64,000 nucleotides of DNA. Source: Phytoseiulus persimilis. Its lineage: Eukaryota > Arthropoda > Arachnida > Mesostigmata > Phytoseiidae. Shown here one piece after another: positions 1 through 64,000 of the stretch; the stretch's first letter is position 1, and each line of letters starts with the position of its first letter. The DNA lies in contig CM075103.1 of the NCBI GenBank assembly GCA_037576195.1, positions 38,763,250 through 38,827,249 on the forward strand. The letters run 5' to 3'. The translations under genes were made by a program, and so were the position numbers. Below the pieces are notes generated by a model. It was given only the letters and a program-made list of their open reading frames with translations. It made no database searches and was not told the origin of the DNA.

Positions 1-399
1 TTGTCATACCGGTTCGATTCGAACTATCCTAGTTCAGAAGCCATCGCTGTTAGTCGTTCATTTTCCTTTGTATGTGTCAAGTTCTTATTATCTTATAGGC
101 GGGGAGGTACGTCTACCTGTGGGTTCGAGCTGCCTAGTTTCTTGATAATCTTATCAGTCGTAGTACTACTGGAGACACAGTGGGCTATCCAAGCCTCAAT
201 GCGATCTGGCTTTCACAAGCTCCGAGCTATGAGCTACCTCGATTTCTCAAATCATACTTGCATCTCTCGTCTTGATCCTTTGTCCTTGCCGGGAACCATC
301 CTATTTTGTCCGCGCGGACCTGTGGCAGGCAGGATCTGAGTGCTGGATACGCGATCGACAGCCACTCCTAACTTTCAAACATCATCTTATCATGATTTC
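1..399. other. No recognised gene
   Basis: The first 400 bases contain an open frame on the plus strand, but its translation has no recognisable motif. The stretch lies downstream, in the minus direction, of decayed Copia integrase, so it is probably further decayed Copia DNA. I could not find a reverse transcriptase motif in it. Confidence 0.3.
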
Positions 400-625
400 T
401 CACTCCACTCCAGTTGCCATTCTCTGACGCTGTCTCAACCGTCGATGTTTTCTGGGAGATGGCACGTTTCTTCTTGGTAAGGGAAGTCCGATGATGTCCG
501 TCGAAGTTGGGTTCATCTGGGGACAGTGGAGGACGCTGGTTAGCGTTTCCATTGGGTAGTACTGGTTTCTGTCCAGTGATGTCACGGATTCGATGAACGT
601 CCTTAGTTCCGAGTTTGAGGATTCT

Positions 626-997
626 TCAACTCGGTCCATCTTCTTCTATGTTGATAGCGGTTCTAGCAATAGCTCGCTGGTCGAGCTTGATCTTGTAAGA
701 TTTGCAGTTGTAGAATCTTTCGAGCATATCCCTAATCCGATCGAAGACTTCGGATTCTTTCCGGAGGAGGTACGATTCACGGATACGGCTGCGGTCATAA
801 GTCAATGTGAGGCATGCGTCATGTCTTCCGTAAGAAGGCGTGCTTACGGAACCGACAGCGCAGTTGATCCATACAATGCGAGGGGCAAGTCTGCTGCTAG
901 GCTTCTGCCGGTAGCCAGCTCGATGCATCTTTCCGTCAACACAGCTTTCACAGCTGGTAAATTCTGGGATCACTCCATATCCTTCTCTCTCAAACAT
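626..997 (-). pseudogene. Copia GAG-pre-integrase / integrase remnant
   Basis: The frame shows the pre-integrase zinc-binding pair CESC followed by VDGKMHR, then a damaged start of the integrase core (LTLTYDRSRI, LRKESEVFDRIRDML). It runs into an overlapping frame (639-400) carrying SELRTFIES, which matches the region just after the second catalytic Asp of Copia integrases. Catalytic residues are not preserved as a set. Confidence 0.65.
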
Positions 998-1011
998 TGA
1001 CTTCAGCTATC

Positions 1012-1458
1012 CTACGTTGATGTGAGCGTCTCTTCGGTGCTTTGGCGCGAGGCTGACACTGTTGTTGCCTTCAGATTCATTCTTTCAGAAGTGTAGGTAA
1101 AGCGTAGAACGTGGAGACATTTCTTGCGTTCTTCCAGAAGAGTCATGTTCCCTTGTTTCAAGGTGATAAAGTCTTGAAGGACAGCCATCTCGAAGTTATC
1201 GTCAGCCAGTTCTGAGACTGATAAGAAATCTCGTCGGACTTGTGGAAGATACAACACCTCATTCAGCTGCACAGTCTGAGAACGTCCGTTGTATATGGAG
1301 GTGAAACGAACAGTTCCGAACCCAGGAGCGCTCAGGGTCCTAGAACCACTCGATCTGATCTCACGTGGCTGATGATAGGGCGTGTAGATGATCGTGTGAG
1401 GGATCATTCCACTGTCCACGAAGTATTCATTATCGGTTGGTACGTTGCTTGATTTCAC
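1012..1458 (-). pseudogene. Copia aspartic protease remnant
   Basis: The 148-codon frame contains FVDSGMIPHTI, matching the Copia protease catalytic motif (V/I-D-S-G-S/A-T/S-H-H). Downstream come the typical LYLPQVRRDFLSVSELADD (compare LYVPRLRRNLISVSKL in the element at 35678) and the link towards GAG-pre-integrase. The catalytic Asp-Ser-Gly survives, but the second His position and the flanking sequence are altered. It ends at a stop just before the pre-integrase piece, so it is a relic. Confidence 0.7.
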
Positions 1459-3857
1459 GATACCTGTCTCACAGTTGAGAGCTTCGATAACGTGAGTTTC
1501 AGTGTCGTTGAAACTTCATAGCTGTTGTCGATTCAAGGGTCGTCCTCTGGGACGTACATGCTGGTATCGGTGGGACTGTTGAGGGCTCCAATGGCATCAT
1601 TGGAGAGTACCTCCACGGACTGCCAGGCATGATTCTTCTTTTTCTCGCGGAGAGTGCCTCGCCCTCGATTGTTATACTAACTGAACGAAGATCCTCGAAG
1701 TTGGCTGCCTGAAGTTTTCAGCCTCGAGTCAGATCATGAAGCCAGGATGGGCCCACAGTCTTTAGTATTCAACATCTGGATAATATTGTGTTGAGGTTCG
1801 CCCAAGAATGAGAATTGCTGTCATCGAGAGAAGACACGTTCTCCCCTCTGGAGCCATCATACAGACTCTGGGAGCTCATCCATACCCTGAGGACGTGTTT
1901 GATGTCGAGATACCTGCAACGCGATCAGCCCGTGGCGGAGCCGGAGGGTGGAAGAAACTCGAAAAAATATTAAAGAACTTGAAACTTAAAATTTGGTCCG
2001 GAAAACATGTCCGATATCTCCTTCCCTGTGATAATTCATCTGAATTTCGGCGTTCATGAGTATTTCCACGTTCACGACAGGAACTGAAGAGAAACCTCAT
2101 CCTCCATGTACTCTCTTTCGATGATGGGGAAGCCCTCGATGAAAGTTGAGACGAAAGCAGAAAAGTCTCCTGATATTTTTTGTGGCTCTTCATTCTGTGG
2201 CTCCATAATGCGGAACTCACAGTAGTTCGCCTCTTTGACTCATTCTCCCAAATCTGTTGACCACGGTCGAGATATTCCGCGGATGAATGAGGCGCTCAAC
2301 GAGTGAACTAATAGCGGCTCGTATTCACAGAGCTCGTACGACTCGAGGAATCGCTCGAAACTGCGTTCGGTAAACTTTTGAAACGAGCGACGCCAGGCTC
2401 AGCCTGCGATGTTCCGGATGTGAAAATTTTTGGTTCCTCGAAAATAGCGGTTTACGATACCTCACCCGATTCCCTCATGGGACGTGTTTCCTGGAAAGTC
2501 CGTTGTGAGGTGTGCTGAGGAGCGGGAGCCAAGTTCCCCCGTAACGAAATCGCTTTTCCAACGAGCCTCCCCTGGCTCCGCCCTTTCAATAAGCTCCCGC
2601 TCAACGATGAGATTATCTGAGGGGAAGAATCCGGGAACCCTTCAGAACTACAATCAGCTAAGATACGTGAAAACTACGTATCGGCGCCACAAGTCTGGCT
2701 GAGAAATTCTCAGTGATCGTTCTTCTGCTGAAATGGAAATGAGCATATAGTTGGGTCTCCAATTCAGGTGGAGTCCTTGTTTATGAAACGCACTCAGTTC
2801 AGGTTTGAGCCTCCTGCAGTAAGGTTGCCGACATGACTCTCGTTGGGATGAAATGAGAGAGCTTTCAATTTGCGGGGGAGCCTCGCCTGCAGAATATAAG
2901 GACTTCGGTTTTACGCTGCGAGCAGATGCAGTTTATCCTCCTGAACCATGAATTACGTGCTCCTCGAGTCAACTGGCTGATTGAATCGTACATCGAGACT
3001 TCTGTGGGTTGAGGGGAAGTCAGAGACATTTCACGTGAGGAGTTTCTCTCAGGAGTCAACGTGGATGTTGCCATCAATACTTGTGAGAGCTTCGCTTGTG
3101 AGACTGGCTTGCTCCCGGTTGCACGTCGTCTCGAGAACTCGGATCGCAAAGATTTATCGTTCGATGCTCGCAGACCGAGTTCCCAAACGATACCAGAGGA
3201 ACGAGCTCTTGAGAAGCGTCGGGTGGGCCTGGATGGGCTTCGTACGTTGCGTTGAACGACTCGGAATGCGGCGAAGAGCGAAGAGTTCGAACTTTGTTCA
3301 ATGCGGTTTTGCGGGGATCACTCGGAATGCGCTCGTCAGCTTCGATTTCTGCCGAGCACTTCTCGGAGGGCTCGTGCGAGCGGCATCCAAGAGTAATTGG
3401 ATTCTGGAATCTTTGGGAGCCCCGTTGGGATTCGTAGCAGAATCGAGCGGGCCCGATGAATCTTTAGCTCATTTTTACTGTGGTGAGATGTCTGATATTG
3501 TAGTGTAATCGTTCGTTCTGGTGAAATCATATCAGATCGACATGCCGCCTTCGCCCACAACGACTCCGCCGCTTCGACCGATCTTGATTAAACTCCCCCG
3601 ACCCCCTCGCACTCTCACACTCAACGAGGAGAGTCTGAGCTTAAAACCCCGGACGGAGGCTGCACAGACTCATAGTCAGCTCGGACGAGTGATAAATCGA
3701 CGTCGCCGATCGCCGCGTGCTCTACCAGCGGACATCAGTGGGGGGGTCCGCGAGTGAGTTTGAAGTGCTCGGTGGAGGGCGATTCGCGCTTTGCACAGCG
3801 GCAAGGTCACGCATCGAATAGAGAGCAAACGCAATCGCCGACGACATCGAAAACTGA
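1459..3857. other. Unassigned intergenic sequence
   Basis: About 2.4 kb with only short or motif-free open frames. A 44-codon ATG-initiated minus-strand ORF at 2206-2072 is acidic and could be the start of a Copia gag, but there is no supporting motif. A longer plus frame at 2981-3508 has no ATG at its start and no family resemblance. No tandem repeat, LTR pair or RNA gene was seen. Confidence 0.4.
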
Positions 3858-3877
3858 GGCACTCCGAGAATCGGTAT

Positions 3878-4204
3878 ATGAAGTATCCCACCCAGAACCA
3901 ACCCTCCTCAAGTGGAGCATCCAAGACAGACCAGTCGAGAAGCGCCCAAGCTGCAGAGAGGCGTAAGAGGGCGAAACTTGAGGCCCAAGGGTTGAACCTG
4001 TCGGGGTGTTCGACGCCTCCCCAGTGGATGATGGAGCTGATCCTGAAGTGCTCCGAACTCAGGAGCCTGGACGTGACCAACACGAAACTCACAGAAGAGG
4101 ACGTGCGGGTCGTTATGCGAACCTTGACGACGCTCGAGGAGGTTCACTTCGACCGCGATCAGGACAACGCGGGCGACGAAGAGGATGCTTCGATGTTCCA
4201 TTGA
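3878..4204 (+). CDS. Small leucine-rich ORF, copy 1
   Basis: 108 codons starting at ATG 3878. The N-terminus is Gln/Ser/Arg/Lys rich (AAERRKRAKLEAQG), followed by a segment with leucine-rich-repeat spacing (LILKCSELRSLDVTNTKLTE) and an acidic tail (DRDQDNAGDEEDASMFH). This resembles one to two repeats of a ribonuclease-inhibitor or F-box type LRR. I do not recognise the family. It is far too short for a whole LRR protein, so it may be an amplified exon or a piece of a larger gene. The ORF stays open in copy 2 with few amino-acid changes. Confidence 0.45.
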   Translation: MKYPTQNQPSSSGASKTDQSRSAQAAERRKRAKLEAQGLNLSGCSTPPQWMMELILKCSELRSLDVTNTKLTEEDVRVVMRTLTTLEEVHFDRDQDNAGDEEDASMFH

Positions 4205-4225
4205 GGCACTCTGAGGATCGGAAAT

Positions 4226-4552
4226 ATGAACTATCCCACCCAGAACCAACCCTCCTCAAGTGGAGCATCCAAGGCAGACCAGTCGAGAAGCGCCCAAGCT
4301 GCAGAGAGGCGTAAGAGGGCGAAACTTGAGGCCCAAGGGTTGAAGCTGTCGGGGTGTTCGACGCCTCCCCAGTGGATGATGGAGCTGATCCTGAAGTGCT
4401 CCGGACTCTGGAGCCTAGACGTGACCAACACGAAACTCACAGAAGAGGACGTGCGGGTCGTTATGCGAACCTTGACGACGCTCGAGGAGGTTCACTTCGA
4501 CCGCGATCAGGACAACGCGGGCGACGAAGAGGATGCTTCGATGTTCCATTGA
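4226..4552 (+). CDS. Small leucine-rich ORF, copy 2
   Basis: 108 codons from ATG 4226, nearly identical to copy 1. Differences include the second residue, Ala-Asp for Thr-Asp, Lys-Leu for Asn-Leu, and a Gly-Leu-Trp for Glu-Leu-Arg change in the leucine-rich segment. Same length and same stop codon. The 5' spacer between copies is 21 bases after the previous stop, leaving no room for a separate promoter, so this looks like tandem DNA amplification rather than three independent genes. Confidence 0.45.
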   Translation: MNYPTQNQPSSSGASKADQSRSAQAAERRKRAKLEAQGLKLSGCSTPPQWMMELILKCSGLWSLDVTNTKLTEEDVRVVMRTLTTLEEVHFDRDQDNAGDEEDASMFH

Positions 4553-4572
4553 GGCACTCTGAGGATCGGATT

Positions 4573-4890
4573 ATGACCTATCCCACCCAGAACCAACCCT
4601 CCTCAAGTGGAGCATCCAAGGCAGACCAGTCGAGAAGCGCCCAAGCTGCAGAGAGGCGTAAGAGGGCGAAACTTGAGGCCCAAGGGTTGAAGCTGTCGGG
4701 GTGTTCGACGCCTCCCCAGTGGATGATGGAGCTGATCCTGAAGTGCTCCGAACTCTGGAGCCTAGACGTGACCAACACGAAACTCACAGAAGAGGACGTG
4801 CGGGTCGTTATGCGAACCTTGATGACGCTCGAGGAGGTTCACTCTGCCATCGAGGCACTTTTCTCTCCCTTCACTGGGTCAGCATTCTGA
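4573..4890 (+). pseudogene. Small leucine-rich ORF, copy 3 (3' replaced)
   Basis: Starts at ATG 4573 and matches the other copies up to the Leu-Glu-Glu-Val-His codons, then reads through unrelated sequence to a stop at 4890. The acidic tail of copies 1 and 2 is lost. The break marks the edge of the tandem amplification next to the minisatellite. Confidence 0.5.
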
Positions 4891-4899
4891 TTTTGAGAA

Positions 4900-7800
4900 A
4901 TATGGTCAGATTGACCCCGGAATCACCCCTCCAGAGTTGGGAAGTAATGCTCAGATTGGTCTCGGAATCACCCCTCCAGAGTTGGGAAGTAATGCTCAGA
5001 TTGACCCCGGAATCACCCCTCCAGAGTTGGAAAGAAATGCTCAGATTGGTCTCGGAATCACCCCTCCAGAGTTGGAAAGTAATGCTCAGATTGGTCTCGG
5101 AATCACCCCTCCAGAGTTGTGAAGTAATGCTGAGATTGGTCTCGGAATCACCCCTCCAGAGTTGGGAAGTAATGCTCATATTGGTCTCGGAATCACCCCT
5201 CCAGAGTTGGGAAGTAATGCTCAGATTGACCCCGGAATCACCCCTCCGGAGTTGGGAAGTAATGCTCAGATTGGTCTCGGAATCACCCCTCCAGAGTTGG
5301 GAAGTAATGCTCAGATTGGTCTCGGAATCACCCCTCCAGAGTTGGGAAGTAATGCTCAGATTGGTCTCGGAATCACCCCTCCAGAGTTGGGAAGTAATGC
5401 TCAGATTGACCCCGGAATCACCCCTCCGGAGTTGGGAAGTAATGCTCAGATTGGTCTCGGAATCACCCCTCCAGAGTTGGGAAGTAATGCTCAGATTGGT
5501 CTCGGAATCACCCCTCCAGAGTTGGGAAGTAATGCTCAGATTGACCCCGGAATCACCCCTCCGGAGTTGGGAAGTAATGCTCAGATTGGTCTCGGAATCA
5601 CCCCTCCAGAGTTGGAAAGAAATGCTCAGATTGGTCTCGGAATCACCCCTCCAGAGTTGGAAAGTAATGCTCAGATTGGTCTCGGAATCACCCCTCCAGA
5701 GTTGGGAAGTAATGCTCAGATTGGTCTCGGAATCACCCCTCCAGAGTTGGGAAGTAATGCTCAGATTGGTCTCGGAATCACCCCTCCAGAGTTGGGAAGT
5801 AATGCTCAGATTGGACTCGGAATCACCCCTCCAGAGTTGGGAAGTAATGCTCAGATCGACCCCGGAATCACCCCTCCGGAGTTGGGAAGTAATGCTCAGA
5901 TTGGTCTCGGAATCACCCCTCCAGAGTTGGAAAGTAATGCTCAGATTGGTCTCGGAATCACCCCTCCAGAGTTGGGAAGTAATGCTCAGATTGGTCTCGG
6001 AATCACCCCTCCAGAGTTGGAAAGTAATGCTCAGATTGGTCTCGGAATCACCCCTCCAGAGTTGGGAAGTAATGCTCAGATTGGTCTCGGAATCACCCCT
6101 CCAGAGTTGGGAAGTAATGCTCAGATTGGTCTCGGAATCACCCCTCCAGAGTTGGGAAGTAATGCTCAGATTGGTCTCGGAATCACCCCTCCAGAGTTGG
6201 GAAGTAATGCTCAGATTGGTCTCGGAATCACCCCTCCAGAGTTGGGAAGTAATGCTCAGATTGACCCCGGAATCACCCCTCCGGAGTTGGGAAGTAATGC
6301 TCAGATTGGTCTCGGAATCACCCCTCCAGAGTTGGGAAGTAATGCTCAGATTGGTCTCGGAATCACCCCTCCAGAGTTGGAAAGTAATGCTCAGATTGAC
6401 CCCGGAATCACCCCTCCGGAGTTGGGAAGTAATGCTCAGATTGGTCTCGGAATCACCCCTCCAGAGTTGGAAAGAAATGCTCAGATTGGTCTCGGAATCA
6501 CCCCTCCAGAGTTGGAAAGTAATGCTCAGATTGGTCTCGGAATCACCCCTCCAGAGTTGGGAAGTAATGCTCAGATTGGTCTCGGAATCACCCCTCCAGA
6601 GTTGGGAAGTAATGCTCAGATTGGTCTCGGAATCACCCCTCCAGAGTTGGGAAGTAATGCTCAGATTGGACTCGGAATCACCCCTCCAGAGTTGGGAAGT
6701 AATGCTCAGATCGACCCCGGAATCACCCCTCCGGAGTTGGGAAGTAATGCTCAGATTGGTCTCGGAATCACCCCTCCAGAGTTGGAAAGTAATGCTCAGA
6801 TTGGTCTCGGAATCACCCCTCCAGAGTTGGGAAGTAATGCTCAGATTGGTCTCGGAATCACCCCTCCAGAGTTGGAAAGTAATGCTCAGATTGGTCTCGG
6901 AATCACCCCTCCAGAGTTGGGAAGTAATGCTCAGATTGGTCTCGGAATCACCCCTCCAGAGTTGGGAAGTAATGCTCAGATTGGTCTCGGAATCACCCCT
7001 CCAGAGTTGGGAAGTAATGCTCAGATTGGACTCGGAATCACCCCTCCAGAGTTGGGAAGTAATGCTCAGATCGACCCCGGAATCACCCCTCCGGAGTTGG
7101 GAAGTAATGCTCAGATTGGTCTCGGAATCACCCCTCCAGAGTTGGAAAGTAATGCTCAGATTGGTCTCGGAATCACCCCTCCAGAGTTGGGAAGTAATGC
7201 TCAGATTGGTCTCGGAATCACCCCTCCAGAGTTGGGAAGTAATGCTCAGATCGACCCCGGAATCACCCCTCCGGAGTTGGGAAGTAATGCTCAGATTGGT
7301 CTCGGAATCACCCCTCCAGAGTTGGAAAGAAATGCTCAGATTGGTCTCGGAATCACCCCTCCAGAGTTGGAAAGAAATGCTCAGATTGGTCTCGGAATCA
7401 CCCCTCCAGAGTTGGGAAGTAATGCTCAGATCGACCCCGGAATCACCCCTCCAGAGTTGGGAAGTAATGCTCAGATCGACCCCGGAATCACCCCTCCGGA
7501 GTTGGGAAGTAATGCTCAGATTGGTCTCGGAATCACCCCTCCAGAGTTGGAAAGAAATGCTCAGATTGGTCTCGGAATCACCCCTCCAGAGTTGGAAAGA
7601 AATGCTCAGATTGGTCTCGGAATCACCCCTCCAGAGTTGGGAAGTAATGCTCAGATTGGACTCGGAATCACCCCTCCAGAGTTGGGAAGTAATGCTCAGA
7701 TCGACCCCGGAATCACCCCTCCGGAGTTGGGAAGTAATGCTCAGATTGGTCTCGGAATCACCCCTCCAGAGTTGGAAAGTAATGCTCAGATTGGTCTCGG

Positions 7801-8731
7801 AATCACCCCTCCAGAGTTGGGAAGTAATGCTCAGATTGGTCTCGGAATCACCCCTCCAGAGTTGGGAAGTAATGCTCAGATCGACCCCGGAATCACCCCT
7901 CCGGAGTTGGGAAGTAATGCTCAGATTGGTCTCGGAATCACCCCTCCAGAGTTGGGAAGTAATGCTCAGATTGGTCTCGGAATCACCCCTCCAGAGTTGG
8001 GAAGTAATGCTCAGATTGACCCCGGAATCACCCCTCCGGAGTTGGGAAGTAATGCTCAGATTGGTCTCGGAATCACCCCTCCAGAGTTGGAAAGAAATGC
8101 TCAGATTGGTCTCGGAATCACCCCTCCAGAGTTGGAAAGTAATGCTCAGATTGGTCTCGGAATCACCCCTCCAGAGTTGGGAAGAAATGCTCAGATTGGT
8201 CTCGGAATCACCCCTCCAGAGTTGGAAAGAAATGCTCAGATTGGTCTCGGAATCACCCCTCCAGAGTTGGAAAGTAATGCTCAGATTGGTCTCGGAATCA
8301 CCCCTCCAGAGTTGGAAAGAAATGCTCAGATTGGTCTCGGAATCACCCCTCCAGAGTTGGGAAGTAATGCTCAGATTGGTCTCGGAATCACCCCTCCAGA
8401 GTTGGAAAGTAATGCTCAGATTGGTCTCGGAATCACCCCTCCAGAGTTGGAAAGTAATGCTCAGATTGGTCTCGGAATCACCCCTCCAGAGTTGGAAAGT
8501 AATGCTCAGATTGGTCTCGGAATCACCCCTCCAGAGTTGGGAAGTAATGCTCAGATTGGTCTCGGAATCACCCCTCCAGAGTTGGAAAGTAATGCTCAGA
8601 TTGGTCTCGGAATCACCCCTCCAGAGTTGGAAAGTAATGCTCAGATTGGTCTCGGAATCACCCCTCCAGAGTTGGAAAGTAATGCTCAGATTGGTCTCGG
8701 AATCACCCCTCCAGAGTTGGGAAGTAAGAGT
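4900..8731. repeat. 45-bp minisatellite array 1
   Basis: About 85 head-to-tail units of 45 bp of the form GGAATCACCCCTCCAGAG followed by TTGGGAAGTAATGCTCAGATTGGTCTC. Variants differ at a few positions (GGTCTC or GACCCC; GGGAAGT, GGAAAGT or GGAAAGA). Blocks of variants recur about 855 bp (19 units) apart, for example around 5810 and 6665, so there is higher-order structure. Because 45 is divisible by three and the unit lacks stops in several frames, frames of more than 1000 codons run through it on both strands; these are by-products of the repeat. Confidence 0.97.
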
Positions 8732-9122
8732 TGGAAAGTAAGTAACGGGAAGTGACAGCTGCGAAGCTAAGTCGTTCCCGAGAAAATCGAAGAAAAGTGC
8801 TCCAACCAGTGAGTTTTGGACAAGGCAAGGGCTAGTACGGAAACCTGCAAGAGGGAAGTACGGAAAACTAAAGACCTGCCTGGTCATCCTCACGGCCACG
8901 CTGGAAACAGCGAAGCACGGGCACCCCGGTGAGTGAATCCACCGGTGAGCGACAGATTACCCTCTTACCAATAAATCGAGGTCATGCGAGAGAGCCATTG
9001 AGAACTTTACTAGCACAGAAACCTCAGAAAATACCCAAAGCGGTTACAATACTCGGTCCCGACTCAAACACAGCTGACTGAGCTCGCACTGGGAGGCCTT
9101 TCTGGCAGGCGGTCGAAAAGCC

Positions 9123-11429
9123 ATGTTCCACACTCCTCCTAAGAAAAAAGAGGGACTCCCACGGCACAGCCCGGAGCCTGACGATGGACTGGAAGTGAAA
9201 GAATCCACCGAACATGAGAAGGCGCTGTCAGACAAGCGAACCCAAGTAACAAAGATGAGGGAGCACTGCAAACATGACTATGCAGTAGACTCAGGAGATT
9301 CGATTCTCAGACGGCTGGAAAGTAAAACGACAGACGACGCAGACTGTCCGGAGGAAGAGATACCCCCCCAAATAGAAAAGGTCGACGAACAGCAGGGCCC
9401 ACAGGAGCTCTTTCCGGAATCAGAACTTGAAAAGGACCGACCCGGGACGAGCGCCACGGCGAGCGAGACCTCAGAGCAGTCGAGGGGAAACCACAAGAAA
9501 CGGCCCCTCGCAACTTCGCCCTCCGATCAAACTGATGAAAAAGATAATAGAGCAAGAGTACTGAAACCCATCGAAGAACTAGTAAAACAACAAATCCAGA
9601 AAGAATTTCGCTCACATGTGAAAACACTCAAGGATAGCGAAGTCCAGAATACAGCTAAGGTGGTGAAACAAATCACCGCGGAACTGGCCAGAGCAGCAGG
9701 CCGACTAGAAAAATGGACTATCGACACCTACAGAACTATCGCAGATGAGACAAAGAGAAACTTGCAGATAGAGATGGAAAACGAGCTGACAACAATCAGG
9801 ACCAGACTGGAGGAAGCACTTCTTGAAAACGAGCGATTAAACAAATCCATTCAAAACCGCAAGGAACTCAACGCAAAAGCCAGAGATGACAGTCGAACAT
9901 CCACTAGAAGAGACGAAGAGTTGAGAGCCGAGCAAATTCGAGGAAGACTGAATGAGGTGAAATCGCTGGAAGAAATCGCCGAATTAGCCAAGGAGCCTTG
10001 GCCGAGAATGACCTTCGAAAACATCAGCACTACGAAGGCGGGCATAGCCGGCAACCGGAAAACGCGAATACTCATAGTCGCAGAAGATGACACTGACCCG
10101 AGAACAAATGGCATCATAAAGCAACTAGAAAGGCTCTTCCCCGCAGTCAAAGAAGTGAACAACCTCAAAAATGGTGAGGTAGCCAGCACTGCAGCACTTC
10201 ACCTACCAACTCTACTCCGAGACGGCCAAGAGAACCTCCCAGAATACAGAAGGGACCTCATCATTGGCAAAACGAGCAGTGAAGCGACTCTCACAGATAC
10301 TGCAGAACTTATGCAGAAGATCGCGCTAAAAATCAAAGACCTGAACCATCAAGACGAAGAGAAAGTTCTCATCCAAATCCCAAGCAACACAGACGCCAGT
10401 ACCTACAGGCGGATCATCGAGGGCTGTTGGACTGCCAACCAAGTCGAACCAAAAGCAGAAATCTCCGTGAAAGCCAATAAACCAAGATCAACCACCGACT
10501 CTGACACCAGGAGACCACCCAGAAGATATAATCAAGGAGCAGTGGAAGTCAAAGCGACCGGAGCCACATTCGCAGACGTTCTCGAAAATCTCAAATCAGC
10601 TGTGAATCCAAACCAGCTTGGAGTTGAGATTCGAGGAGTCAAAGAGATCGACGGTGGAGTAAGGCTTCAAGTAAAGGAGAAGAGGAATGGCGGGCAAAGG
10701 AGGCTGGCAGAGTACATAGAGCAAGAGCTCAAAATGAGCACCATGATCCACAAACCTCCTCTCTCCAGCTCAATCATGATATCCAGGCTTGACAGCACTG
10801 TCGAAGAGAGCGAAGTCATAGAAGGCCTTCTCAGAGCCCTTGGAAGAAAAGACCCAGACGCAGTCAAAGTAGGCAAAATCGGAGTTACCTCAATAGGTAG
10901 GACGGTCAATAGAGTGGTTGTTGCGAGACTCACAACAGCCGATGCTGATCGAATAATGAAGCTCGGTGGGATCCAAATAGGCTGGCAGTCATGCCCTGTG
11001 AAAGACTGGTACGATATCCCAACTTGCTACAAGTGTCAGCAGTCTGGACACAGAGCCGTGTCGTGCATCTCCGAAGAAATTGCCGAAAAGCGATGCTCCC
11101 ACTGTGGCCTAACTGGACACTCCACTAAAGAATGCGGCACTAAGACGGTTGAAGAAACATACTGCAGTAACTGCAGAATTGGTGGACACACAGCATCAAC
11201 TACAGCGTGCCCGAAGTACTTAGGCATCCTCAAAGAACTCAGAAGCAGAACTGAGGCCCGGAGGCAATCTCATATAGAACAAACCATCAAAGAACCAATG
11301 CAAGAAACCAGAGAACAGCAAGCAGCATCACAGCCCACCGATGACCCCACTACACTCAAATCACACTCCCGGAAACAATGTTTCACAGTCAAAGGAAAGG
11401 CGAAAATCCCTACAGAACATCCCGGATGA
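9123..11429 (+). CDS. LINE ORF1, Gag-like nucleic-acid chaperone
   Basis: 768 codons. The N-terminal third is acidic and disordered. Residues ~150-280 are rich in heptad-like Leu/Glu/Lys, a likely coiled coil for multimerisation. From residue 635 come three CCHC zinc knuckles: CYKCQQSGHRAVSC, CSHCGLTGHSTKEC and CSNCRIGGHTASTTAC. This is the usual ORF1 layout of R1/Jockey-clade LINEs, where the protein coats element RNA. The stop TGA overlaps the ATG of ORF2 (ATGA), implying termination-reinitiation. It lacks about eight residues near residue 475 that copy 2 has, apparently an in-frame deletion. Confidence 0.9.
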   Translation: MFHTPPKKKEGLPRHSPEPDDGLEVKESTEHEKALSDKRTQVTKMREHCKHDYAVDSGDSILRRLESKTTDDADCPEEEIPPQIEKVDEQQGPQELFPESELEKDRPGTSATASETSEQSRGNHKKRPLATSPSDQTDEKDNRARVLKPIEELVKQQIQKEFRSHVKTLKDSEVQNTAKVVKQITAELARAAGRLEKWTIDTYRTIADETKRNLQIEMENELTTIRTRLEEALLENERLNKSIQNRKELNAKARDDSRTSTRRDEELRAEQIRGRLNEVKSLEEIAELAKEPWPRMTFENISTTKAGIAGNRKTRILIVAEDDTDPRTNGIIKQLERLFPAVKEVNNLKNGEVASTAALHLPTLLRDGQENLPEYRRDLIIGKTSSEATLTDTAELMQKIALKIKDLNHQDEEKVLIQIPSNTDASTYRRIIEGCWTANQVEPKAEISVKANKPRSTTDSDTRRPPRRYNQGAVEVKATGATFADVLENLKSAVNPNQLGVEIRGVKEIDGGVRLQVKEKRNGGQRRLAEYIEQELKMSTMIHKPPLSSSIMISRLDSTVEESEVIEGLLRALGRKDPDAVKVGKIGVTSIGRTVNRVVVARLTTADADRIMKLGGIQIGWQSCPVKDWYDIPTCYKCQQSGHRAVSCISEEIAEKRCSHCGLTGHSTKECGTKTVEETYCSNCRIGGHTASTTACPKYLGILKELRSRTEARRQSHIEQTIKEPMQETREQQAASQPTDDPTTLKSHSRKQCFTVKGKAKIPTEHPG

Positions 11430-12039
11430 TCTTGAGAACATGCTAGATAAATCTAAATCGGTCAAGAGCTGCTCACGACATCTTGGAACAAAGAATCCGG
11501 AATAAAGAATTCGACGTCTGCATACTCTCGGAGGTCAACAGAAAGGTATCCGACCACAAGTCCAAGACAGATGCAGGATGGATTGCGGACCAAGAGGGAG
11601 ACACGGCGATATGGTGGACAGGAGCCTCCACACAAGCAAGAATTGAAAGGAAAACCACTACGCAGGGACTCACAGAAATAACTATCACGGGCAACATCCA
11701 TTTAACCAGCTGCTACTTCTACCCCAATAAGAGTATTGAAGAATTCAACAAATACCTCGAAATGATAGAACAAAAGATAAATGAAGCATCCAGACTGAAA
11801 TGGATCCTCGCCGGGGATTTCAACGCAGCCTCGACGTCATGGGGAAGTGAATACACCACCAGAAGAGGGAGAGAACTAGAGGAGATGCTGGCAAGTAAAG
11901 ATCTAACAATAGCGAACCAAAAAGACATCCCGACTTTCAGAAGAGGGACCCAAACATCATACATCGACATATCCGCATCAAACTCACCCAACCTCATTAG
12001 AAAATGGAATGTGAATGAAGAAATGGAACCTCTCAGCGA
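11426..12039 (+). pseudogene. LINE ORF2, endonuclease part, nonsense-mutated and gapped
   Basis: The ATG at 11426 overlaps the ORF1 stop. The seventh codon is TAG (11444) where copy 2 has CAG, so this copy is dead at the start of ORF2. After it the frame is open and matches the apurinic endonuclease domain: ILSEVNRK with the catalytic Glu, then ILAGDFNA. The sequence stops in N at 12040, just before the terminal S-D-H motif could be completed. Reverse transcriptase is not visible. Confidence 0.88.
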
Positions 12040-12355
12040 NNNNNNNNNNNNNNNNNNNNNNNNNNNNNNNNNNNNNNNNNNNNNNNNNNNNNNNNNNNNN
12101 NNNNNNNNNNNNNNNNNNNNNNNNNNNNNNNNNNNNNNNNNNNNNNNNNNNNNNNNNNNNNNNNNNNNNNNNNNNNNNNNNNNNNNNNNNNNNNNNNNNN
12201 NNNNNNNNNNNNNNNNNNNNNNNNNNNNNNNNNNNNNNNNNNNNNNNNNNNNNNNNNNNNNNNNNNNNNNNNNNNNNNNNNNNNNNNNNNNNNNNNNNNN
12301 NNNNNNNNNNNNNNNNNNNNNNNNNNNNNNNNNNNNNNNNNNNNNNNNNNNNNNN
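12040..12355. other. Assembly gap (316 N)
   Basis: A continuous run of N. To its left is LINE ORF2, to its right the 31/37-bp satellite. The true distance and content are unknown, so the junction between the LINE and the satellite cannot be read. Confidence 0.99.
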
Positions 12356-15300
12356 TTAGCCTTGAGCTAATGTATGCTTGTGGGATTTAGTCTTGGGCTA
12401 AGGCAGGCTTCTGAAATTTAGTCACAGCGTTGAGCTAATGTATGCTTGTGGAATTTAGTCTTGGGCTAAGGCATGCTTCTGGAATTTAGTCTTAGCTTTG
12501 AGCTAATGTATGCTTCTGAAATTTAGTCTTAGCCTTGAGCTAATGTATGCTTGTGGAATTTAGCCTTGAGCTAATATATGCTTGTGGAATTTAGCCTTGA
12601 GCTAATGTATGCTTGTGGAATTTAGTTTTGGGCTAAGGCATGCTTCTGAAAATTCGCCTCAGGCTAAGGCAAGCTTCTGAAATTTAGTCTTAGCCTTAAG
12701 CTAATGTATGCTTGTGGAATTTGGTCTTAGCCTTGAGCTAATGTATGCTTGTGGAATTTAGTCTTGGGCTGAGGCATGCTTCTGAAATTTAGTCTTAGCT
12801 TTGAGCTAATGTATGCTTGTGGAATTTAGCCTTGAGCTAATGTATGCTTGTGGAATTTAGTCTTGGGCTAAGGCATGCTTCTGAAATTTAGTCTCAGCTT
12901 TGAGCTAATGTATGCTTGTGGAATTTAGCCTTGAGCTAATGTATGCTTCTGAAATTCAGTCTCAGCCTTAAGCTAATGTATGCTCGTGGAATTTAGCCTT
13001 GAGCTAATGTATGCTTGTGGAATTCAGTTTTGGGCTAAGGCATGCTTCTGAAAATTCGCCTCAGGCTAAGGCATGCTTGTGGAATTTAGTCTTAAGCTAA
13101 GGCATGCTTCTGAAATTTAGTCTTACGCTAAGGCATGCTTCTGAAATTTAGTCTTAGCCTTGAGCTAATGTATGCTTGTGGAATTTAGTCTTGGGCTAAG
13201 GCATGCTTCTGAAATTTAGTCTTAGCTTTGAGCTAATGTATGCTTGTGGAATTCAGTCTTGGGCTAAGGCATGCTTCTGAGAATTCGCCTCAGGCTAAGG
13301 CATGCTTCTGAAAATTTAGTCTTAGCGTTGAGCTAATGAATGCTTCTGAAATTTAGTCCTAGGCTAAGGCATGCTTCTGAAATTTAGTCTTAGCGTTGAG
13401 CTAATGTATGCTTTTGGAATTTAGTCTTGGGCTAAGGCATGCTCCTGAAATTCAGTCTTAGCGTTGAGCTAATGTATGCTTGTGGAATTTAGTCTTGGGC
13501 TAAGGCATGCTTCTGAAATTTAGTCTTAGCGTTGAGCTAATGTATGCTTGTGGAATTTAGTCTTGGACTAAGGCATGCTTCTGAAATTTAGTTTTAGCCT
13601 TAAGCTAATGTATGCTCGTGGAATTCAGTCTTAGGCTAAGGCATGCTTCTGAAATTTAGTCTTAGGCTAAGGCATGCTCCTGAAAATTAACCTTAGGCTA
13701 AGGCTTGCTTCTGAAATTTAGTCTTAGCTTTGAGCTAATGTATGCTTGTGGAATTCAGTCTTGGGCTAAGGCATGCTTCTGAAATTTAGTCTTAGCGTTG
13801 AGCTAATGTATGCTTGTGGAATTTAGTCTTGGGCTAAGGCATGCTTCTGAAATTTAGTCTTAGCTTTGAGCTAATGTATGCTTCTGAAATTTAGTCTTAG
13901 CGTTGAGCTAATGTATGCTTGTGGAATTTAGTCTTAGGCTAAGGCATGCTTCTGAAAATGAACCTTAGGCTAAGGCTTGCTTCTGAAATTTAGTCCTAGC
14001 TTTGAGCTAATGTATGCTTGTGGAATTCAGTCTTGGGCTAAGGCATGCTTCTGAAATTTAGTCTTAGCTTTGAGCTAATGTATGCTTCTGAAATCTAGTC
14101 TTAGCGTTGAGCTAATGTATGCTTGTGGAATTTAGTCTTAGGCTAAGGCATGCTTCTGAAAATTAACCTTAGGCTAAGGCTTGCTTCTGAAATTTAGTCT
14201 TAGCTTTGAGCTAATGTATGCTTGTGGAATTCAGTCTTGGGCTAAGGCATGCTTCTGAAATTTAGTCTTAGCGTTGAGCTAATGTATGCTTCTGAAATTT
14301 AGTCTTGGCGTTGAGCTAATGTATGCTCGTGGGATTCAGTCTTAGGCTAAGGCATGCTTCTGAAAATTTAGTCTCAGCCTTGAGCTAATGTATGCTTGTG
14401 GAATTTAGTCTTGGGCTAAGGCATGCTTCTGTTTAGTCTTAGCTTTGAGCTAATGTATGCTTGTGGAATTCAGTCTTGGGCTAAGGCATGCTTCTGAAAT
14501 TTAGTCTTAGCGTTGAGCTAATGTATGCTTGTGGAATTTAGTCTTGGGCTAAGGCATGCTTCTGAAATTTAGTCTTAGCTTTGAGCTAATGTATGCTTCT
14601 GAAATTTAGTCTTAGCCTTAAGCTGATGTATGCTTGTGGAATTTAGTCTTGGGCTAAGGCATGCTTCTGAAATTCAGTCTTAGCTTTGAGCTAATGTATG
14701 CTTCTGAAATTTAGTCTTAGCCTTAAGCTAATGTATGCTTGTGGAATTTAGCCTTGAGCTAATGTATGCTTGTGGAATTTAGTCTTGGGCTAAGGCATGC
14801 TTCTGAAATTTAGTCACAGCGTTGAGCTAATGTATGCTTGTGGAATTTAGTCTTGGGCTAAGGCATGCTTCTGGAATTTAGTCTTAGCTTTGAGCTAATG
14901 TATGCTTCTGAAATTTAGTCTTAGCCTTGAGCTAATGTATGCTTGTGGAATTTAGCCTTGAGCTAATATATGCTTGTGTAATTTAGCCTTGAGCTAATGT
15001 ATGCTTGTGGAATTTAGTTTTGGGCTAAGGCATGCTTCTGAAAATTCGCCTCAGGCTAAGGCATGCTTCTGAAATTTAGTCTTAGCCTTAAGCTAATGTA
15101 TGCTTGTGGAATTTGGTCTTAGCCTTGAGCTAATGTATGCTTGTGGAATTTAGTCTTGGGCTGAGGCATGCTTCTGAAATTTAGTCTTAGCTTTGAGCTA
15201 ATGTATGCTTGTGGAATTTAGCCTTGAGCTAATGTATGCTTGTGGAATTTAGTCTTGGGCTAAGGCATGCTTCTGAAATTTAGTCTCAGCTTTGAGCTAA

Positions 15301-18300
15301 TGTATGCTTGTGGAATTTAGCCTTGAGCTAATGTATGCTTGTGGATTTTAGTCTTAGGCTGAGGCATGCTTCTGAAATTTAGTCTTAGCTTTGAGCTAAT
15401 GTATGCTTGTGGAATTCAGTCTTGGGCTAAGGCATACTTCTGAAATTTAGTCTTAGCCTTGAGCTAATGTATGCTTGTGGAATTTAGTCTTGGGCTAAGG
15501 CATGCTTCTGAAATTTAGTCTTAGCCTTAAGCTAATGTATGCTCGTGGAATTTAGCCTTGAGCTAATGTATGCTTGTGGAATTCAGTTTTGAGCTGAGGC
15601 ATGCTTCTGAAAATTCGCCTCAGGCTAAGGCATGCTTGTGGAATTTAGTCTTAAGCTAAGGCATGCTTCTGAAATTTAGTCTTACGCTAAGGCATGCTTC
15701 TGAAATTTAGTCTTAGCCTTGAGCTAATGTATGCTTGTGGAATTTAGTCTTGGGCTAAGGCATGCTTCTGAGATTTAGTCTTAGCTTTGAGCTAATGTAT
15801 GCTTGTGGAATTCAGTCTTGGGCTAAGGCATGCTTCTGAGAATTCGCCTCAGGCTAAGGCATGCTTCTGAAAATTTAGTCTCAGCGTTGAGCTAATGAAT
15901 GCTTCTGAAATTTAGTCCTAGGCTAAGGCATGCTTCTGAAATTTAGTCTTAGCGTTGAGCTAATGTATGCTTGTGGAATTTAGTCTTGGGCTAAGGCATG
16001 CTCCTGAAATTCAGTCTTAGCGTTGAGCTAATGTATGCTCGTGGAATTTAGTCTTGGGCTAAGGCATGCTTCTGAAATTTAGTCTTAGCGTTGAGCTAAT
16101 GTATGCTTGTGGAATTTAGTCTTGGGCTAAGGCATGCTTCTGAAATTTAGTTTTAGCCTTAAGCTAATGTATGCTCGTGGAATTCAGTCTTGGGCTAAGG
16201 CATGCTTCTGAAATTTAGTCTTAGGCTAAGGCATGCTTCTGAAAATTAACCTTAGGCTAAGGCTTGCTTCTGAAATTTAGTCTTAGCTTTGAGCTAATGT
16301 ATGCTTGTGGAATTCAGTCTTGGGCTAAGGCATGCTTCTGAAATTTAGTCTCAGCGTTGAGCTAATGTATGCTTGTGGAATTTAGTCTTGGGCTAAGGCA
16401 TGCTTCTGAAATTCAGTCTTAGCTTTGAGCTAATTTATGCTTCTGAAATTTAGTCTTAGCGTTGAGCTAATGTATGCTTGTGGAATTTAGTCTTAGGCTA
16501 AGGCATGCTTCTGAAAATTAACCTTAGGCTAAGGCTTGCTTCTGAAATTTAGTCCTAGCTTTGAGCTAATGTATGCTTGTGGAATTCAGTCTTGGGCTAA
16601 GGCATGCTTCTGAAATTTAGTCTTAGCTTTGAGCTAATGTATGCTTCTGAAATTTAGTCTTAGCGTTGAGCTAATGTATGCTTGTGGAATTTAGTCTTAG
16701 GCTAAGGCATGCTTCTGAAAATTAACCTTAGGCTAAGGCTTGCTTCTGAAATTTAGTCTTAGCTTTGAGCTAATGTATGCTTGTGGAATTCAGTCTTGGG
16801 CTAAGGCATGCTTCTGAAATTTAGTCTTAGCGTTGAGCTAATGTATGCTTCTGAAATTTAGTCTTGGCGTTGAGCTAATGTATGCTCGTGGGATTCAGTC
16901 TTAGGCTAAGGCATGCTTCTGAAAATTTAGTCTTAGCCTTGAGCTAATGTATGCTTGTGGAATTTAGTCTTGGGCTAAGGCATGCTTCTGTTTAGTCTCA
17001 GCTTTGAGCTAATGTATGCTTGTGGAATTCAGTCTTGGGCTAAGGCATGCTTCTGAAATTTAGTCTTAGCGTTGAGCTAATGTATGCTTGTGGAATTTAG
17101 TCTTGGGCTAAGGCATGCTTCTGAAATTTAGTCTCAGCGTTGAGCTAATGTATGCTTCTGAAATTTAGTCTTAGCCTTGAGCTGATGTATGCTTGTGGAA
17201 TTTAGTCTTGGGCTAAGGCATGCTTCTGAAATTCAGTCTTAGCTTTGAGCTAATGTATGCTTCTGAAATTTAGTCTTAGCCTTAAGCTAATGTATGCTTG
17301 TGGAATTTAGCCTTGAGCTAATGTATGCTTGTGGGATTTAGTCTTGGGCTAAGGCAGGCTTCTGAAATTTAGTCACAGCGTTGAGCTAATGTATGCTTGT
17401 GGAATTTAGTCTTGGGCTAAGGCATGCTTCTGGAATTTAGTCTTAGCTTTGAGCTAATGTATGCTTCTGAAATTTAGTCTTAGCCTTGAGCTAATGTATG
17501 CTTGTGGAATTTAGCCTTGAGCTAATATATGCTTGTGGAATTTAGCCTTGAGCTAATGTATGCTTGTGGGATTTAGTTTTGGGCTAAGGCATGCTTCTGA
17601 AAATTCGCCTCAGGCTAAGGCAAGCTTCTGAAATTTAGTCTTAGCCTTAAGCTAATGTATGCTTGTGGAATTTGGTCTTAGCCTTGAGCTAATGTATGCT
17701 TGTGGAATTTAGTCTTGGGCTGAGGCATGCTTCTGAAATTTAGTCTTAGCTTTGAGCTAATGTATGCTTGTGGAATTTAGCCTTGAGCTAATGTATGCTT
17801 GTGGAATTTAGTCTTGGGCTAAGGCATGCTTCTGAAATTTAGTCTCAGCTTTGAGCTAATGTATGCTTGTGGAATTTAGCCTTGAGCTAATGTATGCTTC
17901 TGAAATTTAGTCTCAGCCTTAAGCTAATGTATGCTCGTGGAATTTAGCCTTGAGCTAATGTATGCTTGTGGAATTCAGTTTTGGGCTAAGGCATGCTTCT
18001 GAAAATTCGCCTCAGGCTAAGGCATGCTTGTGGAATTTAGTCTTAAGCTAAGGCATGCTTCTGAAATTTAGTCTTACGCTAAGGCATGCTTCTGAAATTT
18101 AGTCTTAGCCTTGAGCTAATGTATGCTTGTGGAATTTAGTCTTGGGCTAAGGCATGCTTCTGAAATTTAGTCTTAGCTTTGAGCTAATGTATGCTTGTGG
18201 AATTCAGTCTTGGGCTAAGGCATGCTTCTGAGAATTCGCCTCAGGCTAAGGCATGCTTCTGAAAATTTAGTCTTAGCGTTGAGCTAATGAATGCTTCTGA

Positions 18301-21300
18301 AATTTAGTCCTGGGCTAAGGCATGCTTCTGAAATTTAGTCTTAGCGTTGAGCTAATGTATGCTTTTGGAATTTAGTCTTGGGCTAAGGCATGCTCCTGAA
18401 ATTCAGTCTTAGCGTTGAGCTAATGTATGCTTGTGGAATTTAGTCTTGGGCTAAGGCATGCTTCTGAAATTTAGTCTTAGCGTTGAGCTAATGTATGCTT
18501 GTGGAATTTAGTCTTGGACTAAGGCATGCTTCTGAAATTTAGTTTTAGCCTTAAGCTAATGTATGCTCGTGGAATTCAGTCTTAGGCTAAGGCATGCTTC
18601 TGAAATTTAGTCTTAGGCTAAGGCATGCTCCTGAAAATTAACCTTAGGCTAAGGCTTGCTTCTGAAATTTAGTCTTAGCTTTGAGCTAATGTATGCTTGT
18701 GGAATTCAGTCTTGGGCTAAGGCTTGCTTCTGAAATTTAGTCCTAGCTTTGAGCTAATGTATGCTTGTGGAATTCAGTCTTGGGCTAAGGCATGCTTCTG
18801 AAAATTAACCTTAGGCTAAGGCTTGCTTCTGAAATTTAGTCTTAGCTTTGAGCTAATGTATGCTTCTGAAATTTAGTCTTAGCGTTGAGCTAATGTATGC
18901 TTGTGGAATTTAGTCTTAGGCTAAGGCATGCTTCTGAAAATGAACCTTAGGCTAAGGCTTGCTTCTGAAATTTAGTCCTAGCTTTGAGCTAATGTATGCT
19001 TGTGGAATTCAGTCTTGGGCTAAGGCATGCTTCTGAAATTTAGTCTTAGCTTTGAGCTAATGTATGCTTCTGAAATTTAGTCTTAGCGTTGAGCTAATGT
19101 ATGCTTGTGGAATTTAGTCTTAGGCTAAGGCATGCTTCTGAAAATTAACCTTAGGCTAAGGCTTGCTTCTGAAATTTAGTCTTAGCTTTGAGCTAATGTA
19201 TGCTTGTGGAATTCAGTCTTGGGCTAAGGCATGCTTCTGAAATTTAGTCTTAGCGTTGAGCTAATGTATGCTTCTGAAATTTAGTCTTGGCGTTGAGCTA
19301 ATGTATGCTCGTGGGATTCAGTCTTAGGCTAAGGCATGCTTCTGAAAATTTAGTCTCAGCCTTGAGCTAATGTATGCTTGTGGAATTTAGTCTTGGGCTA
19401 AGGCATGCTTCTGTTTAGTCTTAGCTTTGAGCTAATGTATGCTTGTGGAATTCAGTCTTGGGCTAAGGCATGCTTCTGAAATTTAGTCTTAGCGTTGAGC
19501 TAATGTATGCTTGTGGAATTTAGTCTTGGGCTAAGGCATGCTTCTGAAATTTAGTCTTAGCTTTGAGCTAATGTATGCTTCTGAAATTAAGTCTTAGCGT
19601 TGAGCTAATGTATGCTTGTGGAATTTAGTCTTAGGCTAAGGCATGCTTCTGAAAATTAACCTTAGGCTAAGGCTTGCTTCTGAAATTTAGTCCTAGCTTT
19701 GAGCTAATGTATGCTTGTGGAATTCAGTCTTGGGCTAAGGCATGCTTCTGAAATTTAGTCTTAGCTTTGAGCTAATGTATGCTTCTGAAATTTAGTCTTA
19801 GCGTTGAGCTAATGTATGCTTGTGGAATTTAGTCTTAGGCTAAGGCATGCTTCTGAAAATTAACCTTAGGCTAAGGCTTGCTTCTGAAATTTAGTCTTAG
19901 CTTTGAGCTAATGTATGCTTGTGGAATTCAGTCTTGGGCTAAGGTATGCTTCTGAAATTTAGTCTTAGCGTTGAGCTAATGTATGCTTCTGAAATTTAGT
20001 CTTGGCGTTGAGCTAATGTATGCTCGTGGGATTCAGTCTTAGGCTAAGGCAAGCTTCTGAAAATTTAGTCTTAGCCTTGAGCTAATGTATGCTTGTGGAA
20101 TTTAGTCTCGGGCTAAGGCATGCTTCTGTTTAGTCTTAGCTTTGAGCTAATGTATGCTTCTGAAATTCAGTCTCAGCCTGAAGCTAATGTATGCTTGTGG
20201 AATTTACCCTTGAGCTAATGTATGCTTCTGAAATTCAGTCTTAGCCTGAAGCTAATGTATGCTTGTGGAATGTAGCCTTGAGCTAATGTATGCTTGTGGA
20301 ATTTAGTCTTGGGCTAAGGCATGCTTCTGAAATTTAGTCTTAGCGTTGAGCTAATGTATGCTTGTGGAATTTAGTCTTGGGCTAAGGCATGCTTCTGAAA
20401 TTTAGTCTCAGCTTTGAGCTAATGTATGCTTCTGAAATTTAGTCTTAGCTTTGAGCTAATGTATGCTTGTGGAATTCAGTCTTGGGCTAAGGCATGCTTC
20501 TGAAATTTAGTCTTAGCTTTGAGCTAATGTATGCTTCTGAAATTCAGTCTTAGCGTTGAGCTAATGTATGCTCGTGGGATTCAGTCTTAGGCTAAGGCTT
20601 GCTTCTGAAATTTAGTCTTAGCTTTGAGCTAATGTATGCTTCTGAAATTCAGTCTTGGCGTTGAGCTAATGTATGCTCGTGGGATTCAGTCTTAGGCTAA
20701 GGCATGCTCCTGAAAATTTAGTCTTAGCCTTGAGCTAATGTATGCTTGTGGAATTTAGTCTTGGGCTAAGGCATGCTTCTGTTTAGTCTCAGCTTTGAGC
20801 TACTGTATGCTTCTGAAATTCAGTCTTAGCCTGAAGCTAATGTATGCTTGTGGAATTTAGCCTTGAGCTAATGTATGCTTCTGAAATTCAGTCTTAGCCT
20901 GAAGCTGATGTATGCTTGTGGAATTTAGCCTTGAGCTAATGTATGCTTGTGGAATTTAGTTCTGGGCTAAGGCATGCTTCTGAAATTTAGTCTTAGCGTT
21001 GAGCTAATGTATGCTTCTGAAATTTAGTCTTAGCGTTGAGCTGATGTATGCTCGTGGGATTCAGTCTTAGGCTAAGGCATGCTTCTGAAAATTTAGTCTT
21101 AGCCTTGAGCTAATGTTTGCTTGTGGAATTTAGTCTCAGCGTTGAGCTAATGTATGCTCGTGGGATTCAGTCTTAGGCTAAGGCATGCTTCTGAAATTTA
21201 GTCTAAGCTTTGAGCTAATGTATGCTTGTGGAATTTAGTCTTAGCGTTGAGCTAATGTACGCTCGTGAGATTCAGTCTTGGGCTAAGGCATGCTTCTGAA

Positions 21301-24300
21301 ATTTAGTCTTAGCTTTGAGCTAATGTATGCTTCTGAAATTTAGACTTAGCGTTGAGCTAATGTATGCTCGTGGGATTCAGTCTTAGGCTGAGGCATGCTT
21401 CTGAAAATTTAGTCTCAGCCTTGAGCTAATGTATGCTTGTGGAACTTAGTCTTGAGCTAAGGCATGCTTCTGTTTAGTCTTAGCTTTGAGCTAATGTATG
21501 CTGCTGAAATTCAGTCTTAGCCTGAAGCTAATGTATGCTTGTGGAATTTAGCCTTGAGCTTATGTATGCTTGTGGAATTTTGTTTTGGGCTAAGGCATGC
21601 TTCTGAAATTTAGTCTCAGCGTTGAGCTAATGTATGCTTCTGAAATTTAGTCTTAGCGTTGAGCTAATGTATGCTTGTGGAATTTAGTCTTGGGCTAAGG
21701 CATGCTTCTGAAAATTCGCCTCAGGCTAGGGCATGCTTCTGAAAATTAGCCTTAGCCTTGAGCTAAGGTTGGCTGTTTTTGAAATTTAGCCTTAGCCTTG
21801 AGCTAATGTATGCTTGTGGAATTTAGTCTTAAGCTAAGGTATGCTTCTGAAATTTAGTCTTGGCTTTGAGCTAATGTATGCTTGTGGAATTTAGTCTTAG
21901 GCTAAGGCTTGCTTCTGAAATTTAGTCTTAGGCTAAGGCATGCTTCTGAAAATTTAGTCTTAGCCTTGAGCTAATGTATGCTTGTGGAATTCAGTCTTGA
22001 GCTAAGGCATGCTTCTGAAAATTCGCCTCAGGCTAATGTATGCTCGTGGAATTTAGTCTTAGGCTAAGGCATGCTTCTGAAAATTCGCCTTAGGCCAAGG
22101 CATGCTTCTGAGAATTCGCCTTAGCTTTGAGCTAATGTATGCTTGTGGAATTCAGTCTTAGGCTAAGGCTTGCTCCTGAAATTTAGTCTTAGCGTTGAGC
22201 TAATGTATGCTTGTGGAATTTAGTCTTAGCGTTGAGCTAATGTACGCTCGTGAGGTTCAGTCTTGGGCTAAGGCATGCTTCTGAAATTTAGTCTTAGCTT
22301 TGAGCTAATGTATGCTTCTGAAATTTAGTCTTAGCGTTGAGCTAATGTATGCTTGTGGAATTTAGTCTTCGGCTAAGGCATGCTTCTGTTTAGTCTTAGC
22401 TTTGAGCTAATGTATGCTTCTGAAATTCAGTCTTAGCCTGAAGCTAATGTATGCTTGTGGAATTTAGCCTTGAGCTAATGTATGCTTGTGGAATTTAGTT
22501 TTGGGCTAAGGCATGCTTCTGAAATTTAGTCTTAGCGTTGAGCTAATGTACGCCTCTGAAATTTAGTCTTAGCGTTGAGCTAATGTATGCTTGTGGAATT
22601 TAGTCTTGGGCTGAGGCATGCTTCTGAAAATTTAGTCTTAGCCTTGAGCTAATGTATGCTTGTGGAATTTAGTCTTAGCGTTGAGCTAATGTATGCTCGT
22701 GGGATTCAGTCTTAGGCTAAGGCATGCTTCTGAAATTTAGTCTAAGCTTTGAGCTAATGTATGCTTGTGGAATTTAGTCTTAGCGTTGAGCTAATGTACG
22801 CTCGTGAGATTCAGTCTTGGGCTAAGGCATGCTTCTGAAATTTAGTCTTAGCTTTGAGCTAATGTATGCTTCTGAAATTTAGTCTTAGCCTTAAGCTGAT
22901 GTATGCTTGTGGAATTTAGTCTTGGGCTAAGGCATGCTTCTGAAATTCAGTCTTAGCTTTGAGCTAATGTATGCTTCTGAAATTTAGTCTTAGCCTTGAG
23001 CTAATGTATGCTTGTGGAATTTAGCTTTGAGCTAATATATGCTTGTGGAATTAAGCCTTGAGCTAATGTATGCTTGTGGAATTTAGTCTTAAGCTAAGGC
23101 ATGCTTCTGAAAATTCGCCTCAGGCTAATGTATGCTTGTGGAATTTAGTCTTAGGCTAAGGCATGCTTCTGAAAATTCGCCTTAGGCCAAGGCATGCTTC
23201 TGAGAATTTAGCTTTGAGCTAATGTATGCTTGTGGAATTCAGTCTTAGGCTAAGGCTGGCTCCTGAAATTTAGTCTTAGCGTTGAGCTAATGTATGCTTG
23301 AGGAATTTAGTATTGGGCTGAGCCATGCTTCTGAAATTCAGTCTTAGCTTTGAGCTAATGTATGCTTGTGGAATTTAGTCTTAGGCTAAGGCATGCTTCT
23401 GAAAATTCGCCTTAGGCCAAGGCATGCTTCTGAGAATTTAGCTTTGAGCTAATGTATGCTTGTGGAATTCAGTCTTAGGCTAAGGCTTGCTCCTGAAATT
23501 TAGTCTTAGCGTTGAGCTAATGTATGCTTGAGGAATTTAGTATTGGGCTGAGCCATGCTTCTGAAATTCAGTCTTAGCTTTGAGCTAATGTATGCTTCTG
23601 AAATTTAGTCTTAGCCTTAAGCTAATGTATGCTTGTGGGATTTAATCTTGGGCTAAGGCATGCTTCTGAAATTAAGTCTTAGCTTTGAGCTAATGTATGC
23701 TTCTGAAATTTAGTCTTAGCCTGAACCTAATGTGTGCGTGTGGAATTTAGCCTTGAGCTAATGTATGCTTGTGGAATTTAGTATTGGGCTGAGCCATGCT
23801 TCTGAAATTCAGTCTTAGCTTTGAGCTAATGTATGCTTCTGAAATTTAGTCTTAGCCTTAAGCTAATGTATGCTTCTGAAATTTAGTCTTAGCCTTAAGC
23901 TAATGTATGCTTGTGGGATTTAATCTTGGGCTAAGGCATGCTTCTGAAATTAAGTCTTAGCTTTGAGCTAATGTATGCTTCTGAAATTTAGTCTTAGCCT
24001 GAACCTAATGTGTGCGTGTGGAATTTAGCCTTGAGCTAATGTGTGCTTGTGGAATTTAGTCTTGGGCTAAGGCATGCTTCTGAAATTCAGTCTTAGCTTT
24101 GAGCTAATGTATGCTTCTGAAATTTAGTCTTAGCCTTTAGCTAATGTATGCTTGTGGAATTTAGCCTTGAGCTAATGTATGCTTGTGGAATTTAGTTTTG
24201 GGCTAAGGCATGCTTCTGAAATTTAGTCTTAGCGTTGAGCTAATGTATGCTTCTGAAATTTAGTCTTAGCGTTGAGCTAATGTATGCTCGTGGGATTCAG

Positions 24301-24350
24301 TCTTAGGCTAAGGCATGCTTCTGAAAATTTAGTCTCAGCCTTGAGCTAAT
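12356..24350. repeat. 31/37-bp satellite DNA, ~12 kb, with higher-order repeats
   Basis: Head-to-tail units built on TTTAGTCTTGGGCTAAGGCATGCTTCTGAAA (about 31 bp) and a variant with an extra AGCCTT/AGCGTT (about 37 bp). The marker AGTCACAGCG occurs at about 12420, 14812 and 17371, and the blocks starting at the first and third share further private variants (GCAGGCTTCTG, GTGGGATTTAG). This indicates a higher-order period near 4.95 kb with an internal subperiod of 2.4-2.55 kb. No ORF or inserted element was seen inside. The same family occupies 54425-59501 and 63491-64000. Confidence 0.95.
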
Positions 24351-24410
24351 GCAGAGGTCGTCAAACTTTTCCGACATCGACACCCCAGGGTGTCGAGGGG
24401 TGTCGCAGCC
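24351..24410. mobile_element. Possible hAT-type terminal fragment
   Basis: The satellite is broken by CAGAGGTCGTCAAACTTTTC followed by CGACACCCCAGG. This resembles the terminal inverted repeat of hAT/Charlie-like transposons (CAG-G-GGTTC-CAAACTTT...). Only one end is present; no matching inverted end was found nearby. It may be a relic or a solo end from a nonautonomous copy. Confidence 0.35.
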
Positions 24411-24412
24411 GG

Positions 24413-24858
24413 AGAGATTCCTATCTGACCATTACTTTCCAACTCTGGAGGAGTGATTCCGAGGCCAATCTGAGCATTAATTTCGAAGTCTGGAGGGGTG
24501 ATTCCGAGGCCAATCTGACCATTACTTTCGAAGTCTGGAGGGGTGATTCCGAGACCTATCTGACCATTACTTTCGAAGTCTGGAGGGGTGATTCCGAGAC
24601 CTATCTGACCATCACTTTCCAACTCTGGAGGGGTGATTCCGAGGCCAATCTGAGCATTACTTTCCAACTCTGGTGGGGGGGGGGGGTGATTCCGAGGCCA
24701 ATCTGACCATTACTGTCCAACTCTGGAGGGGTGATTCCGAGGCCAATCTGAGTATTACTTTCGAAGTCTGGAGGGGTGATTCCGAGACCGATCTGAGCAT
24801 TACTTTCGAAGTCTGGAGGGGTGATTCCGAGGCCAATCTGACCATTACTGTCCAACTC
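24413..24858. repeat. 45-bp minisatellite, segment 2a
   Basis: About ten units of the complement of the array-1 unit (GGAGGGGTGATTCCGAGGCC followed by AATCTGAGCATTACTTTC). One unit carries a run of about ten G near 24675. The segment continues, after removal of the LINE and Copia insertions, at 30282-30938 and 47165-47765, so all three belonged to one array. Confidence 0.93.
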
Positions 24859-25101
24859 TTTTTTTTTTTTCTTTCTCGTGGAGTCTGAGGAAATCCCTTC
24901 GGACACCAGGGATGGGATGATTCCTTTGCCCTGGCAGTGTGGTGGATCCACTAAAACCTCATATCTCCGCTGTGAGGCACCGGGAACCCAGATTTTCGAT
25001 CTGTCTATTACTTCCGAATCCCTCACAGTCGCACCTTGCTCGTTGTCTATGTTCCCTGAGCTACTTTGATATCGATTCCCATGTATTTTACTTTGATTTT
25101 T

Positions 25102-27537
25102 TCAGGATCTGAGATGTCTCATGGGAGGCCCTCTCTGGTCAATCCTCTTCCAATCCAGCAGCCGTCTGTTCTTCTCAGTGGAGAGAGTTCTTCGGGACCA
25201 TACTGGGGACGCGTAGAGTGCGATGGATTGAGCGACAGTTGCTAGAGTTCTTCGCTGTGCTTCAGCTGCTCCATGCGTTCTGGGGAGAATTTTTTCAATG
25301 TCTCTGGATGTCCTAGTAGCTTTTTGAGTGACAACCCGGAGGTGCGTGTTTCCTCTCAGGCAAGATTCGAGGTGAACGCCGAGGTATCTCACTGAGTTTC
25401 CTTTTTCTATGCCGTGTCCCTGTAGGTGGAGTGTTGGGTTTCTTTCTCCTCTTTTCTTCACGAGCATTACCGCTTCCGTCTTCTCGGGGGCTAGGGTGAG
25501 TTTATTGATCTGACACCATCTCGAGACTATATCCAGTGAGTCCTGCGCAATTTTTTCTAATTCTTCTAGAGATCTGGCAGTGACCATCAGGGCCAGGTCA
25601 TCGGCGTAAGCGAGGGCGGTCGCTCCGTCTGGAAGATCCTCGCGAAGGACGTCGTCGTATCCCACGTTCCACAGGGTGGGCCCGAGAACCGAGCCCTGTG
25701 GGACTCCAGCCGTCATTCTGTGCTTGTTTCCCTCCTCATCGATGATCCACCTATCCTTGAGGTAAGTGTTTATGATGTTCCGGATGTATGGAGAGATGTT
25801 TCGTTTCTCGAGGGCATCGATTATGATTTTCCATTCAATTGAATTGAAAGCATTTTTAACGTCTAGGAGTATGATAATAATTTTGCTCCTGCTTTGGTGG
25901 TACTTTCTCATCTCATTCTCGACCTTCTCTGTGATGATTTCTATAGGACTCAGTGTTGATCTCCCCGGTCTAAAACCATACTGATTGTTTGAAAGCCCTG
26001 CCCCAGCCTCAAGTTCCTCCCGTAGTCGGTGGTTTATGACCGCCTCCACTGCTTTTGCGATGGTGTCAAGTAGGCAGATGGGCCGATAAGAGTCCGCTTT
26101 CCCAGGTTTTGGAATAAGGATGAGATTAGCTGTTTTCCAGTTTTCTGGAAATTCTCCGCTTCTGAGAATTTCCTGTGTGACCTTCGCGAAGGTGCTGGGC
26201 CATCTGGTGAGCAGGGTTTTGATTGCCTCTGGGGGGATGCCGTCCGGGCCAGGGGCTTTTCCTCCGGGTGTTCGAGCTGCGACGGCTTTTATTTCGTCCA
26301 CTGTGATGTTGGGGATATCTTCAGGTTTGGTTGGTGTCACTCTCCGTTGGATTTCCTCTCCTTGGGGGAAAAGTTTGGTTATGGCTGTCCGGATTGTGTG
26401 AGCTGGTAATGGGATTTTCTTCTGCCCGAATTTCTGTCTGATTATTTTATAGGGCAGTCCCCATACGTCCTCCCGTATTCCATCACATAGTTCTTGCCAC
26501 TTTTCCCGTTTACTTCTGAGAATTTCGTTTTGGTATTGCTTCTTGGCTTCTCTGTATGATTCATGTGCTTCTCGTGTTTGTTCTGGGTCAGGGTGTCTAG
26601 CTCTTCTGATTCTCAGGAATCTCCTCCTTGATCTGACGCAGTTCGTTCTACGTTCTGCTATTTCGCTGTTCCACCAGTACATTGGCTTTTTGTCTTTTCT
26701 TTTCGGATGTTTGGACGGGGTTCCTTCTCGGCAGGCTTTTGTCAGGATTTCCGTTAGTGTTGCTGGTGTGATTTCTATATTGCTGTCTCTGCTTGTCTCA
26801 CAAAGATTGTCGAGTTTTTTTAGGAAGAGTTCTTTGTTCATGGTGGTCCATTTCCATCCTTTTCTTTCTTTAATTTCTCTGATTGCTGTATCTGTATGTA
26901 TTTCGAATTCTATATATTGATGGTCGCTGAGAGGTTCCATTTCTTCATTCACATTCCATTTTCTAATGAGGTTGGGTGAGTTTGATGCGGATATGTCGAT
27001 GTATGATGTTTGGGTCCCTCTTCTGAAAGTCGGGATGTCTTTTTGGTTCGCTATTGTTAGATCTTTACTTGCCAGCATCTCCTCTAGTTCTCTCCCTCTT
27101 CTGGTGGTGTATTCACTTCCCCATGACGTCGAGGCTGCGTTGAAATCCCCGGCGAGGATCCATTTCAGTCTGGATGCTTCATTTAACTTTTGTTCTATCA
27201 TTTCGAGGTATTTGTTGAATTCTTCAATACGCTTATTGGGGGAGAAGTAGCAGCTGGTTAAATGGATGTTGCCCGTGATAGTTATTTCTGTGAGTCCCTG
27301 CGTAGTGGTTTTTCTTTCAATTCTTGCTTGTGTGGAGGCTCCTGTCCACCATATCGCCGTGTCTCCCTCTTGGTCCGCAATCCATCCTGCATCTGTCTTG
27401 GACTTGTGGTCGGATACCTTTCTGTTGACCTCCGAGAGTATGCAGACGTCAAATTCTTTATTCCGGATTCTTTGTTCCAAGATGTCGTGAGCAGCTCTTG
27501 ACCGATTTAGATTTATCTGGCATGTTCTCAAGATCAT
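25102..27537 (-). CDS. LINE ORF2: AP-endonuclease and reverse transcriptase
   Basis: 811 codons from the ATG at 27537, which overlaps the ORF1 stop (ATGA). Residues 1-213 are an APE-type endonuclease: QINLNR near 8, catalytic Glu 36 (ILSEVN), GDFN at 130-133, and the terminal SDH at 205-207. The reverse transcriptase follows: APGPDGIPPEAIK (~428), NQYGFRPGRST (518), LLDVKNAFNSIEW (557), GVPQGSVLGP (611) and the catalytic YADD at 644-647. The frame ends soon after the thumb region, without the Cys/His finger that R1-clade proteins usually carry at the C-terminus, so the tail may have been lost. The enzyme nicks target DNA and primes reverse transcription there. Confidence 0.92.
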   Translation of the reverse strand: MILRTCQINLNRSRAAHDILEQRIRNKEFDVCILSEVNRKVSDHKSKTDAGWIADQEGDTAIWWTGASTQARIERKTTTQGLTEITITGNIHLTSCYFSPNKRIEEFNKYLEMIEQKLNEASRLKWILAGDFNAASTSWGSEYTTRRGRELEEMLASKDLTIANQKDIPTFRRGTQTSYIDISASNSPNLIRKWNVNEEMEPLSDHQYIEFEIHTDTAIREIKERKGWKWTTMNKELFLKKLDNLCETSRDSNIEITPATLTEILTKACREGTPSKHPKRKDKKPMYWWNSEIAERRTNCVRSRRRFLRIRRARHPDPEQTREAHESYREAKKQYQNEILRSKREKWQELCDGIREDVWGLPYKIIRQKFGQKKIPLPAHTIRTAITKLFPQGEEIQRRVTPTKPEDIPNITVDEIKAVAARTPGGKAPGPDGIPPEAIKTLLTRWPSTFAKVTQEILRSGEFPENWKTANLILIPKPGKADSYRPICLLDTIAKAVEAVINHRLREELEAGAGLSNNQYGFRPGRSTLSPIEIITEKVENEMRKYHQSRSKIIIILLDVKNAFNSIEWKIIIDALEKRNISPYIRNIINTYLKDRWIIDEEGNKHRMTAGVPQGSVLGPTLWNVGYDDVLREDLPDGATALAYADDLALMVTARSLEELEKIAQDSLDIVSRWCQINKLTLAPEKTEAVMLVKKRGERNPTLHLQGHGIEKGNSVRYLGVHLESCLRGNTHLRVVTQKATRTSRDIEKILPRTHGAAEAQRRTLATVAQSIALYASPVWSRRTLSTEKNRRLLDWKRIDQRGPPMRHLRS

Positions 27538-29864
27538 TCGGGATGTTCTGTAGGGATTTTCGCCTTTCCTTTGACTGTGAACCATTGTTTCCGGGAGTGT
27601 GATTTGAGTGTAGTGGGGTCATCGGTGGGCTGTGATGCTGCTTGCTGTTCTCTGGTTTCTTGCATTGGTTCTTTGATGGTTTGTTCTATATGAGATTGCC
27701 TCCGGGCCTCAGTTCTGCTTCTGAGTTCTTTGAGGATGCCTAAGTACTTCGGGCACGCTGTAGTTGATGCTGTGTGTCCACCAATTCTGCAGTTACTGCA
27801 GTATGTTTCTTCAACCGTCTTAGTGCCGCATTCTTTAGTGGAGTGTCCAGTTAGGCCACAGTGGAAGCATCGCTTTTCGGCAATTTCTTCGGAGATGCAC
27901 GACACGGCTCTGTGTCCAGACTGCTGACACTTGTAGCAAGTTGGGATATCGTACCAGTCTTTCACAGGGCATGACTGCCAGCCTATTTGGATCCTACCGA
28001 GCTTCATTATTCGATCAGCATCGGCTGTTGTGAGTCTCGCAACAACCACTCTATTGACCGTCCTACCTATTGAGGTAACTCCGATTTTGCCTACTTTGAC
28101 CGCGTCTGGGTCTTTTCTTCCAAGGGCTCTGAGAAGGCCTTCTATGACTTCGCTCTCTTCGACAGTGCTGTCAAGCCTGGATATCATGATTGAGCTGGAG
28201 AGAGGAGGTTTGTGGATCATGGTGCTCATTTTGAGCTCTTGCTCTATGTACTCTGCCAGCCTCTTTTGCCCGCCATTCCTCTTCTCCTTTACTTGAAGCC
28301 TTACTCCACCGTCGATCTCTTTGACTCCTCGAATCTCAACTCCAAGCTGGTTTGGATTCACAGCTGATTTGAGATTTTTGAGAACGTCTGCGAATGTGGC
28401 TCCGGTGACATGAGCGGGAATCCCCCATTCGGAGTTGACTTCCACTGCTCCTTCATTATATCTTCTGGGTGGTCTCCTGGTGTCAGAGTCGGTGGTTGAT
28501 CTTGGTTTATTGGCTTTCACGGAGATTTCTGCTTTTGGTTCGACTTGGTTGGCAGTCCAACAGCCCTCGATGATCCGCCTGTAGGTACTGGCGTCTGTGT
28601 TGCTTGGGATTTGGATGAGAACTTTCTCTTCGTCTTGATGGTTCAGGTCTTTGATTTTTAGCGCGATCTTCTGCATAAGTTTTGCAGTATCTGTGAGAGT
28701 CGCTTCACTGCTCGTTTTGCCAATGATGAGGCCCCTTCTGTATTCTGGGAGGTTCTTTTGGCCGTCTCGGAGTAGAGTTGGTAGGTGAAGTGCTGCAGTG
28801 CTGGCTACCTCACCATTTTTGAGGTTGTTCACTTCTTGGACTGCGGGGAAGAGCCTTTCTAGTTGCTTTATGATGCCATTTGTTCTCGGGTCAGCGTCAT
28901 CTTCTGCGACTATGAGTATTCGCGTTTTCCGGTTGCCGGCTATGCCCGCCTTCGTAGTGCTGATGTTTTCGAAGGCCATTCTCGGCCAAGGCTCCTTGGC
29001 TAATTCGGCGATTTCTTCCAGCGATTTCACCTCATTCAGTCTTCCTCGAATTTGCTCGGCTCTCAACTCTTCGTTTCTTCTAGTGGATGTTCGACTGTCA
29101 TCTCTGGCTTTTGCGTTGAGTTCCTTGAGGTTTTGAATGGATTTGTTTAATCGCTCGTTTTCAAGAAGTGCTTCCTCCAGTCTGGTCCTGATTGTTGTCA
29201 GCTCGTTTTCCATCTCTATCTGCAAGTTTCTCTTTGTCTCATCTGCGATAGTTCTGTAGGTGTCGATAGTCCATTTTTCTAGTCGGCCTGCTGCTCTGGC
29301 CAGTTCCGCGGTGATTTGTTTCACCACCTTAGCTGTATTCTGGACTTCGCTATCCTTGAGTGTTTTCACATGTGAGCGAAATTCTTTCTGGATTTGTTGT
29401 TTTACTAGTTCTTCGATGGGTTTCAGTACTCTTGCTCTCTTATCTTTTTCATCAGTTTGATCGGAGGGCGAAGTTGCGAGGGGCCGTTTCTTGTGGTTTC
29501 CCCTCGACTGCTCTGAGGTCTCGCTCGCCGTGGCGCTCGTTCCGGGTCGGTCCTTTTCAAGTTCTGATTCCGGAAAGAGCTCCTGTGGGCCCTGCTGTTC
29601 GTCGACCTTTTCTATTTGGGGGGGTATCTCTTCCTCCGGACAGTCTGCGTCGTCTGTCGTTTTACTTTCCACCCGTCTGAGAATCGAATCTCCTGAGTCT
29701 ACTGCATAGTCATGTTTGAAGTGCTCCTTCATCTTTGTTACTTGGGTTCGCTTGTCTGACAGCGCCTTCTCATGTTCGGTGGATTCTTTCACTTCCAGTC
29801 CATCGTCAGGCTCCGAGCTGTGCCGTGGAAGTCCCTCTTTTTTCTTAGGAGGAGTGTGGAACAT
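27534..29864 (-). CDS. LINE ORF1, Gag-like protein, copy 2
   Basis: 776 codons, intact. It matches copy 1 nearly throughout, with the same acidic N-terminus, coiled-coil region and three C-terminal CCHC knuckles (the second reads CFHCGLTGHSTKEC here). It retains a segment around residue 475 (NSEWGIPAHV) that copy 1 lacks, so the longer form is probably ancestral. The last codon overlaps the ORF2 start. Confidence 0.92.
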   Translation of the reverse strand: MFHTPPKKKEGLPRHSSEPDDGLEVKESTEHEKALSDKRTQVTKMKEHFKHDYAVDSGDSILRRVESKTTDDADCPEEEIPPQIEKVDEQQGPQELFPESELEKDRPGTSATASETSEQSRGNHKKRPLATSPSDQTDEKDKRARVLKPIEELVKQQIQKEFRSHVKTLKDSEVQNTAKVVKQITAELARAAGRLEKWTIDTYRTIADETKRNLQIEMENELTTIRTRLEEALLENERLNKSIQNLKELNAKARDDSRTSTRRNEELRAEQIRGRLNEVKSLEEIAELAKEPWPRMAFENISTTKAGIAGNRKTRILIVAEDDADPRTNGIIKQLERLFPAVQEVNNLKNGEVASTAALHLPTLLRDGQKNLPEYRRGLIIGKTSSEATLTDTAKLMQKIALKIKDLNHQDEEKVLIQIPSNTDASTYRRIIEGCWTANQVEPKAEISVKANKPRSTTDSDTRRPPRRYNEGAVEVNSEWGIPAHVTGATFADVLKNLKSAVNPNQLGVEIRGVKEIDGGVRLQVKEKRNGGQKRLAEYIEQELKMSTMIHKPPLSSSIMISRLDSTVEESEVIEGLLRALGRKDPDAVKVGKIGVTSIGRTVNRVVVARLTTADADRIMKLGRIQIGWQSCPVKDWYDIPTCYKCQQSGHRAVSCISEEIAEKRCFHCGLTGHSTKECGTKTVEETYCSNCRIGGHTASTTACPKYLGILKELRSRTEARRQSHIEQTIKEPMQETREQQAASQPTDDPTTLKSHSRKQWFTVKGKAKIPTEHPE

Positions 29865-30281
29865 GGCTTTTCGACCGCCTGCCAGAAAGGCCTCCCAGTG
29901 CGAGCTCAGTCAGCTGTGTTTGAGTCGGGACCGAGTATTGTAACCGCTTTGGGTATTTTCTGAGGTTTCTGTGCTAGTAAAGTTCTCAATGGCTCTCTCG
30001 GATGACCTCGATTGATTGGTAAGAGGGTAATCTGTCGCTCACCGGTGGATTCACTCACCGGGGTGCCCGTGCTTCGCTGTTTCCAGCGTGGCCGTGAGGA
30101 TGACCAGGCAGGTCTTCAGCTTTCCGTACTTCCCTCTTGCAGGTTTCCGTACTAGCTCTAGACCCTGTCCAGGTTCCTCTCCGAAGTCACGTACCCTTGC
30201 CTTGTCCAAAACTCACTGGTTGGAGCACTTTTCTTCGATTTTCTCGGGAACGACTTAGCTTCGCAGCTGTCACTTCCCGTT
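29865..30281 (-). other. LINE 5' UTR, copy 2
   Basis: About 417 bp between the minisatellite junction and the ORF1 start. It matches 8744-9122 except for an extra ~30 bp near 30150-30185, present here and absent from copy 1. It probably contains the internal promoter, but no clear initiator or downstream element could be singled out. Confidence 0.7.
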
Positions 30282-30938
30282 TTTACTGTCCAACTCTGGG
30301 GGGTGATTCCGAGGCCAATCTTAGCATTACTTTCCAACTCTGGAAGGGTGATTCCGAGGCCGATCTGAGCATTACTTTCCAACTCTGGAAGGGTGATTCG
30401 GAGGCCAATCTGAGCATTACTTTCGAAGTCTGGAGGGGTGATTCCGAGACCAATCTGAGCATTACTTTCGAAGTCTGGAGGGTGATTCCGAGATCAGTCT
30501 GAGCATTACTTCCCAACTCTGGAGGGGTGATTCCGAGGCCAATCTGAGCATTACTTTCGAAGTCTGGAGGGGTGATTCCGAGACCTATCTGACCATTACT
30601 GTCCAACTCTGGAGGGGTGATTCCGAGATCAATCTGACCATTACTGTCCAACTCTCAAGGGGTGATTCCGAGGCCAATCTGACCATTACTTTCGAAGTCT
30701 GGAGGGGTGATTCCGAGATCAATCTGAGCATTACTTTCCAACTCTGGAAGGGTGATTCCGAGGCCAATCTGAGCATTACTTTCGAAGTCTGGAGGGGTGA
30801 TTCCGAGATCAATCTGAGCATTACTTTCGAAGTCTGAAGGGGTGATTCCGAGATCAATCTGAGCATTACTTTCCAACTCTGGAAGGGTGATTCCGAGGCC
30901 AATCTGACCATTACTTTCGAAGTCTGGAGGGGTGATTC
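30282..30938. repeat. 45-bp minisatellite, segment 2b
   Basis: About fourteen units, same orientation as segment 2a. It is interrupted at 30938 by the Copia element B insertion; the last bases GATTC are one copy of the B target duplication. Confidence 0.93.
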
Positions 30939-31171
30939 TGTTGGGAGTTCACAGATTCGTTCCACCAAGTAAATACAACGGATACCGTATCGGTTACTGT
31001 CTCGGTGTTTATTCTGTCCGAATGGTTGCCTTATATAGTCCTGATGTACTGAAGTGGCAAGGGTGAAGTCGGTCGACTTCACCCGTACCTACGCATGTCG
31101 TGAGGCCTCTGATGTGGCCTCATCCAAACCTGAACAGGGACGCGTGCTGAGGGAATCCTAATTTCTCAACA
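30939..31171 (-). repeat. Copia B 3' LTR
   Basis: 233 bp, matching 46932-47164 with one difference noticed (GTCC versus ATCC after TTATATA). In element orientation it starts TGTTGAGAAA and ends CCCAACA. A TATA box (TTATATAAGG) and AATAAA lie in the second half. A perfect 11-bp inverted repeat with a 2-bp spacer (31061-31084) lies upstream of the TATA box. Confidence 0.95.
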
Positions 31172-31681
31172 CACCCCTCCATTGGCCAGAGCACGTCAAT
31201 GTTCTTTCCGTGTTTTATGACTTCTTCCGAACACGCTGTTATCCATCTCTCCAAAGACACATCATGTCATTAGGCAGTTACAAGGTTCTTTTCAATGTCG
31301 GTGATGGTTAGTGCCCATAAATTCGTCCATCTGTTAGTCGTTAAAATATTGATACATTGTTTCCAATCTGTTCCATTATGGTTTGACACATGGGTCCGAG
31401 TAAACATCTTCCTTTTATGCCCTCTGAGCCTCTAAGATTGATTTCGTTTTCCCTTAGGAGACAGATTATGCCTGTCCGGGCATGTCCAATACTGCAGAGT
31501 TTTAACATTGCATCGGTGGTTTCTGATGCTCGTTACATTGTCAGGTGGTTCTTCTCTCACACTTATTTTATTGGTCGTTGGGTTTTATTAGTCACAACAT
31601 GGACATGTTGTTTCTTCATGATCTTGACATCGTTTAACATTACGAGGTGGTCATGTGTTTTATGATTAACACTGTAGAAAC
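31172..31681. other. Copia B polypurine tract and unassigned 3' sequence
   Basis: Next to the 3' LTR the minus strand reads ATGGAGGGGTG, a good polypurine tract for plus-strand priming. The remaining ~490 bp contain a 91-codon plus-strand frame (31390-31665) without motifs. It lies upstream of the antisense gene and probably contains its promoter region. Confidence 0.5.
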
Positions 31682-32418
31682 ATGTTGATACATAGACGGT
31701 GGCGCCTCCAATTTTTCCGTATATATATGGGTGCGATTTTCCACTCGAGTTCAAGTGCTCTCTGGTCGGTCCCTGTGCTCACAAAGCTGACAAAACTGGC
31801 GGACTCATCCAAAGTTGTCCATCGCAAGTCAGGCAAGGAACATCACAAGGTACGTGCGAGTTCGTACCTGGGTTATCCGATTGACAAATTGATCGATCGG
31901 GTCCCCCTTGTCGTTTTCCCGGCCTGTTACCTCAATACGGCCGTGGAATCTTTTGAGACGCCGACAAAGCCTGCACCAACCCTCAGGGCTGAACTCATCA
32001 GTGACTTTCACAGTGTAGACCCGAGTCTACTGTGCCTGGACGAGAATCAGAACTTCGACATCGATCCGACCAACTCGGTGCTCAACGAGCCGGGTCTGTT
32101 CCGGGAACCCTTCCCGGATCTTCCGAGTCCGTGTCAGTTGTGCACATCCAACCTGGAGCAAGAGGGGACTCCGGGGCAGTCAAAGCGACCGCCAAGTCCG
32201 TCCTCACACCAGTCGGCAGAGAAACGTATCCGTCTTCCCTCGGTGACACAGGGGCCGACCGAGCAGCTGTCTGCACATTTCTGTGGGGTCAGCAGGCGAA
32301 ATCTCGGCCCGTTGCAAGAATTCGAATCGTTGAACCAGAGGTCCCTGCTGACTCTCATTCCTCTTCTTCGCGGGGAAACAGATCTTCATCGGCTCCGAGT
32401 TACGGGCAAGAGTCTTTT
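31682..32418 (+). CDS. Putative antisense gene of Copia B, upstream exon
   Basis: An open frame of ~246 codons from ATG 31682 (second in-frame ATG 31727) to a GTAAGT donor at 32419. The translation is protein-like: a hydrophobic/acidic segment (CLDENQNFDIDPTNSVLNE), then SKRPPSPSSHQSAEKRIRLP, which looks like a bipartite nuclear signal. Joining to an acceptor at 32553 (CCTTCGGACAG) keeps this frame open to a stop at 32798. A second, Ser-rich frame also stays open across the same junction and leads into the membrane-protein exon. Which frame is used, or whether both are, cannot be decided from sequence. No family was recognised. Confidence 0.4.
31721..31760 (+). promoter_or_regulatory. Candidate antisense promoter of Copia B
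   Basis: GTATATATATGGG is a plausible TATA box about 0.5 kb from the 3' LTR, on the strand opposite to gag-pol. It occupies the same relative place as the TATA box of element A. An ATG (31727) lies inside the box, which complicates the picture if transcription starts further upstream. Confidence 0.4.
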
Positions 32419-32553
32419 CAGTAAGTCCACATATTACGCAATATCTTGAGATGAGGTCCCGCATTGAAGTGCTCATGAGACATTCACGTTGATTTAGAGA
32501 TGAGACGCGTCGGACATATCGTTTCTTAACCTCCACTGTATTCCTTCGGACAG

Positions 32554-32798
32554 TACCGCCGGAACCATTGATTCGGATCTGCCAGTTCATTCAGGGGAAC
32601 GATCCGCACATTTACGGCGAGTTCCTCGTGGAGCATCAAGCGCTTATTCATCAGTTGGCTCTGGACGAGGTCCCAATTGTTATTCATCGGTACGCGGATC
32701 TACATCTGATTTTGCCGGGTCATCCCTGGTGTCACACCCGCAACAGATTCTGTTGTCTGGTGGCGACCCTTCGCTACCCCAAGGGTCATTGGGAGTAG
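32554..32798 (+). CDS. Putative antisense gene of Copia B, continuation exon
   Basis: Continues the frame of 31682-32418 after the predicted 135-bp intron (32419-32553), ending at a stop at 32798. It encodes about 80 residues with a compact, folded-looking composition (QFIQGNDPHIYGEFLVEHQA). A faint match in spacing to the second exon of the first antisense gene of element A (G-x-F-L-x-E...) can be seen but is not convincing. The same DNA is read in another frame as the N-terminal part of the membrane-protein exon. Confidence 0.3.
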
Positions 32799-32914
32799 AT
32801 CATCTCGAGGACGTGGAGTTGTTCATAAATCCGTACGCTCCGAGTGCTCCACCTCTTTCACTGTGTGACAGTTTTCCTTCGACTGATTTTTCGGAGTCCA
32901 GGCGCGAAACCGTC

Positions 32915-33479
32915 ATGAAGTGGTGCGTTGCCAGCCTTCTGCTGTTCCTTCTTCTTCTTTTTTCACTGGCCTTGCTTCGAGCCAGTCTCGGTGAGTTGAC
33001 TTCCGTGGGCTCATTCGTCCTGTCCGTTATTCGACTTTTGTATCAATGTATTGGCAATTTTATCCATCAATTTAACAGACAAATCGACGGGTAAAGAGCC
33101 GCGTCTCATGCAGACGACACCTCCCCCGGATCACTCAACCGTAACCAGAGGAACCACAGTGGAGAAACCACAGGTCCCCACTACAGAGGGGACACAGGTT
33201 CTACCTACGTTCTGGCCGACCTCCGCAGTCCCGCTGGTGGATTTTCACCAGAGACGAATCTTTAAATTTTCGGACTTGAACTGTCGAATGGCCACGAAGG
33301 TCGTCATCTGTTCGTCACAGTTAGGACGCTCGTGCTTGATTCGACAGCCAAGCCAGGACCAGGGAATTAGCACACTCGTTGCCCATCCCGCCTTCACGTA
33401 CACAGTGCATCTTTTGGTCGGGAAGTATCACGATCAATGCGGGTGTGAAACTTTCGACTGGTATCTAACATTTCAGTAG
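32915..33479 (+). CDS. Antisense mucin-like glycoprotein of Copia B (spliced)
   Basis: Exons 32915-32990 and 33079-33479, intron 32991-33078 (88 bp; CTCG|GTGAGT donor, TTTAACAG acceptor, phase 1); 158 residues. Residues 1-25 are a strongly hydrophobic segment that could be a signal peptide or a signal-anchor; the frame is also open upstream to 32554 with a Ser-rich sequence. Residues ~38-75 are a Thr/Pro-rich stalk. The C-terminal module has Cys 94, 103 and 111, spacing C-x8-C-x7-C, identical to element A. An AATAAA lies at 33577. ATG 32915 is the first AUG after the candidate promoter once the intron at 32419-32553 is removed. It is transcribed opposite to gag-pol and converges on the env-like ORF. 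Confidence 0.65.
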
Positions 33480-33576
33480 TTTTCTTTCGTCGTTTACTAT
33501 TTATGCTTTACCTTCACCTTTTTCTTTTCCCTTTTTTTTTTGTTTGTCCCATTAGTACTTTAGTTTTGATTCGGAA

Positions 33577-33582
33577 AATAAA
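33577..33582 (+). terminator. Poly(A) signal of the antisense gene, Copia B
   Basis: AATAAA about 100 bases after the stop at 33479, preceded by a long T/C-rich stretch, between the convergent antisense gene and the env-like ORF. Confidence 0.6.
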
Positions 33583-33719
33583 TCATTCGTATGCTTCTTC
33601 TCTCGGCTATTTGTGTTTTGAGTTTTTCATGCGTTAAGCGTTGAGAACGTTTCATTCATATGAGTTGATATGCTTTACTGTTATCTGTGCGGTCTATGTA
33701 TATATAATAGATTGTCCAA
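33583..33719. other. Short spacer between convergent genes of Copia B
   Basis: AT-rich spacer between the end of the plus-strand antisense gene and the stop of the minus-strand env-like ORF. No minus-strand AATAAA was found here, so the env-like transcript probably ends in the 3' LTR. Confidence 0.4.
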
Positions 33720-34208
33720 CTAGTTCTCTAGGACATCTTGTACTGTCTCTCTGTAGGGGTTGTTCGGATCAGGGCTTGGAATTCGGTCATACCCTCTGTT
33801 CTTGATGTGTAGTATGATCCTTCGTATACAGTAGGATATTAATATTATTAACGTCAGTCCACATTGAAACATACTTGAAATTTTCCAAGTTAGGCACAAG
33901 CCTTCAGGCAAAGGCTGTGGTCCTGGTTCCGGTGGCGATGGTCTGTGTTTCTTGAATATCTTCCATGCTTCCAAACCCGCCACCGTTGGTCTGTCCTCAT
34001 TCACGCACGCTGCCATATCGCTGGCATGCCTTTCGCATTCGTACTCCGACTCCATGCATTCGTAATTGAAGCTGTCCTGTCCACCAAGCTCTATCAAACA
34101 GCTGTGGTGATTCTTTCGACACTCACCCGGGCAGCTGCCATAGTCAAAGTATTCACTCGAGAGACCGATAGCCATAGCTATCGTTGTGAGGAATAGTTGC
34201 CCTTTCAT
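33720..34208 (-). CDS. Env-like type I membrane protein of Copia B
   Basis: 162 residues from ATG 34208, overlapping the last 56 bases of pol in another frame. Layout: signal peptide 1-18, small ectodomain with Cys 26, 30, 37, 51, 58 and 68, a Pro-rich stalk (88-102), a transmembrane segment near 112-134, then a short tail with YDRI and NPYRET. The cysteine spacing C-x3-C-x6-C-x13-C-x6-C-x9-C is exactly that of the element A protein. Its position after pol, its topology and a likely spliced mRNA suggest an envelope-like surface protein, but it is much smaller than retroviral Env and shows no fusion peptide or furin site that I can see. Function is inferred only. Confidence 0.75.
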   Translation of the reverse strand: MKGQLFLTTIAMAIGLSSEYFDYGSCPGECRKNHHSCLIELGGQDSFNYECMESEYECERHASDMAACVNEDRPTVAGLEAWKIFKKHRPSPPEPGPQPLPEGLCLTWKISSMFQCGLTLIILISYCIRRIILHIKNRGYDRIPSPDPNNPYRETVQDVLEN

Positions 34209-35207
34209 GGTTCCAAGTTGATAGTCCTGTCAATCTGATCAGTTCCTGTAATCTGGGTCCTGTTACAGCCCTCGTTAGAATGTCTGCCTTTTGATATCTC
34301 GTGCTCACGTATTCTATCTTGATATTGCCTTTCTGGTAGTGATCACGAACCAGAAGCTCTTTCAGTGCAATGTGTTTGGACCGCCTGTGCAGAGTTGCAT
34401 TCTGAGCTATTTTTATAGCTGCTTGATTATCGATTCTAATCGTATGGGTTTCATTTATGCCCAGCTCACTGAGCAACTTGGTTACCCAGATCGAGCTTCT
34501 TAGTGCCTGACTGGCGGCACAAATCTCCGCCTCAGAACTCGACTGTGCTACTGTTGTTTGCCGTGTGGACGACCAAAGTACTGCACCAGACTGTCTGATG
34601 ATCAGAACCGCCGAAACTGACTTTCTTGTCTCAATGTCCGCTCCGTGGTCGCTATCCGAGTAGACCTCTGTTGGTCCCTGTGGACCGGACCGGTACGTTA
34701 TTCCCAAGGAAGGGTTTTCCGCAATGTATCTCAGAACCCTGAGTGCTTCGTTCCATCTCTTTTCTGTACACTTATTCAAATATCTTGAGAGGTACCCTAC
34801 AGTGAAACCAATGTCAAATCTTGTGATGGTCGCTAAGTATAAGAGCGCGCCAATTAATTCTCTGTATGGTTTGTCAGTGACAATCTGTCCTTCGTCGGGC
34901 TCATAAATTGTCTTGTCAGAGGGTGAGGAGACCGGCTTTCGATTCTTCATGCCAAAGCGCTCCACCATCTCCAAAGCGAACTTGGTTTGGTGGATGTGGA
35001 TTTCACCCCTGGCTCCGATCTCCACCTGCACGCCGAGGAAGTAGGACAGTTTCTTCGAGGTAATTTCAAACTTGCTTGCCAGCTGACCCAGAAATTTGTC
35101 TATCTGTTCGCTTGTCTTGGCCATAACCAAAATGTCATCAACGTACACAAGAGCAATGAGTCTGGTTTTCCTGTCCCCGAAGAAAATGCATGGTTCAGTC
35201 TTGCTTT
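34153..35207 (-). pseudogene. pol: Copia B pol, 3' part (RT palm end and RNase H)
   Basis: The B pol frame resumes here after the nested element. It holds the catalytic YVDD (LVYVDDILVMAKT), the RT connection, and RNase H with SSSEAEICAASQALRS, RIDNQAAIKIAQ and RRSKHIALKELLV, then the usual ADILTRAV end. The frame is intact. It was separated from its 5' part by insertion of A at the GAGAT target. Confidence 0.93.
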
Positions 35208-35212
35208 GAGAT

Positions 35213-35589
35213 TGTTGAGTACTTGGTGTTTTACCCAGAGCAGTCGTCGGCACAGTTTTGGTAATCAGGGAAGACGCCATTCGAGCAAGCGGAGCGGTAG
35301 TGAACTTTGAGCATGATCAACCGCGCACAGGCGATACTGTAGATTACTGAGATAGAAATCGGACGCCTGTAGACTGACGTCTAACGTCAGTGTTCGCCGT
35401 GTAACTCTCCCCTGTCAGTGACTATAAAAGCCGGAATAAAACTTCAGTGTGTTGGGGGAGCCAAACATTCTGTCCACCAGAATTGTCGTTTTCATTCAGT
35501 AGCCGTCATCTCTAGGCAAGTCTTGTACGCGTCACCGATAATCTCATCCAGCCGCAAAGGAGCTAGAGCCAGGCCCAAAAGGCTCATCA
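35213..35589 (+). repeat. Copia A 5' LTR
   Basis: 377 bp from TGTTGAG to CTCATCA. A TATA box (CTATAAAAG, from 35422) is followed by AATAAA (35435-35440) and a TCAGTG initiator-like site. Upstream at 35374-35390 is a perfect inverted repeat of the CRE half-site (CTGACGT-CTA-ACGTCAG), suggesting control by CREB/ATF-type factors. It differs from the 3' LTR at one position noticed near 35541. Confidence 0.96.
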
Positions 35590-35605
35590 GCGTTATCAGC
35601 ACGAC
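35590..35605 (+). promoter_or_regulatory. Primer-binding-site motif, Copia A
   Basis: CGTTATCAGCACGA directly after the 5' LTR. The identical 14 bases follow the 5' LTR of element B (46931-46918), although the elements otherwise differ, so this is very likely where minus-strand DNA synthesis is primed. I could not assign the tRNA. Confidence 0.65.
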
Positions 35606-35631
35606 ACACTCAGGTTGAGCGGGTCGGTGGC

Positions 35632-35637
35632 GTAAGT
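35632..35637 (+). promoter_or_regulatory. Leader splice donor, Copia A
   Basis: GTAAGT (GGC|GTAAGTAT) in the leader, 46 bases before the gag ATG. Element B has GTAAGT at the corresponding place. Together with a CAG acceptor immediately before the env-like ATG (39851-39853) it would give a spliced subgenomic mRNA lacking gag-pol. Confidence 0.5.
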
Positions 35638-35677
35638 ATACATTGGTGAATCAAGGGAGTCACAGTTCAGCATCACG

Positions 35678-38600
35678 ATGTCAAGACAGCAATCCGCCAG
35701 AGATGCCCAAGGCCCCCACGGCTTCGTTCACTACGGACTGAACGGTCTCGAAGTTGATCCAGAACCCAGCTCCAGCACATCCGGAGATCCCATCGTGTGT
35801 GGACCAAGACAACGAGTCGCAACCAACATCATCCTAGCACTCGACGGCAAGAACTACATACCATGGCGCACAGTCATGCCATCCGTACTAGATGGAGAAC
35901 CGTATGCCTGGCCTGTAACCATCGGGAAACTCAACCCACCAGCTCCAGATCAAGAAAACACACCAGAGGGCAAAACGCAAATGAAGAACTACACCATCGG
36001 AAACAGAGCTGCGAGGTACGTGCTTATCAACTCGATACACCCGAATCTCGCCACATCATTATTCCTCGACAACGCAGATAATATAGCAGCACAGGAGATA
36101 TGGCGCCGAATCAAGAACAAGTTCACGCGCGCAACAGGCACAAGGGAGGGCCTAGCATTGTCGAAGTTCATGACGTTCGAGTACCAACCAGGACTATCCG
36201 TTGGCGATAACCTCCTCGCTTACAAGAAAGTCATCTTCGAGCTCAACACAGTTGGAATCAACTTACCAGACGATGTCCAGTGCTCCAAACTTCTAGAGGC
36301 GCTGCCAAGTTCATGGGAACCGTTCCGACAGGGATGGAGCACCCGACTGGACTCGGACAAACATCTGGACACACTGACGGATCTAATCGAAGGAGAAGCC
36401 ACTCGAAGGAACCAAAGTGACGTCAACGAGATCACAGCGATGTTCTCCCGATTCAACCCCTCAAGGAATCAACACTTCAGGAGAAGAAACTTCGCCAGAA
36501 GATCCAACTACCGAAGAACATCTGTGCAGTCATCCGAAGTGATATGCTACAACTGCAATCAACGAGGACACATGCAATCAGCCTGCAGACTTCCCCGACA
36601 AGGCGGGAATCAACGCAGAGGCGGGTTTCGAGGCAGAGGAAGAGGCAGAGGACAATCGAGAACACTACCGCCGCAAGCCAACATTGCTGAAGCCCTGACC
36701 GTGGAATGCCAGCAAGCCGAAATCAATCAAGCAAGTGCTGAAGAGATATTTGCTGTTGACAGCGGCTCGACCCACCACATGCTAACCAGCCTGAAATGGA
36801 TGACGGACTACAAACCGTTCGAAGACAACCAAGTGGTCGCACTCGGCGGATCCAATACCCTAAGTGCACAGGGGTCAGGAACCGCAATTGTGCCAGTGAA
36901 CAACGACAACAAGACCGCAACGCTATGTCTAAAGGACGCTCTGTACGTACCCAGGCTTCGCAGAAATCTAATTTCAGTTTCAAAGCTACTAAACGAGAAG
37001 TTTCGTATTTTGGTAACTGAGGAAGCCATCACCATACTCCGAGACAACGAAGAAGTTCGAGCTGAGCAACAAAATGGACTGTTCGTGTTCCATGCAAGTG
37101 AACCAGTGGAGGGAAACGTTGCGGGACTGAAGAAGAAAGTAAGTCTGAAAGCGGTACACGAGATGTTCGCTCACATCAACGTTAAGACCCTCAGGAAAAT
37201 GCTGAACCGCGAAGGATACGAGATAATCAATGACTTCGTGAAATGTGACGTATGTACCCAAGGCAAGATGCATCGTTCGAGCAACAGGCCGAAACCCGGG
37301 AAAGTGGTAGCTCCAAGACCAGGGTACATACACGCGGACACCTGCGCAATGCGTAAGAGATCTCTTGGAGGAGCAAATCTGTTTCTCACGCTGACTGACG
37401 ACATGACTCGGTTTCGAAAAGTGTGCTTCTTAAAATCGAAGGATCAAGTGCCTGACCACATCGCGGAATTCGTCAAATGGTTCCAGAATCAAAGCGGTTT
37501 CACTGTGTATCATCTCCATTCTGATGAAGGAACTGAGTTCAAGAATCAGAGAGTGAAGGAGATCATGAGTGCCATCGGAGCTGATGTAAGTTACTCCCCT
37601 CCTTTTACGCCTCAACTTAACGGTATAAGTGAGCGTTTAAATCGATCGTTACTTGACCTGGCAAGGACCATGCTCATCGACAGTGGCCTTCCCAAGTACC
37701 TTTGGGCGGAAGCCGTGAGCTTTTCCGCCCACACGACGAATTGCGTAAAGTTTGTCGAATCAGCCGGGAAGACGCCGTACGAGATGATCATGAGGAGAAA
37801 ACCATACATCAGTCTCATCAGAGCATTTGGCACCGAGTGCAAGTTTTACAACCGCACCCCGCAGAAGGACAAGTTGGACACCAGAGGATTCCCAGGCTAC
37901 ATTGTCGGGATCGATGAAGATGGACTCAGCTATCGTGTGTGGTATCCCGAGACCAGACAGATCGTCAGGACAAAGGACGTGAAAGTGAGCACTCCCAGTC
38001 CACTGGATGGAGGAGTCACCTCAGAGAATGCCGCCGAAGCAGAAGCGCCAGAAGGCAACGGCGAAGAGCAGATCGAAGAAGCCAATCCGTCACCGGATAC
38101 CAGAGAGAACGCATCAGCAAGAGAAGAAGCAGCATCCGCGGGCCCCGTGCCGGAAAGAGAATCCTCGAATGAAGGACATGGCGCCGCAGGAGCGGCTGCC
38201 CCAAGTGAAAAACGCAACGAACGGCGCGGGAGATACGAGCTACGAGATCGATCCAAGTTGCGTCCTCCGGAGAGGTACCAGGCCGGCAGCGCACACGTTG
38301 CGATGTGTGACAGCGAAACAGTGAGCACCGGTGTAAATAATTTGGTTGACGAACCAACATGTTTAGAAGATGTTCACAAGTCCAATTACAGCCAACAGTG
38401 GCTTAGTGCAATGGCAGAGGAGATGGCGTCGCTCGATTTCCACAAGGTTTGGGAGCTCACCGAACTTCCAAAAGGCAAACGCACGGTTGGGAATCGATGG
38501 ATCTTCAAAGCAAAGAAAGACGCCCTAGGTAACATCGAGAGGTTCCGTGCAAGATGGGTCATTCAAGGATTCAGCCAACGTCCAGGTATAGATTTCACAG

Positions 38601-39909
38601 AGCTCTACTCGCCTGTAGCTAGGTTCGATACCATCAAAACAATTCTATCAATAGCTGCCAGGGAGAAATTGAAGCTATACCAATTCGACGTTAAGACAGC
38701 ATTTCTGCACTCGGAACTACCGGAAGAAATCTACACGAACCAACCTAAAGCGTCGAGGATGGAACGAATCGAGTCTGCAAACTCTTGAAGGCGGTCTACG
38801 GGCTTCGTCAGGCATCAAGGGCTTGGAACCTGAAGATCGACCAGGTTCTGACAGGACTTGGACTCACACAGAGCCAAGCTGATCCTTGCGTGTACTTCAC
38901 AATTGGCCCAAAACGAATTTTGGTAGCCTTGTACGTTGACGATGGATTGACAGCGGGATCAGACCAAAAGGTCGTGCAGGAGTTTCTCGGGAACCTCGGT
39001 AAGGAATTCGAAATCACTTCCAGGAAGTTAGAGTTCTTTCTCGGTCTACATGTCGAATCATCAGATGACAACTCCGTCATTCGTGTCCATCAATCAAAGT
39101 ATATCCAAGAACTGCTAGACAGATTCCAGATGTCGAAATGCAAGGAAACAGCAGTCCCAATGGACAACAGCTACAAGTCGAATCCCAGTGACGAAATCGA
39201 GCCAGAACTGCCGTATCGTTCAATTGTTGGTGGTTTGATGTACCTCACGATTGCGACGCGTTTTGACGTCGGTTACGTGGTAGGATACCTGTCAAGGTTC
39301 CTGGATCGTCCCACCAGACGTCTTTGGGATCTCGCATTGAAAGTGCTGCGCTACCTCCAAGGTACCAAGACTTTCGGTCTCCGGTACACGGGGAGCGGTC
39401 CAGAGCTGCTCGAGTGTTTCAGCGATGCAGATTTCGCTGGCGACGAGCAAACGAGACGGAGGACCACTGGATCATTGATTCGGTTCGGAGGTGGAGTCAT
39501 TTCTTGGGCGAGCAACCGCCAAGCGTCCGTGACGCTCTCTTCAATGGAGGCGGAGCTTGTGGCCCTCTCTGAGACACTCAAGACCGCGATTTGGACAGCG
39601 CGCTTACTCGCAGAGCTTGGACATCCAGTCGTACCAAAGTTGCTCGTTGACAACCAGTCGACGATCGCTCTTGCTGAGAATCCTTCTTTCCACAAGCGCT
39701 CAAAGCACATCGAGGTGAGACATTTCTACTGTCGAGAGAAACTACAGCGCGGAGAAGTCACAATCCACTATTGCCCGACAGCACAGAACGTTGCTGATAT
39801 TCTGACGAAGTGCCTGCCTAGAGAAACGTTCCAAAGACTTAGATCACTTGCAGATGGAAACCGTCAAGATGATGATCGCGTTCATCATGGTTTGCGTGAT
39901 GGCCAGTAG
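35678..39909 (+). pseudogene. pol: Copia A gag-pol, one frameshift in RT
   Basis: Frame 1 runs 35678-38788 (1036 codons) and frame 2 carries on to 39909. Domains: Gag/UBN2-like capsid (~1-250), one CCHC knuckle at 290-303 (CYNCNQRGHMQSAC), protease DSG at 361-363, GAG-pre-integrase, integrase with HADT, SDEGTEF (Asp 616) and NGISERL as the DDE set, a Ser/Glu-rich linker, RT (NRWIFKAKKD, YLPVAR-type motif) and, in frame 2, LYVDDGLTAG and RNase H (SLSSMEAELVALSE, LVDNQSTIALAE). A single missing base near 38750 shifts the frame just before LKAVYGLRQASRAW. No programmed-frameshift signal is expected there, so it is probably a mutation or an assembly error. Single-ORF gag-pol is normal for Copia. 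Confidence 0.95.
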
Positions 39910-40360
39910 CGCGTTGGGGTACTTCACATACTCCGACTGCGACACTGATTGTCAGAAGATGACCTGGCCATGCACGATTTCCCAAACAAACGAGAACAAC
40001 TTTCCATGCGACTGCGTGGAGCTCGAAGCGAGCTGCCTCAGATTGGCATCAAGAGAAGTTGTATGCCTGATCAAGAATAGGACTGCCATAGGAGGAGAAG
40101 ACGTTTGGATTCCATACTTCAACCATACGCACCCATCGACGCCATCGCCCCCGGTTCCCGATCCTGATCGAACGATTGGATATTGGTTCAAATTCCTGTC
40201 AATGTACTTCGTAGTTACAAACGTGCTCTCGGTACTCGCCGGATTGGTCGTTCTCACGAGATGGATCAGACGAATTCGAGCGCGTTCATACGCTCACTTG
40301 CCTGATCCACCTCTCGAACAGGAGGATGGACCGTACCGACCGACAACCGAAGAGATTTGA
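39854..40360 (+). CDS. Env-like type I membrane protein of Copia A
   Basis: 168 residues from ATG 39854, overlapping the last 56 bases of pol in a different frame. Signal peptide 1-22; ectodomain with Cys 29, 33, 40, 52, 54, 61 and 71; N-glycosylation sites at Asn 75 and Asn 90; Pro-rich stalk (94-105); transmembrane segment ~113-135; basic stop-transfer (RWIRRIRAR); 30-residue tail with YAHL and GPYRPTTEE. CTTGCAG directly precedes the ATG and can act as a splice acceptor. The six shared cysteines and the tail motif match the element B protein. No family outside these two elements is recognised. An envelope-like role is an inference from position and topology. Confidence 0.8.
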   Translation: METVKMMIAFIMVCVMASSALGYFTYSDCDTDCQKMTWPCTISQTNENNFPCDCVELEASCLRLASREVVCLIKNRTAIGGEDVWIPYFNHTHPSTPSPPVPDPDRTIGYWFKFLSMYFVVTNVLSVLAGLVVLTRWIRRIRARSYAHLPDPPLEQEDGPYRPTTEEI

Positions 40361-40398
40361 GATATAACCATTTTTTGTGAATCTCGCTTTTCCCAAAC

Positions 40399-40404
40399 AA
40401 TAAA
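40399..40404 (+). terminator. Internal sense poly(A) signal, Copia A
   Basis: AATAAA 38 bases after the env-like stop. Sense transcripts ending here would exclude the antisense gene region, allowing a dedicated env-like mRNA end. Confidence 0.5.
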
Positions 40405-40443
40405 ACGCACGTCTTACTATTTACAAATTTGAAGATTTGAACC

Positions 40444-40449
40444 TTTATT
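40444..40449 (-). terminator. Poly(A) signal of antisense gene 2, Copia A
   Basis: AATAAA on the minus strand, six bases after the stop codon of the mucin-like gene. It faces the sense poly(A) signal only ~40 bp away, so the two transcription units converge tightly without overlapping. Confidence 0.75.
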
Positions 40450-40455
40450 CGTTGA

Positions 40456-41713
40456 TCAAGCGGAGAAGATCGAAAATTTGGAACAGAGCCTTTGTATCTC
40501 AGATACATCTTGTCCAAAAGCAGCGAAACTACTTGGATCGTAGTTTCGAGCTGACAAGCGATCTGGTGTCGGAATGTGCAGAGGGATGACGACACAGCGT
40601 CGATCCCTGCGGTAGATGCAGGTTCGCACATACGACAACTGGTAACAATGATATCCACGGATATCCAATTCGAATCGCCTGGGTGGCAAAGTCGATGAAA
40701 TCGAATCGGTGCTCGTTTCCGAAATCGAACTCGAGAGAGTCGATATGGAAGCGGCGTCAGTTGTCGTTGAATGCGCGATTGACTTTGGAGAAGTAAGACG
40801 CCTAGTTGTGGAAGTTGAAGGAAGAGTCCGAGCTGTTGTCGTAAGCGGCAGGTCCGAGGCAACAACACCCTCGGCAGTGGTCAAAGAAGACCGAGTGGTG
40901 GTTGTAGTTGATACCGTGGGAATGGCCGTCGTGAGAAACGACGATGCGACCCGCGAAGAAGGAGTTGATGATGAAATGGATTGAGTCGGCCTGAGATAGG
41001 AACGTCGCCCGGCGGTCGTATGCTCGACATACCAGTGATGAGTCGTCGTTCCGAAAGAACGGGTATTCCTTGGAGTTGTGGAACTCGGAACCCAACGACG
41101 AGTCGTCGTTTGACGACGTTCCTCATGTCTGATAGCGCGAACGGTCGTGGTTGGAAAATACCCTTGAGTCACTTGTTCGGTTAGGGTACGATACTTTGGT
41201 GTTGTTGGAGTCGGTGATGTAGATCTCACAGATTCCGGTATGGTTGAGGTCCTCACGGTCGATGTCGGTTTTGACGTTGCAGTCGTTGTCGGAAGTCCGA
41301 CCGACTGCGGTTTCGTGGCGTTTCGCGGGTGCATGGCCTCGCGAACCATGCGCTCACTCTTCGTGGAAGTGGAGCTTACGAGGAAAACTGTAGGAGAGTA
41401 ACGGAAAATTGGAATGCAGCTCTCACGGAAACGTAATCAAGATATGTCACGACGTCTGAAACATACCCGAGTAGACCAGAATTCCAAGTCCGACCAACAA
41501 CACGGCAATCACAAACAACATGTAGTTCGCCACACCACGGGCCGCGCGCGAGTTCGGAACAAATGATCGAACATTCATCTCGCTACTTTGACGAGAAATG
41601 AAACACTCGTGATCGATCCCTTGGAGTTCCATCGTGGAGAGTACGGATCGAGAGAAAGTAGCTCTAGAGGCGGAAGAAAGGTTGGAAGTGGCACTCGATG
41701 TATCAGTGCTCAT
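40456..41713 (-). CDS. Antisense gene 2 of Copia A: mucin-like type II membrane glycoprotein (spliced)
   Basis: Exon 1 41713-41467, intron 41466-41388 (79 bp; CGG|GTATGT donor, TTACTCTCCTACAG acceptor, phase 1), exon 2 41387-40456; 392 residues. An in-frame stop lies just upstream of ATG 41713. Residues 1-61 are a Ser-rich cytoplasmic tail, 63-86 a hydrophobic anchor (YMLFVIAVLLVGLGILVYS), then ~230 residues dominated by Ser/Thr/Pro, suited to dense O-glycosylation. The C-terminal domain has Cys 330, 339 and 347 (C-x8-C-x7-C) and Cys 384. The element B antisense protein has the same module. Topology resembles viral attachment proteins, but no known family was recognised. Transcribed opposite to gag-pol. 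Confidence 0.75.
41388..41466 (-). other. Intron of antisense gene 2
   Basis: 79 bp with GTATGT at the 5' end and a pyrimidine-rich tract ending in CTACAG. Removing it joins two frames without a stop and links the membrane anchor to the mucin region in phase 1. Confidence 0.75.
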
Positions 41714-41860
41714 CGAGTTATGTCAAGACTCCCACTCCCCTTTCCAATGTTTTCAAACATGCTCCAAAAGGGACACTTGAATCCAGGACGCCAGGGAGAT
41801 CCAAACCGAATTCATTGAGAAGAAGACTCAACGGGTAACTCATTGGTTATAACAATATGG

Positions 41861-41866
41861 TTTATT
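41861..41866 (-). terminator. Poly(A) signal overlapping stop codon, antisense gene 1
   Basis: AATAAA on the minus strand. The stop codon TAA of antisense gene 1 (41864-41862) is embedded in the signal itself, an economy typical of viral genomes. Confidence 0.75.
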
Positions 41867-42394
41867 CAAAACAAAGATATATGGTGAGGTCCCCACAAAG
41901 TTCCACAAAAATTTGGAGGCCTCTCACTGGCCTGCTACATGTGGCGATCGGTGGAACTGGGTTCTCCACTCGCAACAGGAGACATCTCCGTGTCTCCCGC
42001 GATAGGCAGACCCAGTGGTGACTGAGCCGTTCACATAAGAATCGGCCCAGGTCAACCTGCTCGCGCAGGATCTCCTCGAGTTGGACGAGGGGTGGTAAAC
42101 CACTCGGCTCTGGTAAACAAACAAAAGGAAATCACTATCGGAATAGATCTAACAACGACGACACAAAAAAAAAGGGTATATGATAACAGGAAGCCCACAT
42201 GCGAACTTTGCACCAAATCACTCACCGAGGAATAGCCGGATGATGTGAATCATCCCCATCACCGTGGCAGATACCAAGAGCGACGTGCCGGGACGCTCTC
42301 TCACACGCCGGAGGAGGTTTTCCACCCATCGCAAGATGATCAGTCGTTCAATCGCGGTGGGTGTGACGGCGACTTGGAAGTTGCGTTCGGACAT
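41862..42394 (-). CDS. Antisense gene 1 of Copia A: small membrane protein (spliced)
   Basis: Exon 1 42394-42226, intron 42225-42110 (116 bp; CTCG|GTGAGT donor, TTTTGTTTGTTTACCAG acceptor, phase 1), exon 2 42109-41862; 138 residues in total (417 coding bases including stop). ATG 42394 is the first after the predicted start site; an upstream ATG at 42463 lies above it. Residues ~1-36 are basic (NLLRRVRERP), ~37-56 hydrophobic (LLVSATVMGMIHIIRLFL), followed by an acidic helix and a Cys-containing C-terminal part. If the splice is not made, the product ends two codons later at 58 residues. A TATA box lies upstream. No known family recognised. Confidence 0.7.
42110..42225 (-). other. Intron of antisense gene 1
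   Basis: 116 bp, GTGAGT...TTTACCAG with an excellent pyrimidine tract. Splicing joins Leu-56 to an 82-codon frame that ends precisely inside the AATAAA signal, which is strong internal support for the prediction. Confidence 0.78.
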
Positions 42395-42442
42395 GGTGAA
42401 GTTCGAAAAAATTCGAGCAGTCTCGTGGCAAGCCGAACGAGA

Positions 42443-42474
42443 CAATTGAGTGCTCGAGAGCAACCCCTTTTATA
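42443..42474 (-). promoter_or_regulatory. Antisense promoter of Copia A (TATA box and initiator)
   Basis: On the minus strand TATAAAAGGGG (42474-42464) is followed by a TCAATT initiator-like site with its A at 42447, about 27 bases downstream. The predicted 5' UTR of antisense gene 1 is ~50 bases. It is separate from the LTR promoter. Confidence 0.65.
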
Positions 42475-42769
42475 CGATTTTGGCGAGAGTTTGCCTCAAG
42501 ATACGGTCGTATGTCACTTCAATCGAAAGCAAATTTCGCGACAAAGATGTCTAGACAGACATCAGCTTGAGGTTTCTCTATAGAATTCGAACCATTGAAC
42601 TGATAAAGTATCTAGTGAAGTCTCTACACATTGCATGTTCGATAGATGCTTCCGCTGAAGAGATCTGTAATCGCGGAATCGCGCATCCGAGTAATGTCAC
42701 ATGCAATGTTCCCCACATCAGAAGGTTCCGGCTATGATCTGCGAGCGACTGTTCTGTGTAGGAGGGAGC
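42475..42769. other. Noncoding 3' region and polypurine tract of Copia A
   Basis: About 295 bp upstream of the antisense promoter, with no credible ORF. It ends in the purine tract AGGAGGGAGC directly before the 3' LTR. Confidence 0.6.
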
Positions 42770-43146
42770 TGTTGAGTACTTGGTGTTTTACCCAGAGCAG
42801 TCGTCGGCACAGTTTTGGTAATCAGGGAAGACGCCATTCGAGCAAGCGGAGCGGTAGTGAACTTTGAGCATGATCAACCGCGCACAGGCGATACTGTAGA
42901 TTACTGAGATAGAAATCGGACGCCTGTAGACTGACGTCTAACGTCAGTGTTCGCCGTGTAACTCTCCCCTGTCAGTGACTATAAAAGCCGGAATAAAACT
43001 TCAGTGTGTTGGGGGAGCCAAACATTCTGTCCACCAGAATTGTCGTTTTCATTCAGTAGCCGTCATCTCTAGGCAAGTCTTGTACGCGTCACCGATCATC
43101 TCATCCAGCCGCAAAGGAGCTAGAGCCAGGCCCAAAAGGCTCATCA
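42770..43146 (+). repeat. Copia A 3' LTR
   Basis: 377 bp, matching the 5' LTR with one difference noticed (GATCATC versus GATAATC). CRE-like inverted repeat at 42931-42947. Followed by the target duplication GAGAT (43147-43151). Confidence 0.96.
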
Positions 43147-46100
43147 GAGATAGACCCATATGAGTGAGAACCTTTTTAAGTGTCTGATTAAACAGAAACG
43201 GTGATTGTTTCAAACCGTAGAGCGCTTTCTTGAGAAGAAGGGTTTTGAATCCTGCATATTTATAGCCTTTTGGCATCTCCATATAGATGGACTCTTCAAG
43301 CGGAGCGTATAGGAATGCGCTCGCTATGTCGCACTGATGGCATAGGAGCTTCTCTTCAGCTGCAATACTGAGCATTAGTTTGAGTGACTCGGCTCTGGCT
43401 ACCGGTGCGAACAAGTTGTCAACCGAGTAGTCCAAATTCGGAACCTGACTGAATCCTCTAATCACCAGTCGTGCCTTGTACCGTTTTGTTTTAGTTTGCG
43501 GATCAGTCTTTACGCGAAAAATCCACCTGGATGTTATAGCTTTCCTTCCCGCTGGAAGCACTGTTGGTTTCCATACCTCAAGTTCTTCCATTTTTCGTAG
43601 TTCCTGAGCGATTGCTATTTTCCAGTGTTCTCGGTCATTACATGTGATTGCTTCTTCATAAGTCACGGGTTCATTGTGTTCGTTTGGAGTATTAGCGTTT
43701 CTCCTTTGATGACTGTCTTTATTTTGAACAGATGAATAATAGGCTTGAGCAAGACTCTGTGAGTCAGAATGGGAGGCCCCATGTTCACTTTCAACCAATG
43801 TGGCGCAGGCACCAACCCCGAATTCCGCAGACTCAAGATGGGTTCGATCTCTTGAGCGATCACAAGTCACTGCTGCCCCTGTCGCTCCTCCCGAGCATTC
43901 GCGAGAGGCGTCGGTCGAGAGGCTCCCGTCGGTCTGCTTCAACATAAGAAGCTGAGACTCTGCCTCTTCTGCCCCATGCTCCAAGCCGGTGGCCTGAGTC
44001 TCCTGATGGTTAATCTCACTTCGTGGCTTAGTCTGTTTCCTTTTAGTGAAGCGTATTCCCTTCCTCTTTCTGCGCTTCTTTGGTCGATCTGCGCGTTTTA
44101 CTTGAGAATCTTCCGTAGTTATCTGAGGTTCTCGAGGCCCAAGTGACAGCGGCTGGCTGATTGGTGGGTCGAAAGAAGAAGTGTTCTCAACTTCAAGAGG
44201 TGCCTCATTTCTTTCTGGTAGACTTGTTTCTTTGGGTGGATGTTTCAAGAAAACGACGTCTTTTGTCTTTACCACCTCACGTGTTCTAGGTAAAAATACA
44301 CGATAGCCTGAGCCATAGTCAGTGTTTCCAGTCATGAATCCTCTCTCGCCTCGCTTGTCTATCTTGTTTTTATGATAGATGAAGACTGAGCAATCAGCTC
44401 CAAACCTATGAAGTTTTCCGAAGAACGGTTTTCTACCGTGAATAATTTCAAAGGCGGATTTGTCAAGATCCCTGTTGATCAAGACCAGATTCAGCATATC
44501 CGCTGAATAATTCAGAGCTTCCGCCCAAAGGAATCGGGGTAGCTTTGTGCTCAACAGAAGTGCTCTAGTATAGTTCAGTAACGTTCTGTGGGATCTTTCC
44601 GCAATCCCATTTTGTTGAGCCGTGTATATGTTCGAGAAGGTCTGCACTATCCCCTTTCTGTCGAAAATCTCTTTGAGACTCCGGTTCATGAATTCTGTCC
44701 CCTGATCAGACATGAATCGCTTTATCTTCTTTCCAGTTTGAGTCTCAAACCACGCGATGTAGTGGGAAATACAATCCACTGTCGCGGCTTTCGTTTTTAG
44801 CATGTATATCTTGCGATATCGACTGAATTCCTCAGTGAGCACAAGAAAATATCGTGCCCCACCGAGAGACTCCACCGAGGTCGAACACAAATCTCCAGAG
44901 ATGGTTCCCAACTCGGTCGCTCTGCCCACGTCTGGACGGCTATGATACGAACTTCGTATTTGTTTGGCCTGAACACATTCTAGGCATTGTTCAAAATCAT
45001 CCTTGTAGAGGATGCCCTCGAGGTTGAGCAGTCTCTTCAGTGCTGCCTTGTTGATATGAGCGAAGAGCTCATGCACCGCTCTCAAGCTCACTGGTTGATG
45101 CGTAGTCCAGTTTCCCGGATCCAGGGGTTGATCAGACCCCGACGCTGCTCGAGAGACAACCGTCACCGTTTCCGGTCGGGACTCGATCGAGTTGTCAACC
45201 GCTGTTACCTCGTCATTTTCTTCCTCATTATTCTCTGTGATTCCAGAGATTTCATCAATCTCTCTTGGTGTTGCTGGATCGATTTCTTCGACGTCATCCA
45301 GCATATCATAGTCGTCTGAGTCATCTGAACGTTCTTCCACTGCTAGCACTTGACCGGTATTTCGTTGCTTACATCTGCTAGCTTTGAGCTTGTACAAACC
45401 ATTCGCTTCAGGTGCGCGAATTCTATTATCTCCTTTGCAGAGTATCATTTCCTTTTTACTTGCGCATATCTTGTAGCCATTTTCAATCAGCTTGCTCACA
45501 CTCAAGAGATTCTTTCTCATCCGGGGCACGTACAGTACGTTTTCAAGTATCAGTGTGACTTGCTGGTTGTCTTCTCCGACAGTTAAGGGAACGGTACCAT
45601 GGCCCTGAACCCGCAGTTTGTGGCAGCTTCCAACCTTAACTTTCCGGATGTCGGAGTGCCTGTCCAATTCACTGAACCAATGACTGTTATTCATTACGTG
45701 GTGGGTCGACCCGCTATCAATTAAAAGATAGCCAGATTCGGATGGATTGTTACTGCTGTAACCTCTTGCTTCGAAGACTTCTGGGAGACTTGACTTCGAG
45801 CGCCTTCCGGTTTCGACCGGTCTACGCGAGTCAGTCACTTCCACCATTGTGAGAGCTTCTGCTACATTGAACTGAGGTCTTCTGCCTCCAAAGTTCCTTC
45901 TGGGATCCCTTCCTCTAGTACCTCCAGGCGGGCCTCTTGGACCATTGCTGTCGGAGCTGCGACAGTCCTTCATCAGGTGACCGGGCTTATTACACTTGTA
46001 GCATGTCAGCATGGACCTTGGGTTTCCTCTATGCGGCTGCCGCTGGAACCGGTTTCCTCTGTGAAACCGACCGCGACCTCTGCCACGATAGGGTCTGCCG

Positions 46101-46237
46101 CTCATTCTCATTTGTGAGAAAAAAGCCGTTGCGGTGTCCACCTTGTCAATTGAACCTCGTCTATATGATTCAGCGATAATAATCTCACACAGATTGTCAA
46201 ATTGCTTCTCAGTATCAGATTTAGTTGCCCAAGACAT
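43147..46237 (-). pseudogene. pol: Copia B gag-pol, central part (CCHC to RT)
   Basis: Continues the gag frame after the TAA at 46276-46274. In order: knuckle CYKCNKPGHLMKDC, protease LLIDSGSTHHVM, pre-integrase, integrase (MSDQGTEFMN and QQNGIAERSHRT), a long charged linker, RT (SRWIFRVKTDPQTKTKRYKA, CDIASAFLYAPL, KKALYGLKQSPFLFN). It breaks off at the insertion of A within the RT palm; the catalytic YVDD is at 35107 on the other side. In a genomic translation the last codons are A LTR sequence and do not belong to B. Confidence 0.93.
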
Positions 46238-46273
46238 TTTGAATGGTTCCCAAGTATTCGGTAGGGCTTCCAG

Positions 46274-46837
46274 TTAACGAGAGCAGAGGACCTCGTTTGG
46301 ATAATTCATTTTGATGTCAGTCAGCTTTTGCACAATCTTTATGAACGCCGTGACATTTTCTTCGACGGACAGATTTCCTGAGAATCTGAAGTTTGTGAAT
46401 CGAGAAGAGACAGCCTGCTTCTGAGCACCTGTCATTTTCATGAATTTGTTGTTGATGCGATCCCACATGGTTTTTGCCTTAATTGTCTGAGTCTCATTGT
46501 GAAAGAGGGTGGACGCTAAAGAACTGTTGATGCATCCAAACAAGGTCATCCTGGCTCTCTGATTCCAGATCTCAAATTCTGCATTCGACTTCTTCTCGGC
46601 ATCATCTAGTATTTCTTTTTCGATTTTCGTCAATTTGCCTTCAATTATCTTCCAGATCATTGGTTCGTCACTGAGGTAGACAATCACAATGGAGTGCCAT
46701 ACTGGATAGTTTGAGCCATTTTCTGCAAGTGTGACCGGACAGTTGGGAATCTTGGATTTATCCCCATCCGTTTTGCTTTTGTCTGAATTAGACTCGCCTG
46801 CATTCTCTCTGCCGGTATCACCGTTACTTGTGGACAT
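46274..46837 (-). pseudogene. gag: Copia B gag, 5' part, ended by a nonsense codon
   Basis: 187 codons from ATG 46837, with a Ser/Asp/Lys-rich start and the UBN2-type capsid region (WHSIVIVYLSDEPMIWKIIE...). It ends at TAA where element A has a Leu codon (CSKLLEALP in A; CSR-stop-LEALP here). The frame then continues unchanged into pol, so TAA arose by a point mutation. Whether readthrough ever occurred cannot be told. Confidence 0.88.
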
Positions 46838-46875
46838 GGCTCAGAGCTTGTATCTATGACAGTTTTGAGATTTCA

Positions 46876-46931
46876 ACTTACTCGTTGGTTTTTGTGTCGC
46901 TTAGTGGTAGTAGAGCTTCGTGCTGATAACG
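46876..46931 (-). promoter_or_regulatory. Copia B leader: primer-site motif and splice donor
   Basis: Directly after the 5' LTR the minus strand reads CGTTATCAGCACGA (46931-46918), identical to element A. Thirty-five bases on is CGA|GTAAGT (donor 46881-46876), in the same place as in A, before the gag ATG. A matching acceptor (TTGACAG) lies a few bases upstream of the env-like ATG. Confidence 0.6.
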
Positions 46932-47164
46932 TGTTGGGAGTTCACAGATTCGTTCCACCAAGTAAATACAACGGATACCGTATCGGTTACTGTCTCGGTG
47001 TTTATTCTGTCCGAATGGTTGCCTTATATAATCCTGATGTACTGAAGTGGCAAGGGTGAAGTCGGTCGACTTCACCCGTACCTACGCATGTCGTGAGGCC
47101 TCTGATGTGGCCTCATCCAAACCTGAACAGGGACGCGTGCTGAGGGAATCCTAATTTCTCAACA
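46932..47164 (-). repeat. Copia B 5' LTR
   Basis: 233 bp, same features as the 3' LTR, with the 24-bp palindromic element at 47054-47077. Followed on the plus strand by the target duplication GATTC. Confidence 0.95.
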
Positions 47165-47765
47165 GATTCCGAGGCCAATCTGACCATTACTGTCCAACTC
47201 TGGGGGGGTGATTCCGAGGCCAATCTGAGCATTACTGTCCAACTCTGGAAGGGTGATTCCGAGGCCAATCTGAGCATTACTTTCGAAGTCTGGAGGGGTG
47301 ATTCCGAGACCAATCTGAGCATTACTTTCGGAGTCTGGAGGGGTGATTCCGAGACCAATCTGAGCATTACTTTCCAACTCTGGAAGGGTGATTCCGAGGC
47401 CAATCTGACCATTACTTTCGAAGTCTGGAGGGGTGATTCCGAGGCCAATCTGACCATCACTGTCCAACTCTGGGGGGGTGATTCCGAGGCCAATCTGAGC
47501 ATTACTTTCCAACTCTGGAAGGGTGATTCCGAGGCCAATCTGAGCATTACTTTCGAAGTCTGGAGGGGTGATTCCGAGACCAATCTGACCATTACTTTCC
47601 AACCCTGGAGGGCTGATTCCGAGACCAATCTGAGCATTACTTTCGAAGTCTGGAGGGGTGATTCCGAGACCAATCTGACCATTACTGTCCAACTCTGGAG
47701 GGGTGATTCCGAGACCAATCTGAGCATTACTTTCGAAGTCTGGAGGGGTGATTCCGAGATCAATC
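47165..47765. repeat. 45-bp minisatellite, segment 2c
   Basis: About thirteen units continuing segment 2b after the B insertion. The last unit decays at CAATCTAACTCTACGG into the sequence flanking the BEL/Pao remnant. Confidence 0.92.
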
Positions 47766-47885
47766 TAACTCTACGGATTTTTATTACTTTTGAAATTCGT
47801 TCCATGTCTTGTCTCTTCCTACGAAGTTATAGCATAGCACTGTCGCGATAGAGAGCCCGAAGTAACGAATGAGATCCTGTCACTG

Positions 47886-48251
47886 ATGCCGTCGAATCTG
47901 TTCCATGGAGAACAAACGAGACCGGCGCTGCCGGAGTACGGGGGAGCTCTAGAATCCGCGGAATTGATGAATCCAACAATCTTGACCGCAAGATGGGTGC
48001 GTCAGAACGACATCATGTCGGCGTTTTGGAAACGGTACAGGCGGGAGTGTTTGATGCAACTACGATCGAACTTGGCGACAAGCCCAATCAAGAGTAGATC
48101 GCTGGAAGTGGGGATGGCCCGGGTGCAATCTTTTTATAGCGGGCAGAGATCCGATGGTCGGAAGAGAACATGCATCGTAAAACTCACGAATGGGAAGACT
48201 CTGAGAAAGCCTATTCAACTGCTGTACAAGCTAGAAATATCTGAGTACTGA
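47886..48251 (+). pseudogene. BEL/Pao integrase C-terminal fragment (DUF5641-like)
   Basis: 121 codons. LTARWVRQNDIMSAFWKRYRRE matches the helical start and W-rrW-reYL motif of the domain at the end of BEL/Pao integrases, and VKLTNGKTLRKPIQLLYKLE matches its final beta-strands (R-x-v-x-vrt-nG-xxxRPiqrLyplE). The middle, with the usual v.d...p...W.lgrI, appears shortened. Only the 3' end of the pol gene is present; everything upstream is minisatellite. The product cannot be functional by itself. Confidence 0.65.
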
Positions 48252-48283
48252 GAATCGTAGTCCGGAGGGGCTGTCTCATGCTC

Positions 48284-48550
48284 TCAGTAGGAGGCTGGGT
48301 AGCCGATTGGGGCGGTTCGTGGCAGCCACACGTGGGTCAGAACGTTTCTGATTCGCGGAGTTTTCCAAAAATTGGAGAGCACTCCAAACATGAGAGCCCC
48401 GCATAAGCAGCCGATCCGATTTCCAACTCCGGTGCAATAGAATGTGGCATTCCTCGAGAGCATGTTCTTCTTCTCTGACGGCGCGAAAACCTGACACTCG
48501 TCGGAAGTGTAGGGAAAGAAGTAAAATGTTACCGAGATCGACAGAATCAA
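48284..48550 (-). CDS. Antisense ORF with hydrophobic anchor, downstream of Pao pol
   Basis: An open frame of at least 88 codons, open further upstream to ~48595, with no ATG at its 5' end. The hydrophobic stretch (ALPNILILSISVTFYFFPY) is followed by a small Cys-containing region with one N-glycosylation sequon (RNATFYC) and a second apolar stretch. A TAGCAG acceptor-like site near 48576 would make it a second exon. It lies between the Pao pol end and a candidate polypurine tract, oriented opposite to pol, the same place and orientation as the antisense genes of Copia A and B. Coding status is unproven. Confidence 0.3.
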   Translation of the reverse strand: MILSISVTFYFFPYTSDECQVFAPSEKKNMLSRNATFYCTGVGNRIGCLCGALMFGVLSNFWKTPRIRNVLTHVWLPRTAPIGYPASY

Positions 48551-48648
48551 GATGTTAGGTAAAGCTATGAGAACGTCAAGACTGCTACGACAAAATGATT
48601 ATCACGTGCATTAAAGTGTATCCAGAACCGCCAGCGATTCGGCGGGAG

Positions 48649-49107
48649 TGTTAACAACTGTGCCAATGCAACCAGTCGAATTGGAAATTCCGTTGGTCGT
48701 CAGGCCGGGCAGAGTTCAGACAGAGCCCGCCAGAGGGCGGCTGCTGCCGATTCCAAGTTTAGGCAGAGCTGCGGCGTCTAGGACAGACTTCCAAAGCTAG
48801 GTAGCGGTGCTTCAAATGTCTTCGAGTTCCATTCGGAATACGAATCAAGCGAACGAGATCAATGAAGGAAGGGACCGGAGCGAAGCCTCGAACCGGAAGC
48901 TGATGCCATGAAGTCGTCTGCATGGCGGCACGAGGAGTAAACAGTACATGTATTCAGTTGCAACTCGGCTCTCAATCCGGATGGACGAGAGTCGCAAGTG
49001 TTAGGCGTGCAAAGTTCTGAAAAATCAGTTTCGGCGTTCTGGGGCGGCTGCGGCCCGTATGCCAACATTTCGTGCTTTACTTAATTCCCTGGGCTGGATT
49101 TTTGACA
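48649..49107 (+). repeat. Candidate BEL/Pao 3' LTR
   Basis: Begins TGTTAACAACTG right after a purine tract (GGCGGGAG) and could end at TTTTTGACA, where minisatellite 3 starts. There is no second copy in the window to confirm the ends and no clear TATA or AATAAA. The rest of 48552-48648 shows nothing further. Confidence 0.35.
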
Positions 49108-49129
49108 GGAATCATCCCCCCAGTTTCGG

Positions 49130-52100
49130 AAAATCATGGTCAGATTGATCTCGGAATCACCCCTCCAGACTTAGAAAGTAATGGTCAGATTGGCCTCGGA
49201 ATCACTCCTCCATAGTTGGACAGTAATGGTCAGATTGGTCTCGGAATCACCCCTCCAGACTTCGAAAGTAATGGTCAGATTGGCCTCGGAATCACTCCTC
49301 CAGAGTTGGACAGTAATGGTCAGATTGATCTCGGAATCACCCCTCCAGACTTAGAAAGTAATGGTCAGATTGGCCTCGGAATCACTCCTCCATAGTTGGA
49401 CAGTAATGGTCAGATTGGTCTCGGAATCACCCCTCCAGACTTCGAAAGTAATGGTCAGATTGGCCTCGGAATCACTCCTCCAGAGTTGGACAGTAATGGT
49501 CAGATTGATCTCGGAATCACCCCTCCAGACTTCGAAAGTAATGCTCAGATTGGCCTCGGAATCACTCCTCCAGAGTTGGACAGTAATGGTCAGATTGGTC
49601 TCGGAATCACCCCTCCAGACTTCGAAAGTAATGGTCAGATTGGCCTCGGAATCACTCCTCCAGAGTTGGAAAGTAATGGTCAGATTGGCCTCGGAATCAC
49701 CCCTCCAGACTTCGAAAGTAATGGTCAGATTGGCCTCGGAATCACTCCTCCAGAGTTGGACAGTAATGGTCAGATTGGTCTCGGAATCACCCCTCCAGAC
49801 TTCGAAAGTAATGGTCAGATTGGCCTCGGAATCACTCCTCCAGACTTCGAAAGTAATGGTCAGATTGGCCTCGGAATCACCCCTCCAGACTTCGAAAGTA
49901 ATGCTCAGATTGGCCTCGGAATCACTCCTCCAGAGTGGGACAGTAATGGTCAGATTGGTCTCGGAATCACCCCTCCAGACTTCGAAAGTAATTGTCAGAT
50001 TGGCCTCGGAATCACCCCTCCAGACTTCGAAAGTAATGGTCAGATTGGCCTCGGAATCACTCCTCCAGAGTTGGACAGTAATGGTCAGATTGATCTCGGA
50101 ATCACCCCTCCAGACTTCGGAAGTAATGCTCAGATTGGCCTCGGAATCACCCCTCCAGACTTCGAAAGTAATGGTCAGATTGGCCTCGGAATCACCCCTC
50201 CAGACTTCGAAAGTAATGGTCAGATTGGCCTCGGAATCACTCCTCCAGAGTTGGACAGTAATGGTCAGATTGATCTCGGAATCACCCCTCCAGACTTCGA
50301 AAGTAATGGTCAGATTGGCCTCGGAATCACTCCTCCAGAGTTGGACAGTAATGGTCAGATTGGTCTCGGAATCACCCCTCCAGACTTCGAAAGTAATGGT
50401 CAGATTGGCCTCGGAATCACTCCTCCAGAGTTGGACAGTAATGGTCAGATTGATCTCGGAATCACCCCTCCAGACTTCGAAAGTAATGCTCAGATTGGCC
50501 TCGGAATCACTCCTCCAGAGTTGGACAGTAATGGTCAGATTGATCTCGGAATCACCCCTCCAGACTTCGAAAGTAATGCTCAGATTGGCCTCGGAATCAC
50601 TCCTCCAGAGTTGGACAGTAATGGTCAGATTGGTCTCGAAATCACCCCTCCAGACTTCGAAAGTAATGGTCAGATTGGCCTCGGAATCACTCCTCCAGAG
50701 TTGGACAGTAATGGTCAGATTGGTCTCGGAATCACCCCTCCAGACTTCGAAAGTAATGCTCAGATTGGCCTCGGAATCACCCCTCAAGAGTTGGAAAGTA
50801 ATGGTCAGATTGGTCTCGGAATCACTCCTCCAGACTTCGAAAGTAATGGTCAGATTGGCCTCGGAATCACCCCTCCAGAGTTGGAAAGTAATGGTCAGAT
50901 TGGTCTCGGAATCACCCCTCCAGACTTCGAAAGTAATGCTCAGATTGGCCTCGGAATCACTCCTCCAGAGTTGGACAGTAATGGTCAGATTGGTCTCGGA
51001 ATCACCCCTCCAGACTTCGAAAGTAATGGTCAGATTGGCCTCGGAATCACTCCTCCAGACTTCGAAAGTAATGGTCAGATTGGCCTCGGAATCACCCCTC
51101 CAGACTTCGAAAGTAATGCTCAGATTGGCCTCGGAATCACTCCTCCAGAGTGGGACAGTAATGGTCAGATTGGTCTCGGAATCACCCCTCCAGACTTCGA
51201 AAGTAATTGTCAGATTGGCCTCGGAATCACCCCTCCAGACTTCGAAAGTAATGGTCAGATTGGCCTCGGAATCACTCCTCCAGAGTTGGACAGTAATGGT
51301 CAGATTGATCTCGGAATCACCCCTCCAGACTTCGGAAGTAATGCTCAGATTGGCCTCGGAATCACCCCTCCAGACTTCGAAAGTAATGGTCAGATTGGCC
51401 TCGGAATCACCCCTCCAGACTTCGAAAGTAATGGTCAGATTGGCCTCGGAATCACTCCTCCAGAGTTGGACAGTAATGGTCAGATTGATCTCGGAATCAC
51501 CCCTCCAGACTTCGAAAGTAATGGTCAGATTGGCCTCGGAATCACTCCTCCAGAGTTGGACAGTAATGGTCAGATTGGTCTCGGAATCACCCCTCCAGAC
51601 TTCGAAAGTAATGGTCAGATTGGCCTCGGAATCACTCCTCCAGAGTTGGACAGTAATGGTCAGATTGATCTCGGAATCACCCCTCCAGACTTCGAAAGTA
51701 ATGCTCAGATTGGCCTCGGAATCACTCCTCCAGAGTTGGACAGTAATGGTCAGATTGATCTCGGAATCACCCCTCCAGACTTCGAAAGTAATGCTCAGAT
51801 TGGCCTCGGAATCACTCCTCCAGAGTTGGACAGTAATGGTCAGATTGGTCTCGAAATCACCCCTCCAGACTTCGAAAGTAATGGTCAGATTGGCCTCGGA
51901 ATCACTCCTCCAGAGTTGGACAGTAATGGTCAGATTGGTCTCGGAATCACCCCTCCAGACTTCGAAAGTAATGCTCAGATTGGCCTCGGAATCACCCCTC
52001 AAGAGTTGGAAAGTAATGGTCAGATTGGTCTCGGAATCACTCCTCCAGACTTCGAAAGTAATGGTCAGATTGGCCTCGGAATCACCCCTCCAGAGTTGGA

Positions 52101-52186
52101 AAGTAATGGTCAGATTGGTCTCGGAATCACCCCTCCAGACTTCGAAAGTAATGCTCAGATTGGTCTCGGAATCACTCCTCCAGACC
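49130..52186. repeat. 45-bp minisatellite array 3
   Basis: About 67 units alternating between two subtypes, one with CAGACTTCGAAAGTAATGGT and one with CAGAGTTGGACAGTAATGGT. A private variant (AGTAATTGTCAG) occurs at 49981 and 51196, 1215 bp apart (27 units), and the surrounding blocks match, so the array was enlarged by duplicating a 27-unit segment. Frames of more than 940 codons run through it on both strands and are not genes. It ends at CTCCAGACCGG, where truncated Ty3 sequence begins. Confidence 0.97.
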
Positions 52187-53356
52187 GGCACAACAGCCTC
52201 GACTTTTTGACGTTGATTTTAAGTGAAGCGTTCTCCAATGCTTGCAATACCTTTTTCAAATGGGTCTGATGCTCTGGCTCGCTCTTTGAAAACACGATGA
52301 TATCATCCACATAAGCTCTGGCATAAGCCCGATATGGACCTATTACTGAATCCATCATCTTTTGGAAATACTTCGGTGCGTTCTTCCAGCCGAACGGATT
52401 CACATTATATTCATACGTTCCGAATGGAGTCACGAACGCCGAGAAACACCTCGTCTCCTCGGTGAGTGGTTGCTGCCAATACCCTTTCAACAAATCTATC
52501 GTCGAAAAAATTCTACAGCTACCAGTTTCGGCGATGATGTCATCAATTCGTGGGAGCGGCCAACTTAGTAGATCCGTTTTCTCGTTGACTCGTCGATAAT
52601 CAGTGACAAATCGCCAAGAGCCGTCCGCTTTGGGAACCATCGTACACGGACTGCCGGAACACGATGAAGACTCTCGGACTATTCCGTGCTTGATCATCTC
52701 CGCTAACTCCTTCTCCATGCACTCCAGTTTTGCCCGCGACAACGAGTACGGCTTCCTACATATCGGCGTCACATCGTTCAATAAAACGGCACAGAGAAAT
52801 TTTTCACCGGCTCCGGATACGGGGAGTCAGAAACCACTCCGGGGAAGAATTTTCTCACATCCTCCATGTTTCTGATCTCGAATGTGCTCAAATGTTGCTT
52901 CAAGCAGGCGGTCGCCTCCACCGGAAACCTGTCAACACAATTTTCTCCGAACGAAAAGGTGTCGTCGTAGTGCAGATTCAACTTGAACTCCTTCATAGAC
53001 TTCCTTGAAATCAGTATGTCATACTTCAACTCACCGATGACCAAAAAACGTATGGTCCTGGCCTCATTGCCGATACGGATGAGCATCTCGCACCATTCGG
53101 AGTAAGATCGAACACTTCCACAATAGTCTTGCACATCGACACTGCGACCTTTCGTGACGTGAAACCCTTTTACCACTTTCCGATTGACTATCGACAAGGT
53201 GGCACCAGAGTCCAGAACCGCTCGCACCGAACGCTTCCCGTCTGTGGAGACTGCGATCGTAGGGAGAATACCGCCACTTGAGAGAACAATTTCGTTTGAC
53301 GACTTCGGGGTCGAAACCGCACCCCCATTTAATAGTTTGAATGGTCCCCTTCGCAT
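52187..53356 (-). pseudogene. pol: Ty3 pol, truncated and frameshifted (C1)
   Basis: Starts at ATG 53356. Protease VLDSGATLSIV is intact. One A is missing near 52790 compared with C2, which breaks the frame at the start of RT; the second frame (52781-52187) carries FVTDYRRVNEKT, TIDLLKGYWQQ and YVDDIIVFS. The protein is cut at the minisatellite shortly after YVDD, so RNase H and integrase are absent. Confidence 0.93.
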
Positions 53357-54315
53357 TCACCATCGTCGTTGATTGTATCAACAGCATAGACTCTCGACGT
53401 GCGGCGATCGTTGGACGTCTTCGACGCCGAAGTAGATGGCCTTTCCTCTGCAGTCTTCATCCTCGGCTTCACCGAAACCATGTCGATTGTCGAAATAATA
53501 TCACATATTGATTCTGGTCTCAAGATCTTGAACTGCTGCCGCAGATAAAATGGCAGCCCGAGTAGAACAGCTTGCATCAACGACCGGCCGGTCATGTCAG
53601 GATCAGCCCGCAGAAGCAAACGCTGCTTCTCGAAAATATATTCCGTCAAACTCATTTGGTCTTCCTTGAAGAAGTATCTTGTTGCAAGCTCTGCATCCCT
53701 CAGACCATCGACACGGAACGCCGAGAGAAAACTCTCCCTCCACTGGGACCAATCTGTTTTCGAGCCGACGGCCGCCAGCGCCGAATTGTACCATACCAAG
53801 GCGACTCCCGTTACATACTCTCTCAAAATCAACACCATGTCGAATGAATCGCGACCGCAAACAAAGTGTTCGAACTGAACGAGCCATGATTCTGGGGTCA
53901 ACTTATCGGAAGTCCCGCGGAACACCGGGGGTTTAGCTTTCACCCGATCGCTCGAGCCCGCAACAATTTCCTTGACAAGGAGCTTCGCGAACTGCTGTAC
54001 AACCTCCGGAATAACTTCTCCCTTCTCCGCAAGAACTTCTCTGTTCGACCTCCCGATCGAGACCACCGCGGGTTGGATACTCAACGCCCTCTTCACCTCC
54101 CCAGACGGGACATTTATCCGGAACTCTCCCATGGCAACGATCTCTTCCGGGGTCTTGCTTGGAAGCTTCTCTTTCACAAACATCGTGAATTCGGCCCCAG
54201 CTGCAGCGTCTATCGCAACCCAGTCGACATCTCCATCTTTCTTCACTGCCGTCACAGAAAAATCTTGAGGCTCCACAGACTCGTCGTTACGGACTCGGAT
54301 AGTAATCCAAACCAT
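53329..54315 (-). CDS. gag: Ty3 gag (C1)
   Basis: 328 codons, intact, starting a few bases after the primer site. One residue differs from C2 noticeably near the N-terminus (TIRV versus TVRV). Contains a Ty3-type capsid with FEHFVCGRDSFDMVLILREYV and MSLTEYIFEKQRLLLRADP. No CCHC knuckle is present at the C-terminus. The last ~28 bases overlap pol in the -1 frame. Confidence 0.9.
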   Translation of the reverse strand: MVWITIRVRNDESVEPQDFSVTAVKKDGDVDWVAIDAAAGAEFTMFVKEKLPSKTPEEIVAMGEFRINVPSGEVKRALSIQPAVVSIGRSNREVLAEKGEVIPEVVQQFAKLLVKEIVAGSSDRVKAKPPVFRGTSDKLTPESWLVQFEHFVCGRDSFDMVLILREYVTGVALVWYNSALAAVGSKTDWSQWRESFLSAFRVDGLRDAELATRYFFKEDQMSLTEYIFEKQRLLLRADPDMTGRSLMQAVLLGLPFYLRQQFKILRPESICDIISTIDMVSVKPRMKTAEERPSTSASKTSNDRRTSRVYAVDTINDDGECEGDHSNY

Positions 54316-54338
54316 TTTCCTTCAGCTTCGACTGCGCC

Positions 54339-54424
54339 AGTAAAGACACTTAGGATGTCGGACAGTACACCTCGTTATCTCTAAGTGTTTTATTCACTGT
54401 GGTCCCTCAGCTTATATACCCACT
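54339..54424 (-). repeat. Ty3 5' LTR (C1)
   Basis: 86 bp, identical in layout to the LTRs of C2: begins AGTGGGTATATAAGC and ends TTTACT in element orientation. The satellite starts directly after with ATGTA. Confidence 0.93.
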
Positions 54425-57400
54425 ATGTATGCTTGTGGAATTCAGTCTGAGGCTAAGGCATGCTTCTGAAATTTAGTCTTAGGCTAATGTATGCTTCTGA
54501 AAATTCGCCTTAGGCTAAGGCTTGCTTCTGAAAATTCGCCTTAGGCCAAGGCATGCTTCTGAAAATTCGCCTTAGCCTTGAGCTATTGTATGCTTCTGAA
54601 ATTTAGTCTTAGCCTTAAGCTAATGTATGCTTGTGGAATTTAGTCTTAAGCTAAGGCATGCTTCTGAGAATTCGCCTTAGGCTTGAGCTAAGGTTGGCTG
54701 TTTTTGAAATTTAGTCTTAGCCTTGAGCTAATGTATGCTTGTGGAATTTAGTCTCAAGCTGAGGCATGCTTCTGAGAATTCACCTAAGGCTAAGGCATGC
54801 TTCTGAAATTTAGTCTTAGCTTTGAGCTAATGTATGCTTCTGAAATTTAGTGTTAGCGTTGAGCTAATGTATGCTTGTGGAATTCAGTCTTGGGTTAAGG
54901 CATGCTTCTGAATATTCGTCTAAGGCTAAGGCATGCTTCTGAAATTTAGTCTTAGCTTTGAGCTAATGTATGCTTCTGAAATTTAGTCTTAGGCTTGAGC
55001 TAATGTATGCTTGTGGAATTTAGTCTTGGGCTAATGTATGCTTGTGGAAGTTAGTCTCAAGCTAAAACATGCTTGTGGAATTTAGTCTTAAGCTAAGGCA
55101 TGCTTCTGAAATTCAGTCTTAGCGTTGAGCTAATGTATTGTTGTGGAATTGAGTCTTGGGCTAAGGCATGCTTCTGAAATCTAGTCTTAGCTTTGAGCTA
55201 ATGTTTGCTTCTGAAATTTGGTCTTAGCGTTGAGCTAATGTATGCTTGTGGAATTTAGTCTTAAGCTAAGGTATGCTTCTGAAATTTAGTCTTAGCGTTG
55301 AGCTATTGTATGCTTGTGGAATTTAGTCTTAAGCTAAGGCATGCTTCTGAAATTTAGTCTTAGCGTTGAGCTAAGGTTGGCTGTTTTTGAAATTAAGTGT
55401 TAGCCTTCAGCTAATGTATGCTTGTTGAATTTAGTCTCGAGCTAAGGTATGCTTCTGAAATTTAGTCTAAGCGTTGAGATGATGTATGCTCGTGGAATTT
55501 AGTCTTAAGCTAAGGTATGCTTCTGAAACTTAGTCTTAGCGTTGAGCTAATGTATGCTTGTGGAATTTAGTCTTAGGCTTGAGCTAATGTATGCTTGTGG
55601 AATTTAGTCTTGGGCTAATGTATGCTTGTGGAAGTTAGTCTCAAGCTAAGGCATGCTTGTGGAATTTAGTCTTAAGCTAAGGCATGCTTGTGGAATTTAG
55701 TCTTAAGCTAAGGCATGCTTCTGAAATTCAGTCTTAGCGTTGAGCTAATGTATGCTTGTGGAATTTAGTCTTAAGCTAAGGCATGCTTCTGAAAATTCGC
55801 CTTAAGCTAAGGCATGCTCCTGAAATTTAGTCTTAGCTTTGAGCTAATGTATGCTTCTGAAATTTAGTCTTAGCTTTGAGCTAATGTATGCTTGTGGAAT
55901 TCAGTCTTAGCGTTGAGCTAATGTATGCTTCTGAAATTTAGTCTTAGCCTTAAGCTAATGTATGCTTGTGGAATTTAGTCTTAAGCTAAGGCATGCTTCT
56001 GAGAATTCGCCTTAGGCTTGAGCTAAGGTTGGCTGTTTTTGAAATTTAGTCTTAGCCTTGAGCTAATGTATGCTTGTGGAATTTAGTCTCAAGCTGAGGC
56101 ATGCTTCTGAAAATTCACCTAAGGCTAAAGCATGCTTCTGAAATTTAGTCTTAGCTTTGAGCTAATGTATGCTTCTGAAATTTAGTGTTAGCGTTGAGCT
56201 AATGTATGCTTGTGGAATTCAGTCTTGGGCTAAGGCATGCTTCTGAATATTCGTCTAAGGCTAAGGCATGCTTCTGAAATTTAGTCTTAGCTTTGAGCTA
56301 ATGTATGCTTCTGAAATTTAGTCTTAGGCTTGAGCTAATGTATGCTTGTGGAATTTAGTCTTGGGCTAATGTATGCTTGTGGAAGTTAGTCTCAAGCTAA
56401 GGCATGCTTGTGGAATTTAGTCTTAAGCTAAGGCATGCTTCTGAAATTCAGTCTTAGCGTTGAGCTAATGTATGCTTGTGGAATTGAGTCTTGGGCTAAG
56501 GCATGCTTCTGAAATCTAGTCTTAGCTTTGAGCTAATGTATGCTTGTGGAATTTAGTCTTAAGCTAAGGTATGCTTCTGAAATTTAGTCTTAGCGTTGAG
56601 CTATTGTATGCTTGTGGAATCTAGTCTTAAGCTAAGGCATGCTTCTGAAATTTAGTCTTAGCGTTGAGCTAATGTATGCTTGTGGAATTTAGTCTTAGGC
56701 TTGAGCTAATGTATGCTTGTGGAATTTAGTCTTGGGCTAATGTATGCTTGTGGAAGTTAGTCTCAAGCTAAGGCATGCTTGTGGAATTTAGTCTTAAGCT
56801 AAGGCATGCTTGTGGAATTTAGTCTTAAGCTAAGGCATGCTTCTGAAATTCAGTCTTAGCGTTGAGCTAATGTATGCTTGTGGAATTTAGTCTTAAGCTA
56901 AGGCATGCTTCTGAAAATTCGCCTTAAGCTAAGGCATGCTCCTGAAATTTAGTCTTAGCTTTGAGCTAATGTATGCTTCTGAAATTTAGTCTTAGCTTTG
57001 AGCTAATGTATGCTTGTGGAATTCAGTCTTAGCGTTGAGCTAATGTATGCTTGTGGAATTTAGTCTTAAGCTAATGTATGCTTCTGAAATTTAGTCTTAG
57101 CTTTGAGCTAAGATATGCTTGTGGAATTTAGTCTTAAGCTAAGGTATGCTTCTGAAAATTCGTCTCAAGCTAAGGCATGCTCCTGAAATTTAGTCTTAGC
57201 TTTGAGCTAATGTATGCTTGTGGAATTCAGTCTTAGCGTTGAGCTAATGTATGCTCGTGGAATTTAGTCTTAAGCTAATGTATGCTTGTGGAATTTAGTC
57301 TTAAGCTTATGTATGCTTCTGAAATTTAGTCTTAGCTTTGAGCTAAGATATGCTTGTGGAATTTAGTCTTAGCGTTGAGCTAATGTATGCTTGTGGAATT

Positions 57401-59501
57401 TAGTCTTGGGCTAATGTATGCTTCTGAAATTTAGTCTTAGCTTTGAGCTAAGATATGCTTGTGGAATTTAGTCTTAAGCTAAGGTATGCTTCTGAAAATT
57501 CGCCTTAAGCTAAGGCATGCTCCTGAAATTTAGTCTTAGCTTTGAGCTAATGTATGCTTGTGGAATTCAGTCTTAGCGTTGAGCTAATGTATGCTTGTGG
57601 AATTTAGTCTTAAGCTAATGTATGCTTCTGAAATTTAGTCTTAGCTTTGAGCTAAGATATGCTTGTGGAATTCAGTCTTAGCGTTGAGCTAATGTATGCT
57701 TGTGGAATTTAGTCTTAAGCTAATGTATGCTTCTGAAATTTAGTCTTAGCTTTGAGCTAATGTATGCTTGTGGAATTTAGTCTTAAGCTAATGTATGCTT
57801 CTGAAATTTAGTCTTAGCTTTGAGCTAAGATATGCTCGTGGAATTCAGTCTTAGCGTTGAGCTAATGTATGCTTGTGGAATTCAGTCTTAAGCTAATGTA
57901 TGCTTCTGAAATTTAGTCTTAGCTTTGAGCTAATGTATGCTTGTGGAATTCAGTCTTAGCGTTGAGCTAATGTATGCTTGTGGAATTTAGTCTTAAGCTA
58001 ATGTATGCTCCTGAAATTTAGTCTTAGCTTTGAGCTAATGTATGCTTCTGAAATTTAGTCTTAGCGTTGAGCTAATGTATGCTTGTGGAATTTAGTCTTA
58101 AGCTAATGTATGCTTCTGAAATTTAGTCTTAGCTTTGAGCTAAGATATGCTTGTGGAATTTAGTCTTAAGCTAAGGCATGCTTCTGAAATTTAGTCTTAG
58201 CGTTGAGCTAATGTATGCTTGTGGAATTCAGTCTTGGGCTAAGGCATGCTTCTGAAAATTCGCCTTAGGCTAAGGCATGCTTCTGAAAATTCGCCTTAGG
58301 CTAGGGCATACTTCTGAAAATCCGCCTTAGCCTTGAGCTAAGGTTGGCTGTTTTTGAAATTCAGTGTTAGCGTTGAGCTAATGTATGCTTGTGGAATTTA
58401 GTCTTAAGCTAAGGCATGCTTCTGAAAATTCGCCTTAGGCTAAGGCATGCTTCTGAAAATTCGCCTTAGGCTAAGACTTGCTTCTGAAATTTAGTCTTAG
58501 CCTTGAGCTAATGTATGCTCGTGGAATTCAGTCTTAGCGTTGAGCTAATGTATGCTTGTGGAATTTAGTCTTAAGCTAAGGCATGCTTCTGAAAATTCGC
58601 CTTAGCTTTGAGCTAATGTATGCTTGTGGAATTTAGTCTTAAGCTAAGGCATGCTTCTGAAATTTAGTCTTAGCGTTGAGCTAATGTATGCTTGTGGAAT
58701 TCAGTCTTAGGCTAAGGCTTGCTTCTGAAATTTAGTCTCAGGCTAAGGCTTGCTTCTGAAATTCAGCCTTAGCTTTGAGCTAATGTATGCTTGTGGAATT
58801 TAGTCTTAAGCTAAGGCATGCTTCTGAAAATTCGCCTTAGGCTGAGGCTTGCTTCTGAAATTTAGTCTTAGCTTTGAGCTAATGTATGCTTGTGGAATTT
58901 AGTCTTGGGCTAAGGCATGCTTCTGAAAATCCGCCTTAGCCTTGAGCTGATGTATGCTTGTGGAATTTAGTCTTAAGCTAAGGCATGCTTGTGGAATTTA
59001 GTCTTAAGCTAAGGCATGCTTGTGGAATTTAGTCTTAAGCTAAGGCATGCTTCTGAAAATTCGCCTTAGGCTAGGGCATGCGTCTGAAAATTAGCCTTAG
59101 CCTTGAGCTAAGGTTGGCTGTTTTTGAAATTCAGTCTTAGCGTTGAGCTAATGTATGTTTGTGGAATTTAGCTTTGAGCTAATGTATGCTTGTGGACTTC
59201 AGCTTTGAGCTAATGTATGCTTGTGGAATTTAGTCTTAAGCTAAGGCTTGCATCTGAAATTCAGTCTTAGCTTTGAGCTAATGTATGCTTGTGGAATTCA
59301 GTCTTGGGCTAAGGCATGCTTCTGAAAATTCGCCTTAGCCTTGAGCTAATGTATGCTTCTGAAATTTAGTCTTAGCCTTGAGCTAATGTATGCTTGTGGA
59401 ATTTGGTCTTAGCCTTAAGCTAATGTATGCTTCTGAAATTTAGTCTTAGCGTTGAGCTAAGGCATGCTTCTGAAATTTAGTCTTAGCGTTGAGCTAATGT
59501 A
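54425..59501. repeat. 31/37-bp satellite, ~5.1 kb
   Basis: Same family as 12356-24350, but with more TTAAGCTAA units and a recurring 'GGTTGGCTGTTTTTGAAATT' variant. CTTCTGAGAATTCGCC followed by TTAGGCTTGAGCTAAGG appears at 54661 and 55997, suggesting a higher-order period near 1336 bp. The left ~500 bp are repeated at 63491-64000 as part of the 9066-bp duplication. No gene in it. Confidence 0.95.
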
Positions 59502-59587
59502 AGTAAAGACACGTAGGATGTCGGACAGTACACCTCGTTATCTCTAAGTGTTTTATTCACTGTGGTCCCTCAGCTTATATACCCACT
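59502..59587 (-). repeat. Ty3 3' LTR (C2)
   Basis: 86 bp. In element orientation it holds a TATA box (GGGTATATAAGC) near the start and GAATAAAACAC in the middle. One substitution relative to the 5' LTR was noticed (ACGTAGG versus ACTTAGG). Unusually short for a Ty3 LTR. Confidence 0.93.
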
Positions 59588-59603
59588 CCCCCCGCCTTTT
59601 ATC

Positions 59604-59816
59604 TCATTCTCTCCGGGGAATGTACAAAACAGAATTCGGGGAGGCTGCTTGTTTCTCTTTACCGTCGACCACATAGTAAAACCTTTTCGGAACACCTTCA
59701 AACGACTCTACCCTAGTCACCTCATACGGACCGTTGTATTTCTTGTTATTCGGTGGCAAACCAGTCCTGACCAAGATCCTGTCCCCCACACCAATCTTTG
59801 CAACCTCTTTCTTTCT
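59604..59816 (-). pseudogene. Ty3 integrase C-terminal end, out of frame (C2)
   Basis: A small frame encoding GDRILVRTGLPPNNKKYNGP and PYEVTRVES, the SH3-like/GPY-F type C-terminal part of Ty3 integrases. It overlaps the end of the main pol frame but sits in another frame. A single-base indel near 59810 separates them. Confidence 0.8.
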
Positions 59817-62422
59817 CTATCTTTGTCCGCCTGCAAACTTGGTGCCGTTCCTCGCAGAGCAAACTCCGGTGAGCAACCCAGACTAGAACAATACGAGCGA
59901 TTATGGTGCCTCACCGCAGCCTCCAAGCTGCACTTCCAGCCACCAACAAAACCTGGATACATGCTCATAAACATCTTCAGGTCCCGAATCAATCTCTCAG
60001 CCAAACCATTGGACGCGGGATGATATGGGCTCCCTGTTTGAATCTCAATTCCCCTTCCCTTTGCCCAAACTCGTAAGTCCCGACTCTCGAAAACCTTGGC
60101 CCGATCCGAGATGATCCGCTTCACCCCTTCGAAGCTCCTTTGAGAAAGGAATCGAATCAATTCACTCGCGTTTCCTCTGCAAGCTTTCGCGAACGCAAAT
60201 CGAGTGTCCCGATCGATCGCCACGAGAAACGACTTCGTCCGATTCACCCCTTCCTTTTTTTTCTCCAGTTCAGCAAAGTCCAAATGCAGACTATGCATTG
60301 GCGGAACTACTGGTTGAATGACCATGGCATCCGGCTTGGGCCGAAATTTTGCCTTATTCCTCTGACACACGTCACAGGACCTCACATACGTATCCACCTC
60401 CTTCCTCATTGACGGCCACGTGAAACGTTTTGCTATCTTCAGATACGTCCGCCAAATCCCATCATGACCTCCCGAATGTGGAGAATCATGGTAGAGTTCC
60501 AGAACTCGCCTTCTATCACCCTCAGCCACCGATACCCGTTCCTCCTTCAACAACAAAACCGGTTCCGCTTCAACACCCACCGGAAGTCTGGACAAAGCGT
60601 CCACATGAGGAATCTTCTTGCCGGGAGTGTGCACGATATCATAATCCAGTTCACTCAGTTTGCCAATCCACCTTGCAATCCGACCCTTCGGCTGCTTTGC
60701 CGATAAAATTCCTCTCAATGCGCTATGATCGGTCTTCAGTACAAACTTCCGCTCATCAAGAAACGAGTGGAAATATTCCACAGCCTTCAAGACGGCCAAA
60801 GCCTCTTTTTCCGAGGTTGTGTAATTCGCTTCGGCTGCAGTTAGAGTATAAGAGTAATAACCCACTACCCGTTCCCTGCCATCGTCGAAGATCTGGGACA
60901 ACACCGCACCAATCCCAACATCGGAAGCATCCGTCGTCAGGATAAACTTCTGACCGACATCCGGCAAGGACAAAATGGGGTTGCTCGTGATTACCGCCTT
61001 CACTTTCTCGAAGACTGCTTGATGCACCTCTCCCCAAACGAAAGGAACACCGTGACCAGTCAGCTCAGTCAACGGTTTAACCATTTTGGCGTAATCACGG
61101 ATGAAAGCACGAACGTGCCCACACAAACCGAGAAAAGTTCGCAGTTGATGAATGTTTTCCGGATGAAGTATGCTTCGCACTTTCTCGACCGATTCGTCTT
61201 TCGTACTCTTTGTCTTTCCATCGAACTTCCTTCCGAGGAATACAACAGACCGGCACAACAGCCTCGACTTTTTGACGTTGATTTTAAGTGAAGCGTTCTC
61301 CAATGCTTGCAATACCTTTTTCAAATGGGTCTGATGCTCTGGCTCGCTCTTTGAAAACACGATGATATCATCCACATAAGCTCTGGCATAAGCCCGATAT
61401 GGACCTATTACTGAATCCATCATCTTTTGGAAATACTTCGGTGCGTTCTTCCAGCCGAACGGATTCACATTATATTCATACGTTCCGAATGGAGTCACGA
61501 ACGCCGAGAAACACCTCGTCTCCTCGGTGAGTGGTTGCTGCCAATACCCTTTCAACAAATCTATCGTCGAAAAAATTCTACAGCTACCAGTTTCGGCGAT
61601 GATGTCATCAATTCGTGGGAGCGGCCAACTTAGTAGATCCGTTTTCTCGTTGACTCGTCGATAATCAGTGACAAATCGCCAAGAGCCGTCCGCTTTGGAA
61701 ACCATCGTACACGGACTGCCGGAACACGATGAAGACTCTCGGACTATTCCGTGCTTGATCATCTCCGCTAACTCCTTCTCCATGCACTCCAGTTTTGCCC
61801 GCGACAACGAGTACGGCTTCCTACATATCGGCGTCACATCGTTCAATAAAAACGGCACAGAGAACTTTTTCACCGGCTCCGGATACGGGGAGTCAGAAAC
61901 CACTCCGGGGAAGAATTTTCTCACATCCTCCATGTTTCTGATCTCGAATGTGCTCAAATGTTGCTTCAAGCAGGCGGTCGCCTCCACCGGAAACCTGTCA
62001 ACACAATTTTCTCCGAACGAAAAGGTGTCGTCGTAGTGCAGATTCAACTTGAACTCCTTCATAGACTTCCTTGAAATCAGTATGTCATACTTCAACTCAC
62101 CGATGACCAAAAAACGTATGGTCCTGGCCTCATTGCCGATACGGATGAGCATCTCGCACCATTCGGAGTAAGATCGAACACTTCCACAATAGTCTTGCAT
62201 ATCGACACTGCGACCTTTCGTGACGTGAAACCCTTTTACCACTTTCCGATTGACTATCGACAAGGTGGCACCAGAGTCCAGAACCGCTCGCACCGAACGC
62301 TTCCCGTCTGTGGAGACTGCGATCGTAGGGAGAATACCGCCACTTGAGAGAACAATTTCGTTTGACGACTTCGGGGTCGAAACCGCACCCCCATTTAATA
62401 GTTTGAATGGTCCCCTTCGCAT
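59717..62422 (-). CDS. pol: Ty3 pol: protease, RT, RNase H, integrase (C2)
   Basis: 901 codons from ATG 62422, overlapping gag by 28 bases. Protease DSG at 49-51 (VLDSGATLS). RT with FVTDYRRVNEKT, TIDLLKGYWQQPL, FVTPFGTYEYNVNPFGWKNAP and YVDD at 349-352. RNase H with TTDASDVGIGAVLSQ and SEKEALAVLKAVEYF. Integrase with the HHCC finger (HDSPHSGGHDGIW...CDVCQRNK) and the DDE core (HLDFAEL, IISDRAKVF, NGLAERLIRD). The last ~30 residues are out of frame because of the indel near 59810. The missing gag knuckle is not compensated in pol. Pol is probably made by -1 frameshifting in the overlap. Confidence 0.94.
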   Translation of the reverse strand: MRRGPFKLLNGGAVSTPKSSNEIVLSSGGILPTIAVSTDGKRSVRAVLDSGATLSIVNRKVVKGFHVTKGRSVDMQDYCGSVRSYSEWCEMLIRIGNEARTIRFLVIGELKYDILISRKSMKEFKLNLHYDDTFSFGENCVDRFPVEATACLKQHLSTFEIRNMEDVRKFFPGVVSDSPYPEPVKKFSVPFLLNDVTPICRKPYSLSRAKLECMEKELAEMIKHGIVRESSSCSGSPCTMVSKADGSWRFVTDYRRVNEKTDLLSWPLPRIDDIIAETGSCRIFSTIDLLKGYWQQPLTEETRCFSAFVTPFGTYEYNVNPFGWKNAPKYFQKMMDSVIGPYRAYARAYVDDIIVFSKSEPEHQTHLKKVLQALENASLKINVKKSRLLCRSVVFLGRKFDGKTKSTKDESVEKVRSILHPENIHQLRTFLGLCGHVRAFIRDYAKMVKPLTELTGHGVPFVWGEVHQAVFEKVKAVITSNPILSLPDVGQKFILTTDASDVGIGAVLSQIFDDGRERVVGYYSYTLTAAEANYTTSEKEALAVLKAVEYFHSFLDERKFVLKTDHSALRGILSAKQPKGRIARWIGKLSELDYDIVHTPGKKIPHVDALSRLPVGVEAEPVLLLKEERVSVAEGDRRRVLELYHDSPHSGGHDGIWRTYLKIAKRFTWPSMRKEVDTYVRSCDVCQRNKAKFRPKPDAMVIQPVVPPMHSLHLDFAELEKKKEGVNRTKSFLVAIDRDTRFAFAKACRGNASELIRFLSQRSFEGVKRIISDRAKVFESRDLRVWAKGRGIEIQTGSPYHPASNGLAERLIRDLKMFMSMYPGFVGGWKCSLEAAVRHHNRSYCSSLGCSPEFALRGTAPSLQADKDRERKRLQRLVWGTGSWSGLVCHRITRNTTVRMR

Positions 62423-63381
62423 TCACCATCGTCGTTGATTGTATCAACAGCATAGACTCTCGACGTGCGGCGATCGTTGGACGTCTTCGACGCCGAAGTA
62501 GATGGCCTTTCCTCTGCAGTCTTCATCCTCGGCTTCACCGAAACCATGTCGATTGTCGAAATAATATCACATATTGATTCTGGTCTCAAGATCTTGAACT
62601 GCTGCCGCAGATAAAATGGCAGCCCGAGTAGAACAGCTTGCATCAACGACCGGCCGGTCATGTCAGGATCAGCCCGCAGAAGCAAACGCTGCTTCTCGAA
62701 AATATATTCCGTCAAACTCATTTGGTCTTCCTTGAAGAAGTATCTTGTTGCAAGCTCTGCATCCCTCAGACCATCGACACGGAACGCCGAGAGAAAACTC
62801 TCCCTCCACTGGGACCAATCTGTTTTCGAGCCGACGGCCGCCAGCGCCGAATTGTACCATACCAAGGCGACTCCCGTTACATACTCTCTCAAAATCAACA
62901 CCATGTCGAATGAATCGCGACCGCAAACAAAGTGTTCGAACTGAACGAGCCATGATTCTGGGGTCAACTTATCGGAAGTCCCGCGGAACACCGGGGGTTT
63001 AGCTTTCACCCGATCGCTCGAGCCCGCAACAATTTCCTTGACAAGGAGCTTCGCGAACTGCTGTACAACCTCCGGAATAACTTCTCCCTTCTCCGCAAGA
63101 ACTTCTCTGTTCGACCTCCCGATCGAGACCACCGCGGGTTGGATACTCAACGCCCTCTTCACCTCCCCAGACGGGACATTTATCCGGAACTCTCCCATGG
63201 CAACGATCTCTTCCGGGGTCTTGCTTGGAAGCTTCTCTTTCACAAACATCGTGAATTCGGCCCCAGCTGCAGCGTCTATCGCAACCCAGTCGACATCTCC
63301 ATCTTTCTTCACTGCCGTCACAGAAAAATCTTGAGGCTCCACAGACTCGTCGTTACGGACTCGGACAGTAATCCAAACCAT
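62395..63381 (-). CDS. gag: Ty3 gag (C2)
   Basis: 328 codons from ATG 63381, starting 10 bases past the primer site. Middle part is a Ty3-type capsid (WLVQFEHFVCG, WSQWRESFLSAFRVDGLRDA, MSLTEYIFEKQ). The C-terminus is Ser/Arg/Asp rich (TSNDRRTSRVYAVDTINDDG) and has no zinc knuckle, unlike most Ty3 Gag proteins. It forms the particle shell. Confidence 0.92.
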   Translation of the reverse strand: MVWITVRVRNDESVEPQDFSVTAVKKDGDVDWVAIDAAAGAEFTMFVKEKLPSKTPEEIVAMGEFRINVPSGEVKRALSIQPAVVSIGRSNREVLAEKGEVIPEVVQQFAKLLVKEIVAGSSDRVKAKPPVFRGTSDKLTPESWLVQFEHFVCGRDSFDMVLILREYVTGVALVWYNSALAAVGSKTDWSQWRESFLSAFRVDGLRDAELATRYFFKEDQMSLTEYIFEKQRLLLRADPDMTGRSLMQAVLLGLPFYLRQQFKILRPESICDIISTIDMVSVKPRMKTAEERPSTSASKTSNDRRTSRVYAVDTINDDGECEGDHSNY

Positions 63382-63390
63382 TTTCCTTCA

Positions 63391-63405
63391 GCTTCGACTG
63401 CGCCA
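63391..63405 (-). promoter_or_regulatory. Ty3 primer-binding site (C2)
   Basis: TGGCGCAGTCGAAG at the inner edge of the 5' LTR (the T is the last LTR base), resembling the tRNA-Ser site of 17.6/297-type elements. Confidence 0.7.
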
Positions 63406-63490
63406 GTAAAGACACTTAGGATGTCGGACAGTACACCTCGTTATCTCTAAGTGTTTTATTCACTGTGGTCCCTCAGCTTATATACCCACT
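63405..63490 (-). repeat. Ty3 5' LTR (C2)
   Basis: 86 bp with TATA box and AATAAA; matches 54339-54424. Followed by the target duplication ATGTA within satellite DNA. Confidence 0.93.
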
Positions 63491-64000
63491 ATGTATGCTT
63501 GTGGAATTCAGTCTGAGGCTAAGGCATGCTTCTGAAATTTAGTCTTAGGCTAATGTATGCTTCTGAAAATTCGCCTTAGGCTAAGGCTTGCTTCTGAAAA
63601 TTCGCCTTAGGCCAAGGCATGCTTCTGAAAATTCGCCTTAGCCTTGAGCTATTGTATGCTTCTGAAATTTAGTCTTAGCCTTAAGCTAATGTATGCTTGT
63701 GGAATTTAGTCTTAAGCTAAGGCATGCTTCTGAGAATTCGCCTTAGGCTTGAGCTAAGGTTGGCTGTTTTTGAAATTTAGTCTTAGCCTTGAGCTAATGT
63801 ATGCTTGTGGAATTTAGTCTCAAGCTGAGGCATGCTTCTGAAAATTCACCTAAGGCTAAGGCATGCTTCTGAAATTTAGTCTTAGCTTTGAGCTAATGTA
63901 TGCTTCTGAAATTTAGTGTTAGCGTTGAGCTAATGGATGCTTGTGGAATTCAGTCTTGGGCTGAGGCATGCTTCTGAATATTCGTCTAAGGCTAAGGCAT
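63491..64000. repeat. 31/37-bp satellite, right edge
   Basis: Matches 54425-54934 almost base for base, with scattered substitutions (for example TTGGGTTAAGG versus TTGGGCTGAGG). It continues past the window. Confidence 0.95.

What the first reader, a model, noticed from the sequence alone, without database searches (positions are those of the whole stretch)
40444..42474. Copia element A carries two antisense, intron-containing genes with their own promoter and poly(A) signals
Seen: inside the LTRs, on the strand opposite to gag-pol, a TATA box (42474), exon 42394-42226, GTGAGT donor, TTTACCAG acceptor, exon 42109-41862 whose TAA stop is embedded in AATAAA; then exon 41713-41467, GTATGT donor, CTACAG acceptor, exon 41387-40456 with AATAAA six bases after the stop. 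Both splices preserve the frame exactly. Known: additional antisense ORFs exist in some plant Ty3 elements and in HTLV (HBZ). I know of none in an animal Copia with introns and membrane products. Inference: LTR-element-encoded antisense accessory proteins. An intron in antisense genes also protects them: it survives retrotransposition because the sense genomic RNA does not contain it as a spliceable intron.
Basis: partly seen in the sequence, partly recalled or inferred. Interest (0 to 1): 0.93.

Follow-up and report, generated by a model that had tools for sequence, protein, structure and literature searches.

The report
Spliced antisense membrane-protein genes in Copia
A jumping element of the Copia kind in an arthropod genome carries, on the strand opposite to its own genes, two conserved intron-containing genes for membrane proteins, one of which seems to be swapped between elements like a cassette; nothing quite like this was found described, and it hints that these elements behave more like viruses than expected.

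Summary
Confirmed and extended. Element A (LTRs 35213-35590 and 42770-43147, target duplication GAGAT) carries gag-pol, a sense env-like ORF and, facing it, two antisense genes with the stated exons. New: (1) G1 is a hypervariable cassette. Copies with 92-99% identical backbones share as little as 33% of G1; identity drops between about 41760 and 42440, the G1 transcription unit, while the TATA box outside is identical in 11 of 11 copies examined. (2) G1 and G2 share a C-x8-C-x7-C head (hhalign 89.5%; 0 of 200 shuffles as good). (3) Related antisense genes occur in four other Copia families, one of them element B of this window; of 138 typed hits with an env-like or RT hit nearby, 136 are antisense and downstream. 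Selection shows that the genes are real; transcription and splicing are untested. Likeliest role (inferred): type II surface proteins of an envelope-like module coded on both strands, G1 setting specificity.

The parts
35208..35212 (.). Target-site duplication GAGAT, left copy
   Evidence: Read directly in the flanks
35213..35590 (+). 5' LTR of element A
   Evidence: 378 bp, 99.7% identical to 42770-43147
35678..39909 (+). gag-pol of element A, frameshifted near 38749-38788 in this copy
   Evidence: ORFs; Pfam Retrotran_gag_2, zf-CCHC, rve (below its cut-off), RVT_2
39854..40363 (+). Sense env-like ORF (signal-peptide-like start, Cys-rich ectodomain, TM, tail)
40399..40404 (+). Sense AATAAA behind the env-like ORF
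   Evidence: Present in 24 of 25 aligned sequences
40444..40449 (-). AATAAA of antisense gene G2
   Evidence: antisense AATAAA in 22 of 25 aligned sequences
40456..41387 (-). G2 exon 2: end of TM, Ser/Thr-rich stalk, Cys-rich C-terminal head
41388..41466 (-). G2 intron, 79 nt, phase 1
   Evidence: GT...AG kept in 24 of 25 aligned sequences
41467..41713 (-). G2 exon 1: N-terminus and most of the TM
41760..42440 (-). Hypervariable cassette, about the G1 transcription unit
   Evidence: Sharp fall of identity between copies of different G1 type
41862..42109 (-). G1 exon 2: Cys-rich head, stop inside GAATAAA
42110..42225 (-). G1 intron, 116 nt, phase 1
42226..42394 (-). G1 exon 1: basic N-terminus and TM
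42467..42474 (-). TATAAAAG, presumed G1 promoter
   Evidence: CGTATAAAAGGGG in 11 of 11 copies examined
42760..42768 (+). Polypurine-tract-like AGGAGGGAG before the 3' LTR
   Evidence: Read by eye
42770..43147 (+). 3' LTR of element A
43148..43152 (.). Target-site duplication GAGAT, right copy
32504..33094 (+). Open frame with exon 1 of the antisense gene of element B: TM followed by a phase-1 GTGAGT donor
33000..33479 (+). Open frame with exon 2 of the antisense gene of element B (C-x8-C-x7-C head); acceptor not resolved
   Evidence: 8 genome matches, 6 of them full length at 97-100% without stops
33723..34208 (-). Sense env-like ORF of element B

Best explanation
Shown by computation: the 3' part of this Copia element codes on both strands. 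A sense env-like ORF with its own AATAAA faces two antisense genes with introns in their coding sequence; G1 has a TATA box inside the element. Both encode predicted membrane proteins whose C-terminal Cys-rich heads are paralogous, and the antisense frames are under purifying selection. Related genes stand antisense to and downstream of env-like ORFs in several Copia families. G1 is a cassette: very different, old G1 types sit on nearly identical backbones. Inferred: the host transcribes and splices G1 and G2 from the integrated copy; they go to the cell or particle surface as type II proteins (G2 with a mucin-like stalk) and, with the env-like protein, help particles to attach to or enter cells. 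G1 acts as a type determinant, as env does in the interference groups of retroviruses (recalled), so that rare types gain and many are kept. The introns last because only the sense genomic RNA is reverse-transcribed, and in it they are not introns.
For: Selection: G2 89 synonymous variants against 66 expected, 0 stops against 6, P=0.0005; G1 exon 2 dN 0.011 and dS 1.36 for L013-L038. One gene plan in 21 of 29 segments. Cassette: W-L020 backbone 99.3%, G1 44%, sharp limits. Paralogy of the heads (control 45). Place: 136 of 138 assignable typed hits antisense and downstream of env or RT. Charge bias N-side over C-side in 21 of 21 G1 models; G2 residues 83-308 are 42.5% Ser+Thr. Env-like ORF with hydrophobic N-terminus, TM and two sequons.
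Against: No RNA evidence. No homology of env, G1 or the heads to a known viral surface protein or fusogen. G1 varies most in exon 1, the predicted cytosolic part and TM, not in the head, which suits an outside specificity determinant poorly. Among the 13 sequences with intact G2 the env-like ORF is intact in 7 and broken in 6, so the three genes are not kept as one unit in every copy. Some families hold one antisense gene, not two. G2 exon 1 alone shows no significant constraint (P=0.38). The charge bias of G2 is slight (2 against 1).
Confidence: 0.55

Rival explanations
1. The antisense genes are real but not part of an envelope: they are membrane-anchored accessory factors that exclude like elements from a cell or counter a host defence, and the diversity of G1 reflects that conflict.
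For: G1 changes most in its predicted cytosolic part and TM; env-like ORF broken in 6 of 13 sequences with intact G2; families with only one antisense gene.
Against: Cys-rich heads and a mucin-like stalk point to the outside; the genes stand next to an env-like ORF throughout the assignable hits (80 of 80).
Confidence: 0.3
2. G1 and G2 are captured host genes carried as passengers, with their introns, by a few elements.
For: Introns and a TATA box look like a cellular gene; 27 of 85 typed hits and 33 of 113 had no env or RT hit nearby, and some might be host genes.
Against: Paralogues in several Copia families at about 30-45% identity, same place and strand; long-lasting purifying selection within the family. 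The env and RT lists were incomplete, so unassigned hits need not be host genes.
Confidence: 0.1
3. The antisense transcripts act as RNA (regulation of the sense RNA, or small-RNA precursors) and the open frames are secondary.
For: Convergent AATAAA signals about 40 bp apart, kept in most copies; antisense RNAs with such roles are described (passages of PMC7264820).
Against: Codon-level selection in the antisense frame and conserved proteins between types with saturated synonymous sites.
Confidence: 0.04
4. Chance open frames with chance splice-like sites.
For: GT and AG are common; phase 1 and donor motif were conditions of the G1 model search.
Confidence: 0.01

Closest known systems
Antisense additional ORFs of plant Ty3 elements (Grande gene23, RIRE2, Retand with TRP28)
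   Same: Antisense, between pol and 3' LTR, own promoter in Grande, found across families (passages of PMC7264820 and PMC11963269)
   Different: Plant Ty3, not Copia; products described as nuclear or DNA-binding; the word intron does not occur in either text. Here TRP28 is not found
HBZ of HTLV-1 and related antisense genes
   Same: Antisense gene with a spliced form (passages of PMC10186651)
   Different: Promoter in the 3' LTR, nuclear bZIP protein; here the TATA box lies about 300 bp inside the element and the products are predicted membrane proteins
ASP of HIV-1
   Same: Antisense-coded membrane protein, seen on the cell surface and viral envelope (passages of PMC10186651)
   Different: Two TM domains there, unspliced and overlapping env (recalled); here one TM, spliced, no overlap with env
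sORF2, FAST-like proteins of Drosophila mdg1-group elements
   Same: Small TM protein of an LTR element serving cell-to-cell passage (passages of PMC11952523)
   Different: N-out/C-in, ectodomain about 30 residues, no splicing seen; here predicted N-in/C-out with a Cys-rich head, antisense and spliced
env-like ORF3 of bdelloid rotifer elements and plant Sireviruses
   Same: Sense ORF with TM after pol (passages of PMC5408684; Sireviruses from search listing, and recall)
   Different: No antisense partner genes in the passages read

Membership tests
Copia (Pseudoviridae) LTR retrotransposon | LTRs, target duplication, gag of Copia type, integrase before RVT_2 | tested here: met
   (rve scores below its own cut-off)
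Copia (Pseudoviridae) LTR retrotransposon | Place within Copia in an RT tree | not tested
   No tree built; RVT_2 matches only
Plant aORF-3R / Retand TRP28 | Antisense ORF between pol and 3' LTR | tested here: met
Plant aORF-3R / Retand TRP28 | TRP28 domain (PF04195) | tested here: not met
   Not among Pfam matches of G1 or G2 up to E=1
HBZ-like retroviral antisense genes | Promoter in the 3' LTR | tested here: inconclusive
   A conserved TATA box lies inside the element at 42474, not in the LTR; transcription start unknown
HBZ-like retroviral antisense genes | bZIP protein | tested here: not met
   No Pfam match for G1, none over cut-off for G2
ASP of HIV-1 | Antisense frame overlapping env | tested here: not met
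   env-like ORF ends at 40363, G2 at 40456
sORF2 / FAST-like | N-out/C-in, ectodomain about 30 residues | tested here: not met
   Charge rule gives N-in in 21 of 21 G1 models; C-terminal part about 80 aa. Prediction only
Retroviral-type envelope | Signal peptide, ectodomain, TM | tested here: met
   env-like ORF, by hydropathy only; 5 families aligned
Retroviral-type envelope | Homology to a known envelope or fusogen | tested here: not met
   structure not predicted
Retroviral-type envelope | Function in entry | not testable with these tools
   Needs experiment

The most novel reading that the evidence does not exclude
These elements are an envelope-bearing lineage of Copia that codes on both strands and has behaved as an infectious virus of arthropods: three surface proteins, two of them from spliced genes on the opposite strand, and interference groups set by an exchangeable G1 cassette kept diverse by frequency-dependent selection.
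Probability: 0.3. Interest if true: 0.95.

Novelty: new variant of a known kind. Interest (0 to 1): 0.86.

Why it matters
Antisense genes of LTR elements have mostly been argued one case at a time (HBZ, ASP, plant ORFs). Here codon-level selection, several element families and a recurrent phase-1 intron at the membrane span make the case without RNA. It also shows how a retroelement can keep introns: by coding on the strand that is never its genomic RNA. Paralogous membrane heads and a swapped, hypervariable cassette would make Copia elements candidates for transfer between cells or hosts, which can now be tested with stranded RNA and the localisation of three small proteins.

Tried and rejected
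Chance ORFs: rejected. RNA-only role: made unlikely by dN/dS. Known domains: Pfam gave nothing for G1 and nothing over cut-off for G2 or env; PDB profiles of the G1 head and env gave nothing below E=0.4. Protein database: none for G1 (0 of 41 candidates) or env (0 of 49), by a search that needs shared 5-residue words; G2 was not searched there. The RT search (673 proteins, best 120 listed) named no close relative; the best matches, 57-61%, are in unnamed ENA contigs. Host species: only 'arthropod'. Homology of G1 head and env: none. Acceptor of the element B gene: not resolved. The env permutation test was wrong (stop letters lost in alignment) and was redone. Structure prediction was not run: its rule admits window sequences and loci of other tools, so no useful alignment could be given. 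Papers were seen as passages or listings.

Rows dropped: 11 of 35 loci left out because insertions or deletions broke the region., 8 of 29 segments without a model (L035, L037, L040, L041, L031, L039, L043, L010b)., L023 and L024 (frameshifted G1) left out. Env tests, L035 left out., 14 G1 pairs chosen by hand., 36 of 39 matches, 42 of 44 and 7 of 8 were typed in, second pieces of one place left out; env and RT places typed are incomplete (pieces left out, list capped). One search, all 73 and the first 40 of 60. Hits are pieces, and G1 and G2 hits of one element count apart. My note says 21 of 27; the right count is 21 of 29.

Full report
What is there. The window lies in a 181 Mb genome (G000, contig C3). 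It has 112 matches to the arthropod cuticle domain PF00379, against none in 14 control genomes, so the host is very probably an arthropod; the species is unknown. Element A is a young Copia insertion: LTRs 35213-35590 and 42770-43147 differ at one site in 378 (99.7%), with a GAGAT target duplication. It lies inside element B, another Copia on the minus strand with 233-bp LTRs at 30939-31171 and 46932-47164. gag-pol of A is frameshifted near 38749-38788; some other copies are open over 1424 aa. After pol comes a sense env-like ORF (39854-40363) with an AATAAA behind it, then, facing it, G2 and G1 on the minus strand.

Every coordinate was confirmed, both splices keep the frame and both introns are phase 1. 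An open frame of 326 codons came up in 1 of 1000 Markov simulations of the region.

Copies of G2. Exon 2 has 60 matches in the genome; 19 cover 308-309 of 309 residues and 18 of these have no stop. Of 35 family loci (L009-L043), 24 could be aligned with the window over env and G2; G2 is intact in 13 of these 25 sequences, the window included, and GT...AG is kept in 24 of 25. Of the 13, the env-like ORF is intact in 7 and broken in 6. Mean NG86 dN/dS over the 13 is 0.48 for G2, 0.26 for its last 84 codons, and 0.25 for env in 12. Placing the 216 G2 variants at random gave 66 synonymous changes and 6.0 stops on average; observed were 89 and 0 (P=0.0005). Over exon 2 the signal is in the predicted antisense frame (P=0.004), with a weaker one in one sense frame (P=0.01), which I take as its mirror image through shared third positions. 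G2 exon 1 alone is not significant (P=0.38), the stalk is weak (P=0.045), the head is strong (28 synonymous against 16.2). Env: 18 against 12.4, P=0.05, with 4 stop variants.

G1 is a hypervariable cassette. Gene models of one plan were found in 21 of 29 segments: basic N-terminus, TM, donor GTRAG[TC] right after it, intron of 85-132 nt, Cys-rich head; in 17 of 21 the stop lies in GAATAA. Phase 1 and a donor motif were conditions of the search; the place after the TM was not. Among copies with backbones at least 92% identical, G1 identity goes down to 33% (L015-L020), and W and L020 share 99.3% of the backbone but 44% of G1 (the G1 of L020 is truncated); L012 and L029 share 97.5% and 48%. The reverse also occurs: L009 and L029 have identical G1 on backbones of 95.3%; L015 and L038 share 77% of G1 on backbones of 77.7%. 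In 60-base windows, identity between different types falls sharply at about 41760 and recovers at about 42440, with flanks mostly above 87% (one window of W-L020 at 73%); pairs of one type show no such fall. CGTATAAAAGGGG at 42474 is the same in the 11 copies examined. Synonymous sites between types are saturated in many pairs while amino acids are held: L013-L038 exon 2 dN 0.011, dS 1.36; W-L017 overall 0.051 and 0.456. Exon 1 is less constrained; in two close pairs its dN/dS is 1.17 and 1.43 on few changes, and 0.68-0.77 in three distant ones. So G1 types are far older than the backbones that carry them, which calls for recombination between elements and for something that keeps old types, such as frequency-dependent selection (inference). 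No formal recombination test or tree was run.

A wider family. Heads of G1 and G2 and antisense ORFs in L044, L045, L046 (a G2 fragment), L049, L050 and element B hold C-x8-C-x7-C; two further matches in the loci scanned (L044 at 6201, L048 at 1780) look like chance. Profile comparison of the G1 and G2 heads gives 89.5% over 62 columns; 0 of 200 column shuffles, and 0 of 200 that kept the cysteine columns, score as high; G1 head against env gives 0.2%. A phase-1 donor at the membrane span, phase not imposed, is also found in L050 (best acceptor gives 78 nt), L044 and L045 (86 nt) and element B (acceptor unresolved). Place and strand: of 36 typed G1 hits 31 are antisense to and downstream of the nearest env or RT hit, 0 on the same strand, 5 without one; of 42 L050-type hits 19, 2 and 21; of 7 B-type hits 6, 0 and 1; of 73 L049-type hits 45, 0 and 28; of the first 40 of 60 G2 hits 35, 0 and 5. 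Together 136 of 138 assignable hits; hits are pieces and overlap in elements. The calls of 66 alone touch 72 distinct env places. Families differ: A and the L044 family hold both genes; in L049 only a G2-like gene was seen, about 200 bp from a gag open frame; in L050 only a G1-like gene plus a long sense ORF.

Products. Hydropathy places one TM just before the intron in G1 and at residues 68-86, across the splice, in G2; charge is more positive on the N side in 21 of 21 G1 models and slightly so in G2, so the heads should face outside. G2 residues 83-308 are 42.5% Ser+Thr, with one N-glycosylation sequon. These are simple sequence measures, no trained predictor was used. No homologue of G1 or env was found in 5.8 billion proteins, none over cut-off in Pfam, none in PDB sequences for the G1 head and env.

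Reading. The genes are real by the tests open to me; expression is not shown. I think the likeliest role is a surface-protein module coded from both strands with G1 as type determinant. A non-envelope accessory role stays open, above all because G1 changes most in its predicted cytosolic part and because env is broken in several copies with intact G2.

Novelty. [quoted passage not shown] Seven answered searches of the open library, judged by titles and starts of abstracts of the papers listed, showed no report of spliced antisense membrane-protein genes in Copia; subscription papers were mostly not covered. Each single feature has a precedent, the combination has none that I found, so I rate it a new variant of a known kind.

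Noticed in passing
window 30283-30938, 47165-47769, 49018-52184 and 4893-8727: A 45-nt minisatellite, open in frame over long stretches; element B is inserted in it, and in L037 the same repeat has replaced the first part of G1.
   Followed up: no
window 12356-24351 and 54425-59501: A large tandem-repeat array of another kind, about 80% alike between copies at many offsets.
   Followed up: no
window 8817-12039 and 26924-30171; 52181-54934 and 61246-64000: Inverted and direct copies of about 3 kb at 98.1% and 99.7% identity; not identified.
   Followed up: no
window 40399-40404 and 40444-40449: Sense and antisense AATAAA signals face each other 40 bp apart; the sense one, kept in 24 of 25 sequences, would end the genomic RNA before the 3' LTR unless read through.
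   Followed up: partly
L050:796-1779: Sense ORF of 328 aa, rich in charged residues and coiled-coil-like by eye, between env and the antisense gene.
   Followed up: no
L044:62-1782: The G1-like gene of this family has a cytosolic N-terminus of about 400 aa before the membrane span, against about 40 in element A.
   Followed up: no
L049:1-1767: A gag open frame follows the antisense gene after about 200 bp: perhaps head-to-tail elements sharing one short LTR.
   Followed up: no
window 39854-40363 and 33723-34208; L044, L049, L050: Tails of the env-like proteins of five families end in a PYxxT-like motif, perhaps a contact to Gag.
   Followed up: no
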